Source of the DNA: Anadara kagoshimensis
Lineage: Eukaryota; Mollusca; Bivalvia; Arcoida; Arcidae
NCBI GenBank assembly: GCA_021292105.1
Contig: CM037861.1
Location: 50,556,920 to 50,620,919 of the forward strand
Length of the DNA stretch: 64,000 nucleotides
Reading direction: 5' to 3'
Shown: piece by piece, positions 1 through 64,000 of the stretch
Layout of the letters: the number at the start of each line of letters is the position of its first letter
How positions within the stretch are numbered: the stretch's first letter is position 1
Made by a program: the position numbers and the translations under genes
The notes under the pieces: generated by a model
Database searches by the model: none
Told to the model about the DNA's origin: nothing
Seen by the model: only the letters and a program-made list of their open reading frames with translations

Positions 1-20
1 AATTTTGCTTACCATTCCTC

Positions 21-303
21 AATTATGAACAAACAAACCAGTCCATGTTCAAATCACAAACAAAACCCAAGTTAACACTTTGAAAACTGACAAATGTAGT
101 TAAACACATGGATGTCCAGCAAGGAAGTGAAGTCTATTGCTCGGGAAGGAGGAACCCCTTCTGTTAAGCTAGCTACACCCGCCACATGTGAAATTGAAAC
201 TGAAAATGAAAAGATCACGGAACTTTTGGATTTAAATAATTTTCAAGATAATGTTGAATACAGAGACATCATACTTATCAACGTTATTTTGATGATTACC
301 AAT
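21..303 (-). mobile_element. Naiad-type retroelement, 3' fragment (copy 1)
   Basis: On the minus strand this stretch carries the last codons of the Naiad reverse transcriptase followed by its 3' untranslated tail. It shares with the better copies the block read on the plus strand as GCTAGCTACACCCGCCAC (near 168-185) and the outer end ACAAACAAACCAGTCC. It is diverged and 5'-truncated, so it is an old insertion. The short open frame 112-312 on the plus strand is antisense to this tail and is not a gene. Confidence 0.8.
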
Positions 304-644
304 CAAATTTGACAATATCTCTATTTTGCTTGACGATCTCCAATCAAATTTAATCATATTTCTCTTTTGTTTTAGATTAACCTTACGTGGTAAATGGCAA
401 GATAGACATTAGTTCTGCCCTTTATCTGTCCTGAATTACTTCACCAATGACAAAGTTCTGAATGTTTGTGTCATGTCTGATTTACGTTCTACAAGGATAT
501 CACAATATGTTTCTAAAAACACTTACCTAATAAGATTTAAACTGTGATCGATGACCATCGAATCATCACTGGACTTAAGTCAGTCATTATTTACAGACAC
601 GTCTTTTAGCTACATCAGTATAACAATAAACAGCTATTACAGAA
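304..644. other. Unassigned AT-rich DNA
   Basis: I see no coding, RNA or repeat signal here apart from a short local echo of the phrase CCAATCAAATTTGA near 299-350. It separates the first Naiad tail from a repeated leader-like segment. Confidence 0.5.
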
Positions 645-945
645 AATTGTTTTTATCGAACAAATGATACGATATCATGGAATCAATATACCCGTCTTTA
701 GGCAATTTACCTAAATGAATCCGACGAAAAAAATGTGTATTTCTCAAAATATAGATTACTTTTAAGTTACTTTCACCTTCAACTTTTTGCTGATCTATGC
801 CTTTGGACATGTTAAACAGAAAGGCATAGATGAAAATGATTTTATTGAATAAACAATACGTTTATTGAACCAATATAAAGCTTAGCGGTGTACTTTAATT
901 AATCAGACGGAAAAAATGTTTATTTCGCAAAATGTGTACTCATAT
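645..945 (+). repeat. Two diverged copies of a leader-like repeat
   Basis: The segment 645-757 and the segment 838-945 resemble each other: both run from a TTGAACAAA-like start to a GACGGAAAAAATGT-like end followed by TATTTC. A third copy lies at 9052-9165, downstream of the plus-strand Naiad 3' half. Homology between the left flank and the right copy extends further, 763-945 against 8961-9165, through CTGATCTATGCCTTTG / CTGATCTATACCTTTG. The right-hand end runs directly into the GIY-YIG reading frame, so this may be the 5' leader of the Naiad element. The alternative is a host repeat that was already there. Confidence 0.5.
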
Positions 946-2311
946 ATGTGAGTGAAACCAAAGGTAGACTAAATGTATGTGTGAATGGTCATCGGTTTGA
1001 GATCAATAAGAATGGTAATCAGTTTCTTTACCAACATTTCAACCAGTCGGACCATTCTGTGTTACCTATGAAAGTCAGAGTTTTGATAAAAATATACCAC
1101 CATACAAATAGTACTACATTAGGCACTTCTTACCGATTACAACGGGAAAATTACTGGATAAGAGAACTAGGCACTGCTTCGCCATATGGATGCAATGACA
1201 AAATTGTAAGCGTAGGAAATCTTTCAAGCCCGAGTTGTAACAATGTAAATGCTTTACACTTGTTTAACAAAACTACACGTGACAATACAAGTCATGGACA
1301 TTGGCGTTACAACAAACCCAATATCTATGATGTTAGTTTTCTTAATCTTTTACCATATCTGCAGAAACCTCTCGGATTACACCATATCCAAACTAAACTG
1401 TACTCTTTACCACTATCCCGTCTTCGACAGTTACGAGAAGAATGCATATCTAAAACTACTATAGATATTAATACGCCAGAATATAAGTTTAATGCTATCA
1501 TCATGGATATTGATTTTAACAGATTATTTAAACCTGCTCGGAAAACGATATTGAGAACGATGGTCAACGCTAATATCTTAAGTTATATTATGCTAACAAA
1601 GGCATAGATGTTATCCATATTTCCAATACTCATCAAAATAAACAAGTACAATCTGAAGTTCCTGCTTATTTAAATTATTATTTGCCACCTTTAGTTTCCT
1701 ACTCCTACAATAAACCTATTGCATCCAAAATATTTAATTATAAACAACAATTGCAGTGTTTGATCTTTCACAATTAACTCCACCTACCCGCTCTTGCTCG
1801 TCTTTTCTCTATATTTATTGACCAGCTGAATATGTAATAACTGGTGATCTCGATATAATCCAGGACACAAAATTAAGATCTTTACTTTTAAAAGATCCTA
1901 AGTATAGCGAAGCTCAACATTTTACTTGGGGACAGAATTTCAGACTTGTCATGGATTCTGTTGAAGAGTACGCCAGACGTTGGGCTAAATTAGAAGATGT
2001 GGAGCTTGATACCATAGGGGAGGTCTCGATTCTTCCGGTATCAATCTTAAAGAGAAAGATCTTGATCTTCCTTACTTGTATTGGATTTCTAAAAATCCTT
2101 AAAAGGAAATATATATAGCAGGCTCATCTAAATGTACTATTACAATATAATCGGTAACTCTAACACAAACTTTGACAATCGTCAATGATGGGCTTCAGTC
2201 TTATTCATAAAAAGTATATTCTACATTTGGAATTAACCAAATATGGATTCTCAAAAATTCTAAAGAATTACGTCTTGCTTCTAATACTTTATTTCATGTA
2301 AAAATTATAAA
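936..2311 (+). mobile_element. Naiad Penelope-like element, 5' half: GIY-YIG nuclease and linker (broken)
   Basis: This is the nuclease half of a Penelope-like retroelement of the Naiad clade, which has GIY-YIG before the reverse transcriptase. The frame from about 936 to 1607 reads VLIYVSETKGRLNV, then QHFNQSDHS, then RENYWIRELGTASPYGCND, which match the GIY-YIG core, its basic helix and the E..WI segment. It continues into SPSCNNVNALHLFNKT and GHWRYNKP, typical of this family. After 1607 homology continues in other frames: YANKGIDVIHISN, SKIFNYKQQLQ, then ITGDLDIIQ, DSVEEYARRWAKLE, DLPYLYWISKNP and NQIWILKNSKELR near 2240-2280. Several frameshifts and stops, plus a missing block of roughly 85 codons near 2015-2030, show it is dead. 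The linker CxC motif reads RSC here (near 1790). The best nuclease frame can be read from a GTG at 948, which is not a real start. It ends where an inverted Naiad copy begins. Confidence 0.85.
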
Positions 2312-3270
2312 AATCAAAAACAAACATACTTATCCATATCCGAATCACAATCCAGAAGCAAAGTAAAAACTTTGGAACTGACAAGTTAGGTTAGACACGT
2401 GAACTTCCACCAGGGAAGTGAGGCCGGGTGCTCCGGAAGGGTAAGCACCTCCTGTTTAGCTAGCTACACCCGTCACGTGTGTAATCAAAATTGTGTGAAA
2501 GGAACATGGAACTATGAGACGTCAAATATATCCAAGGCAATCCTGGACACAGAGACATCAAACTTATCAACAATACTGTGATGACGGCCATAAAACTTTT
2601 TGAGGGCCTTGATAAGCCTAGGCTTGCAATATCCCTGAGTCAACAATTTATTTGCAAGCAGCCTACTTCGTTGTACAAAGTCCCCGTAGTGGGAACAAGC
2701 TCTACCATAGCGTATTAATTGGGAAACAAATACACCATAAGCAGGAGAAGCAGGTATATTGCTGCATAAAAAAGGAAAGTTGACAATAGAAAAATTGAAG
2801 TCATCACGTTTGTCATAAAGTTTCAAATGTAGCCTTTCTTGTGCGTCATAATTCAGGTATAAGTCTAAATATGAAGCAGAACTGGAGGAATCAGTCGTGT
2901 CTTTTATTTCAAGCTCACTAGGATAGATGACATTTACATAGTCTCCAAATTTAGGATTGTTAAGAGACAGAACGTCATCTATGTATCTGTATGTTGAGTT
3001 GAATGATTTGGCGACAGTTTTCTCTCCAGATTTAACAAGGTTCTGCATAAATTCTGCTTCGTAAGAATAAAGAAACAAATCAGCAAGCAATGGTGCACAG
3101 TTTGTACCCATTGGTATACCGATTGTTTGCTGAAATACTATATTACCAAACACAACAAATATGTTATCTATCAAAAACTCCAACATTTTGTTGATGGTAT
3201 CTTCAGTATATTTTTGTTTGGAATCCGTATGATGCTTGACAAAATAACCAGAATCCCTGTTCAGCACACC
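2312..3270 (-). mobile_element. Naiad 3' half: reverse transcriptase C-terminal half plus 3' tail
   Basis: This is a young, 5'-truncated Naiad copy on the minus strand. It runs from just upstream of the residues LNRDSGYFVK (about 3267) through the stop codon TAG at 2512-2514 and a roughly 200-nt untranslated tail to the terminal AATCAAAAACAAACATAC (plus-strand reading) at 2312. The tail is nearly the consensus of all copies in the window, so it makes a good reference. It starts exactly where the plus-strand nuclease half stops. A TATAAA precedes it (2306-2311) and recurs after the matching plus-strand copy (8958-8963). Confidence 0.9.
2512..3267 (-). CDS. Naiad reverse transcriptase, C-terminal half (251 aa, truncated)
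   Basis: The frame encodes the palm and thumb part of a Penelope-like reverse transcriptase, the enzyme that copies element RNA at a nicked target. Visible motifs, in order, are GIPMGTNCAPLLADLF (about residues 49-64), the catalytic YRYIDDVLSLNN (about 93-104), ASYLDLYLNYD (about 129-139) and LKLYDKRDDFNF (about 145-156). The C-terminus KKFYGRHHSIVDKFDVSV and IALDIF recurs in many other copies in this window. The fingers region and the N-terminal GIY-YIG are missing, so the frame cannot make an active protein. The first ATG is internal to the family's full-length protein. All cysteine codons are ordinary TGY, with no in-frame TGA. Assignment to Naiad rests on family memory; another N-terminal-nuclease Penelope group is possible but less likely. 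Confidence 0.88.
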   Translation of the reverse strand: MLNRDSGYFVKHHTDSKQKYTEDTINKMLEFLIDNIFVVFGNIVFQQTIGIPMGTNCAPLLADLFLYSYEAEFMQNLVKSGEKTVAKSFNSTYRYIDDVLSLNNPKFGDYVNVIYPSELEIKDTTDSSSSASYLDLYLNYDAQERLHLKLYDKRDDFNFSIVNFPFLCSNIPASPAYGVFVSQLIRYGRACSHYGDFVQRSRLLANKLLTQGYCKPRLIKALKKFYGRHHSIVDKFDVSVSRIALDIFDVS

Positions 3271-3305
3271 TGTTTTATTTTTCTACACTATCCCTCACTC
3301 TAAAT

Positions 3306-3486
3306 TGAAGTATAACTACTTTATAATGATAACAACGTGATTAAACACAAGTGTCGTGTACATCTGCTTTAATGGCTGAACCTCGTGTACCACTCTTGAC
3401 GTCATATAATGATGACGTAGTTATTACATCACATGATACATACATGTACAATAGAGTTATGTGCTCTTTGACCGTAATACACTACA
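3306..3486 (-). repeat. Gypsy LTR (3' LTR of the element)
   Basis: This 181-bp terminal repeat matches 7787-7967 base for base by eye. It has TG...CA ends and carries the paired motif TGACGTCA and GATGACGT. It is short for a Gypsy LTR. The open frame 3351-3566 is LTR sequence and not a gene. Confidence 0.95.
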
Positions 3487-3488
3487 TT

Positions 3489-3503
3489 CCCCCCTTTCTT
3501 AAG
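3489..3503 (-). other. Polypurine tract of the Gypsy element
   Basis: On the minus strand the purine run CTTAAGAAAGGGGGG lies 2 nt before the 3' LTR. This is the usual place for the plus-strand primer of an LTR element. Confidence 0.8.
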
Positions 3504-3770
3504 ATATATAAACCTTCTTCCAATATTAATGTCCTATACACGAATTTCAAAACAAGCATTTTTTAAAACACAATCTGAATGAAATTGAAAACTATTAACT
3601 GCAAAACTTGCTTAAAAATTAAAGTCAAATTGTTCATGTTCAACACTTTCATTAAATTGAACTTAAACACAAAGAGAAAAGAGACTTAAAGAAAATAAAC
3701 ATCAAAATGTCCTATCCCATAAAAAAGTCATTAAAACGGCTAGGAAGTTTTCTCTCTCTAGCTGGTCTTT

Positions 3771-4686
3771 TCACTGGAGATTCTGGTATTTTCGGTTGTT
3801 CGTCGTGATTTGATCCGTTCTGTTCTGGTCCTTAACATCGGTAGTATCACTTTGTTCCGTATGTATATTGTTTTCTGGATCTGTTAATATTTCGGTCGCG
3901 GATAAATTGTCACAAAGTTCATTCGATAATCGTTCGTTATATTTCTTAACATGAGTGTTATTACGTTTATACATAACACCTTCAGGTGACTTTACAATAC
4001 AACTGTTGCCTACTTTGTCAACCAATTTATACGGATCTTTATGAAATGGTGTATCCATCTTATCGCGTTGCTGTTGTTTGACAAGCACTTGATCTCCAAC
4101 TTGTAAATCACTCTCTTTCGCGTTACGTTTACTGTCTATATACACCTTGTTTTTGTGTTTCATTAGCGCGTCACGATCGCGAACTTCTTCGTCTAAAACT
4201 TGATCTTCAAACTGTGGTAATAGTGTTCTAATAGTCCGATTAAACATTAACTCAGCCGGACATTTGCCTGTAACATTATGAGGCGTTGTGCGATACGCAA
4301 AGAGATATGTCCTCAGTTCTCGTTTCCAATCTTTGGATTCCGCCTGAGCAATCCGTATTCGTTTTATTAGTGATCGGTTTTGTCTCTCTACTTCTCCATT
4401 AGCGGCTGGATGTAGAGGTGTTGTACATCTATGAAATGTTCCAATCTGTCCAGATAATCATTGAACACTTTTGACCTAAACTGAGGTCCATTATCTGAAG
4501 TAACTGAAATAGGTAAACCATGTCTCGAAAACATGTTTCTAATGCATCGATCATCTTTTCACTTGAAATATCTTTTGTAATTTCAATTTCATAATAACGA
4601 CTATAATAATCAATAGCAACAAACACATAATGACCAGATGCTAAAGGACCAAGTAAATCTATACTAAGGTGCTGCCATGGACCCAA
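3771..4686 (-). pseudogene. Gypsy integrase core and C-terminal region
   Basis: The minus strand encodes the integrase catalytic core, recognisable from WQHLSIDLLGPL and VFVAIDYYSRY, followed by the C-terminal part with LQVGDQVLVKQQQRDK and the PYKLVDKVGNSCIVK fold that ends integrases of this superfamily. The domain inserts element cDNA into host DNA. It belongs to a broken pol gene and is treated as a fossil. Confidence 0.88.
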
Positions 4687-5564
4687 GGGTAATGGGTGGG
4701 TTTTAATGGTTCAGGCTGGGGCATTGAACTGACTAATTGACAACCATGACAAGAACTAACATATTTTTCCACATCTTTGTCCAGTCCCGGCCACCATACC
4801 TTAGTCCGTAGTCGTCGCTTAGTACCTACTATCCCCAAGTGACCCTTGTGAGCTAGTTCTATACATTTACTCCTTAATTGCTGTGGGATAACTAGTCTTG
4901 TCCCCCTTAATAAACAAGAACCTGTCCAACATAACTGATCTCTGATAGGAAAATAACTAACGCATGATTTTCCCCATCGTGCACTAGACAATAATGATCT
5001 GACCTCCTGAATCTCGGGATCCGACTGTGAACAACTTTCAACTTCTGACAATTTAATTGCTTTGGGAGTTGCCTCCCTTGAAACGAACCCTACATACTCG
5101 TCAGTTTGCTTTATAAACCGTTTAACACTATCATCAGTTTCACTATCCGACTTTACTAACCGTGACAATGGATCGGCAATATTAGACTTGCCTGGTGAAT
5201 ACATAATTTTATACTTATATGGCATCAACTTAAGTAACCATCTTTCAATGCGAGCATTTGGTCTAGATTTAGGCCCATAAAGAAATTCCAAAGGTTTATG
5301 ATCTGTAATTAACTCAAATTCAACTCCATATAGATAAATATGAAATTTCTCGCATGCCCATACAACTGCTAAAGCCTCTTTTTCCGTAGTTGAGTACTTT
5401 TTCTCACAATCAGTCAACAACCTACTTGCATAACTTATGACCTTGGTTTCACCTTGATACTCCTGTAGTAAAACTGCACCGAGACCTACATTACTTGCAT
5501 CAGTGACTAACTGAGTGCGAGTAGCATCTAACCTGAAATAACCTAAAGTATCTGCATTACTCAA
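4659..5564 (-). pseudogene. Gypsy RNase H and zinc-binding (H2C2) region
   Basis: The frame contains LVTDASNVGLGAVLLQ and YSTTEKEALAVVWACEKF, the D and E signatures of Ty3/Gypsy RNase H, then ITDHKPLEFLYG. Further on come HKGHLGIVGTKRRLR and a CHGC pair, the HHCC zinc finger that precedes the integrase core. RNase H removes the RNA template during cDNA synthesis. This is part of the broken pol gene. Confidence 0.9.
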
Positions 5565-5657
5565 ACAATCCTTTAACTTATCAAAAGACTCTTGCTGTTC
5601 AGTACCCCATTCAAATAAACTTTCTTAGTTACCTCCTTAAAGGCTCTGATATAGTCG

Positions 5658-6401
5658 CTAAGTCAGGAATATACCTGGCACTAAAATTGACCAAAACCTA
5701 AGAAACTTCGGAGATGTCAGCCGCTTTACTCGGCGTTCTGCATTTACAATTGCCTTAACCCTGTCAGCAGTGGGACCAATGCCTCTTTTCGACAAAACGT
5801 GACCCATAAATGTGATTTTATTCATACCAAACTCGCATTTGCTCTTATTAAGTGTCAGATTTCTTTCCTTTAACCTATCCATGACCTTGCCTAATCTGAT
5901 ATCATGTTCCTCCTTATTCCTACCATGAACCACAATGTCGTCTGAAATATTCTGAACACCTTCACAATCATGAAATACCTGTGAAATGACCTGCTGATAC
6001 TTCTCAGGGGCTGAACAAATTCCAAACATCAACCTTTTATGACGAAACAAACCCTTATGAGTTACAAAGGTAGTTATCTCCCTTGAAGCCTCATCTAACT
6101 CAATTTGGTGAAAGCCATATTTAAGATCGAGTTTGCTAAAAACCTCACTTTCATTCATGTTATAGAGTATTTCGTCAACCGTCGGTATGGGGTGTCTTTC
6201 CCGTTTGATAGCATTGTTCGCCTGTCGCATGTCAACACACAGTCTGATGTCACCATTGGGTTTGGGTACACAAATAACAGGGCTTACCCATGGGGTTGGA
6301 TCATTGACTTCCTCAATAATATCCAAACTTTCTAGTTCTGCTAGTTTGTCACTAACTTTCTGTCTAAGACTGAAAGGAATTCTATACATCCTTTGAGCCA
6401 C
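5658..6401 (-). pseudogene. Gypsy reverse transcriptase region
   Basis: The frame shows the Ty3/Gypsy RT series: VICVPKPNGDIRLCVDMRQ, FSKLDLKYGFHQIELD, LMFGICSAPEKYQQ and a DD-containing catalytic segment (SDDIVVHG), then TFMGHVLSKRGI. It copies the element RNA inside virus-like particles. The spacing of motifs is normal for Gypsy. It belongs to the broken pol gene. Confidence 0.92.
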
Positions 6402-6445
6402 AGGTGTAACTGTTGTATCTATGTGTAACTTGAGCTGATAATTAT

Positions 6446-7186
6446 TTAATTTCCCAAAAACCCTTTAAAACAATCTTCATTGACAGAAAATATACCCAAT
6501 TTAAGTACCCCCAGTTTAGTGGCTGTATCTTTCCCCAACAAAGCTGGACCCCTACCCTGCATGACATAAAAATCTGATTCTATGCTTACATTACTATCCT
6601 TAAGGGAAACTTGAGCAGTAAATTTACCTAACAAATTCAGTGGTTTTTCAGAACCATATGCAAATAGTCTTTTGTCAGTTTTTTCAGACACACACTTTAT
6701 CTTATTACTTTTCAGTTTATTCCACAGTTCACTATCTATAATATTTACAGCCGCACCACTGTCAATTATAACCTCAATGTCATTTCCTCCTACTTTAATG
6801 TCTATCTGCTCATTGTTACTCTTATTGCCATTAACACTGAACGCATATTCATCCGAGTCCGACGACGGATCTACATAATTACACATATTACTTCTGCCTT
6901 TACCGCGATGTCCGCCACCGCTGGGATTCGACCCACGGGATTTAGTCTTGGTCTTACACCGGTCGGCAAAATGTCCAACATTTTTACATTTGTAACACTT
7001 CTTGTCGCGTGCGGGACATGTCGGGTCTTTCGAAACATGACCCTTCCGGCCACAACTGAAGCAAGTCTTAGCTGCCGCTGTGCTCTGTGACGTCATGCCT
7101 GTCCCTTTACCAGCGCTGAACTTACTTTTAACTTGATATAATTTTCCCGTTTCTGGGGTTGTTTCCGCTAACTCTCCCTGCAACAT
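6446..7186 (-). pseudogene. Gypsy nucleocapsid zinc knuckles and aspartic protease
   Basis: Two CCHC knuckles are visible, CFSCGRKGH...C at about residues 42-57 and CYKCKNVGHFADRC at about 64-77, which bind element RNA. The protease active site DSGA is at about residues 142-145 in VIIDSGAAVNIID, followed downstream by GPALLGKDTATKLGV, which fits the second half of a retropepsin. This region links gag to pol. It is part of a broken element. Confidence 0.92.
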
Positions 7187-7193
7187 GTGCTGT

Positions 7194-7748
7194 TCATTCC
7201 TCTCGAAATTTTTCGCTGCTATGTAACTTTTCTAAAGTCAAATTTTCAATGTCTAACAATTTCCTTCTTAATCTTTTTGACACACATTTTTCAAGTACTT
7301 GATCACGTAATTCATCATCTAAATTTGGAAAATTACACAAAACTGCTTTTTGTCTAAGTCTTGTAATGTACTGATCTACAGTCTCATTGGGCGCCTGTAA
7401 CATTGACCTGAATGCCGCCCTTTCCATCGGTATGTTAACACGTGGCTTGAAGTGATCGTTTAAAATAGCGAGTGTGACGTCATAGACAGTGTCAGTTCCT
7501 TCTGGTTCACGATCAATATTTGGCAATGAAAAATAAACATCTTGCACATCAACACCTGCTGTATGCAAAAGTAATGCTTTCTTTTGCTCTGGATCGGCAA
7601 TGCCTTTCCCCGTCACAAAGAGTGTAAATGATCGAACCCAACGGGTCCATCTTGTGCCAATGTTGTGCATTTCAATGTTTGGATTAAATGGTTTTAATGT
7701 CAAACCTTCTAATTTTACTGGCGATGGTGCCTCCGCTTCATCCCCCAT
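7194..7748 (-). CDS. Gypsy Gag, capsid-like region (fossil element)
   Basis: A 184-residue frame begins about 40 nt inside the 5' LTR boundary. It contains RWTRWVRSFTLFV and YITRLRQKAVLCNF, with a Q-rich helical pattern typical of the retrotransposon gag domain that builds the particle shell. It lies immediately upstream of the zinc-knuckle region. Position, order and motifs make the assignment firm, although Gag is poorly conserved. Confidence 0.85.
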   Translation of the reverse strand: MGDEAEAPSPVKLEGLTLKPFNPNIEMHNIGTRWTRWVRSFTLFVTGKGIADPEQKKALLLHTAGVDVQDVYFSLPNIDREPEGTDTVYDVTLAILNDHFKPRVNIPMERAAFRSMLQAPNETVDQYITRLRQKAVLCNFPNLDDELRDQVLEKCVSKRLRRKLLDIENLTLEKLHSSEKFREE

Positions 7749-7772
7749 ATTCCTGGAATTATCTTCTGATTT

Positions 7773-7786
7773 TCCTCGTCGCCAAA
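7773..7786 (-). other. Primer-binding-site candidate of the Gypsy element
   Basis: Directly inside the 5' LTR the minus strand reads TTTGGCGACGAGGA. A TGG start close to the LTR end fits pairing with the 3' CCA of a host tRNA. I cannot name the tRNA from sequence alone. Confidence 0.55.
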
Positions 7787-7967
7787 TGAAGTATAACTAC
7801 TTTATAATGATAACAACGTGATTAAACACAAGTGTCGTGTACATCTGCTTTAATGGCTGAACCTCGTGTACCACTCTTGACGTCATATAATGATGACGTA
7901 GTTATTACATCACATGATACATACATGTACAATAGAGTTATGTGCTCTTTGACCGTAATACACTACA
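7787..7967 (-). repeat. Gypsy LTR (5' LTR of the element)
   Basis: This is the second 181-bp LTR, apparently identical to 3306-3486, and it should hold the promoter for minus-strand transcription. It is followed by the target duplication TAAAT at 7968-7972. Confidence 0.95.
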
Positions 7968-7999
7968 TAAATTAAAATAACTTTTTTATTTACTTGTCA

Positions 8000-8957
8000 T
8001 TTCTTTACAAAATCGGTAAGCCAAGATACAAACATCTGGTGCTGAACAGGGATTCTGGTTATTTTGTCAAGCATTATATGGATTCCAAACAACAATATAC
8101 TGAAGATACCATCAACAAAATGTTGGAGTGTTTGATAGATAACATATTTGTTGTGTTTGGTAATATAGTTTTTAGCAAACAATCTGTATACCAATGGGTA
8201 CAAACTGTGCACCATTGCTTGCTGATTTATTTCTTTATTCTTATGAAGCAGAAATTATGCAGGTTCTTGTTAAATCTGGAGAGAAGACTGCCGCCAAATC
8301 ATTCAATTCAGCATACAGATATATAGATGATGTTCTGTCTCTTAATCCTAAATTTGAAATTAAAGACACGACACGTCTGATTCCTCAAGTTCTGCTTCAT
8401 ATTTAGACATATACATGAATTATGACGCCCACGAAAAGCTACATTTGAAACTTTATGACAAACGTTATGACTTCAATTTTTCTATTGTCAAATTTCCTTT
8501 TATATGCAGCAATATACATGCTTCTCCTGCTTATTGTGTATTTGTTTCCCAATAAATACGCTATGGTAGAGCTTGTTCCCACTACGGGGACTTTGTACAA
8601 CGAAGCACTCTGCTTGCAAACAAAGTGTTGACTCAGGTGGATTGCAAGCCTAGGCTTATCAAGGCCCTAAAAAGTTTTATGGCCGTCATCACAGTATTGT
8701 TGATAAGTTTGATGTCTCTGTGTCCAGGATTGCCCTGGATTTATTTGACGTTCTATAGTTCGATGTTCCTTCCACACAATTTTGATAACACACGTGGCGG
8801 GTGTAGCTAGCTAAACAGGAGGTGCTTACCCTTCCGGAGCACCCGGCCTCACTTCCCTGGTAGTTTACGTGTCTAACCTAACTTGTCAGTTCCAAAGTTT
8901 TTACTTTGCTTCTGGATTGTAATTCAGACATGGATTAGTATGTTTTGTTTCGGATTG
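8000..8957 (+). mobile_element. Naiad 3' half, plus strand (partner of 2312-3270)
   Basis: This plus-strand Naiad copy begins a little further 5' than its partner, with KIGKPRYKHLVLNRDSGYFVK-like coding (about 8010-8070; the motif to cite is LVLNRDSGYF). It continues through the MGTNCAPLLADLFLYSYE motif (8194-8247) and YRYIDDVLSLNP (about 8313-8346) to the stop, then the tail GGCGGGTGTAGCTAGC and an outer end TATGTTTTGTTTCGGATT. Several frameshifts and an in-frame deletion after NPKFE break it. It forms a head-to-head inverted pair with 2312-3270, with the Gypsy element between them. Confidence 0.88.
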
Positions 8958-8960
8958 TAT

Positions 8961-9165
8961 AAATTACTTTAAATTAAGTTATTTTAGACTACAATTTTTA
9001 TTCTGATCTATACCTTTGTACCTGTTTAAAAGGCAGTCGTAGAAGAAAATAAATTACTTCTATTGAACAAATAATACTCTTATGGGACCAATACACATGT
9101 GTTTAGGCAATGCACTTAACTATGTCGGAGGAAAATATAGTTTATTTCTCTGAATGTACCCTGTA
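8961..9165 (+). repeat. Third copy of the leader-like repeat
   Basis: This segment starts just after the Naiad 3' end and matches 763-945, which lies upstream of the GIY-YIG frame. Shared phrases include CTGATCTATACCTTTG and TTTAGGCAAT. A 3' end running into a leader-like sequence would fit the partial tandem arrangement (pseudo-LTR) that Penelope-like elements often form. Confidence 0.45.
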
Positions 9166-9396
9166 TTAAATACATTAACGATACTGGTAATGAAGTAAGC
9201 TGCGATCTTTATGTTTTATATATAGCTTTATACATGTTCAAAAGGTTGAAATAGATTAACTATTCTGCTTGTGCTGAATTTATGCGTCTATTATTCTGTT
9301 TCAATAATGAATGGTATGTTTAAGCTTTCATTGTGGTAATTGGTTAACATCGTTTCCAAAGATGACGTTTCAAGAGATTAAAAATTTTAATTTCCA

Positions 9397-9521
9397 TCTC
9401 CTGTTTAGCACCCGGCCTCACTTCCAAGTTAACAGTTGACGCGTTAAAAAAAATATCGGGTTTCATAATTTATATTTGCATTGTGGTTTTGGGCATGGGC
9501 TGTTATGTTTGTTTTCAATCC
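9397..9521 (+). mobile_element. Naiad tail remnant with an internal flip
   Basis: The plus-strand tail pieces GCACCCGGCCTCACTTCC (9408-9425) and GGGCATGGGCTGTTATG-like end (about 9492-9510) are present. Just before them, CTCCTGTTTAG (9399-9409) is the same tail in the opposite orientation, so a minus scrap meets a plus scrap with no spacer. It is old and eroded. Confidence 0.6.
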
Positions 9522-10735
9522 TTAACCTATACTAAACTACACACTGCATGGCGATTTTACCTTTCTGGAAGAGAAAGATTTGCTTGTGGCGGATTTTGAC
9601 ATGCTTGGATTCGTTAATACTTTTGATGTATATTACATAAGAAACTATAGGTGACCTAATATACTTAAACGCGTTGATATCCATTAAGTAGGTTTAATTC
9701 TTGTTCAAATTTAATGAATCGAGCCAAACGGAAATTAAATACAAAAAATCGTTTTTAATTTTTTATTTAACGATAAATAATTAACGTTATTTTCTATTTA
9801 CGGACAACTTAAGATACAGTAATTTTATTTGTCATGGCAATCTTGAAGTGCATTGTTATGTAATAAATTTGAATTGTTCTTCGTCGAGGTAGTGAGTAAG
9901 CAGTGTTTGAACAAAAACTGATTTGTTTATCAATCACGATAGGTTTAAGTTGAATACTATTTGTTTCATTTTTTAAAACTTGACATTTTTTAGAGTTGAC
10001 ATGTATTTATAATTACTTGCGATGTTTAGAACTAATAAAAAGCTTATATCATACCCATCAATTGACACCCAAAAACTTTTTTTCAGGATTTGAGTGTGTA
10101 ACAAATATGATTTATACATTTATGCAAATCAAGCCAAAAGGGAATTGAAAACCAAAAAAATCTTTTTTAAATGTTTTAAATATAAATTATTAACGTTTTT
10201 TATATTTCCTAAGTGAAGTAACTTTTATTTTTCACGGCAATTTCAAATTGTATTGTTATGTAATGAATAAGAATTGCTTTCACCAAGGTAATGATGAAGC
10301 AGTATTTGAACAAGAACTGATATAGACGAAAACAATTTAAGTAAAATACTATTTTTGCAATTTTTTAAATTTAAGAGTTATTAGTGTTTTGCGTATTTTA
10401 CATTGATCTCCGATGATTGGAGCCAATTAACATTTTAACATAGGCCTATACCTTTCTTTTGACACCAATGTCATTTCTGGTGTTTTTGACAAACATGATT
10501 AATGACGCCCATTCTTAAGCGGGATTGAGACTAGTTTATTATCTGGCTTCAAAGATACTATTAACTTTTTGAACGGTTTGACTTTAGGATAATTGATTAA
10601 TTTTTCTTCATCGGAATTAAAGAATGGTATAATGAACTCAATCATACTATCTTGTGGTCTAAGATAATTTTATGAGAAAAATACAAAATACACGTGTTGT
10701 TATTTTGCGGGTAACACACTGTATAAAATACAACA
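9477..10735 (+). repeat. Diverged duplication, unit 1, with an internal tandem repeat
   Basis: The unit starts at the end of a Naiad tail (GGGCATGG...TATG) and runs to GCGGGTAACACACTGTA. It matches 11180-12005 in the same order: TAGATTTGCTTGTGACG-like, ACTTTTGATGTTTATTACATA-like, TAGAACCATTTTAA-like and GAGAAAAATACAA blocks. Inside unit 1 a stretch of about 412 bp is present twice (9714-10125 and 10126-about 10500). Both copies share AATCRAGCCAAA, GCATTGTTATGTAAT and CAGTRTTTGAACAA. No gene is visible in it. Confidence 0.75.
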
Positions 10736-10989
10736 AATTGGATTATAAAGTTTTGTTCTTGTAAAACTGACAATTCAGCATTCAGTGCATTAGTTTGTAG
10801 TGTCATACGCTGCTCAGTTTTATCAAAATTTTTTTACATAAAAGTAAAAACTCTGCACGTGACAGTAGATTTTCAAAAACGTATAATGAACCTGCAAACC
10901 ATGGAGAGAATTTTTATTTTGAATAAAGCTTGACAACACGACATATTTACATTGATACTCAGTGTACTTGTCAAAAATAAAATCTTTCA

Positions 10990-11206
10990 ATTGCATTATG
11001 TCCGTGTATACAAAATTATCCTGGATAGATTTGACGTCTGAAAGTTCCATGTTACTTTCACTTCCAATTTTGATTTTTCACGTGTCTATGTAGCTGACTT
11101 AACATGATGTGATTACTTTTCTGGAGCATCCGGTCTCTCTACCCTACTAGTTTTAAAGTTTTTTATTTTGTTTTTGAGACTGTGGTTTGGGCATGGACCA
11201 TTATGA
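10990..11206 (+). mobile_element. Naiad tail, diverged (start of duplication unit 2)
   Basis: The stretch holds the last codons (GATAGATTTGACGTCTGAAA), CCATGTTACTTTCACTTCC, CTTTTCTGGAGCATCCGG and GGTTTGGGCATGGACC in family order. It sits immediately before duplication unit 2, just as the remnant at 9397 sits before unit 1, so the tail probably predates the duplication. Short open frames on either strand here (10823-11050, 11113-11310) are tail sequence. Confidence 0.75.
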
Positions 11207-12005
11207 TTTTTTATTAATACGCATTTACACGACAAAGCATACCATAGGGAATTTACTTTTCTGTAAGATATAGATTTGCTTGTGACGAACTCTAACATGC
11301 TGTGATGCATTTATACTTTTGATGTTTATTACATAGGACACTATAGGCGATCTTGTACACTGAAATGCGTCAATATTCATTAGTTTAAATTCTTGTTTAA
11401 AATTAATCAAGCCAAGCGGAAATTGAGAGCAAAACATCGGATATCTTTTTTAAATATAAATAATTCACGTTAGTGTCTTTTAAGGGCAACGTAGTAAAAT
11501 AACTTTATTTTCCAATGCAATTTTATAGTGCATTGTTATATACAAACATACTAATCCATGTTAAAAAAGAATGAATTAGAATGATAGGTAGTATTTGAAC
11601 TTGACCAGATTTGTTTATAACTTCCAATAGACAAAATGGCAAATTGTTCGACGTAATAGCAGCTGTTAGTGTTATGCTTGTTTTTACAATCGTGTACGAT
11701 GTTTAGAACCATTTTAAAAGCTTAAAGAATACCCTTTCTATTTGAACAAAAGCTATTTTGTTCGTGTTTCTGACATATATGATTTATATAGGTCCATTCT
11801 AAGCTGTATTGGGAAAACTTTTCATCTAGTTAATATGATTACACGATGAACCGTTTCGACCTTTTGTTTTCGGTATAATTGATAAGTTTTTCTTCATTGA
11901 AATTAACGCATGTTTTATGAATTCAATTATATAGTCTTATGGTTTCAGATAATTTCATGAGAAAAATACAAGATATTGTGCCGTTATATTACGGGTAACA
12001 CATTG
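11180..12005 (+). repeat. Diverged duplication, unit 2
   Basis: This is the counterpart of 9477-10735 but with only one copy of the internal 412-bp segment. It contains a 20-bp insertion at 11541-11560 that the other two copies lack. Confidence 0.75.
11541..11560 (-). mobile_element. Ultra-short Naiad 3' end inside duplication unit 2
   Basis: TACAAACATACTAATCCATG is the outermost 20 nt of the Naiad tail in minus orientation. The aligned copies near 9862 and 10259 lack it, so it looks like an insertion of the very 3' end only. A chance match cannot be ruled out. Confidence 0.5.
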
Positions 12006-13009
12006 TACAGAAGAAATGTTTTCGACTTCTAGCAATGATCCATAACCTTGTCACGACTAATCGGTTTACTTATTACAGACTGCAAAAAACGACAAATTGA
12101 CAACAAAAGCCAAACAAATCCAGAAATAAGCTTCAGACGAGACTAAGATTTGCAGGAATAAAATGAAAGTCGCTTTTAAGACAATAATCACTTAATTTCA
12201 TGTTTTGTACATTAGAAACAGACAATAGGTTATGTCAAGTTACGTAATCACTTGTCGAGAAGATAGATCTGTATTAACCGGAATAAGTGATAAACGTGAT
12301 GATTTAACATAAAAACACGACAAACATATAAACATGTCAGGGAAAACTGCATATACTATAATAGTATTTAATGTGGTTTCCTTCCTTCCACACACTTGAT
12401 TTCTACAAAGTTTTGTTTTTGTATGCACTTGATTAACCTGATGTCATTGAACTAACTTGGAAGTAGCAACAATACAGCTTCCAGTAAATTTAAAGTAATT
12501 TTTTATGTAACTCGTTAGAAACTCCTCCACAAATATAATTTTTATATAACACAACATTTCCACATTTGTGACGGGTTATTTACTGTCGTAACAGCGATTG
12601 TATTTTGTATTACTCTTGTCATCTAGTTTTTATATTTTATTTATCTATTTCGTGTAAACAATTTTTTCATAATGAATTTATGTAAAAAAGAACCATATAA
12701 CTTCATTTATTTCATTGGTGTAAATAAAGCAGGAAAACATACAGATAAAATGACTTTTTCATTGGCATTTGAAATGAACACCCACAACCATTACTGAAGG
12801 CTTTCATTTATATATAACTTAACTCTAGACGTATCGCTTGATTATTCAACTAAACTAAATGCAAAGATACAACTATACAATAATTTAATAATTTAAGTAG
12901 ATAAAAGTTGACAAAGATCAAATCAATCACAGTTTATACTTATATAAAAAGAAACGCTTTACGGTATTGCTACCGTATAAAAGTTTAAGTATTGGTTTTA
13001 TGCTTCACT
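12006..13009. other. Unassigned AT-rich DNA
   Basis: I see no gene or clear repeat. The minus-strand frame at 12240-12428 (62 codons) has no recognisable motif. Confidence 0.4.
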
Positions 13010-13253
13010 GTTGAGGGATAACGGCATAATGGATACAATGTCTGACTTGTAAAAACACGGGTTCAAATACCCTGGAATTCAGCGATTTCAATTTTTATTC
13101 GACTATAACACAACTTTGCCAAGCCCATTATTTGCACCATCTGCTTCCTCATTGAGACAAATACAAAGCCTCTGCTTCTTGTCCTTAGAAATCATGCCTC
13201 ACCACCATAGGCAAAAAAAAAAAACAAAAAAAAACAAAACAAAACAAAAAAAA
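13010..13253 (+). mobile_element. tRNA-derived SINE with A-rich tail
   Basis: The head has a polymerase III A-box-like ACGGCATAATGG (13021-13032) and a B-box-like GGTTCAAATACC (13060-13071) at tRNA spacing. Between them GGATAC and GTCTGACTT resemble a tRNA-Arg. The acceptor stem does not pair and the variable region is short, so it is not a working tRNA. A body of about 130 bp follows and ends in an A-rich tail with scattered C (13213-13253). Head, body and tail in this order define a SINE. I could not find a clean target duplication. Confidence 0.6.
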
Positions 13254-15249
13254 CGCTAACACCAAGGTTTTAGTTCTGCTAAATTTATTTTAACATTTTA
13301 AAAAACATATATAAGTATATTTTTATTGAAAAACGACATGTTTCGTATTGACAATCATAGATTAAACACCTTTTTAACATCTTTGTAGTTGCCATATACT
13401 ACTTAACACGTTTTACAAAATAATATAACAAATAATTTAATGTAACACATCGGAATTAAATAATAGTAGTGAGAAATCTTTATGTATTCAAATATTGTTA
13501 TTTGCAGAGAAAAACATTGCTATAACGTATAATTATAAAAACACAATCCAACGGTCACTTGTTTTATCATGAATAGCGCTTTTAGAATATCTAAACTCGC
13601 AGGACGCAGTTTGCAATCATGCCAGTAAAAATGTCTGGATTTGATTTTCAGACATCATTACAAAAATCGGTTACAGAAGTTGGTTAGTAGTGCTAATATA
13701 TCCAACAGTGCGTTACTTTGATGTGAACTAATGTTCGTGTCCAACGCTAATAACTTTACGTTTCCTTTACAACTTAACCAAATAACCTAATATATAGACT
13801 TGAATCTGTCACTATGCCTCTCAAGTCAGCCGTTTGGCTAAAATATAATTGTGACTTAATGTTTTCGATTGATATGTTTGGCATTAAAAGGACGTAAACT
13901 CGTCATTCACAAGTTAATGATGCCCTGCAAGCTTAGATAAAAACCACCAATGTATCATTTGGAATTTTAATTGTGTTGATATATCCCTATGCGCTCAGTG
14001 ACTTACCTATTCCGAGAGGAAATTAAGAAAGAATAAAACAAACAAATCAAAGAAAACAAAATAATAAAAAAATAAAAACAATTATATAAAAAATAAAAAA
14101 AAAACTATATATAAAAATATAATAAAAAACATAACCCTTTGATTTGAACAAATAACGCACAATTTGTAGCTTTTATCTAATATCACATAATGATTAATGA
14201 ATATTAACGTTTTATTAGCGTGTTACATAATAATGTTTTTTACATTACAGTTGTCTCTTGTCGTTTAGAGAACTTTATTATTGATCTTACTGTGGGTAAT
14301 TAAAATTATCATTTTTAACACGAAGACGATTCTGAAATGTGAAAAGTCACAATGATATTGATAAACTTGCACGAAACGAATATCATTCATCCTATCTAAT
14401 ACAATAAATGCCATTTATATCATTTATATATAATCATTTTTTATTATCAACATGTTGTGCCACAAAGGACAAAATCAAACAGATTTTTAGAATAATTCGA
14501 TAGAAGTAATATTTAATAGAAAGTATCGTATGACGATTCGGGAAAATAGTTTCCGTTGGGTTTTTTTTTGGTAATAAAAGTAATTTTTCTCTTTTTTCTT
14601 TTTCATTTAAAATGTTTGCTCTTTGTCAGATTAAATTTTTCAGTTTCGGTCCTTTTACACTGTGGTAGCGACAGTGTTTCCCAAAACAAATCTGTCTCAT
14701 TTTCAAATCTGATATTTGTTTGTACTTCACGATATGTATTCCAACTTGTGCTATAGTCAGACATTGTTTAGCTAATGGGTTGAACGAGGCCTTTATTCTG
14801 TGTGCGCTGATACACAATTACTTAGTATCCCTGTTAGTTAGAAAGTATCATTGTTCACCAAGACTAGAACTAAGTACAAACCTTTCTTCTCAGACAGTTG
14901 ATGTATTGCATTTCCTTGAGGCTAATTTATCGCTGATAGTAAAACGTTAAATCATGTTTTTAATTTTTAATATTTTTAAAAAGATATTTAAAACTGGCAT
15001 AGATTCCAAAGTTGCATTATGACACGAACTAACGTGTCAAACACGATGGGATTAATCTGTTATTACAAAATATTTCAAGTTTTGCCGATTTTGACAGACA
15101 GCTGTTATAAGAGCTACGCATTACATTGTTCAAAATGTAAAATGATACATTGAAAGTGTAAATTTACTATGTTTTGTCAACTGAATTCTATGATAAAGGG
15201 GTTGTTATAGCTCGGTTATTATGAAAAAATTGCTGAATAATTTCTTTTA
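13254..15249. other. Unassigned AT-rich DNA with an A-rich simple tract
   Basis: The only structure I see is a low-complexity A-rich tract at about 14034-14131 (AATAAAAA-type). Open frames at 14556-14950 overlap on both strands and show no domain. Confidence 0.45.
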
Positions 15250-15540
15250 GAGATTAGGTAATATCATGGCTCTCAAAAAGTTTTATGACCGCTATCACAG
15301 TATTGTTGATAAGTTTGATGTTTCTGTGTCCAGGATTGCCCTGGATCTAATGGACGTCTCATAGTTCTATGTTCCTTTCACACAATTTTGATTGCACACG
15401 TAGCGGGTGTAGCTAGCTGAACAGAAGGTGCTTATCCTTACGGAGCACCCTGCATCACTTCCTTGGTGTAAGTTCACGTGTATTTTAACTTTGTTTCTGG
15501 GTTGTGATTCAGACATGAATTAGTATGTTTGTTTTTGATT
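15250..15540 (+). mobile_element. Naiad 3' fragment, well preserved
   Basis: The fragment covers the final codons (CTCAAAAAGTTTTATG, then GTATTGTTGATAAGTTTGAT), the stop at about 15362 and most of the tail, ending AGTATGTTTGTTTTTGATT at 15540. The tail lacks the block containing CTAACCTAACTTGTCAG. A second, older plus-strand tail follows 127 bp later. Confidence 0.88.
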
Positions 15541-15666
15541 ACTAGTTAATGTTTAAAGTCCATAAGACTATCGGTGTTTGTCAGGCTAGTCAGCTTATTA
15601 CAATTGGTGCCGTACACAACATTACTGTCAATAAACGACGTACACAGATAGGGTTGTTTAATATGA

Positions 15667-15870
15667 AGTTAATCAAGTTTTAAGGCCCTTGGAAGTTCAA
15701 TGTTTCTTTCATTCTCAATTTTGATTTCAAGCGTGACGAGCTAGGTAAAAGAAGGTGCTTACCGTTCTGGAGCATCCGGGGAAAATGGCATGTGCAAAAA
15801 ATGTTCAAATATTTTAACTTTGATTTTTGGATTATAATTTTAACATGGACAGGTATGTTAGTTTTTGATT
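15667..15870 (+). mobile_element. Naiad tail, diverged
   Basis: Tail blocks AAGGTGCTTACCGTTCTGG and GGAGCATCCGG are followed by GGACAGGTATGTTAGT and a TTTTTGATT end. The minus-strand frame 15680-16096 runs through this tail and is spurious. Confidence 0.75.
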
Positions 15871-17538
15871 TATAATAATGCAAAACGGGATTGCTGTTCT
15901 CTTGAATTTTAATAACTTCAAAAGCTCGAATGTTGGGAGTATTGTAACGAATCCATAATAAATCTAATGAAAATAATTGCTCCGTACAAACATTATTGAG
16001 TATGGTACGCTGGCGAACCCCATTGTAGTTACATTTGGTAGGAGTGGGCATTCCATTGTCTATACTTTCTTCCATACAGTAAAATAAATATGACATTGAT
16101 AAAACAGATTATATACACTGTTTGTCCTCCCAGTTTCAAATTATATAACATTTATTACACCAGGAACACGTCAATCATGATTATGTTTACACACCCTTGA
16201 AAACTTAGAAATCATTCACAGACATTGTCTTCAATCTATCAACAAAGAACTAAGAACTAAACACATACTTCATATCAAACATGTTATACGAAATAGACAG
16301 ACAGACAAGTTATTTGTACCGACAAAAACAACGTATTATTGTTTATAATATGGTAAACATTTGTGTTGATATCTGTTCCGGAAATTGTTTAGCAACAAGA
16401 GGGCATTGACCGGTAAATCTAATGCATGTTTCGCAAGTAGTTTATTTGTTTTTTTGGAATATATTGGAAAATAACACCAATTATTATCTTCCGTCTTTGT
16501 AGCATTAGTTGTAAACAAATCACCCGTGTTATAAAGACAGTCACTTAGTAATGTTATCGTCAATGAACCCATTTTAATTCCTTCCATACGGCTTCTGCAA
16601 ATTAATTTTATGTTTAAAACTGCATACAGCAGACTACATGTAAGATAGGCTGGTTTAAAATAGGACCGAGTAACGAGATGCTGATTTGTGTTCTATGGTT
16701 AAGTATCATTAAATAAAAAAAGACTAGAAAAAGACAAAACAGTTTTTAGAAAACACTCCTTCGTTGAATCATTTACGTCAATGGCATATTATAATGCTGC
16801 AAGTCCAAGTCTATTTTAATCATTTACAAAAATCTTTTTAAACTCTTTTTTAAACAACATTTATTTTTCCGTTAATATGACTCAATATAGCACACACATT
16901 CATAGAATCAATTTTTAAAAAAAGGTCTGTGGAGAAGAAGATTTTTATATGCTTTTATTCTGAAACTATAAAATAAAAAGAGAAAAACGGAAAAAGGCAA
17001 AGAATCGAAAGTTGGAAAAAAGCATTTTGCATCAGACGAGATGACGATGTTAAAAGGGACCGCAATAATCATTTATGCCTGTTGGGAAACTGTCTGCGTT
17101 AGACTCAAAAGATATAAATTTGACGGTTTGCCATTGGCGAGGTTCGAAAAGTGCAATTTGATTTTGGATTTTAGAAAGATTTAATGCATGTGGTTTTCTT
17201 TATTGAATTAATTCTTTAAAATGTTTTATTCTCGGAATGACTTATTTAATTATTGTCAAATTACTCTATACCTTTCTTTTCTTTTTCACCACGGTTTATA
17301 TCATTAAAGCATTAGGTAACAGAAAATTGGATAGGATTTATCCAAAACTTAAGTCAATTTCTAACTTGTACATATTATTACGTAGACATACAACACTGTT
17401 TCCTTCTAAAGTGCACAAATGTGAAAAAAAAACAACGACGTTTCGAAAATAGTTCAAAAAATCTCGTCTAAATAGAAATTCAATAAATATATCTTGTAAG
17501 AAATATCTGTTCTGATTTTATCTAGTTTATCAATTGTA
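15871..17538. other. Unassigned DNA with one MITE-like end
   Basis: Positions 16007-16030 contain GGTACGCTGGCGAACCCC and ATTGT, nearly the same as the right end of a foldback element at 33664-33690. Otherwise I see AT-rich DNA. Frames at 16336-16587 (minus) and 17237-17452 (plus) have no recognisable motif. Confidence 0.45.
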
Positions 17539-18542
17539 TTTTTGTCCCCCGCCGCAACGCGGAGCGGGGACATAGAAATGCCGGGCGTCCGTCTGTCCGT
17601 CCATGTGTCCGTGTGTCCGTGCGTCCGTGTTTCCGTCCGTCACACTTTCTTGTAAGCGCTCTCATGCCTATAAATTTTGACGGATTTTCATTAAATTTAT
17701 ACCAAATGTTTATACCACTAATACCTTGGTCAAGTTCGAAAATCAGCATTGGTCGATACTTTTTGTTGGAGTTATGGGACTTTGACCACAATAATGACTC
17801 TGTTTTATCCAGCACTTGACCTTGTAAGCACTCTCATGCCTACAAATTTTGACGGATTTTCATTAAATTTATACCAAATGTTTATGCCACTAATACCTTG
17901 GTCAAGTTTGGAAATTAGCCTTGGTCGATACTTTTTGTTGGAGTTATGGGACTTTGACCCCAATAATGACTCTGTTTTATCCAAAAATTGACATTGTAAG
18001 CGCTCTCATGCCTACAAATTTTGACGGATTTTCATGAAATTTATGCCAAATGTTTATACTACTAATACCTTGGTAAAGTTTGTAAATCAGCCTTGGTCGA
18101 TACTTTTTGTTGGAGTTATGGGACTTTGACCACAATAATGACTCCATTTTATCCAAAAATTGACATTGTAAGTGCTCTCATGCCTACAAATTTTGTTTAT
18201 ACCAAATGTTTATACTACTAATACCTTGGTCAAGTTCGAAAATCAGCATTGGTCGATACTTTTTGTTGGAGTTATGGGACTTTGACCACAATAATGACTC
18301 CATTTTATCCAAAAATTGACCTTGTAAGTGCTCTCATGCCTACAAATTTTGACAGATTTTCATGAAATTTATACCAAATGTTTATACCACTAATATCTTG
18401 GTCAAGTTTGAAATGTTCCTCCCGACCTCCCCACACATTTAATTCTGAAACAGCCCTGAATGTTTGAAAATATTGCAATTTCATATACAGTATACTAGTA
18501 TACTGCTTGACCGGCGGGGGACCCAGGAATTCTATTCTTGTT
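17539..18542 (+). mobile_element. Helentron-like non-autonomous element (HINE / pearl-like), first family
   Basis: The left end has GTCCCCCGCC at 17544-17553 and the right end its inverse GGCGGGGGAC at 18513-18522, as subterminal inverted repeats. The left end also folds (CCCCGC / GCGGGG at about 17547-17568). A CCGT-rich simple tract follows at 17586-17641, then five copies of a 172-bp repeat, then a unique tail ending TATTCTTGTT. Subterminal repeats, a left microsatellite, a central minisatellite and a CTTGT 3' end in T-rich flanks fit Helentron-associated elements and the bivalve pearl class. There is no protein of its own; frames at 17522-17991 lie in the repeats. It would depend on a Rep-helicase partner elsewhere. 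Confidence 0.72.
17650..18414 (+). repeat. Central minisatellite, 172-bp period, about five units
   Basis: The phrase TTGTAAG recurs at 17650, 17822, 17994, 18166 and 18322. The steps are 172, 172, 172 and 156 bp; the shorter step reflects a deletion of about 16 bp in unit 4. Units also share GTTGGAGTTATGGGACTTTG. Confidence 0.9.
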
Positions 18543-18908
18543 AAATGTTGGAAATTGCGAAAATATATTTAATAATCACAAAATAAAAAAACACAATATG
18601 TTAAAGAAAACGTCTTTCAAATGTAAATAAAAGTATAATATCTGGTATTGACATAAGTTTGTGTTTTAACAACAATTATCCTTATCTATTGTATGGCACA
18701 GCTGTTTATGTTTATCAATGACACCGGTGCTGGTTTTGAATTTCAGAAATTCTGATTTTACATATGCTTTATTATCTTCGAAACTTCTATGTAGAATTAA
18801 CACTTTGTTTGTTTTCTATTTGTTTGTATTTATGGTTTAATGTTTTCTTAATGATTTTATAAATAATATAGCTTCTATTTATAACTCATTATATACTAAT
18901 TGTAATAG
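18543..18908. other. Unassigned AT-rich DNA
   Basis: Nothing recognisable lies between the Helentron-like element and the next Naiad tail. Confidence 0.5.
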
Positions 18909-19038
18909 TACTTCCGGAGCAACCGGCCTCACTTCCCTGATGGAAGTTCATGTGTCTAACCTTACTTGGCAGTTCCAAAGTTTTTACTTTGCTTCTGGAT
19001 TGTGAGTCCGACATGGATTAGTATGTTTGTTTTTGATT
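18909..19038 (+). mobile_element. Naiad tail only, young
   Basis: The fragment begins abruptly inside the tail at ACTTCCGGAGC and runs close to consensus to AGTATGTTTGTTTTTGATT at 19038. The abrupt 5' end and intact 3' end are what truncated reverse transcription leaves. Confidence 0.9.
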
Positions 19039-19229
19039 AATAAAGTGAACTTCAACACCTTGCAACTAGAAAACAGAATGTTTGGTTAGACAACCAGGGA
19101 ATATTAAAACTAATTATGAAGAACGATTCACGTATTTTAAGTTTTATGGTTAAACTAAAAAAACGAGCAAAATCATAATGCAAATGTGAAATTCACTTGA
19201 ATATGTAGACCTATTACCATGCTGTTTTT

Positions 19230-19453
19230 ATAAAAATCAGAAATCAACAAATAAATGAAACAAATAAGAAGTAAAAGAAATGAAAAGAGGCAAATTTCCT
19301 TTTAGGGAAGATATTCTGGTAGCTCCGGAAAGATAATCACATTCTGTTTAGCTAGTTACACCTATCACTTGAGAATAAAAGGAACATGGAATTATAGGAC
19401 GTCAAAAATATCTAGGGTACTTTTGAAACAGTGACATTATATTATCAACAATA
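19230..19453 (-). mobile_element. Naiad 3' fragment, diverged (left arm of an inverted pair)
   Basis: The minus strand holds TAGCTCCGGAAAG, TTTAGCTAGTTACACC and ATGGAATTATAGGACGTC (plus-strand readings) in family order. The outer end is eroded. Its 5' side faces the 5' side of the next copy, about 6 bp away. Confidence 0.7.
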
Positions 19454-19459
19454 TCAACC

Positions 19460-20126
19460 TACAGATATGGATGGCGCTCTACCTATTAATAGTCCTAATT
19501 TGTTGAAATTTTGTGGATGTCATATATCCTGATTAGTTTGAAATAAAAGATACGTCGAATCCTACAAGTTCTGATTTATATGTAGACCAATACCTCATTC
19601 ATAACGCTAGCGTAATACTACATCTAAATGTGATGGCTTCATTTTTTCCATTGTCAACTTTGTTTTTCTTTGCACTAATAAACCTGTTCCCCCCGTTCAT
19701 GGTGTATTTCTTTCAGAATCAATACGCTACGGTAGATATTGTTCCCACTATAGAAAATTATATAACGAAGCAAGCGGCATACAAAAAAATTGTTGACACA
19801 AGGAGAGTGAATTCTTAAACTTTATCAAGGCCCACAAAAAGTTTTATGGCCTTTATCATAATATCGTTGATAAGTTTGATTTCTTTCTTCCTGGATTATC
19901 ATGGGTGTATTTGACGTCACATAGTTCAATGTTCCTTTCTATCTAAATTGTGATTATACACGTGGCGGGTGTAGCTACCTTAACAGGAGGCGCTTGCCCT
20001 TCTGGAGCACCCGGCCTTACTTTCTCTAGTGGAAATCGACGTGTTTTGCTTAACTTTCCAACGTCAAAGTATTAACCTTACCTTGAGATTATGGTTTGAA
20101 CGGGAATTGGAATATCTGTTTTGGAT
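19460..20126 (+). mobile_element. Naiad RT fragment and tail, diverged (right arm)
   Basis: It starts in the catalytic region (CTACAGATATGGATGGCG, the YRYIDD segment, mutated). It continues through TTGAAATAAAAGATACGTCG (EIKDT) and GTTTTATGGCCTTTATCAT to the tail GGCGGGTGTAGCTACCT and a decayed end at about 20126. Many changes show an old insertion. The 62-codon frame at 19630 is internal to it. Confidence 0.8.
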
Positions 20127-21310
20127 TCAGTCACATGATTTTGACGAGAGTTTGGCAGTAAGTCAAGCGTGACATGTGAAGAAAGATATGAATAAAATTC
20201 AAAATATGGTGCCGAGTTTGCAGGGTGATCGAGGAGCATTATAACAAGGTTTTAGTGTATATGTTTATAAATTAAATTCTGATTACTCTTTCCGACTTGT
20301 CGAACGAATAAACTAAGATACTATTTTTTAAAAATAAAATTAAGATTACTTAAGATCAAAACCGTGAGCATATACAAAAATATCATATTTCAATTTTGTC
20401 ATTCAACACCTCTAGTCAGCATAAGATGCAGACGTGAATTATATTACTTGTTTCAATACTTTATAATCGGTTTGAGCCACATATATATGGTAAAACACCC
20501 ACCGAATCTTAGTGAAATTAAATAGATTACAAGTCTTTTAGAGATATGAATTGTACATAAGTCAATTCTGTACGTTTAAAGAGTGGTAGAAATTTATCAA
20601 ATGCATTGATAATTCGATCCGAACTACGCTCAATTGAGTATGCAGTGTAACAAAGAATATATAATGTAATTTGCATGTTTTTCGTAACAAGTGGGATCTC
20701 ATGAATTGTTAGACATAAAAATTAAATTCTTACAAACTAAATTGTGATATTGTATCATAAAGTAGCAAATTGTTGGTCTGACCAAGAAGATAATTCCCTA
20801 CTCTTACATGAAGAGAACACTTGAACTCAGGAAAAGGGAATCGCTGGTACATTAATACAAAAATCTGAGCACCTCTATAAGAAAGTAGCTCATCACATGT
20901 TAATATCAAGTTTTAGTAAGTTTTTTTAGAATAAGCTTTGGTCTATCGTTTTACTCTGGGGTGATACTAAACATAGCAAAGGGATTGTACGTGGGAATGA
21001 CCCCCTACTGGACTGAACATATAAAACATTATGTTTCCTACGCGGTTACACAAGATGATAGCGCTGTCTTATTGGAGTGATAATCGAACCACAACAGCTG
21101 TTGTAAGATTATCCGAGACCACTCAGTTACAGAAGCCTGTAGATCACTAAGTCACCTAACACCAAAGAGAATCGCCGAAAACGTTTGTTTCTAGGTTTTG
21201 TTTTCAGTCATTTATGGTGTATATTTGAACATATCTCTGCTGGTGGATGTTTCACTGAAGATATCACAAACTCAGTAGGCAATAATTGTATTATTTTCAG
21301 AAATATAGTC
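20127..21310. other. Mostly unassigned DNA with a weak tRNA-like segment
   Basis: On the minus strand at about 21074-21131 an A-box-like TAACTGAGTGGTC is followed at tRNA spacing by a B-box-like GGTTCGATTATC, resembling a tRNA-Ser head. There is no clear body or tail, so a decayed SINE is possible but weak. Nothing else is recognisable. Confidence 0.35.
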
Positions 21311-21530
21311 CACATTTGCTGCTAGTTGAAACCGTAACTTCCTAAAAAACTAAGCTATACTCCCTCATGATAAGTATTTCCTTTGCTAAATTTGGTAAGA
21401 TTAATCTTGGTCCTTCGGGTATCTTATTCATTATTTTAATCAAAAAAATTGTTTCAAAATTTTGTTTCAAGTACTACTGATGACGAATTGTTTCTGGAAA
21501 CGGACGTCTAGTGCTGCAAAATTAAAGTCG
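21311..21530 (+). repeat. Hammerhead-bearing repeat, copy 1
   Basis: This dispersed repeat also occurs at 41395-41565 (minus) and 49715-49925 (plus). Shared blocks are TTTGCTGCTAGTTGAA (this copy and the 49.7 kb copy), TATACTCCCTCA, TTTGGTAA and, after the ribozyme, a TGTAAAATTAA-like stretch. The minus-strand frame 21467-21724 is antisense to it. It could be a metazoan retrozyme unit or the pseudo-LTR of a canonical Penelope-like element. Confidence 0.75.
21470..21515 (+). ncRNA. Type I hammerhead ribozyme, stem II degraded
   Basis: The parts in order are stem I AGTACTA, core CTGATGA, stem II (weak), GAAA, a very short stem III, the cleavage triplet GTC, and stem I partner TAGTGCT. Stem I pairs with one G-U. 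The core is intact, but stem II has a mismatch, so activity is doubtful. Confidence 0.7.
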
Positions 21531-22384
21531 TATAATATATAATATGAATAAAAAGAAAATCGTAGGTTGTTTGTTGTGTACAGTATATTTCCACAATAAT
21601 AACAGTATTTGATAATACGCTTGAGATTACAACAGTTTCCCTTATTGTTACGTTTCTGATGATCGACTGTACGTTGATTACATAACATTTTGTTAAAATA
21701 AATGTTTGATTGCATTGAGTGCATGTTATACTCTAGAATAATTCCCCCTTTTTGTATAGATAAAACAGGAAATCCGTGTCTAAATAACCCGTGCTATTTT
21801 TTCATTACTTAGTATTGGGGTTATTAAATCATATATCAATGTAAGAATCAGTAGGATATATAAGCCTAAATTACATCAATTGGCGTTCTATGCCGTCTTG
21901 GACACTTCCCGTATTTTGAATGCTATAATTATTGCTATTATGTATATTTGCGCCTCTTCTTCCTCTTGTATTAGACACATCCTTGTGTTTTATTGATTTT
22001 CACATTGTGTTTTAAATTATATAAAATTGGTAGATTTTTATAGGTTGATAGAAATTATAAAGATTGTTATGATGTATTTTGAACTATGTTTTTGTATATC
22101 CCTGGCGACAAAACATAAAATGTCATACAGTTTTCAGTGTATTTTAAAATGCTTATATCAAAGACTTATATGCCCATCATAACACATTTTGCTTCGAGTG
22201 ACATTTTTTTATTTTTTCAAATTATATTTTGTATTCCAGCCAGGTTAATAAAATATTAAAATATGTGATAAAATATTTAACTCAATGTTCTAATATCTTT
22301 ATTCATCGTACAAATTCTATCACCTTTACTTTAGGTAAACAACTTTTTCTTTGTAATTGACTACAAAACGGGAGATAATCAAGA
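21531..22384. other. Unassigned AT-rich DNA
   Basis: No gene, RNA or repeat signal was recognised. Confidence 0.45.
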
Positions 22385-22715
22385 AGTGTGTGTCTTGAGG
22401 CCAAGTGGTACAAATGGACGCTGACGTTACAAATCTAAGTTCTATAATGATATTATTCAAGTCCTAACTTTAAGTAACTGTAATAATTTTGATAAATAAC
22501 TTGCAGGGAATAAAATACAAATATCTATCAATTGAAAATATTAATGAAAATATACAAGAAAAGTTCACGTATAAATTCAACAGATACCTGATTCGCTAAA
22601 GATTTGCCTTTTTATACCTTCAATTGATACTGATGTTTTTTTTCACAAAATGTAATTGATGATATCTTTTTTAATGTTTTTTCGATTTTCAACATTCTTT
22701 CAGATTTTAAAATTT
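22385..22715 (+). repeat. Duplicated segment, copy 1 (uninterrupted; possible SINE)
   Basis: It matches 24715-25024 plus 26055-26090. Shared phrases are GGCCAAGTGGTACAAATGG, GAAAATATACAAGAAAAG and TCTTTCAGATTTTAA. The opening GGCCAAGTGG fits a polymerase III A box and the start looks Leu/Ser-tRNA-like, so a tRNA-derived SINE is possible, but I see no good B box. This copy preserves the site where copy 2 was interrupted (about 22667-22672). Confidence 0.7.
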
Positions 22716-24714
22716 TAAATTTCATATTTTTTTCATATACTATGACTTTTAATTTTGTTTTTGCAATGACATCATGAAACTTTATACTGAAATACGGGGT
22801 GTATCTGCAGAATTGCGCATGGAATTTCTGAATGACGTATTTTCATCCTGGTTGTTTTCAGTCACTTTCTTTGGCCAAGTAAAATATTTGAATTATAATG
22901 ATTTTTTCCACTCCAGTCAAGATTTTACGTCTCAATAGTTTTAAATCTTTTTCATGTTTCAAATGTAGCCATTGATAATATTTCCCTGACTCTGATCGAC
23001 CCGTTTTCTTGCATTTTCGAAGTGCCATTATTGACTCTTATTTTTGATAATAAGGCCTTGTTCATCTGCTAATCGAAGTAATAATGTTTCTGAATATTAT
23101 TATTTCTTTTATACATTTTATTTCATAGTGAGTAGCAATATAACATAATCTTATTTATGAAGTAATTTGTATAAAACGCGTAGAATTAATATATTCACTA
23201 TAACATCAAGAAGCACAAACACAACACCCCTAGTGTACGGCACGATGGCGTTACATTTTGCAAGTTTGCAAATCATGACGTTATTGTTAATTTTGGTCAT
23301 ATTATCGCATCAGATTACGTCTTTGAAGTTTTATTACGAAAAATCAAGCAAGGGGACATATGTGTTTCTTTACATTTTCAGAAAATTTAAATTCAGAACT
23401 ACATTATGTTTTCAAACATTTGTAGGACAAACTGTTATTTTTCCTCACTTTTCCCAATTTTTCAGAGAGTGAAAATTGCAATTTCCTATGAATCCTATGT
23501 TAAAAATCCCGAGATTTTTGACATTTTTTATGCTTTATAGCTATAAAAAAAGGGGACCCCTATATTTTTTACATTTTCAGATACGCCTCAAAAACTATGG
23601 GAAAATCAGAAACTTGTAGGTAGTGCCCATTTGAACTAATTGGCATTAAATGTAATGAAAATACTTAAAATGAATAACATCAGGTATTTTAGAGCGAAAT
23701 ACATTGTCAATTTATTAAAAATCCTTAAAAATATTTTTTGTTCTAGGTCTAACGTCTTTCTAAGATCTAATCAAATGTAAGACGAATGAATGAACTGTAT
23801 TTTATTTAATTAAGTACACATTTTCAACGCAACCTAAATTTTACAACATTATGTATCTATATAAACTAACATTCAAACACTTGATTTGATAAGTTACACT
23901 TCAGTTAACCCTTTTTTACACTTAACTTTTTCTGCTTCTGTAATTACTTCAAGAAAGTGGCCAATTGAGTGAACATATTTTTCGTTACTTGGTATATTTG
24001 TCTGCTAATTAGAATATGGCGTATCTTAAGAATGATGTGATTTTTAAACAATGTATTAAAGAAAACGTGCTAAATTTCATTCGTTCTTGAATAAAATTCA
24101 CTTTACTTATTTTGGATTTTACCGTATTCAGTAGTATAACTATATCAGGTTTCGTTTGATAGATGGCTTAACTTATTCAATAAAAAAGGAAATATTAAAT
24201 ATTGTTCGTGCTTTGGTTGTGTTGTGAATTTACCCAGGTGAATTATTTATAACCCTTGTAAAATTGTAACATCGAAATTTACAAAAACTTATTATCCAAG
24301 CAGATAGTAAAAAATCCTGAATAAGTATAATAAATATTATTCGTGCTTTGGTTGCGTTGGCTTTTGCCAAGCACAGATTCATTTATTTTATTTTTACGCC
24401 AATTTTTTTCTTTTTTATCAAGCCTTTAATAAAAAAGAGTAATTTTCCAATTTCCACATAGTCAAACAGTACAATTTACATAGATAGCATTCAATATTTA
24501 TAATATATACTATATTGTTTCAGACTTTTCGGGATCAAAATATATTCCTGCTTATCTTATTATATGTAAGCCCCACAAAGTAGATTACTTATCTCAGGTA
24601 TGATCAGGTTATTTTTGCAATCAGCAATATTTTAAAGGTTAGCAAGTATTTTTGATAACAATTATTACAAAATCCCTTTATGCTCTCATTACCCTTATAT
24701 TAACTGAAGTAAAT
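22716..24714. other. Unassigned AT-rich DNA
   Basis: I see a short duplication of the phrase TTCGTGCTTTGGTTG (24204 and 24336) and no recognisable gene. The 101-codon frame at 23167-23472 lacks any familiar motif and its base composition does not differ from the surroundings. Confidence 0.4.
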
Positions 24715-25024
24715 CTATATAATCTTAAGGCCAAGTGGTACAAATGGACGCTAACGTTACGCATGGCGTGTGTGCGTTATGATGGTATTATTCTTAGTCC
24801 TAATTTAAAGTTACTTTAATAATTTTTTGTGAAATTATTTAGATATACAGGTAATAAAATACATCATGTCTATCAATTAAATGAATAAATGAAAATATAC
24901 AAGAAAAGCATCATAAAGTACACGGATAAATTCAATAGATAGCAATGATTCACTAAAATTTACCTTTGATACCTTGAATTTATGAAGACTTTTTTTTTCA
25001 CAAAAGCTAATTCATGATAACTTT
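24715..25024 (+). repeat. Duplicated segment, copy 2, left part (interrupted)
   Basis: The copy of 22385-22715 is split here by the Helentron-like element at 25025-26054 and resumes at 26055-26090 with TTTCGATTTTCAAAATTC. Confidence 0.75.
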
Positions 25025-26054
25025 TTATACGCCCGTCATATGACGGGACGTATTATGTTACGGTGCTGTCCGTCCGGGCGGGCGGGCGTCCGGGCGTCCG
25101 GGCGGGCGTCTGTTAACAATTTGTATTCCGTTCAATAGAGACCACAAACATATATGGATTCAAATGAAATTTGGTATACAGCTTTACCATGGTAATATCT
25201 TGTGCAAGTTCGAATTACAACTTTTTCGGATTATTTTTGGAGGAGTTATGCCCCTTTTTTAACTTAGAAATTTTTGTATGTATGACCATGTGGTTTCCGA
25301 TCATTAGAGCCTACAACTATTTATGGATTCAAATGAAATTTGGTATACACATTTACGATGTTAATATCTGGTGCAAGTTCGAATTACAACTTTTTCGGAT
25401 TATTTTTGGAGGAGTTATGCCCCTTTTTTAACTTAGAATTTTTTGTATGTATGACCATGTGGTTTCCGATCATTAGAGCCTACCACTATTTATGGATTCA
25501 AATGAAATTTGGTATACACATTAACGATGTTAATATCTGGTGCAAGTTCGAATTACAACTTTTTCGAATTATTTTTGGAGGAGTTATGCCCCTTTTTTAA
25601 CTTAGAAATTTTTGTATGTATGACCATGTGGTTTCCGATCATTGGAGCCTACAACTATTTATGAATTCAAATGAAATTTGGTATACACATTTATGATGTT
25701 AATATCTGGTGCAAGTTTGAATTACAACTTTTTCGGATTATTTTTGGAGGAGTTATGCCCCTGTTTTAACTTAGAAATTTTGTATGTATGGCCATGTGGT
25801 TTGTATTCCATTCAGTAGACAATACAAACATGGATTTAAATGAAATTTGTTATACAGTTACACCTTAATCATGGTAATATCTCGTGCAGATTTGAATTAC
25901 AACTTTTTTGGGTTACGAGTTATGGCCCAAACACGGAGTTGGTAATATATTTTTACATACATATATCCTAGTTGTACTTATACTTCTCAGTAAATAGTAC
26001 TACTCGATCAATATAACACGGGCGTATAATGCTCCGCTCGGCGGTGCTCTTGTT
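25025..26054 (+). mobile_element. Helentron-like non-autonomous element (HINE), second family
   Basis: Subterminal inverted repeats TATACGCCCGT (25026-25036) and ACGGGCGTATA (26018-26028) bound the element. The left end contains the perfect palindrome CCCGTCATATGACGGG (25032-25047) and a GGGCG-rich simple tract (25070-25110). Five 169-bp repeats follow, then a 3' hairpin (CCGC/GCGG near 26034-26044) and a CTCTTGTTT end. The duplicated segment at 22385 gives the empty site: a T tract interrupted without target duplication, as expected for Helentrons. No protein is encoded; frames at 25171-25600 are near-identical repeats of each other. Confidence 0.8.
25130..25900 (+). repeat. Central minisatellite, 169-bp period, about five units
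   Basis: The phrase GCAAGTT recurs at 25204, 25373, 25542 and 25711, all 169 bp apart, and a diverged unit follows at 25885. Units share TTTTTGGAGGAGTTATGCCC. The inner units are nearly identical, so they were homogenised recently. Confidence 0.92.
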
Positions 26055-26090
26055 TAATATTGTTTCGATTTTCAAAATTCTTTCAGATTT

Positions 26091-27699
26091 TAAACCAACG
26101 TGGGAGGAAATGTTAATAATTTTCCCTTTAGGGGTTAATTGTCATGATAATTTTATAATAACCGATTAATAACTTCAGTTGAAGATTTGTGAAAAACAAA
26201 GCTATTTTTAACGTGGAACCAATTCGTTCGATTTGTTATTTGCTAAGCTGTTATAAGGTAATATAAGAAATGAAAAGTATTACCATCTTTCCTATTTCAG
26301 AAATATAGCTTTCATTAGTTCTGATAAAGCCAATTATCAATGGAGCTTACAAGATAAGTTTTAAACCTTTATAATCCTCTTAAGTTATTTTTATATATAA
26401 TGCACATTTTTCCATTAGTGACATATATCGTCATATAAAGTTCAGATTGCAGAATTTCATTTTTTTCGATGTGTTAGACTTTCTATAAAGTAAATCCCAT
26501 CAAGCTATTATAATTGAACTTGCATTACCAGGTTCATAAATCTTGAACATTTTATGTTAACCCAACAAAGTGATCATTAAATAAAGAAGTGTTAATATTT
26601 ATGCAAATGGTGATTGATTATAATTGAAAATATACAAAGGTGCCAAACTTTTGATCTTTACAAATGGTCATACGTTTTTACTCGATACAACCATTGTCAA
26701 AATTATATATCGTCCTGAATTTTTCCAGTTTTTAATTAGATCAGCATATTCTGATACATATAATGTTCTTTGATTGATTTTTATCTCTAAGATTAATCTC
26801 TAAGTAAAGAAATAAAGAACACTAACAGAGCATTAATATTTTATCGCCTTCCTTCCGACATATTAACACATTTAATGTGACAAAATTATTTTACTAATAA
26901 CAAAGACTGGTACAGAAACTACTTAGGACTGCTAAATTTATCTGGATAATTCTATCATTATATGTATTTGAAGAAAATCAGATATATAACTTTAATGGAT
27001 CAGTATGTGGTTTAATTGTAGTAGTTATCGTCGTTTAAAATAAATTTTCTCCCTAACTACCTAACTACCAATGTACAGGAATCATGATAAAATAATAAAT
27101 ATATGCTTTAGTATTATTATAATTTATAAGCTTCGATTGTACCAATACATTTGTTCAATTCCAGCTCTATCTTGGGAATTGTGCCATATTGTACCAAACA
27201 TATTCTTATAAAAAATTACCTGATTACAGCAATGGTATCCATTGCATAGAATATTGTTTTAAATCATTGTAGAGAGGTACCAATTATATGACAGACAAAA
27301 GAATATTGGAACTGAAAAATGTATTTGGCAAGAGCCAACACAGACAGGCATGTCACATAATACAAGTGACATAAACAACCAAGCAAGACAGAAAAAGCCG
27401 AAAAATGAACTTAAGAGTATGTCTATCGACTAAAAGTTCAAGACTTTGAACGGTCACTGAAGTGATTTTCCAGTAGTGTGAATATAATATTTAATACGGT
27501 CTTCAACCGCTCTTATCATTTTAAAACAATTGGTCCAAAAATTGCAGAAACACGAAACAATGACCCTAATCAATTTCCACATTTATCAATGTTACGTATT
27601 CGCTTTGTTCTCGTTTGTTGTGAGATTAGTCTCTTCAGGTCTTTGGTGGACAAGTGATCAAAAACACCCTCACATCCTAGCATCGAACCCCCTTCATGG
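26091..27699. other. Unassigned AT-rich DNA
   Basis: Nothing recognisable. There are no long frames and no clear repeats. Confidence 0.45.
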
Positions 27700-27875
27700 A
27701 ATAGTAAATCACAGACCAACCGGTCCATGTTCAAGTTATACACGTAAACTTCCACCAGGGAAGGGAAGCCGGATGCTAAGGAAATTTTACTCACATATTT
27801 TACTATCAGCATTTGTCACATGTGAGATCAAAATTAAAAAGGAAAGCAACATGGACGTCATATATATCAGGGATA
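27700..27875 (-). mobile_element. Naiad tail, diverged (left arm of a pair)
   Basis: The plus-strand readings ACTTCCACCAGGGAAGGGAAG (cite ACTTCCACCAGGGAAG), TTGTCACATGTGAGATCAAA and ACATGGACGTCATATATATC keep family order on the minus strand. Frames 27530-27895 and 27570-27812 are spurious overlaps of it. Confidence 0.75.
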
Positions 27876-28424
27876 AACAGAATGAGAATATTTAAATTTT
27901 CCATTTCGATATTATTTTCCATATGATAAAAAATAATTACTGCTTTATTCTTCATAGCCGAAGAAAATTTATGCATAACAACAAAGTATGACTTCCTTCT
28001 CAAATGCAAATACACGTCTAATGTTACCTCATCAATCATTCGCATTTTTTCCAAATTTCATTTTATCCCATGACATATGCCAAATTGGTTTTTTATAATG
28101 AAGTATAAAATGTAAATGTAAAACGGATTTGGAGTCATGGCGTTGGGAAAAGTCTTTTATCTCTGACCTGCAAAGATTATGCACGATCCTTATGTTCCAT
28201 GCAGTTACTGTTACTGCTACATTTCATAAATATCAAGATATTATTGAAGTCTTAAATATGATATCTCATACATGCGGAAGCAGCATATTTCATTAAACTA
28301 TCGAAAAGTGTATAAATATGTATACAATTTAAGGAAACAATCATATGTCTCTTTTTTGAAAGGAATGATTCAAGACCAATACGATATGATTTATAATACA
28401 TACTCAATGCAAGTTTCTGTGTTG

Positions 28425-28768
28425 ATACATATTAAGAGCTTGCTCTATATATTTTGTTTTAGAACCTACATGGATAAGTTGCTGCTAACAAATAAATTGT
28501 TGACCTAGGGATATTGCCTTCATCACAGTAATGATGATAAGTTTGAAGTCTCTGTATCCAGAAATGCCCTGGATATATTTGACATCCCACAGCTCCATGT
28601 TCCTTTTCACCGTTAAATTTTGATTACAAATTGGAGCTGCTTATCCTTTCGAAGCCCCCGGTCTCAGATCTGTGGTAGAAGTTCACGTGTTACACCAGTT
28701 TCAATTTTTTATACTTTGCTTCTGGATAATGATTCGGACATTAGTCAGTAATTTGTTTTGGTTAGTAT
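28425..28768 (+). mobile_element. Naiad RT end and tail (right arm)
   Basis: It starts near AAGAGCTTG, contains AACAAATAAATTGTTGACCT and TCTCTGTATCCAGAAATGCC, then the tail and GATTCGGACATTAGTCAG. Diverged and frameshifted. With 27700-27875 it forms an outward-facing inverted pair. Confidence 0.78.
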
Positions 28769-28779
28769 TTTGTTTTATT

Positions 28780-29000
28780 ACGAACAGCAAGTGCGAAGAC
28801 AGTTCGTTCTGAAATACGACTCTAAATGATTATAAAGCTATATGTCAACTGTGATAAATCTGCATTTAAGACTGTCTGACATGAAACAGCATAATAGTTT
28901 AATGTTTCAGTAATTACCAAGACCGCCATAGAACCCTGCTATACGACTTGTTCATGTCTGTTGTGTTTTTGTTATTGTTGTTATGACAATATATATTTCA
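28780..29000 (+). repeat. Old dispersed repeat, copy 1
   Basis: The stretch resembles 31850-32075 and, more weakly, 35060-35190. Shared phrases are CTGTCTGACATG, CATAATAGTT and TACGACTTG followed by ATGTCTG. It is of unknown type. Two copies follow closely after a Naiad plus-strand fragment. Confidence 0.55.
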
Positions 29001-29265
29001 TTTAAAAGACACGCGCGTATTTATATGCAATGCGACACAAAACAATCAACATAAACAAAAAAGTATTATAAGGAAATAACAAGAAAGACAATATGAGCAT
29101 ATATTGACATGTATATGTATACATGTTCTTAAGTAGTTTTATTTCTTACAATAAAATGACTTAATGTGTAATAAAAATGCACTTGTCTTGTTGCTTTTAG
29201 AACGTATTGCCTTCAAACTTTCTCTTGATTCCCATTTTACTTGAGTCATTAGTAAAACATTTTAA

Positions 29266-29440
29266 ATCGAACACAAATACACCACTACATGTGTAAATCA
29301 AAATGCCAAAGAATAGTAAAAACAATTAAACTGGCAAATTAGGTTAAAATTGTGATCACCTGCCTTAGGAAATTAGGACTGGAGCACTGAAAGAGTAAGC
29401 GGCCCTGTTTAACTAGCCGCGTCCGCCATAAACTGAAGAA
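29266..29440 (-). mobile_element. Naiad tail, diverged (left arm)
   Basis: Plus-strand readings AAATGCCAAAGAATAGTAAA, TGGAGCACTGAAAGAGTAAG and CTGTTTAACTAGCCGCG follow the minus-strand tail order. Confidence 0.72.
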
Positions 29441-29929
29441 TGGGATGTACTAGTAGTAAAAAAGGGTGCAGTGTTGCGCTACTTCAGTTTGTAGTTATAT
29501 ATAAAACCTTCTGATACGACTTTCTTCAGAGTGATATTGATATTTCAAAATTGTCCTTTTCCACGAGCCATTAATCCAATGTTCTAGATCGGAGAATACA
29601 CCATATTGGTGTATAGAACAAAATAAATCGTACAAGAATTGTATTGGAAAAAATAGTCATTGATTGATACCACATTTATTTATCGGTCGGGCGTATTTAC
29701 TCGTAATCTCTATTAAAGTTTAAATTTAGACATGTACGGTAAGAGGTACAAAATCCATTTTGCAATAAAATTAGCAATGAAATATTATTTTTTTACATAT
29801 AGTTAAAATGTCTGTTAATACTGCAATTTGATGTTGTGGCCATAACAAAAAGGTTTTAAAATCAGTGTCATCTATATAATTTTATCTATATTGCTCTTGT
29901 TTATATTCAGAATATATTCAAAATCACAC

Positions 29930-30103
29930 AGTTCTATTTTCAATTATGATCACACATGTGGTGAGTGTAGCTAGCTTAATAGGAGATTCTTACTCTTTCG
30001 GAGCGCACTACTTCATTCCTTTTTAACTACATTTGCCAGTCTACAAAGTTTTTACTTTTTTGTGGATTGTGAATAGATCATGGATAAGTATGTTAATTTA
30101 TTG
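29930..30103 (+). mobile_element. Naiad tail, diverged (right arm)
   Basis: ACATGTGGTGAGTGTAGCTA, CTTAATAGGAGATTCTTACT and CATGGATAAGTATGTTAATT are in plus-strand order. It pairs with 29266-29440 across about 490 bp. Confidence 0.75.
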
Positions 30104-32395
30104 TTTCATTCCTTTGTTATTGGTTACTTTTGGTTTCATCAGGAAGAGCATAGTACCAATATATATATACTCAACAGAAATGTTAAATAGAAATCTAAAA
30201 ACTGAAAAATATAACAATCTATTTGTATTTTGTTTTCGTTCTCTTTTTGTTCAAAATAATGCAAGTTTTTTTTTATGTAATGAAGTAAATTTTTAAGCAT
30301 GAAACTATATCAGTAATGGAATTACGAGGAGTGTGAAGATAAAATGATATGTTTCATGTTTCTGTTTTTGATGCGGTCCTTAACATTTTTTGTAGAGTAT
30401 ATGTTACTCTACTACACAAAGTATGCTAGTACAATTTATATGTCTCAAATGAGACATTGTATTTTTTCTTTTTTGCACAACTGGTTAACGCTGAAGTTTA
30501 AATTTGCAAGTTTTGACATTATGAAGAGTTCCATGAATTATAACAAAATGGAAGTGTTGATATTACAACGCTGTTGTAATAAAATGGACTTTGAAATATT
30601 ATTTCTTCATGAGGTACAGGACATGACATTCACATGTTGCCCCGAGTGAAATATTTTCAATGAACGCTCCTTCCAAGATTATGACAAACACATTAGAAAT
30701 AACTAGGTTTTATTTGATGTTCGTTGATTTTGTCGGAAAGTTGGCAAAATTATTACGAAAGACTGTGATTTCATTGCTTTGTGAGCAAACATGAACAATG
30801 TCGAAAATGTATTGTTTACAAAGAACTAAATAAAAATACAAATATTCTTACAAAAAGTAACATTAAATAAACATCAATCATTTAAAGTGTAAAACAATTA
30901 AATTTAATAGATAAAAACAGGAAATTTTCTTTTTGAAGAATGACATTTACAAACTTCAGAAGATGATAAAAGACCTTATATGAAGCAATCTGAAGATTTA
31001 ATGATATGACAATGTTCTATGTGCACAATGACTAATCGAAGATTCCTTAAGAGATTTGAGAGATTTGCAGAAAATAAATACGAGGCACACTTCCTCAATA
31101 GTTTCGATTTTCAACAATTAAAAAACATAAACTGCAAAAAACTGTATTTAATTATATTTGTTTTATAAAGTATTGTTAAGAAAGTGCATAACAAAGAGAG
31201 AAATTCATTTATTCTTAGAAGATAAAGAAAATATAAAAAAACTAAATAAAAAAGTCGTACCATTGGCTTAAAGTTAAATGAGCATAAAAATGGAAATGTT
31301 TCAGTTTTACAAGCTCCACACACTGATATTGAAAGACGGAAACTTTTTACAAGAGCTCTGATATTCAACTAGTGTATAGTATCTTCAAATTTTTATATTT
31401 CTTATTACATAAATATTTTTATAGTTAGCTTTACTGTTATTTATGCGCAAATGGAAAAAGAATGCATTATTTTTATAAGTTCACTGACAGCAAAATATTA
31501 TAATAACAAATTAAGATTGGAAAAAATACATTATTTTATAAGTTAATTAACAGAAAAATATTATAATAACAAAACTAAGATATGTTTATTAAACAACAAC
31601 ATTTAATATACCTTTGGTAGCAACATGAAACCTTCAAAGATTGCATAATGCATTGAAAAGTATTCAAAAGATAAAATATGTTTTTAAAAAACATTGTGTT
31701 TTAAACAGAACCACAAAGGAGAAAAGAAGTAACATAAGGGTTGTATAGATCCGTGTTGAAGTTGTACAATCATCTACTACTGTATACGTTATATATTAAG
31801 TGTTTGTTTTATCATACAGTTTGACTGTTAGCAAGCACAAACAAGTATTTTGTGTTTTTACAAACAACAAGTGTATTGAAAATCTGTCTTACAATCACTT
31901 TGATAGGTTCTGACTGATTACAAACAATATGTAAAACTATCAACTGTTATATATTTGTATTAAAGTCTGTCTGACATGGGACAACATAATAGTTAAGTGT
32001 TTGAGCATATTGCAAAACCAACAAAGAACACAATTTTACGACTTGCTTATGTCTGTTTGATGGGTTATTAATACCATCATTTATGTTACATTTTATTTGT
32101 ACTTCAACTTGTCTCCAAGTGATGATTTTAAATCGTTACACTTGAGAATACATTGTAATGGCACGTAGTCTAAAATGCTTTATGTTTATTGTATCAGTCA
32201 TAAAACGAATATTGGAAAATATCATATCACTTGATTTTATGTTAACTGAATCGGGAATTTATGTACAACTATGAAAAATATGTCATATGAGGATTTTTTA
32301 CATTGCCTGACAAAGACGGCATATAATACAGTCCGAATTATAATGTTTGACCAGGGTTTTTAGTGAGTCACGACGGCGTGTATAAAGTGAATAAA
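30104..32395. other. Unassigned DNA with two old duplications
   Basis: The segment 30889-31050 resembles 36603-36800 (AAACAATTTT/AACAGGAAAT...TGCACA..GACTAAT). A local 66-bp tandem duplication lies at 31453-31575 (TATTATAATAACAAA twice). The segment 31850-32075 is the second copy of the repeat at 28780. Frames at 30344-30649 and 31111-31368 show no domain. Confidence 0.45.
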
Positions 32396-32497
32396 AATCA
32401 AACATACTAACCTATATTTAAATCAGAATTCCAAAGCAAATTATAAACTTCGAAACGAAAAAAATAGGTTAAACAGGTAAACTTTCACCAGGAAATC
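32396..32497 (-). mobile_element. Naiad tail, short and diverged
   Basis: Plus-strand readings AATCAAACATACTAACC at the outer end and CTTTCACCAGGAAATC inside identify it. Confidence 0.75.
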
Positions 32498-32830
32498 TTA
32501 TTTTCATTTCCCAACTTGATCTGGATCTTTCAAATACAGATAACAATATCATTAAGAGTAAAATTTAATAAAAGTAAAATGGTTGAAAAAGAATTTCAAA
32601 TTTCAACATTCCGAGACACGGTGACTTGTGTGATATCAACATTGCCATTTGAAACCGCTTGGTTGTTCCGGTTTTTGAAAAATGAATAATTTCAGGAACC
32701 TACCTATAAGATTCTAATTCCTATCCCAAAATCCCAAATATACAGTTATCATAATCATTTGGCAAATTAAAAACAAATTTCTGCTAAAACTTAGTATTGT
32801 TTCCTTTTATGATAATATTAAAAAAGAATT

Positions 32831-32869
32831 CGAATCTTGGGACACGAATCAGTATGTTTGTGTTTGATT
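32831..32869 (+). mobile_element. Naiad extreme 3' end only
   Basis: ACACGAATCAGTATGTTTG then TGTTTGATT matches the last 35-40 nt of the tail. It lies 330 bp from the preceding minus-strand tail, so the two may be an inverted pair. Confidence 0.6.
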
Positions 32870-33490
32870 CTCTATTTTATTTTCATCTTGTTTCAAAGTT
32901 CTTCGAAAGTTTTTAATGTTTATGAACAATACATACATGTGATATTGGTTCATTGTCTAGTTAGATAACGCTTAGTTTGCTTTTCTAGATTGTGTATTCA
33001 TGCACAACGAGTTGATTAGTTAAGAACATACTATAACCACACCAAACACCATAATAACTTGACATCACTTCAAAATTAAACCAGTCCAAAGTAGAAAGTT
33101 TTATATTTAGTGACCCAAATATGCAGTCATATGTTTGTCTGTTATGTCTTGCTTGAGTGTTTCGTTCACTTGTATTTTTTTTCTTTTTGTGTAAATATTA
33201 TATATTAATGTATGTATATATTTTTGAAAACAATGTAAATTAAACCTAAATACGGTCACACAAATATGCATGTTGACATTCATATAATTAATTCACAGTT
33301 ATGGCATAACACTTATTTATTTAACATTTCACATTCATCCAGCATCGACTCCCCTAAAAGAAAACACATGGCGTAACCTTGCTAGACAGCATGGATGTCC
33401 TGTAGTTTTTCTGACTATTGTCATTAAAGTAACTAAACATATAGGCAGACATTGCGGTGTACAACCTGATGGAGTGAAAGAACTATAATA

Positions 33491-33682
33491 GGATTCGCCG
33501 CTGTACCACGTGATCAATACCTCTTAACGTTTGTGCGGAACATTTTGGAAAACGTAAACGTCACAAATTCCAGAAATAACGTCGTTTTTACGGGAAAACG
33601 TCATATTGTGCGATTCCATGTCCATTGGAAACAAGCGTTTCGCAGACTCGTTAGAAGGATATTACGTGGTACAGCGGCGAAC
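33491..33682. mobile_element. Foldback MITE-like element, about 190 bp
   Basis: TTCGCCGCTGTACCACGT on the left (33494-33511) is matched in inverse by ACGTGGTACAGCGGCGAA on the right (33664-33681). The right end recurs with changes at 16007-16030. I see no clear target duplication or protein. The frames at 33335-33517 and 33533-33745 span it and are probably not genes. Confidence 0.55.
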
Positions 33683-34154
33683 CCCATTGTGGACTTTCGA
33701 AACTCAACATTTAGATACATTTTTCCAGTAACACACTCAAAATAATTTTTTAAAAGTCAAAGTACTTGACACTCGGTTCAAAATTTTGTTTAAAACAGAG
33801 ACTCAAATACTGTTAAAAAGAAAAAACGACGAAAGCAGAAATTTTTTAATCAATATCAGAATTGAAAGCTGAGATTTAAAACGAGCTACTTTTAACTTTG
33901 ATCAATTCACAAAAACATTCACCTAAAATTACACAGGAAAATAAGATAAATGCCTAAGGAATAATGCAATTTTATGGTATCTGTGTATCTATATTTAGGA
34001 GGGAAAGGAACAAAAGTTTTTACTTTTTACCATTGAATTAGTAATAGAAATATATAAAATACTGTATTTCCTGTTCGTTATCCATTTGATGAAATTCTGA
34101 ATTACTTTTCGATGAATAAAGGAAAATTAACATTGTCTTAGACTGTGATGAATG

Positions 34155-34870
34155 TTTTGTTGAAACGGAATTCTTGTTATTTTGTCAAGCATCTTATAAT
34201 TCCAAATAAAAATGTACTAAAGATACTATCAACAAATATAGTTTTTTGGTAGGTCAAAATATGTGTTGTGTTTGGTAATATAATTTTCTATCAAACAGTC
34301 GTTATTCCAATTTTCAAACAATTTGCGCCATTGCTTGCTGATTTGATTTTTTATTCACATGAAGCAGATTTATACAAAAAATTGTATAAATCTGGAAAGT
34401 AGGTTATGTAAATGCCATCTTATCTAGTGAGCTTGATATAAAAGCTACTTCTGATTCTTAATGCGTTGATTGATATTTAGACTTATACCAAAATTATGGC
34501 ACCTACAAAAGGGTATATTCGAAGCTCTATAACAAACGCGATGAATTCAGTGTCTTTTGTCAACGTTCGTTTTTTTGTAGTAATATTTCTGTCTCTCCTG
34601 CCTACGCTATATTTATTTTACAACTAATACCCTATGATAGAGCTTGTTCCCAAAACGAGATCTTTATACAACGAAACAAACTTTTTTCAAATAAATTGTT
34701 GACCTAGTGATATCAAACCTTTGGCTTATCGGGGCCCTCAAAAAGCACTATGGTCATCATCACAACATTGTTGAAAATATGAAATCTTTGTGTCCAGGAT
34801 TTCCCCTGGATAAATTTGACGTCCCATAGATGGTTTGAAAAAAACCTTTTCCACAATTTAATTCTTTCTA
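34155..34870 (+). mobile_element. Naiad reverse-transcriptase fragment, old, tail lost
   Basis: It begins at the same point as 2312-3270 (GGAATTCTTGTTATTTTGTC, the SGYFV codons). It passes GCGCCATTGCTTGCTGATTT (APLLAD) and CAAATAAATTGTTGACCTAG and ends just after TTTGACGTCCCATAG. The untranslated tail is gone or unrecognisable. Many breaks indicate age. Confidence 0.82.
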
Positions 34871-35731
34871 GATTTCCATTGTCAAACGGAAATAGTGTTT
34901 GCTGAATAATACCTCAGACGTTGTCGTCGCTAATTGTGTTTGTATATAAAAGATATATATTATAAACTGTGCCACTTTTCTATACATATTCATGTTAATG
35001 GAAATTGTGAAGCAGGCAATGGAAACACACCATGTGAATTTGTTTTCAGAAATTATTATTCATTTCACAATTTATTTCAAGACAGCAATATTTATTTAAT
35101 ACTATTTGGGTGAATAGTGTAATATTTTTTTACCAACAAAGACAGCATTCTTACACGACTCGTTTATGTCTGTAGATTTTGTGTATTATTACTGACTAAC
35201 TCAAGAGAAATAGTGTAACATATCAGAAAATTTACGAATACGACATAGAACATTAATGTTGTACATAACTCTAACATGTCTGTAGTTTTTTCTATATTTT
35301 ATGACTGTTTATACTTCATGTGAGTTTTATGTATTTTATATCTTAACATTTTAAAGGTCATCTTGGTTATTTGCTACAGTGTGGTGACTTTGGTTTCAAT
35401 AAAACAACCATCCTACAGTAAATTGATAAAACAACATCAGGAAAATGATTTAATAAACAAAACGATTAAAAAATAATCTGGTTGCCAAATTTTATCCCAG
35501 CTATTATTTTAAAACTATGTTTTAAAGTACATTACGGACGAACGTACTGAAAATTTTGTTTACATAAATCAACTGTGTCAAAACTATTATTATCCATATT
35601 ATGTTTCAAAAATATGACACATATTATCACATCATTTTTATATCAACATGTTTTTATGTTTGTTTGGTGTTCAGTCATGTTACATTTCTAGAACAAATGT
35701 TATTATAAATCTCTATTTTATTGCCTAACAA
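34871..35731. other. Unassigned AT-rich DNA
   Basis: The only similarity seen is 35060-35190 to the old repeat at 28780 and 31850 (ACACGACTCGTTTATGTCTG). Confidence 0.4.
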
Positions 35732-35900
35732 AATCAAAAGCAAACAACAATCCATTTCCAAATCACAATGCCAAAGCAAAGTAATATTTTTGAAAGTGTC
35801 AAATTAAGTTCAACACGTGAACTTCCACCACAGAAGCGCCTATGGTTTAGTTAGCTACACCCGTCAAGTGTAAAATATTATATACATGGAATTTCATACG
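35732..35900 (-). mobile_element. Naiad tail, diverged
   Basis: Plus-strand readings AATCAAAAGCAAACAACAAT, CACGTGAACTTCCACCA and GTTAGCTACACCCGTCAAG identify it. The hairpin region between these is deleted. Confidence 0.8.
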
Positions 35901-37119
35901 GACTGAGATATATCATGTAATGGATAGAGTATTAGATATTCTAAGTTGAAAAATACCGAATATGTAAGGCCTTAAATCGAAGATACTGTTTAATATTCTT
36001 CATCTAATTCATATAAAAACATCTGTAACATTTAAATGTCAGGTTTCTCATTACAATGTGCAATATAATCGTTGTTCCAAAATTCTGTATAAAATTATTA
36101 ACGTAAGTAAAAGAGTTATCTCCCTTTTCTTTAGTAATTTATTTCATCAAGAATAGACAAAGTTTCCCCCAAAAAAGTTTATATATTTTTTATGGTGACA
36201 ACCTAAGAACATTAACATAAAACATATACTGCTGCAATAAGTTTGAGATTTACCTCCTTTTTGCTGAAAAGTTGACTATTATAAAAAAAAACTCTCGCAC
36301 TCGGACAAAACTTAAAAACGTGTCAAAAGGAAAGAAACAAATTGACTTTTTGATCGTTTTGTACCAAGTGCATGTTTGATTTTAAAGGCGTATTTATTGT
36401 CCTGTAAACAGAAATATATGATGCCCATTAATGCTATAACGCATGCAGCTTTTAAATGTTTTTATAGAATGATGGAATATCGGCTGTGACATTTTATCGT
36501 CAAAATTACATCAGCAATGTCAGGACAGACATGAAGTACATTTTACAGACAGCTGAATGAAAATAGAAAAGCAAAATTCAATATCCATGAATCACTTGAA
36601 GGTGTGAAACAATTTTGGTTAAAATTCGAGTTGGTAAGATTTAAACAGGAAATATTCCGGTTAAGGAATGGCATTTATGTACTGCTAAACAATATAAAAT
36701 CTAAACTAAGACCCAATTTTATGAAGCATTCTGGCGATTCAATGGTATGGAAACATTCCAACTGCACATAAACTAATTGTAGATTTTTTAAGAACGAACT
36801 TTACTGAACGATCTTTACCTATTTTAAATAACATTTTTCAAATCTGTTTTATAAAAAAAATTAATATGGAGATAAGACACTATTAACACATAAACTGAAA
36901 ATGCAACCAGGAAAACGTATGAAAAACTAAAAGTTATTTAAATGACAGAGAATAATATTAAAACGAGGAAGATTGTATTTAATTTAATACGAAAAATCGG
37001 GTCTTACCATAATAAGTAAAACAACTTGATCAATTTATATTTCAAATAAACTAGATATTGCGTATGGTATACAGTTTGATTTCTCAATAGTAAAAAAGAG
37101 AAGAGGTTACAATACATAT
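35901..37119. other. Unassigned AT-rich DNA
   Basis: Contains 36603-36800, the counterpart of 30889-31050. No gene recognised. Confidence 0.4.
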
Positions 37120-37465
37120 TAATAAACACAAACATATTAATCCACGTCCGAACCACAATCCAGAAGCAAAGTAAAAACTTTGAAACTGACAAGTCAGGTT
37201 AGACACTTGAACTTCTACCAGGAAAATGGGGCCGGGTGCTCCGGAAGGGTAAGAACATCCTGTTAAGCTAGCTACACCCGCCACGTGTGTATTCAAAATT
37301 GTGTGAAAGGAACATGGAACTATGAGACGTCAAATATATCCAGAGCAATCCTGGACATACAGACATCAAACCTATCAACAATACTGAGATAATTGCCATA
37401 AAACTTTTTGAGGGCATTGATAAGCCTAGGCTTGCAATATTCCTGAGTCAACAATTTATTTTTGC
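37120..37465 (-). mobile_element. Naiad 3' fragment, young
   Basis: It is close to consensus from the outer AACACAAACATATTAATCC through the full tail and stop (CTATGAGACGTC) into codons for the C-terminus, ending at GAGTCAACAATTTATTT. The two minus-strand frames at 37004-37296 are tail sequence. Confidence 0.9.
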
Positions 37466-38368
37466 AACTGAAATCATATATTCGGCTATAGATACTTTGA
37501 ATAATAACACAATTGTTTGAAAGCGTTTGATCGGCACAGCAAAGTTCAAAATACAGTAGGATCGGTCTAGTTTATTATGGATTTTGTAAGATGTTTTTTT
37601 AAATAAGTAGAATTCTGCTTATTAATTTTATTCCGGTATTTTCTAACTTGAATATATATCATATGTCCAAGTTAAACGCAAATGCAAAATATATGTAAAT
37701 AGAACAAAAAAGAAAAAACTGAAAATTTCTACTGAAAATGATTAACAAACACAAAGACTGATTCGAGAATTACAAAAACAGTTTCAACTTATACTGTGGC
37801 ATAGCTACAAGACTCAAGAGGTAACATTGATCTTAAATAGGTTTAGTTTATGTTGTAACTGTTAACAACATGCAGCAATTAGTCTAAAGAGGAGTGAATA
37901 CTCTCCACATCTTGAGTTATAAGTTGTAAATAATCTTAACAAACAGTCACATTGTATGAAACATACGTCTCCCATTTACATTAAAGTACATTTGATGATT
38001 TCAAAATAACTCTTAAATAACAACATGTAGAGTACTTTTGTGTTTGTGCAATACAGCAAGCAATCACTAATAACATTTAATTCGCCTCAAACCACATCTA
38101 ATGGAATTTATTTAAAGTGCATATAATGACAACAAATCGAGTTTATAGTTTTAAATTAGTTCCATTGAATGGTTCTCGCCTTGCTTTTAATCCTTCTTGG
38201 TAAATAAGTGCAGAACTACATGTTTACATGTTTAACACAGGCAATTTGCTACCTACATGTTCAATCTTTGCCTTAATTACATTTTGTTAGAATTCCTCTG
38301 TAATTAATTTGTAATTATTTAAGGTTCAGTCTGTGTTGACAGAAAAAATTGAAATTATATATTTCAAA
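37466..38368. other. Unassigned AT-rich DNA
   Basis: A short stretch at 38080-38140 (TTCGCCTCAAACCACATCTA) resembles 43770-43830. Nothing else seen. Confidence 0.4.
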
Positions 38369-38446
38369 TCAATCACAAACATACTGATACTCCAAATCAC
38401 AATCCCTGAAACAAAACAAAAGCTTTGACAACTAACAAAATAAATC
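38369..38446 (-). mobile_element. Naiad outer tail only
   Basis: Plus-strand AATCACAAACATACTGATAC and CCAAATCACAATCCCTG match the outer 75 nt of the tail. Confidence 0.72.
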
Positions 38447-39794
38447 CTGTAGTGCAAGCAAACTAAAACTTCAAAATAACAATACTTTATCTAGTAAAGA
38501 CAAACAGTTGTCTTTTTTGAAGCTGATAAAAATCATTTGATATTTGTATGTTGTACATAATTGCACGTTATTTGTTTCATCAGGATGTACAATTCACTTG
38601 ATATTATTCAACCGTTGTCACCGTACAACTTTATCTTTAAGCGTTTCTTGAATATGCTGCTCACCTTGCAACTGGTTAAAGAGTTAAATTTGGCGTAATG
38701 GAGGTTTCATAGTGACCAACTAGATAAACTGGAATGGTAAAATATTTTATTTATAATATTATACGGGTCATTGCATTTATACATTTTCTGATCTTCCTTA
38801 AGTATTCCAGACTTCGAACCTCAAAAAGAATATACTTAGAAACGCACAATCTGGACGAGTTGATGAATAATGTCGTTTTGTGTCCAAAAAGTCATTCTTC
38901 CACCAACTTTTCTTCTAAAAATACTTCCTGATATTTGAGAATTTATTTTTGTTTTGTATTTTAAACACTAATAATACGTACATAAATCAAAATTAATTCA
39001 AATACAGTGTACTTTAGTTAGGAAAATGATCAGATCTCTTTTTCTCTGAAGCAAAAATATATCTTTTATCAACTTTTACGTTTGAGTTATTACAGGATCG
39101 AGGACATTTTGACCAGACAATCGAGGTTTTTCAGACAGACTTTAGAAAAATGGGAGATAATAATGAACGTGTAATCTAATTCATTCTTAATCACAACAAC
39201 ATGCAAAACTACGAGCGACAATATCAGACAATGTATTCCGTACGGACAATGTCTGAAAACTGTCTATGATCAGCTCGAAAGCGACATGATTGATCAATCT
39301 CCAATAATATGGTATTTTATCAGACTATACAGAAATGTATGATATACACTATAGATGGCTTTCAACGGCGTCAGGGATATAACTTGATAGTGTCTTCATT
39401 TAAGATTGAATTTCGATAAGATTCATTAAAGTGTAAATTGTAAATACATCATTCGTGTTTTATCCCTGAAGAGTCACCAGAAAGATAAAATCAGAAAAAA
39501 TATATACAAAAATTGAACATTTAGTGGAAAACAAATTTTGTTGTCCATTCGCAAAACAATCTTCAATAAACAAGAAAAAAACTACATTTTTCTTTGTTAT
39601 TCATACAACAGTGCACCAATGCTCTCGTTTATATTTTATATTATGTTATGAATTGTTCTGTGCAATAGGACAGAACCTTGTAACTTTGGAACAGTCAACG
39701 CAACGAAGAATAATCAACGCATGTTAACTATAGAAATAATAAGGACTATAAGACACGATTAAGAGATATTTGACCTACTGATTATAAACTTTCT
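38447..39794. other. Unassigned AT-rich DNA
   Basis: No recognisable gene or repeat. The frames at 38734-38931 and 39524-39727 have no known motif. Confidence 0.45.
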
Positions 39795-40015
39795 GACTTT
39801 GCATATCTTATTTGACGTCCAATGATCATCAAAATCCTTTCAATTTTAATTTTAATTATATACGTGGCGGATGTAGGTAACTAAACAGAACGTTATTAAC
39901 TTTCTGGAGCACTCAGTTTCACTTCCCTGGTATAATTTCACATGTTTAATCATTTTCAACATTCTTTCTTGAGTTTTAGGTTGTTATTTGACCGGTATCA
40001 TTGTGTTTTATTTGG
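39795..40015 (+). mobile_element. Naiad tail, diverged
   Basis: TTATTTGACGTCCAATGATC, ATACGTGGCGGATGTAGGTA and TTTCACTTCCCTGGTATAAT are in plus order; the outer end is decayed. Confidence 0.78.
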
Positions 40016-41394
40016 ACCGAACATTGTGTAAACTCCATGGGTAATTAGAGCATCCAATCACACTGATTTTACAATAATTTATTTATAGTAAGCACATTTT
40101 AAATGAATTATGAGGATGACTTATGTTTGGACACAGACATCTGTTTGTATATGAAACAGATACTAGCTTTTTAAATTCATTGATGAAATTAACTTTTAAT
40201 TATTATGTCAGTACATCTTAAAATTTGCAAACACAAAAAGTACCGAGAAAAGAAGCCTATATTCTATATTAAATCGACTTTTTATTTAGTCAGATAATTG
40301 GTGTCATGTTGCTCAAAATGATAAAAAGATGTCCAAATATGTAGCTAAGTCAATTTGAGACATTACTATAAAAATCAGTTTTTGCATAATTGTCATATCT
40401 ACTATCTCTCAATGTGTATGAACAATATTAAGCATTGCCTTTTTGTGACGTGTTAGATGACACTTTCGAGTTGAATATAAAGAAAGGAGCAAAAATGAAC
40501 TATCGATTGACGTCATATACGATGTAATACAATTAAGAAATAAGATAATTTTCTAATGTCTTTATGAACTTGCAATGTATAATGGGCTGTCTCAAATTGC
40601 ATAAAAGGCAAAACCTTTGTGCAGAAATTTGATATTCTATATTGAAATTCTATATCAATATGGAAAGGAATATCAGTACAGCTAGCAAAAACTTAATTAA
40701 ATAAGTGAAATCAATAAAAAGACGGATAGAAGTATTTTCACATATAAATCGGAATCATTGAATCAAAGCGTGTTCATTAATTTACAAATTAGTTGTATCA
40801 TTAATATTTGTGAATTGATTCGTTGATTATGTACAATGAATAGTTATTTGTTGATAATCTTAATTGTAAATAAAAGATGCAATCTTAATAGAACTTTGAG
40901 CAAAATTATTGCAAACTGCAATAATTACCCAACTAATTGCCATGCGATAAACTAGCAATGCTGTAATCATGCCATGTTGTGACTTTTTTACATTCATATA
41001 ATACATTAAGCAATTATTAAAGATAATAAACAATTCTGATTATTTATTATGCCAATTATTATGGTAATCAAAAATTCGATAACATCAATTATTGTATTTC
41101 AATGCCAGAGATATTCGTTTAGATCGCAGTTGTATTTTTATAAGTTCAAACTAGAGCTTCATTATCTTAGATACAAGCTAGATACAACTTTTATGTTACG
41201 AGTGTGTCCTGTCGTATGTCTTGTTTAACTCCAATCACAGTAGTTCATCGTAATCTGTCCTTTACAACATGTCAACGAATCACAGAATAAAGTCCCTTTT
41301 ATTATGCCATGATAGGAGAATATGTTAAATCCTTGCAGATGTTCTTAAAAACTCGTGATTTGTGATATGCACATGAGCAGGTATATTACATATT
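40016..41394. other. Unassigned AT-rich DNA
   Basis: No signal recognised. Confidence 0.45.
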
Positions 41395-41565
41395 ATACCA
41401 ATCTTAATTTTACAGCACTAGACGGCCGTTTCGGAATACAATTCCTCATCAGTAGTGCTTGGACCAAAACTATGAAACCAAAAATTTTTTTTACCAAAGT
41501 AAGCTAAAGAAATGCTTTGCATGAGGGAGTATACATTAGTTTTTGAGGAATTTAACATTTTAAGT
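41395..41565 (-). repeat. Hammerhead-bearing repeat, copy 2
   Basis: Minus-strand copy of the repeat at 21311 and 49715. Reading the minus strand, TAATGTATACTCCCTCATGC is followed by TTTGGTCCAAGCACTA and then the ribozyme. This is the best-preserved ribozyme copy. Confidence 0.82.
41414..41459 (-). ncRNA. Type I hammerhead ribozyme, complete core
   Basis: On the minus strand the 46 nt read stem I AGCACTA, core CTGATGA, stem II GGAA-TTGTA-TTCC, GAAA, a minimal stem III from CGGCCG, cleavage triplet GTC, and TAGTGCT closing stem I perfectly. All core nucleotides and two full stems are present. Short stem III is typical of minimal type I hammerheads in animal retrozymes and in Penelope-like pseudo-LTRs. 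Self-cleavage would occur after GTC. I rate the fold as near certain and activity as likely but unproven. Confidence 0.92.
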
Positions 41566-42600
41566 ATCTAAGGTTTTATTTGAGTGAATAAAGGGATTAA
41601 AGACCTACGTCCTGATATTTTTATGCGAATGTACTATAGATTTTTATAACACAATAATTACGTATTACAGTTTAATTATCGAAATATAAATAATAGATTG
41701 AATATACCTAATGTTTACATACTAGACAGATAAGTTTCGCTTCATATTGAAAGAACATTCCTAAGTTGATCATTGATATACTTGATATATATTGTTCTTG
41801 TTATTTAGTCTGTTATCGTCGCAACAGTTTACACTATTTTCGGGTATAGATTCTGACGTAACATTTACTTATTAAAGGATATTTTGATTTAGAAGTGGTA
41901 AGCTAAGATGGGTAAAAGAATAGGAGTATCTTGCAGATTACGAATCTTAAAATTCGATGAAAGGGGTGTCTAAGTTATTTTATTTGCAACGGCTAGCCCG
42001 ATGATATATTATAACAGTGCATATTTGCAAAAGAAAAAGAACGAAAATAGATTCAGGATAAAAAAAATGGTTTGCGTCAACTTATAGAATACCAATTGTA
42101 AATCTTTTAAAACATTTATGTATTAAAATAATCTTGTTGCCATCTGTTATTTCGAATCATTTTAAAATATAACTTAATGCAAGGAAAATTCATTGCAATG
42201 GAAAATAAGTTGTGTGTACAACAATTGAATAACCTGATTAAGGTCTATGGGGAAAGCAATGTCAAATTAAATTATTTTGATCAATGATTTATATTTTTCT
42301 ATTTATTAATGTATCTAAGACATTAATTCAATATATATTCAAAAACCAAACCAGGATGCAAAATAGTCATGTCACGTTAAATTCCAATGTTACAAGGAAT
42401 TTAAATTTGCAAATTTTAAATATAGTAAATTTCACTTACGTTATACAACGTTTTCCCACGTAGACTATTTTCAACGTTTTCTAAAGTATGAATTTCATTA
42501 GATTTATACGATAATGTTCGGAGTTTGTTTAAATATGGAATCATAAAAATATAACAATCTTGTTTAAATAAGAATTCATTATGATATTGGAATAAAGTTG
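41566..42600. other. Unassigned AT-rich DNA
   Basis: No signal recognised. Confidence 0.45.
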
Positions 42601-42718
42601 AGGTTCATAAGTAAATTAAAACTTTTCAAAACTGACAGATTACGTTTAACACTTGAAAATCCTACACGGTAGCGAGACCAAGTGCCCCTAAACAGTAATC
42701 ACCTGCTGTGAAGCCATC
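42601..42718 (-). mobile_element. Naiad tail, strongly diverged (left arm)
   Basis: Plus-strand readings AAAACTGACAGATTACG, TAGCGAGACCAAGTGCCCC and GTAATCACCTGCTGTGAAG follow the minus-strand tail order. The 60-codon frame at 42733 lies just outside. Confidence 0.62.
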
Positions 42719-42975
42719 TATAATCTTGAAGAATGACATTCAAAATAAGATACATTTATGTAAACTCCTCTGACAAAATTACTGCAGCAAAACATCAAAT
42801 CTACATACTCACTCATAAAAGATTAGAAAGAATCAGTCAAAACTATTTTAAAAAGGAACTATTTTGTGAAAAAAAAATATATTATGCTATTTTCTACCAT
42901 CATTTATTTTCATAAACAATTATAATTATCTATCTCTTAATATTTTTTAATTCCTAGATATAAATGAAATTTCAC

Positions 42976-43431
42976 TTTGTGAGCTAGAAATATGATATGA
43001 CTGATTCTTCAAGTACTGCTTTACCTTTGGACTTAAAATTTTCTATTGTCAATTTTTTCTTTCGAACAAAGGATCTGCTTCTCCTGTATATGGTGTATTT
43101 GTTTCAGAGTTAATATGCTATGGGAAAGCCTTTTCCCAATATGGGATCTTTATACATCGACACAAGCTGCTTTCAAATGAATTGATGACTCAGGAAAATA
43201 GTAAGCCTAGACTTATTAAAACCCTAAAATGTTTTATGGCCGCCATCACAATATTGTTAATAAGTATGATGCGTCTGTATACAAAATTATACAGGATATA
43301 TCTGACGTCCCATAGTTCCATTTATCATTACATTCTTAACTTTGATTTCACATGTACAATTCCCAGTTTGCTTTCAAAGGTTTAACTTTAGGATTATGAT
43401 TTGAACATGGAAGCCGTGTTTGTGATTTAAA
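42976..43431 (+). mobile_element. Naiad RT end and shortened tail (right arm)
   Basis: Coding blocks GACTGATTCTTCAAGTACTG, TATGGTGTATTTGTTTCAG and TTTTATGGCCGCCATCAC are followed by TCTGACGTCCCATAG. The tail lost its hairpin block and ends GAACATGGAAGCCGTGTTTG. Old copy; the frame 43182-43385 is internal. Confidence 0.82.
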
Positions 43432-44578
43432 AAAATAGTATTCAAGACTACAATATATGGAAGTGATAACCATGGCATTATTGATAAACATGCACTACTT
43501 ATTTTTCGTAATTTTTGACTCGTCACTCGCATTCATCGCATTCATCTTAACTTGTCAGTCAATTGATCGAGCAATTCATTCGAAGATGTTATAATAATTA
43601 ATAACCTGATCTATTATGCTACTTACTAGTTTATACATGGTTTGTTAAAACAAAAACATAGTCGCTCTGCAGAAAAACGACAATTCGCAGTTCCATCTGT
43701 TGATAACCTAGAAGGTTCCTTTGTGTATGCTAAATGTTGCCGAGAATCACTTTCACTTTTAACATTTATATATTTCGCTTCAAATCACACCTAATGGAAC
43801 TTATTCATTGAACGTATAAATAACTTCTTTCTAATTCAATTTAGTAGTGATTACAAAACCATGTCTGTAGCTTTCGTTTTTGAATAGGTATTTATCCAAA
43901 TCATAAAACGTAACAGTAAGCGTACTATTTTATAAATTTAATTCCTCCGTTTGTCATGAATTCTTTGACTATCATTTTTTTATTTTCTTTAATGTAAGCT
44001 AATTTTCTGCTTTGTTTCATGAAAAATGGCCAAACTATAGCTATGCATCATTCAAGTGTACAACAAACTTTACTTTTTATTTAAAAAAACAAAATATGCA
44101 ACAGTATTTGCAAATGGAAAATAATTAGAAACAAAAACCTTTTGTTTATTCACTGAGTATGATAGACTGTGAAAATTTCTTTAACCTTCAAATTGAAGAT
44201 GACGGTGCCTTTTGGCATAATGATCATATGATTTTGTCTATAGATAGGGTTCATTAATGGAAGCTCAAAAGTCGGGTTCAGTTTCGAAGATTTATATTCT
44301 AGAAGTGCAGTCATATTTGAAGACCTTGATTTGAATCTTGATTTGACTGTTTTATGCTTTTGATTTATCAATTTAGGCTACCTTACGCCAAAAGCAGCGA
44401 GTTTCTGAACTGCAATAACTAGTAAATAACAAACTCTTCCGTCATCACCGCGTAACTTAAAAAACACCGCAATTGAAAAAAAAAGAAATTATCTTATGAA
44501 GCAACCACCCAATGTTCATTTTCTCTCAAAGAAGAGATAGAAAGCAATTGTTGTTCTTGGCAAACACTAGACTCGTGA
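43432..44578. other. Unassigned AT-rich DNA
   Basis: 43770-43830 resembles 38080-38140. The minus-strand frame at 44150-44371 (73 codons) has no recognisable motif. Confidence 0.4.
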
Positions 44579-44731
44579 AATCAAAAACAAACAAATTAGT
44601 TCATGCTTATATTACAATCCTAAAAACAGAGTAAAAACTTTGAAACCTGGCAAAGTAGTTAAAAGCTTAAAAGTTCAACCAGGAAAGAAGGAACGGATGC
44701 TCCGAAAAAGTAAGAACCTGATGTAAACAAA
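44579..44731 (-). mobile_element. Naiad tail (left arm)
   Basis: It starts AATCAAAAACAAACAAATTA at 44579 and continues GAGTAAAAACTTTGAAACC and GGATGCTCCGAAAAAGTAAG. Moderately diverged. Confidence 0.85.
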
Positions 44732-45074
44732 ATGTTAAATCATATTTCGAGCAGACCATCATAACTTATAATATATTTGATATATTTCCCAAATATCAAG
44801 AATGACCAGAACATGAAGAATAAATTAAAGAATACATAAAAAATAATAACTTCAAATATCTGTAGAACACTTAAAATGTGAATTTTAACCTAAATAACTT
44901 ATTGATTTATGCATTTCTCGTTTTTGTTCAGAAATGAAATGGGGAATAACAGTATTTATTTTCTATTGTATTCCTTCAAATATGAAGACAATCACATGGT
45001 ACAACTTTTTATCTAACAGTAGACTAGTTTTTCTACGAAATACAAGTTTTATCAAACACGCATGATACAGAATC

Positions 45075-45112
45075 TTGTATCACCACAGTATCACCACACT
45101 GTGGTGATACAA
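45075..45112. repeat. Perfect foldback, 14-bp arms
   Basis: TTGTATCACCACAG (45075-45088) and CTGTGGTGATACAA (45099-45112) pair perfectly around a 10-nt loop that itself repeats TATCACCACA. It shares GTATCAC with a longer foldback 220 bp downstream. Confidence 0.85.
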
Positions 45113-45332
45113 CATTGGCGGTAAAGTGCACGTGCACGTTCTCATTGTGACGTCATTAGGGAGAATGTAGAACAAATATCATAACATAGTTCAGTGGTTT
45201 TTTGTGGTAAAATGTAATTTTTCACATTAAGTATTGTTTTTTTATTATTTTAAATAACCTAATTGGAAATGTTAGATAAAAATATTATATACACAGTGTG
45301 TAGGTACAACCCTTCGTATCAGGTCTCGTCCT

Positions 45333-45396
45333 TTTTTCGTAGCTGTATCACTACTCGTCGCACAAGCGCGACTCTTAGTGATACGGCTACGAAAAA
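45333..45396. repeat. Long foldback, 20-bp arms, abutting a Naiad fragment
   Basis: TTTTTCGTAGCTGTATCACT (45333-45352) and AGTGATACGGCTACGAAAAA (45377-45396) pair with one mismatch. The 24-nt loop holds a further GTCGC/GCGAC pair. The Naiad fragment begins within a few bases of the right arm. The minus-strand frame 45272-45526 and the plus frame 45263-45505 cross this junction and are chimeric. Confidence 0.85.
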
Positions 45397-45398
45397 CG

Positions 45399-45705
45399 GA
45401 CTTATTAAGGCCCTCAAAAAGTTTTATGGTGGTCATCACAGTATTGTTGATAAGTTTGACGTCTCTGTGTCCAGGATTGCCCTGGATATATTTGACGTCC
45501 AATAGTCTCATGTTCCTTTCACACAATTTTGATTACACACGTGGCGGGTGTAGCTAGCTTAACAAAAGGTGCTTAACTTTCCGGAGCACCTGGCCTCGCT
45601 TCCCTTGCGGAAGTTCAAGTGTCTAACCTAACCTGTCAGTTCCAAAGTTTTTACTTTGCTTTTGGAGTTTGATTCGGACATGGATATGTATGTTTGGTTT
45701 TGGTT
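45399..45705 (+). mobile_element. Naiad 3' fragment, young (right arm)
   Basis: Near-consensus from CTTATTAAGGCCCTCAAAAA through the C-terminal codons, stop (GACGTCCAATAG) and full tail to GGATATGTATGTTTGGTTTT. The three tail foldbacks are clear: AGGTGCT/AGCACCT (45567-45591), CTTCC/GGAAG (45599-45613) and CAAAGT/ACTTTG (45643-45658). With 44579-44731 it forms an outward-facing pair about 1.1 kb long. Confidence 0.92.
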
Positions 45706-46514
45706 TATATGGATTTTAACGGCGTCAGAAGATTGTCTTACACCGAGACTAAATCGTGATTAAACATGTATAAAAATCCACTCAATGTCAAATATATGTG
45801 CGACTATTATTCAACTATAATCGCTTCATTCGTGCTGTATCTCTCAAAAGACCAGAAAAAATAAATCAGAAAAAATAATAAATCAAGCTGATATTACAAA
45901 ATCATTGTATTTAGTATTTAAAAAACATTTGATTTAGATATCTTCTGTACATAAAATCATATAGAACAAAAAAAAGAAAAATATGAAATTGTTTTTTCTC
46001 AAATCATCAATCAACACGAAAATACAAATTGGACCAAACACAGTAACTTTTTATTCCTTTATCATACAATGAAACACAATGTATTTATTTAACGTTCAGA
46101 CTATATAATGCTCTATGTAACTTACTGTAAAGCATCAAGATGATGAATGTTTTTGGGTGAAAAGATGTATATGGTTTAAAACAATAAATTATTTGATTTA
46201 TGATATAAGATTTACTTATTATGTTTATCTATTGCGTAATTTGTAATAATGGAATGTACAAAGAACAATAGACAAAATCATTTTGTGTAAAAAGACTCAT
46301 GACTCACGATCTACATATAAATATTTTGAAACAAACCTGGGAAAACACTTCCCAAAAAGCTAAATCAAATGTTTAATTATTATCTATTTATCTGTATTTG
46401 TGACACTATCTAGTAAAAAGAATGAATGCAAATACAAAATATGTTGGAGAAACCATCATGAAAATGTAAGTCATTTTGACAGACAGCGTTATATGTACCA
46501 CTTTGTAAATTTAG
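45706..46514. other. Unassigned AT-rich DNA
   Basis: No signal recognised. Confidence 0.45.
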
Positions 46515-46575
46515 AAAATTTCACTTTGTTTTAGGAATAGTGGTTCGGACGTACACCACTATTTTAGTATTTGAG
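46515..46575 (+). mobile_element. Naiad extreme 3' end, eroded
   Basis: TTTCACTTTGTTTTAGGAAT and GTGGTTCGGACGTAC resemble the last 60 nt of the tail. Weak but in the right order. Confidence 0.5.
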
Positions 46576-49500
46576 AATGGTAATTATTGAAACTTCTCCA
46601 ATGAATCCGGATATGATGAAGTTTTTTTTTCACGTGTTACTTAGCTTATGTTAAAACATTGGCTTTCTCTTTTATTCGTTTTAAACCTTTTTATCTCGCC
46701 AACCACAAGTAAATAACATTAAATTCTATCAATGAATCGTCCTCCCAGTTTGAAATCGTTGAATTTTATAACATTTTATGTATTTAAAGCGAAATGATTC
46801 CGCTTATGCGCTTGTTAACCTACAATTATGCAACTGATTAAAGTAAACATAGAGTCAAAATACACATAACTTAGAACAATGAAGTTTTATTACAGACACA
46901 GTTTATTGTAAATACTTAAGATTAATGGTAAAAATCAAAGGTAATCGTCATTATATTTAACAAAAACTCCAAAGCAACTTTTGGAATGTGGAAAATGGCG
47001 CCAAGTTACCTTAGTTTCAACACAATAACAAGTGTAATGGTCTTTACGAGAGAATAAATTTATGTGTTTTATAGTATATCGCTATCACCAAATCACATTT
47101 CCATTGATAAAAGATAAAAGCGCCGGAAAACAGAAGAACTTAATAATAAATAGTTATAAATAAATAAGCGGCGGAAAGCTAAAGAAATTAATAATTAATA
47201 GTTATAAATAATAGGCTTTATGAAAATAGTGTCACATCAAGAAATAAACTAATGATTAATGCGATGAGACATGGATCAGACTGAAGTCGGATATAAACCA
47301 TCACTATCAAATGGTATGCATAATTATGTTAATTATCAAATGGCTGTAAATTAATATTTTTGCTTGAATCATTGTTTCAGTAGCGAACAGCTTATGCAAT
47401 ATGGATGAAATGCATCGAACCAAGCAATGAAAGACAATTGATCGACGGAGAATATACAAGTTTACCTAATCATACCATAGGTTGGAAATACTGTTTTATG
47501 ATATTTCTATTTTTAGTAAATAGTAAATAAAAGACAGCAACTAAGATCTAATTAAGTCACCCCAAAAACAGTTGTTCTTTTTCTTCTTGTTTACCCGGAT
47601 CCAAAATTAAACAGTCGAATCAAATCAATTCTAAAACATGTGTAAATTATTTTAGACAAGCGATTACAAAACGCAAGAAACAGAAATATTTTGAAAAATG
47701 AAAACAAGAACATGATCGATCGAATGTGAAAACAATTAAAAAAAGAATACAAATTCATTATCTTAGTTCTAGATGTTTAAAACTAATAAAAAAACTCAAC
47801 TAGTGGCACTACATAGGATTTTTATATAACTTTTAGCTGAAAAATGGTAGTTTTTGGCATAAGCATGCCACTTAAATATAATGAGAACAAATTAATAAAA
47901 TAAAAATAAAAATAGAGATAAACCCATATTATGTCTATAAATACCATACAATACTTTTTTTCATTTGTAGTCAAAAGTGCGCGAGCGAAAATTTGTTAAC
48001 GTCAAAAACGTTAAATTTTCGTGTTTTTGACAACTGTTAATGTCATTGTACATGCTCTAGTATTTTTCTCTACTTGTCACAGTTTAATGTCTATTTCAGA
48101 AGTGGGTCTTTATTATAATTTCAATGAAAATGCATTAAGTGTTCATTAGATTATTATAGACGCATTTAGTTCTTACCATAAGTCAGACCGACTTAAAATT
48201 GGACAGTCAACAGGTCTTGCCAACGGTATAAGATCTTAAGATGAAACCCCCTTCATCTCAATCAGTCATTTACGTTGTGAAATCAAGTCAAAAATAGCAA
48301 AGAATAATCTCCTTGTTTACTTTCTTTTTTATAAAACAGTAATTTTGCTGTAACTAATATTTTAGCGATAATTATAGTAAATCGTGTCGGACTTTACAAA
48401 AACTAAAATCCTGTAATCTCTCTAAATACACAAATTAGTGCAATTATCTTTTAACATATCTAAAATAAGTATTGTAGATCTATTATATTCAACGCATTTG
48501 AGAATATGAGTAATTGTTAACAATTTCTGCTTGCAACATATTTGTATATTGTGGTCAAAAAATTATAAAAAAAGCATAATGAAGAAGTGTTTGCCTTTGG
48601 TAACAATATCAAATAACCGTGTAGAAGAATAAATACATACACAAGGTGCTACTTCTTAATATTAAAGTACATTGCAATGCATTTAACCTTGTCATTATAA
48701 AGCCATAAATGCGTCTTATTTGTATTTTATAATAAAGCGTCTAGATGTCCTGTAAGCCAAGAGTTTTGGTAAAAAATGACGATGGGTACGTCTTTAAATT
48801 TAACAATAAATCAATTAATACAGATATACATAATTCAGAAAGTAAGAACATTCTAAATGTGATGTAATAGAATAACAGCTAACAACTCAACCACAATATA
48901 TTTACAGCTTCATTAGATATGATATGTTTCTGTAGTGACTAACTTTAAAATTCTAAATATATTAATATAAATTCCATCAAGGTTAAAAAACAATTCTAAA
49001 TAGAAGAAAACCATTACTAGAAGTTCGAGTTGTATTTGGGATGAATAAGCACTCATAAAAAATAAGAAACATCTGGAGGAAAATGATGTCGTAGCTAGCT
49101 ACAACCAGAAATAAATGCAATAGCCATCAATATTGGAACAACGTTTGAAAGTATGTACCAATTGTTTTTATTTAGTTCTATATGTTCATCAATAAAAAGA
49201 GCTAAAACAGGTGCAAAAATATTATTATTGTTAGAGTATAAGCTTTGGAGAAATTACTAAGTACGATATATATCTAATTGGTAAAACAAAAATCAATTTA
49301 GAAAAACGGTGCCATGGCAAACTACAAAACAATAAAAAGTCAAATAATCATCAGGGGAGGGGACGCATAGAATTGCAAAGCTGAGGTTTATGTATCAACC
49401 AGCGCCATAGTCATTACACGCTCATTAAAACTAATTTAAAGCACCAAATTGTATAATATTGATTTTAAATGAATAAAATCAATTTGTTGTTTATTGAAAT

Positions 49501-49714
49501 AACATCCTATGCAATCTGTTATATTAGTAACATGTAATACTAATTAGGCAATTAGTTACCAATAAAACACTTATTGCAGTATGGTTTGTCTCTATAGTGA
49601 CATAATATGATCAATCTTGATTGTTCAGCATGTTTTTCATACTCAAAATTCAAATAAAAATGCGTATATATAACAGTTTTGTTTGTTCAAATGATCATAT
49701 ATATACGCTTGTCT
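46576..49714. other. Unassigned AT-rich DNA with two small structures
   Basis: A roughly 50-bp tandem duplication lies at 47117-47212 (AATAGTTATAAATAA twice). A foldback lies at 47986-48021, with CGAAAATTT-G-TTAACG against CGTTAAATTTTCG. The stretch GTAGCTAGCTAC near 49092 is a short palindrome. No gene recognised. Confidence 0.45.
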
Positions 49715-49925
49715 AAATTTGCTGCTAGTTGAATTATAAAATTCCTCAGAAACTAATGTATACTCCCTCACGCTTAATTTGGTAAAATTATTTTTGTCCC
49801 TCTGCATATATTTTTCAACATTTTAAAAAACTTTGGTTTTACAATTTTGGTCCAAGCACTAGTGCTGAGGAATTTTTTTCCGAAACAATCGTCTTGTGTT
49901 GTAAAATTAAAACCGGCATATATGT
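49715..49925 (+). repeat. Hammerhead-bearing repeat, copy 3
   Basis: Shares TTTGCTGCTAGTTGAA, TATACTCCCTCA and TTTGGTCCAAGCACTA with the other two copies, and TTGTAAAATTAAAA after the ribozyme. Confidence 0.78.
49855..49900 (+). ncRNA. Hammerhead ribozyme remnant, core mutated
   Basis: AGCACTA, then GTGCTGA where CTGATGA is expected, then stem II GGAA...TTCC, GAAA and GTC, then TTGTGTT. The altered core and weakened stem I suggest it is inactive. Confidence 0.7.
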
Positions 49926-51687
49926 AATACTACGTTTTACATCTGATCACCTACTGTATCACTTGAAAATTTCAAAAATTAACGCATATTTAGACAAAAA
50001 ATTCACTTGAAAACACACATTAGCTAAATCACGAAACATAGAAGAATATACGACTTAAACAATAAATTACATTCTCGTGGGAACATGTACCATGCTGATT
50101 TACGAATATTATCAAATTTAAAGTTTTGCATTTTGATACCCATGTATACAATGCATACTTGCATTACAGCGGCATTTCGTATGGCATTTATTAGCTTCTT
50201 TTGCTCTTTACAAAGTATGTTTCATTCGGATAATTACAGAAGTATTAGTTTTTATGCATTGATACACAAGTCTTTTCTCTAATATAAAGCATTTGTCGAA
50301 TTATTTATGCATTAGAAGACAGAAAAGATTTAGATTGTCTTTCATTTGATAAAACTGCATCTCGTATCTACAAATATTTCGCATTGTGATTGTAAACCGC
50401 CTCCTTATCGTGATTGTAAACACTTGTTTTAAATCCTTTATCTGCAAATGATATGAGATTATATAAGAAAGAAAGAACAAAATAACATTTTGATTTCTAT
50501 TAAAACTACAACAATTTTACGCATATATATAAAATGTCAAGTTAAATTTTATTGAATGTTCTACGACGCTTATTGGCATGCCGTTAGCCTTGTGTGTAAG
50601 TGTTTGAATTTTAGAGAACACATTGCAATATTTTTATAATCCCTTTTGTCTCTATAAACTTTCCCATGCAATGCTAAAGGGCCTCAACGTCACTTTTAAA
50701 ATAATTGTTTTCTTGACCGCCAGAGAGTTTACCACTGTATTTACGACGTCATCATCTGATTTAAATGTGCAAGGCGTGGCAATCATGTTTTTTCAGGAAT
50801 CATCGTCATCGTCATTGTTGAACTTTGCAAACGATCCAAATTTCACCACGTCTGTTTTTTCGAACATGTAAATGATGAATTATAGAATTAATGATTGTTC
50901 ATAGATGACGGATAGCTACCCTTGATCCAAGGTCATGTGACTTATCAAAATTTAACTGCCTATAACATTAATATCCCGATTTAGTTCGTTTAATTCTGGC
51001 ATATATGAAACATCTTGTACAATAATATCTGTTTCACCAATTTGAAGAAAATATACAAACAAATTAAAACAGGCATTGTAAAAACTAGAAAATAAACTCA
51101 ACATAACATATCAATTAAGACTATTGGATAACCATTTAGAATTCGTATGAAGTATTTAAAGAGTAATTCACCTCGCCCTCTTGGTAGTTAATGTATCGGG
51201 AAAATTTCATTTCTCTGTTATGTTATATGAAAAGATGATTTATTTTGTGTTTAACTTGGTTAGATAAGTATTGATCTTACTTAACTAATGTGTCTGATAG
51301 TCGATATCTGAACTGTGGCAATCTTTTATAAACGCCAACGTTCTTTTTACACATCGATGTCTAAATGGTAGTTTTCAACATCTAAATGATAACTTTCAAT
51401 GTCTAAATGATAGCTTTTTTGATATTTTTTTCTATTTTAATTTCAGACCACATAAATTTGCCACCGATAGGAATACGCGATATACACAAATACGAAAAAC
51501 GAACATCGATTCTCTTATGTACTTCATAGTTTGTAGCTTTCTTATAATATTTATAACAATCGATAGCAGTTTAAACAAATGCAACAAATCTATTTATTAC
51601 AAATAGTCAAATGCAAAAATGGTGATAGTTTGTATATATTTACATTTGCAATGATTTTTTTTCTCTAAAAGAGCTGCAATTAGGAAT
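49926..51687. other. Unassigned DNA; one frame of uncertain status
   Basis: The frame 50623-50871 has a less AT-biased stretch (about 50680-50870), discussed as a finding. A 22-bp repeat (TCTAAATGATAGCTTTC-like, three units) lies at 51356-51418. Nothing else seen. Confidence 0.35.
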
Positions 51688-52439
51688 TTGTCGCCAAATC
51701 ATTTAAATCCATATAAACAAACTGCACCATTGCTTGCTGATGCGTTTTTTACTCGTATGGAGCAGAATTTAAGCAGAGCTTTGTTAAATCTGGAGAGAAG
51801 ACTGTCATCAAATCATTCACTACACATACAGATATAAAGATGACGTTCTATATATTAATAGTCCTACATTTGCAGATTATATGACCGATTCTTCACGATC
51901 TGCTTTAAATTTATATATATTTACGATGCCAAAGGAAAGTAATCTTTGAAGCTATTTGACAGACGCGATAAATTTTATTTTTCTACCGTCAACTTTCCTT
52001 TTCTATACAGCAATATACTTGCTTCTTCTACTCATATTTATGATGTATTTGTCCCTTTAATAATTTAAGGTATAGCCCGATTCAACTACGGGAATTCTAT
52101 ACCACGAAGCAAGCTGTTTACAAATAAATTGTTTAATAAGGGATATTGCAGGCCTGAAATAATTTATTGCCGTCATCGCAATATCATTAATAAATATGTC
52201 TCTGTATCAAACAGTACCCTTGATATATTTGACGTCCCATAGTTTGATGTTCCATGTTCCTTTCTTTCCCAATTTTGGCGCGTGGCGGATGTAGTTAACT
52301 AAACAGGAGGTGCCTATCACTGTTGGAACACCCGGTCTCACTTCCCTAGCGGAATTTCCTATGTTTAACGTTAGTTTCAAAATGTTTACTTTGTTTTGGT
52401 ATTTTGGTTTGGGCATGAATTAGAATGCTTGTTTTTGAT
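51688..52439 (+). mobile_element. Naiad RT fragment and tail, old
   Basis: Coding blocks ACTGCACCATTGCTTGCTGA (APLLAD), ACATACAGATATAAAGATGA (RYIDD, mutated) and TTTCTACCGTCAACTTTCC are followed by the stop and tail, ending TTGTTTTTGAT at 52439. A scrap of a later segment (GTCGCCAAATCATT) precedes it out of order, so it is rearranged. The minus-strand frame 52207-52416 is antisense. Confidence 0.85.
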
Positions 52440-52765
52440 GGATTACATTACTCACATAAAGATGCATGTACATAACGTTATTTGTGGATTCTTGCACGCA
52501 TGTCGTAAGCGGCAACAGTTTGAATTTATTTCTTAAAATGTAAATGCGAAATATAACTACAATTATTTAACTTTTTGGAAATGGTGCTCATAGTTATAAC
52601 ACGCGAAATTCAGCTTGTGTTGCAAAATTCAAGTTACAGATGCATGAATGACCCAAGTCTTATATGTCAATTGCTTAATTTACCTTTTCTTACGAGTGTT
52701 TCCATTTGTAACATGTTAAGATATTGGAAAAATTAAAAAAAATGTCACACTGAACATAATACATC
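52440..52765. other. Unassigned AT-rich DNA
   Basis: Spacer between two Naiad copies; no signal. Confidence 0.5.
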
Positions 52766-52893
52766 AATCAAAAACAAACATACTAATCCATGTCCGATTC
52801 ACAATCCAGAGGCAAAGTAAACACTTTGGAACTGGCAAGTTAGGTTAGACACGTGAACTTCCACCAGGGAAGTGAGACCGGGTGCTCTGGAAA
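52766..52893 (-). mobile_element. Naiad tail only, young
   Basis: Starts AATCAAAAACAAACATACTA at 52766 and stays close to consensus to GGGTGCTCTGG near 52890, then stops abruptly. Clean 5' truncation of a recent insertion. Confidence 0.92.
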
Positions 52894-53172
52894 AACGAGA
52901 AAATAACTGCACAGATCCGAAAGTTTTGAATTTGGTCTCATCAAGGATTGAAAAAAATACATGTATTTCAAATTGGTTTGATTCAGAATGCTAACAGCTG
53001 TATACTCTGTTTGAATTTAGGTGGTGTCATTTAATGTAACTAAATGAAGATATATGTTTGTCACAACACTCCTTATCTTACACAGACGTCTATGGACAAT
53101 ATAATAGTAAGTTAAACAATTACTCAAAAGCATCACATGTTATCCCTCAATTTTCTTGGAAGAGAAAAAATA
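52894..53172. other. Unassigned spacer
   Basis: No signal; the frame 53058-53240 runs into the MITE below and is spurious. Confidence 0.5.
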
Positions 53173-53380
53173 CTGTAAACGTATTAAATTTCGCGTGTAT
53201 CTATTTTGGTGGTATAGGAAATTTAGACATATACGCGTAGTTAAATCTTCGCGTTTTAAAATATGCATCATAACACAATAAGTATAATATAATTTTCGCT
53301 TGGTATTAATTTTCGCGCAAAAAAAAACGACCGCGAAATAAGCGAAAATTAATACACTCCGAAAATAAATACGTTTACAG
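53173..53380. mobile_element. MITE with about 22-bp terminal inverted repeats
   Basis: The left end CTGTAAACGTATTAAATTTC and the right end, whose inverse reads CTGTAAACGTATTTATTTTC, define a 208-bp element. Internal ATTTTCGC motifs face each other. No protein. The target duplication is not clear, so I do not assign a superfamily. Confidence 0.75.
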
Positions 53381-55546
53381 CAAGTTGAAATATGTTCTAA
53401 CCGTCCAATGAAGACTGAAGACGGTTAAACTTTACAACGTTATCTCAATGCCAAATTTTCGTTTGTCTTCTTACTTTTACGTTCGCATATCCTCGTCTAG
53501 TTGATTAATTTATATTTGATAATCGTTTGACGGGTATCAAGAAAATCGGGCATTAAATGTATTATGAAAAATATCTGCTGTCAATGAAAATAATGACAAA
53601 ATTTTAGACGTTGCTTTTGAAGACATTTCATCATGAGCTACCATTACAAAAAACTGCCGATTCAGGATTTTAGATTTCACAAAGGAATAGGAATATTAAC
53701 AAAACAGAAATTATTTAGTATTCCCAATGGAGAAACGCTGAATGAAAGATTAGATCATTCATGTCTTTATCCGATCTCATAACTACTCAGTTATGCAAAA
53801 ACTCTGATTGTTTATTAAAATATGCGAGTGTTCGTGTCGTCTATATTAAGTTATTGATATCACTTTCTGTCAGGGTTTACTTTTTATGTTCTGTATAAAA
53901 TCGGTGATCTCAAAAGAGTTAAGAGATAAATCGACTCTACTATAGCTAGAATTGAGTCATTGTGTCCTTTCAAAAGAGTAAAAAAATGTTTCATTAGAAT
54001 TATGACATTGTATAAGACACAAATCCACTTGCCCTAGTGAAACACTATATGACTTATTTTTAAGATTAAATAATTTTAAAGAAGAACGTGCCAAATGTGA
54101 TAATGATATATTAAAACGGTATTCAAAAACATAAAGCAAGAAAAGAACCAAGATATCCCGACATAAAATCAAAACTCTATGCTGAAATTTGAAGATAGAT
54201 AATTATTCTATTTAACCAAAACGTTTAGATAACGGTATGCTTAGATTAACAACGTTCGTTTCGGTAGCGTATTTACTTTTTTAAGATAATGAAACGTGTT
54301 TAAAACATTGCGATACGTCTTTGGTATCCATATATTTTTGTTTAAAGCAAATAAATAAATAAACAAAATACTAGCCGTCATTCATAATAAACCATAAACT
54401 AAATACTAGTTACAGCCTAGCTTAAGCCATAAACCAAACCCTAACCTTAAAATGTAAACTACTAACCATTTATCGTCTTCAATAAAACTGTAATTGAAGA
54501 ATGCCATATTATTGCTTTGCAATTAGTTCTTATATCATGTGTAAAACAGAACAGAAATTAACGACTCATGGGTGATCGTTATGATATTGTAATTATTCAA
54601 TGATTGACTATACAGCTGTAATTCAACAGATAGTTTATTTATTACATGTAAATGTGCGTGTTGTCTATATATCTGTCTTGTCTGTATGAAGGATGCTTCT
54701 CTATTCATGCCGTTCATAAATCGGTGGTTTCGTGATCACTAGAGTTATTTGTGATACTTAAAATATTGACATCGTAATAATGACATGTCAACCTGTCATG
54801 CTATACTTCAGATTTTTTAAAAAAGAAAAATATATTCAAAATTAGAATGCTATGTGCAGTTTCGGTGTACATTGTTTCAAAGGAAAAAAATCCGCCAAGA
54901 TAAATGTATTTGGTATATCCGTTTTAAAATAAATAAAAGAAAATCGGTTATGTTCGAATGTAGTGTTCCTTTATAGCAGCGAATACAGCTTTGTGTCCTA
55001 TGTTTCAAAGGCAAATATTAAGATATTCGGCCATTTAAATCTCCATATTGAAATTCATGAAAAGAAATTGGTTTTATTCGAATTCGTTTACATCTGAAAT
55101 CTACTGAAAATTTGTTTGAATTCTTTGCATTAAAGTATCGATATCTGTTGTAAGTAAATGTTGATGATGTTTGGTTACAAATGTAAAGGCTTACTGGCTG
55201 TATAATGAAAATACGGTTATTTATCAAGAAAGTCCCTAGATATTTTAAAGATAAGTATGATCAACGCTGATAACAACAGCATTCGTATGAAGGTTAAATA
55301 GACATACAAGTAGTAGTATGCATATCATTAGAATCAATCTCTAATTCTGAATTCTTTAAAACATGTTAACCGAGTTTCAAAATCATGGCATAAATTGATA
55401 ATGTTATTAGAATACAGCATCAAAAGAACTTTATCCAGTTATGTACATGTATTTGTTTTGCATTTAGTGCTAAAACGAAGCATGTGATCTTACATATTAA
55501 TCGATAATATATTTTTACGATATCTGAATTTACTACTGTAGTAACA
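53381..55546. other. Unassigned AT-rich DNA
   Basis: No recognisable gene. Short frames at 53957, 54535 and 55018 (all minus) have no motif. Confidence 0.45.
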
Positions 55547-55577
<31 letters not shown>

Positions 55578-55583
55578 GTTATT
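55547..55583 (+). repeat. (ATT)n microsatellite
   Basis: About eleven ATT units with one interruption. It stops about 10 bp before a transposon end. Confidence 0.95.
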
Positions 55584-55592
55584 ATAACATAC

Positions 55593-55668
55593 ATTGGTTA
55601 TCTCGAACTCCGGATAAGTCGAACTTTTTGCATTTCCCCGTCGAGTTCGAGATAACGAGAGTCAACTG
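55593..55668 (-). mobile_element. Tc1/mariner-pogo (Tigger-like) transposon end
   Basis: On the minus strand, CAGTTGACTCTCGTTATC follows a TA (55669-55670). Inside, TTATCTCGAACTC and GAGTTCGAGATAA (55598-55610, 55643-55655) pair perfectly. The terminal CAGTTGACTC next to TA resembles pogo/Tigger ends. Only one end is seen, so it is a remnant or a tiny foldback derivative. The frame 55582-55773 is not a gene. Confidence 0.6.
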
Positions 55669-55670
55669 TA

Positions 55671-56055
55671 CATCAAAAATTAAAAAAATATCAGCCAAAT
55701 AGACGCCATTTCTTCTACGAGACAAAATGAAATAAAGACTATTTACGACTTGAATATTTGATTTGATTTCCAATTTCTGAGTCGTCTATTTGCTTGTAAA
55801 GCACATGTACTCCTTGTTTCAAAACTTTATTATTATGCCAAAAATGATTAATTGTGCCGTGTGTAAGAATTTAAAACGGCTCTTCGTTCTTGCTCTAAAG
55901 AAATGGCCTCAGTTTCACAATCAATTCTCGACTAAGATTTTCATTTACACTAACCTCGTATGTTTCAAATGTGTACACTTTTTTATTTGAAGTACCATAA
56001 AAGGCTGGTAAAATTTGCCAGATTTAGGTTCAAGAAAATTTTGTGATGTATTGGT
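55671..56055. other. Unassigned DNA
   Basis: The 66-codon frame at 55790-55990 has no recognisable domain; nothing else seen. Confidence 0.4.
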
Positions 56056-56470
56056 GTAATCTAGAGTTAAGCTAGATTTAATAACCACGGTGCATTATTA
56101 CTCAATATAAGTAACATTTTATGTGTTTTTGTGAATTATCTGCTACTCATTATTTCATTTTTTTTTATTCAGCACTTTTCAAAATGAATAAGAAAATGAT
56201 ATGATTACCTTTATCATGATCGGCATGTGCGTGCAGACATGTGTTATTAAGGTTCCGTTAATGTTACCACTATATAATCTACACAAACGTCAAAGAAGTC
56301 GCTTTTAACACGCCTACATAGTCTGGGTGTAATGTTAACTCTTCATTTGTTATCGATAGTATCCTTAATGAAGGTTGTTGATTTGCAAGAAATAGACTTT
56401 CTAAATTTGTGGGAAAAATTTCGTCAGTGAATAATTTAAAACATTTTAAATAACAGTAAAACACTGCACA
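56056..56470 (+). repeat. Tandem duplication, unit 1
   Basis: It matches 56827-57270: TTTAATAACCACGGTGCAT / TTTAATAACCATGGTTCAT, GCATGTGCGTGCAGACATGTG in both (cite GTGCGTGCAGACATGTG), and CACGCCTAC. The offset is about 770 bp. A Naiad tail lies between the units. The minus-strand frame 56279-56539 falls in this repeat. Confidence 0.85.
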
Positions 56471-56571
56471 AAAATATAATTCTATAACAAAACAATGTAA
56501 AACTAATGAGCAAACCAAATTAGCTAATATAAATACCAAAGTATAAAGACTAAGACTTCCTACTTTGTATG

Positions 56572-56715
56572 GGGTAGCTAGCTACAAAGGACTTGCTTAC
56601 CCGTCCGGGGCACCCGGCCTCACTTCCCTGATGGAACCTGACTTATCAGTTTAAAAGTTTTTACTTTACTTCTGGATTGTGGTTCGCACATGGATAAGTA
56701 TGGTTGTTTTTTAAT
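56572..56715 (+). mobile_element. Naiad tail, between duplication units
   Basis: GGGGTAGCTAGCTAC, CACCCGGCCTCACTTCCCTG and ATGGATAAGTATGGTTG are in plus order. Moderately young. Confidence 0.88.
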
Positions 56716-56826
56716 ATAACTATTACGTGATATGGAGTTGTAATTTCGAGAGTTAAGTTAGGAAATGGTTGTGGGGCTTGATGGTGCAAGAAAAGACTGA
56801 TTATCTATTTCTATATTGCTTATGTC

Positions 56827-57270
56827 TACAAAATCTGGACAGAATTTAATAACCATGGTTCATCATTACTCAATATGTCATATGTTTTTTTGTGTTTTTG
56901 TGAGTTATGTACACATCATTATTTCCATTTATTCATTATGACAATTAAAATGATATGATTGTCTGTAATTTATTATGATATCTGATATTTACCACTATTG
57001 CAGCATGTGCGTGCAGACATGTGATATTAAGGTTTCGTCAATGTTACCACATTATATAATTATAATATATACCCAAGTCTGAAAACTTGTTAAAAAGCTA
57101 CTTTACACACGCCTACTTTGTTCAGGTATAATCAAGGTTAATTCTAATCTTGTTATGGATATAATCCTTAATTAAGGTTTATACTAAGAGTTAGATTTCT
57201 CTTAAATTGTGTAAAATTATTTTTCCTTTTTTTGCGAAAAAATTCAAAACATTTTGAAGAGAAATATAAA
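56827..57270 (+). repeat. Tandem duplication, unit 2
   Basis: Counterpart of 56056-56470, diverged by substitutions and small indels. Confidence 0.85.
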
Positions 57271-58212
57271 TATTTAAAGTAAAAGCCAGTGTAATTACTT
57301 AGAACGTATAACATGACCAGAGGGTATACCGAAATGCATATTAAGTACAGTGAGTCTGTATTTACTGTCCTATGAAGTAATTTTCTCCGTCTAATGAATG
57401 GTTAACCTATACAATATTGCATGTAACATTGGTGTCTCATAAAGATACTTTAGTGTAAATGTATTTGATTTAATGCATTATATAAGAACAAAATGCCTAT
57501 TTTGACTTCCTGATAGTCAATATCTTAAATTGTAATTTGTCTACGGAGTCTTGAGACAGACAAACAACTTAAAAACACACTGCGTCAAAAGTGTGCAGCA
57601 TTCAGAATCAGATAATATGCAAAATCGTAAACATAATTTTGCATATCAATACTTGTAATCTTAAAGTTGATGCATCATAAAAAGCGTTTATTGATCCACA
57701 AAATTACCAAAGATTTAATTTAAAATCGATTGTCTTCTTTAATGTTTGTATTGTCGACGGACACTTTTAAGATACTTCTTCAAATTTAGATACACTATAT
57801 TTTGCACTTGTTTTAGAATTTATTTTCATAAAGTGACGCATGTTTCACTTCAGATCGGAATTTGCTGTATTACTTTTTTGCTCATATTTTTAGAGACTTA
57901 CAATAATGACACACCTATAATTAGCATTATTTACAGTCAGTTGTGATTGTTATAAAGTGTTTTAGAGATAAATTTAAAATAAAACATGGAGAGGAAATGT
58001 TTAAACATCAGGATGACAATGTGCTAATTCAGCTGTCAGTTGTTGGTGTCATCGCCTATATCAAACTCGTCCATCATCAGGGGATGAATAAACTAATGAT
58101 CGATTGTAAAGCTTTAAAGCTGCATAAAGTTTGTTAAGTTTTTTGTACGAAGCTGAATTTTCAACCAACAAAAAAGGGGTTAAATTACTTATGATTATTA
58201 TTATAATTATTA
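57271..58212. other. Unassigned DNA
   Basis: Frames at 57746-57946 and 57943-58137 (64-66 codons) have no recognisable motif; no repeat seen. Confidence 0.4.
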
Positions 58213-58382
58213 CAGTCAGACCTGTTTATAAAGGTCACTGAAGGGAACCAGTAAAAGCGGCCTTCATATATACAGGTTTAAATTTATAAATAAAGTATAA
58301 TTGGGATATGGGATACAATTCTACTGACCTTTATAAGCAGGTGGTCCTTATATAGAGGTGATCTCAAAGGCAGGTTGGACTG
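58213..58382. mobile_element. 170-bp MITE with TA flanks (Tc1/mariner-pogo type)
   Basis: The ends CAGTCAGACCTG and, inverse, CAGTCCAACCTG are flanked by TA on both sides (58211-58212, 58383-58384). The inner region has TTTATAAAGGTCACTGAAGG and a matching CCTTATATAGAGGTGATCTC. Terminal CAGTC with TA duplication fits pogo/Tigger-type non-autonomous elements. Confidence 0.75.

Positions 58383-58411
<29 letters not shown>
58383..58411 (+). repeat. (TTA)n microsatellite next to the MITE
   Basis: About nine units directly at the MITE's right TA. Confidence 0.95.
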
Positions 58412-58415
<4 letters not shown>

Positions 58416-58499
58416 TTGTTTTGATAAAGTAATGAAACTAATTTACTTAAATAATTGATCACTACTTGTTACAGACAATTATTGTTAAATGATAGATCG

Positions 58500-58960
58500 C
58501 CTTAACTGAGATAAAGTAGGTCACCGTTGTTTGTCTTCGTCACTATATTGACAAGAATTGTCTAGTCGTTTCTTGGATGACCTACAAATGGCTGATGTGA
58601 CAACACCACTGACATTCAATCGACATAGATACAAATATTAGCCTTATTTTATGAGTTAGATAAAATAGGGCGAAACTGTTCGTCTTCATTACTTTATCGA
58701 CATGAATTTTCTAGGCGTTTCTTGAATGACCGACAAATGGCTGACGTGACAACACCAACTGACATTCAATCGCCATAGATACAAAAATTAGCTTTATTAT
58801 ATAAGTTAGATAAAATAGGATATCGTTGTTTGTCTTCGTTACTATATTGAAATGAACTATCTAGGTGTTTCTAAGATGATTGACAAATGGCTGATGTGAC
58901 AACACCACTGACATTCAAACGCCACAGATACAAATATTAGCCTTATTATATGAGTTAGGC
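58500..58960 (+). repeat. Tandem repeat, about 150-bp period, three units
   Basis: ACAAATGGCTGATGTGACAA recurs with small changes at about 58584, 58733 and 58883. Units also share TTGTTTGTCTTCGT and GTTAGATAAAATAGG. Confidence 0.92.
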
Positions 58961-59139
58961 AACAGAATGCGATGGCAAATTGACGATAAACAAGTATCTG
59001 AAGGAGACATAACTAACTACTGGTGTCATTATTGAGTTCCAGTTATTTTTCTTGATGTCTTATTATGCAATCGATCACAATATGTCTATCAAATGATAGA
59101 GTGGTTTGCCGAAATCCGACATTAATTAAACTAGGCATA

Positions 59140-61060
59140 GTTGTTTGATAAAACCAATTTTCTGGTAATCAAAACCACATTACTAGGTTATTTTTTTGTT
59201 ATTTATAGCTATATTTATAAATTTAAAAAGCAACTCAAGGTCACAAGTGGACAAATTGGACAAAAGATAGTTCTAAAAGTCTAAACAAACTGCATTTCAT
59301 TTGGCAGCTAATAAAAGCAAATATTTCCCATTTTGGAGCATTTTGAAACTTTTTTCCCCAATTTGAAGCACTCTGAAACTTTTTTCCCATTTGGTTTAGG
59401 TTCTTGAATTTAAATATGCATCTTAATCTATTTTCGATGTCAATAGAACAATTACTATAGACACAGTGAAATCCTCATACAGAAATCTATTTTAGCATGT
59501 ACAAAGTTTATAAATCTGAATGTTTCTATGTGACCTGTAGATGGCTTATATACGCAGAAATCAGTCAAATTACCTAAAACGTATGTTTATAGTCAGATAT
59601 CCGACTTAACTCGTTGAACTACGTATATACCTTAGTTCATTTCAAGACATTATTTCATATGGTAACTTAAAATCATGTTAATAGTTTGAAAAAAATGCCA
59701 CTTGGCGTTTAAAATATTCAATTTACGGAGATTTGTAGCATGATAAAACGTACTTGTCAATAGACTATGTATACTGCGCCTAGCTTAGTTCAAATTGAGT
59801 AACTTACGACTATGTTTATAATTTATCAGATGTACCAGTTGGTGCTAATCAAAAACAAACATACTAATCCATGTCCGAATCACAATCAAGAAGCAAAATA
59901 AAAACTTTGGAACTGACAACCACTTATAAAACTTCGGAGATTTCCAGCACAATAAAACGGACTTAGCTATAGGCAAAGTGATTTGAAAACAAAACTGAGA
60001 TTCAAAAGGCTTTTTATATAACTTAGTCAACTAAAACCAATTTTCTGGTAATAAAACCACATTGCTACGCGCATTTATGTTGTTTATTAATAGCCTACAT
60101 TTAAATATTTCAAAATCATCCGAGGAATCCAAGTGGACAAATATGACACATCAGAGTCTAGACAAACGATATTTTACTTGGCAACCAAAACAGCAAATAT
60201 TGCTCATTTTGGAGCATTTTAAAATTTCGAACATCATTCTTTTTCATTTGGTTCTTGATCTGGTTTTATTTATATAAACATTTGAATCTATTAACCTATT
60301 TGTGAAGTTCCCAGAGCAAATAGAACAATTATTATAGGTGTAAGTATACTAGTTCAACTATGCCTTAGCAAAAACCTGATGATGTGATATCAAAACTGAC
60401 ATTGAACCCCTATAGATAAAAATATTAAATGAGTTAGGCAATGAATACAGTTTTCTAGTAATAAAATAAATTCTAGTTGCCTCTATGCTACTAGTTGTAT
60501 GTGTGCTGTAAAGTCAACTGAAAAGAAACAGTGGAGAAATATGGCACGAAATTGTTCTGAAAATCTAGACAAACTGGATTTCATGTCGCAACCAAAAATC
60601 TTGACCATTTTAGGGCAATTTTTTTCTTTCAAATATCTTTTTTTCAATTTGGTTCTTGTTCTTGGTTTATATGAGCATCTTGATATACTTGCGATGTTTC
60701 TCAAGCCAATCGATCGATTTGTTTAGATGCAGTTATAACCTCCACGCAAACCTTTATTTTAGCATGTGCAAATTTTATCAATCTTAATGTTATTATGTAA
60801 ACTATAGACAGTTTATATATGCAGAAATCGGTCAAATTAGTTTTAACTCATTTTTATTGTGCCATATCCGAATTATCTCGTTCAACTGCGTAATCAGCAC
60901 CTACCTAAGTTCATTATTGGAAGCATAATTAAACACTGTAAGTTACGATGGTGTTTATAGTTTGTCAAATGTACCAGTTGACATTTAAAACTTAAAATAT
61001 ACGAGGATTTGCAATGAGATAAAAGGTACTTAGTAATAGACGAAGTAACATGTCTTCGTG
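59140..61060 (+). repeat. Higher-order diverged tandem array, three units
   Basis: Three units start with an AACCAATTTTCTGGTAATAA-like phrase (about 59149, 60035 and 60445). They share GTCTAGACAAAC, CCATTTTGGAGCA and, in full units, TTTAGCATGTRCAAA and TCGTTGAACTACGT-like blocks. Unit boundaries are uneven (about 500-900 bp). One unit carries a Naiad tail that the others lack. Frames at 59845, 60062, 60483 and 60499 lie inside the array. Confidence 0.75.
59847..59920 (-). mobile_element. Naiad outer tail, young, inside the array
   Basis: AATCAAAAACAAACATACTA to TTTGGAACTGACAA, near consensus, then abrupt truncation. The related unit near 60975 continues straight through the equivalent point. 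Confidence 0.9.
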
Positions 61061-61530
61061 CACCAAAGCAACACTCTTGTACGTACCAAAACCACGTGCA
61101 TTAATTAAGCAAATGAAATAAGAAAAAATACAGATGAAAAATCAATTAATGAAATAACTAATGATAATTCTACATTTTAACGGGCACCTGTCGCAATCTA
61201 ACAACAATAAATGCATCTCTAACTGAATGTTTTACTTAGATGATCAAGCCACTGGTATTTAAGATGGAAGAAACATAACGCTTGTGTGTTAAAATAATTT
61301 TTAATTACAAACACTCCTTTAATGCGATAAAGAATTAAAAACGATGCACCGGCTGACACAAAATCTCAAAATGAACAGGGCATAAAACTAAATTTGGTCG
61401 AAATGGCTTCATTCATAAATAAATGTAAATGTCCGAAAGATAGTAAATGGTGAATTCAAGTACAAATTTAACATGATTTGTACCAAATATAGAAAGCCTT
61501 ATTTGAAATATTGTCACAATAGGCAAATTT
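61061..61530. other. Unassigned DNA
   Basis: No signal recognised. Confidence 0.5.
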
Positions 61531-62330
61531 GAAGCACTTAATGATAAGCCAGTTAAATAAGACTTTAGTCTATTTTATTTGTTTTTTTATATTTTTTTAT
61601 TTATTGTTTGTTTTTTTGTGTGTTTGTTTGCTTGCTTGCTTGCATCCTTGTTTGTTTGTGTACTTGCTTGATTATTTGTTTGATTGTTTGTTTGCCTGTG
61701 TATTTGCTTGGTGATTTATTTGTTTGTTTGTTTGCATCCTTGTTTGTTTGCCCGTGTATTTGCTTGGTTATTTATTTGTTTTTTGCTTGTATCCTTGTTT
61801 GTGTACTTGCTTCATTATTTGCTTGTTTGTTTGCATTATTGCGTGTTCCTCTGTTTGCTTGCTCGTTTATTGATTTGTTAGCTTTCTTGTTGCTTGATTG
61901 TTTGCTTTCTTGTATGTTTGTTTGATTGTTACCATTACGTTGTAAGGATGAAATATATAACACAGCATTTTGAAAACATCTTTTAAACTCACATTACCTT
62001 AACGATAATTACAAAATAAAAGCACAATTTAGCTTTTTTATTTGTTTGAACGCAACATTCATTAAAGCACTTAATGATTAACCATGTATCTGTCTATTTT
62101 GTTTTTGTGCTTGCTTGAATATGTGTTTGTTTGTTGGCTTGATTATTTGTTTGATTTCTTTCATCCATGTTTGTTTGATTGTTGAAATTACGTAGTAACG
62201 ATGAAATATTTTTAATATATAACGTAGCATTTTAAAACATCTTTATGCTCACATTACCTTATCGATATTTACAAAATAAAAGCACAATTTAAGTTTTTAT
62301 TTGTTTGAACGCAACATTCATTGCCGTTTA
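61531..62330 (+). repeat. Two-unit duplication with an expanded TTTG/CTTG tract
   Basis: AAGCACTTAATGATAAGCC at 61533 and its match at 62064 start the two units; both end AACGCAACATTCATT (about 62049 and 62308). Unit 1 holds a degenerate TTTG/CTTG tract (61577-61932) and unit 2 a shorter one (62098-62180). The long cysteine- and leucine-rich frames 61529-61925 and the minus-strand frame 61772-61963 are translations of this tract, not genes. Confidence 0.9.
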
Positions 62331-62639
62331 GATTCCAATTTTGAGGTAATAACGGACTGTAATCGCTTCTCTTCAAAGAAAATATTCCATAACACGTTTA
62401 CATCATTACCCCCTTAAAATTCTAAATACGTAGAAATATGACCTTCAAATATCATTCTGCATTCCTTCAATTTATCATAGATAATTATTATCAAGATAAA
62501 ATGCCGTTTTTCAGCATTTCGTCATAATTGTTATCAAGATATAATGAAGGTTTAAAACATTTCGTCAAATATAAAAAGTTAAAGGGGTTCTGCTTATCTT
62601 TATTACAAGTTTTGTTTGTTTCTTGTGGTAAGGTGTGCG
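62331..62639. other. Unassigned DNA
   Basis: A short echo of TTATCAAGATAAAATG (about 62489 and 62530) is the only structure seen. Confidence 0.45.
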
Positions 62640-63690
62640 TCTGTGATTCCCACAGATAATAAAATGTCTTTCCAGATAAACATCTCTAAAATAAACTGAA
62701 GGCTATATATGTTTTAACAATGCACTGGAAATTTTTATCCTAGGCCAGGTCAAATACTATTGTCTATGTAACCTTTTGCATTGGTTTCTAAATAAAATGA
62801 TAGATGTATGTATTAAATAAGACCTTAAAGCGTTGGCCTTAGTTCTTAAATCAGGTTAAATGCCTTTCTCTATGGAACCCTTTGCATTAGTTTCTAGATA
62901 TAAAAAATAAACGAAAGATGTATAGCTTAAAACAAGACCTTAAGCCGTTGACCTCAGTTAGTGGACCAGGTCAAATGTTCCGTTCTATGTAACCCTTTGC
63001 ATTGGCCATGGTTTCTAGATAAAGATCCAAAAATAAACGAAAGATGCATCAATAAATATTGCACTAAACACATTGACCTTAGTTCTTGGATCAGGTCAAA
63101 TGCTTTTTTCTATGTAACTTTTTGAATTGGTTTCTAGATCTATAAGCATCTTAAAAAGAAAACGTCGACCATAGTTCGTGGACCAGGTTAAATGCTCCTT
63201 TCTATGTAACCCTTTCCATTGGTTTCTAGATAAGCATCTCAAAAATAAACGTAAGATTAAAATAAAACATTAACCTTTGACCTTAAGTAGTCCCTGGACC
63301 AGGACAAATGTTCTTTTCTATGTAACCCTTTGCATTGGTTTCTAGAAAAACATCTCTAAAATAAACTGAAGATATATAGAGAAGGATTGCACTAAAAAGT
63401 TGACCTTAGTTTTTGGACCAGGTCAAATGTTCTGTTCTATGTAAACCTTTGCATCGATTTCCAGATAAACATTTAAAAAATAAACTGAGTATATATAGAT
63501 TAAGATTGCACTAAATACGTTGACCTTAATTATTGGACCAGGTCAAATGTACTTTGCATTTGCATGGGTTTCAAGGTAAGAATCTCAAAAATAAACGAAA
63601 TGTTTAAATGGATAAAATGGATAAAAATTAGATTTTAAAACGTTGACCTTTGTCTGTGTTCAGGTCAAATGGTCCGTTCTGTGTAATAAC
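62640..63690 (+). repeat. Minisatellite, about 115-bp period, nine units
   Basis: CAGGTCAAAT (or a close form) recurs at 62746, 62852, 62967, 63092, 63184, 63300, 63419, 63539 and 63661. Steps run from 92 to 125 bp. Units share TTTCTATGTAACCCTTTGCA, TTGGTTTCTAGATAA and GTTGACCTTAGTT. The array is old, judged by unit divergence. Confidence 0.93.
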
Positions 63691-64000
63691 TATTGTAACA
63701 GTCATTTGTGTTTGATATCATAATCACTGTTCAATTCAAGTGATAATCGTCAAAATCATTGTTCAATATAGTAGTCTGATATTCTTCAATATGTTATAAT
63801 TATTCTCCAGGGGTTAAATACAGGGTGTTATATACATCTATACATAACAACGACCTTGATCTAGATCATATAAATATTATGAAATTATGTACATTTGCAG
63901 ATTTTATCAAAATTTTCAAATCTCTTTCTATTCCACTGAAAACTGTACGGGTTATTAGGTTTCTTTTTGTTGTCTATAACCGTCTTTGGTTTGGCTGGCG
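63691..64000. other. Unassigned DNA at the window edge
   Basis: Contains a near-repeat of AATCACTGTTCAATTCAAG / AATCATTGTTCAATATAG (63722 and 63755). No gene seen. Confidence 0.45.

Follow-up and report, generated by a model that had tools for sequence, protein, structure and literature searches.

A hammerhead ribozyme in a short dispersed repeat of the bivalve Anadara kagoshimensis and its resemblance to animal retrozymes

Introduction

What kind of element carried the hammerhead motif found on contig CM037861.1 of Anadara kagoshimensis? Two families of candidates are offered by animal genomes, and the initial annotation had named both, a retrozyme or the pseudo-LTR of a Penelope-like element (PLE). 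Metazoan retrozymes are described as short, non-coding and low in GC, with type I hammerheads, occurring in tandem from dimers up and expressed as circles, and their copying has been proposed to proceed via PLE or LINE enzymes (PMC7229834). In the hammerheads of PLEs, helix III is reported to be usually absent (PMC7761336, PMC6155905). The motif, its repeat and its surroundings were analyzed in the window, the whole 64-kb stretch of DNA under study.

Results

Ribozyme motif

Type I hammerhead of copy A: 41414-41459, minus strand (sequence, Rfam RF00163 below gathering, descriptor scan)
Hammerhead of copy A with possible outer helix I: 41406-41471, minus strand (pairing retained in all three copies)

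From 41459 to 41414 the minus strand reads AGCACTA-CTGATGA-GGAAT-TGT-ATTCC-GAA-AC-GGCC-GT-C-TAGTGCT. Stem I (AGCACTA/TAGTGCT, 7 bp) and stem II (GGAAT/ATTCC, 5 bp, with a three-base loop) are perfect, the core consists of CTGATGA and then GAA, and stem III is formed by two pairs (AC/GT) around a palindromic GGCC tetraloop. The cleavage triplet GTC ends at 41421, with the predicted cut between 41421 and 41420. By sequence criteria this is a type I hammerhead with a conserved core, three stems, an open-ended stem I and an NUH site. The complete 46-nt motif with perfect stems I and II reported in the initial annotation was thus recovered at exactly these coordinates, both in the sequence and with the strict descriptor.

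The strict descriptor found one site in the whole window, that of copy A. Any match occurred in 1 of 400 dinucleotide shuffles, and a match with a stem I of at least 6 and a stem II of at least 4 pairs in none of them. Rfam model RF00163 (Hammerhead_1) matched the 171-base stretch at 41415-41458 with 28.1 bits (E 2.6e-5), which falls under its gathering score of 34. Rfam searches of the whole window, at gathering and at E up to 5, both omitted the copy A hammerhead, which is assumed to result from search filters.

Outside the 46 nt, six pairs (AGTTTT/AAAATT, also given as AATTTT/AAAATT) may extend helix I across an internal loop. They are paired in all 18 cells of the three copies, so that the initial label of a minimal hammerhead may understate the motif, although this putative outer helix is weak evidence because it is AT-rich and five of its six pairs do not vary. 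Loop-loop contacts were not recognised by eye; mussel retrozyme hammerheads are also described without most of the archetypal contacts (PMC7229834).

Copies of the repeat

Repeat copy A: 41383-41577, minus strand (blastn homology 41383-41566; nhmmer 41380-41577)
Repeat copy B: 21301-21547, plus strand (nhmmer; blastn homology 21308-21545)
Repeat copy C: 49705-49934, plus strand (nhmmer; blastn homology 49711-49929)

The hammerhead belongs to a dispersed repeat of 195-247 bp and 31% GC with three clear copies in the window, detected by blastn with 1-kb queries and by an nhmmer profile built from hand-cut stretches. The two further copies that had been placed at 21470-21515 and 49855-49900 were found there. 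In blastn the three copies matched one another, and the other matches (13268, 31493, 39558) were weak, with E of 5e-4 to 0.01, and not located at reverse transcriptase (RT) pieces; six further nhmmer matches in the window all had E of 0.69-8.2. The blastn starts common to the copies agree within ~15 bp and the stops within ~2 bp, and the predicted cleavage site lies 36-38 bases from the 3' end so defined in all three. About 40 internal alignment columns of copies B and C are missing from copy A.

No ORF of at least 150 aa overlaps any copy. Short (within the 150-450 bp of retrozyme units), non-coding, low in GC and equipped with a type I hammerhead, the repeat agrees with a retrozyme unit in these features. 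A gene around copy A was considered and rejected. Among 13 stop-to-stop ORFs with at least 60 aa at 37.5-45.3 kb, 10 were compared with Pfam at E up to 0.01, and they gave only a match to LAIKA (E 0.0053) under its cut-off.

Decay and conservation

Copy B hammerhead with a full core and a weak stem II: 21470-21515, plus strand (homology to copy A)
Copy C hammerhead, decayed, with changes at two core positions: 49855-49900, plus strand (homology to copy A)

The other two copies had been described as progressively decayed. This applies to copy C, where two changes fall inside CTGATGA, but copy B retains the whole core without a mismatch and is weakened only in stem II, with 3 of 5 pairs, one a G-C to C-G swap. 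One of the copy C changes is C3 to G, which is reported to abolish hammerhead cleavage (PMC11167929). Rfam at E up to 10 gave no hammerhead match for copy B or copy C. A relaxed descriptor returned 2 matches in the window against a shuffle mean of 0.575, with 2 reached in 4 of 40 shuffles; as this count is not above chance, the copy B hammerhead is accepted through homology.

Pairwise identity was 39/46 (A-B), 37/46 (A-C) and 33/46 (B-C) inside the ribozyme and 109/147, 104/131 and 128/168, respectively, outside it. Invariant columns made up 32 of 46 in the ribozyme and 88 of 130 in the rest (Fisher p 0.86), and stronger conservation of the ribozyme than of its flanks was rejected. Since the ribozyme is conserved no better than the remaining repeat, the copies look like evenly decaying relics, and the alignment gives no hint of selection keeping the ribozyme across them. 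Private changes in the ribozyme and the rest numbered 1/46 and 15/130 for copy A, 5/46 and 15/130 for copy B, and 7/46 and 9/130 for copy C; the lower ribozyme figure of copy A is suggestive, but it was chosen as the best of three. Judged from its sequence, the copy A ribozyme may still cleave, though all three copies are probably dead as elements.

Even conservation, together with an Rfam score under the gathering cut-off, would fit an accidental origin of the hammerhead in a repeat of another kind, before its copies diverged, and copy B, being a homologue of copy A, is not independent evidence against such an origin. However, the full core is retained in two of the three copies and the shuffles yielded no match with stems of copy A length, which makes chance a highly improbable source of the motif.

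Folding

The palindromic stem III, ACGGCCGT, is self-complementary. Two strands of the copy A 46-mer fold into a double-hammerhead form at -34.5 kcal/mol, compared with -12.3 for each single 46-mer. The best single-strand fold keeps stems I and II and pairs core letters in place of stem III, and the hammerhead form of the single strand reaches -7.8 under an energy model that ignores the catalytic core. The ribozyme stretches folded mildly better than shuffles, with z of -1.98, -1.38 and -0.21 for copies A, B and C. Pairing was present in 93.3% of cells against 26.7-51.7% in slid controls, for a structure drawn from the same sequences, and covariation was matched or beaten by 173 of 500 shuffles, three sequences carrying little information. 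Strong self-pairing of the whole copies, a retrozyme trait, was not found in the decayed copies A, B and C (z 0.07, 0.81 and 0.34 as linear and -1.19, 1.20 and 0.17 as circular molecules).

Element hallmarks

Tandem or dimer units are a hallmark of retrozymes, and the initial annotation had proposed looking for them; the window holds none, only the three single copies. Likeness between the 5' ends of the copies and the sequence after GTC was within chance, with 377, 448 and 178 of 1000 random windows scoring equally. Target-site duplications beyond chance were not found either: the longest exact flank words had 4, 6 and 7 bases, and among 2000 random pairs 6 bases were reached in 1077 and 7 in 420. 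The pol III A box showed 3 mismatches in each copy, equalled by 264 of 300 random 235-mers, and the B box 3, 3 and 4, with at most 3 in 89 of 300.

These results bear on a possible SINE-like nature of the repeat, or on its being some other short element of defined extent, in which a hammerhead near the 3' end would trim a linear RNA and no circles would form. The close agreement of the blastn ends, the nearly constant distance of the cleavage site from the 3' end and the lack of tandem arrangement in the window speak for such an element. Three copies are, however, too few for fixing ends, target-site duplications were not found, and a SINE with a pol III promoter was rejected, as the A and B boxes were no better than in random 235-mers. 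Overall, we regard a SINE-like origin as unlikely. A related and similarly doubtful proposal is that a fixed-end hammerhead element spreads as dispersed monomers, its ribozyme trimming the 3' end of a linear RNA without tandem units or circles. The Sm-alpha repeats of Schistosoma mansoni are SINE-like, and the repeat studied here differs from them in having no detectable pol III boxes.

Neighboring elements

PLE-like RT fragment: 2515-3267
Truncated relatives of this fragment: 8039-8752, 15209-15361, 19507-19880, 28512-28586, 34157-34823, 37323-37460, 42994-43309, 45374-45499, 51717-52236

Many RT fragments occur in the window, which, judging from an RT motif, are probably PLE-like (or Naiad). 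Pieces of the relatives are 38-96% identical in protein to the fragment at 2515-3267, for which Pfam gave an RVT_1 match below threshold only. A Gypsy-type LTR element (3303-7968, minus strand) sits between two RT-fragment copies of opposite orientation; its two 185-bp terminal repeats are 99% identical, and zinc-knuckle, RT, RNase H and integrase zinc-binding matches fall in separate ORFs. Together with the RT fragments, the Gypsy-type pieces indicate a eukaryotic host, and the repeat types would fit an animal, perhaps a bivalve. Tandem arrays at 17649-18413 (172 bp) and 25126-25802 (169 bp) each directly follow a CGTCCG-type simple repeat, a layout that, we assume, recalls Helitron-type central repeats. 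Further arrays lie at 58509-58958 (149-bp units) and 63159-63555 (119-bp units).

The abundance of PLE-like RT fragments raises the question of whether the repeat is a detached pseudo-LTR of a canonical PLE carrying its usual hammerhead. PLEs are described as carrying type I hammerheads, some mapped to pseudo-LTRs (PMC7761336, PMC11167929, PMC6155905), and thousands of minimal type I motifs, mostly dispersed in non-coding DNA, have been described (PMC7761336); the unrecognised loop-loop contacts would also agree. Yet no PLE-like RT piece adjoins copies A, B or C by tblastn (one 251-aa window-derived query, E up to 1e-3) or blastn. The nearest tblastn matches lie ~1.4 kb from copy A (on the other strand), 1.4 kb from copy B and 1.8 kb from copy C, so that, with RT alone sought, none of the three copies is joined to an RT ORF as a Penelope pseudo-LTR would be. 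Nor do the blastn matches of the copies, one another and weak ones away from RT pieces, lead to an RT. The motif also has a two-pair helix III with a GGCC loop, a helix from which PLE hammerheads are, in the literature's word, "usually" free (PMC7761336, PMC6155905). A pseudo-LTR is accordingly judged an improbable source of the repeat.

The pattern for the repeat body was absent from IMG/VR and GTDB contigs, patterns for its ribozyme were absent from the viral and prokaryotic collections searched, and no relatives of the RT fragment were confirmed in IMG/VR; as the sequences in such collections come from viruses and prokaryotes, the absence of relatives of an animal repeat says little. In one 136-kb IMG/VR contig a site (L001:966-1000) fits a general hammerhead pattern; the contig looks unrelated, and Rfam at E up to 1 reported nothing over the 1395-base locus.

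Discussion

The best explanation, held with somewhat more confidence than doubt, is that the repeat is left over from a mobile element of the animal non-LTR retrozyme type, short, AT-rich and non-coding. The initial retroelement reading holds for a dispersed repeat of mobile-element type with a type I hammerhead, and helix III and the lack of an adjoining RT piece favor its retrozyme side over the Penelope pseudo-LTR. The repeat most likely works like a retrozyme and is not firmly classed as one: as neither tandem units (in the window) nor target-site duplications, a strongly self-paired RNA or a Penelope RT next to a copy were found, membership is unproven. The roughly equal ends of all three copies also count against a retrozyme, as circle-derived copies might be permuted.

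The retrozyme-like reading starts from the motif, the three copies with roughly common ends and the two-strand fold, all observed here. By analogy with the literature, transcripts of two or more units would have been cut at GTC by the hammerhead in the element's active days. Through the palindromic stem III, two copies could have joined as a double hammerhead. Circularisation of the unit RNA would have followed, probably by a host tRNA ligase, and the circle would have been copied back into the genome in trans by the reverse transcriptase of another element, steps that we infer from published systems.

This kind of feature is already known from animal genomes, whose hammerhead-bearing repeats are extended here by one probable fossil lineage. 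Active copies, if the host has any, would provide a further natural source of small circular RNA made by a ribozyme, and the single-copy layout would test the need for tandem units in movement.

Comparison with known systems

The minimal type I hammerheads of PLEs and Terminons (PMC7761336, PMC6155905, PMC11167929) are of the same type and also dispersed in non-coding DNA, with dimers possible. In contrast to the present motif, helix III is usually missing from them, and some lie at pseudo-LTRs beside an RT ORF; neither condition is seen here. The Sm-alpha hammerhead repeats of Schistosoma mansoni, likened by description, are also short non-autonomous repeats with a type I hammerhead (PMC6155905).

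The metazoan non-LTR retrozymes of coral, mussel and axolotl (Cervera and de la Pena 2020, PMC7229834) differ from the repeat of the window in that the latter is single-copy, without tandem units, target-site duplications or strong self-pairing. Mussel retrozyme units are given as ~350-390 bp in the same source, compared with 195-247 bp here. Shared with these retrozymes are the type I hammerhead, the short non-coding AT-rich unit and the co-occurrence with PLE-like RT fragments. A two-pair helix III closed by a tetraloop, as in copy A, is described there for one axolotl retrozyme hammerhead, which is called similar to invertebrate hammerheads.
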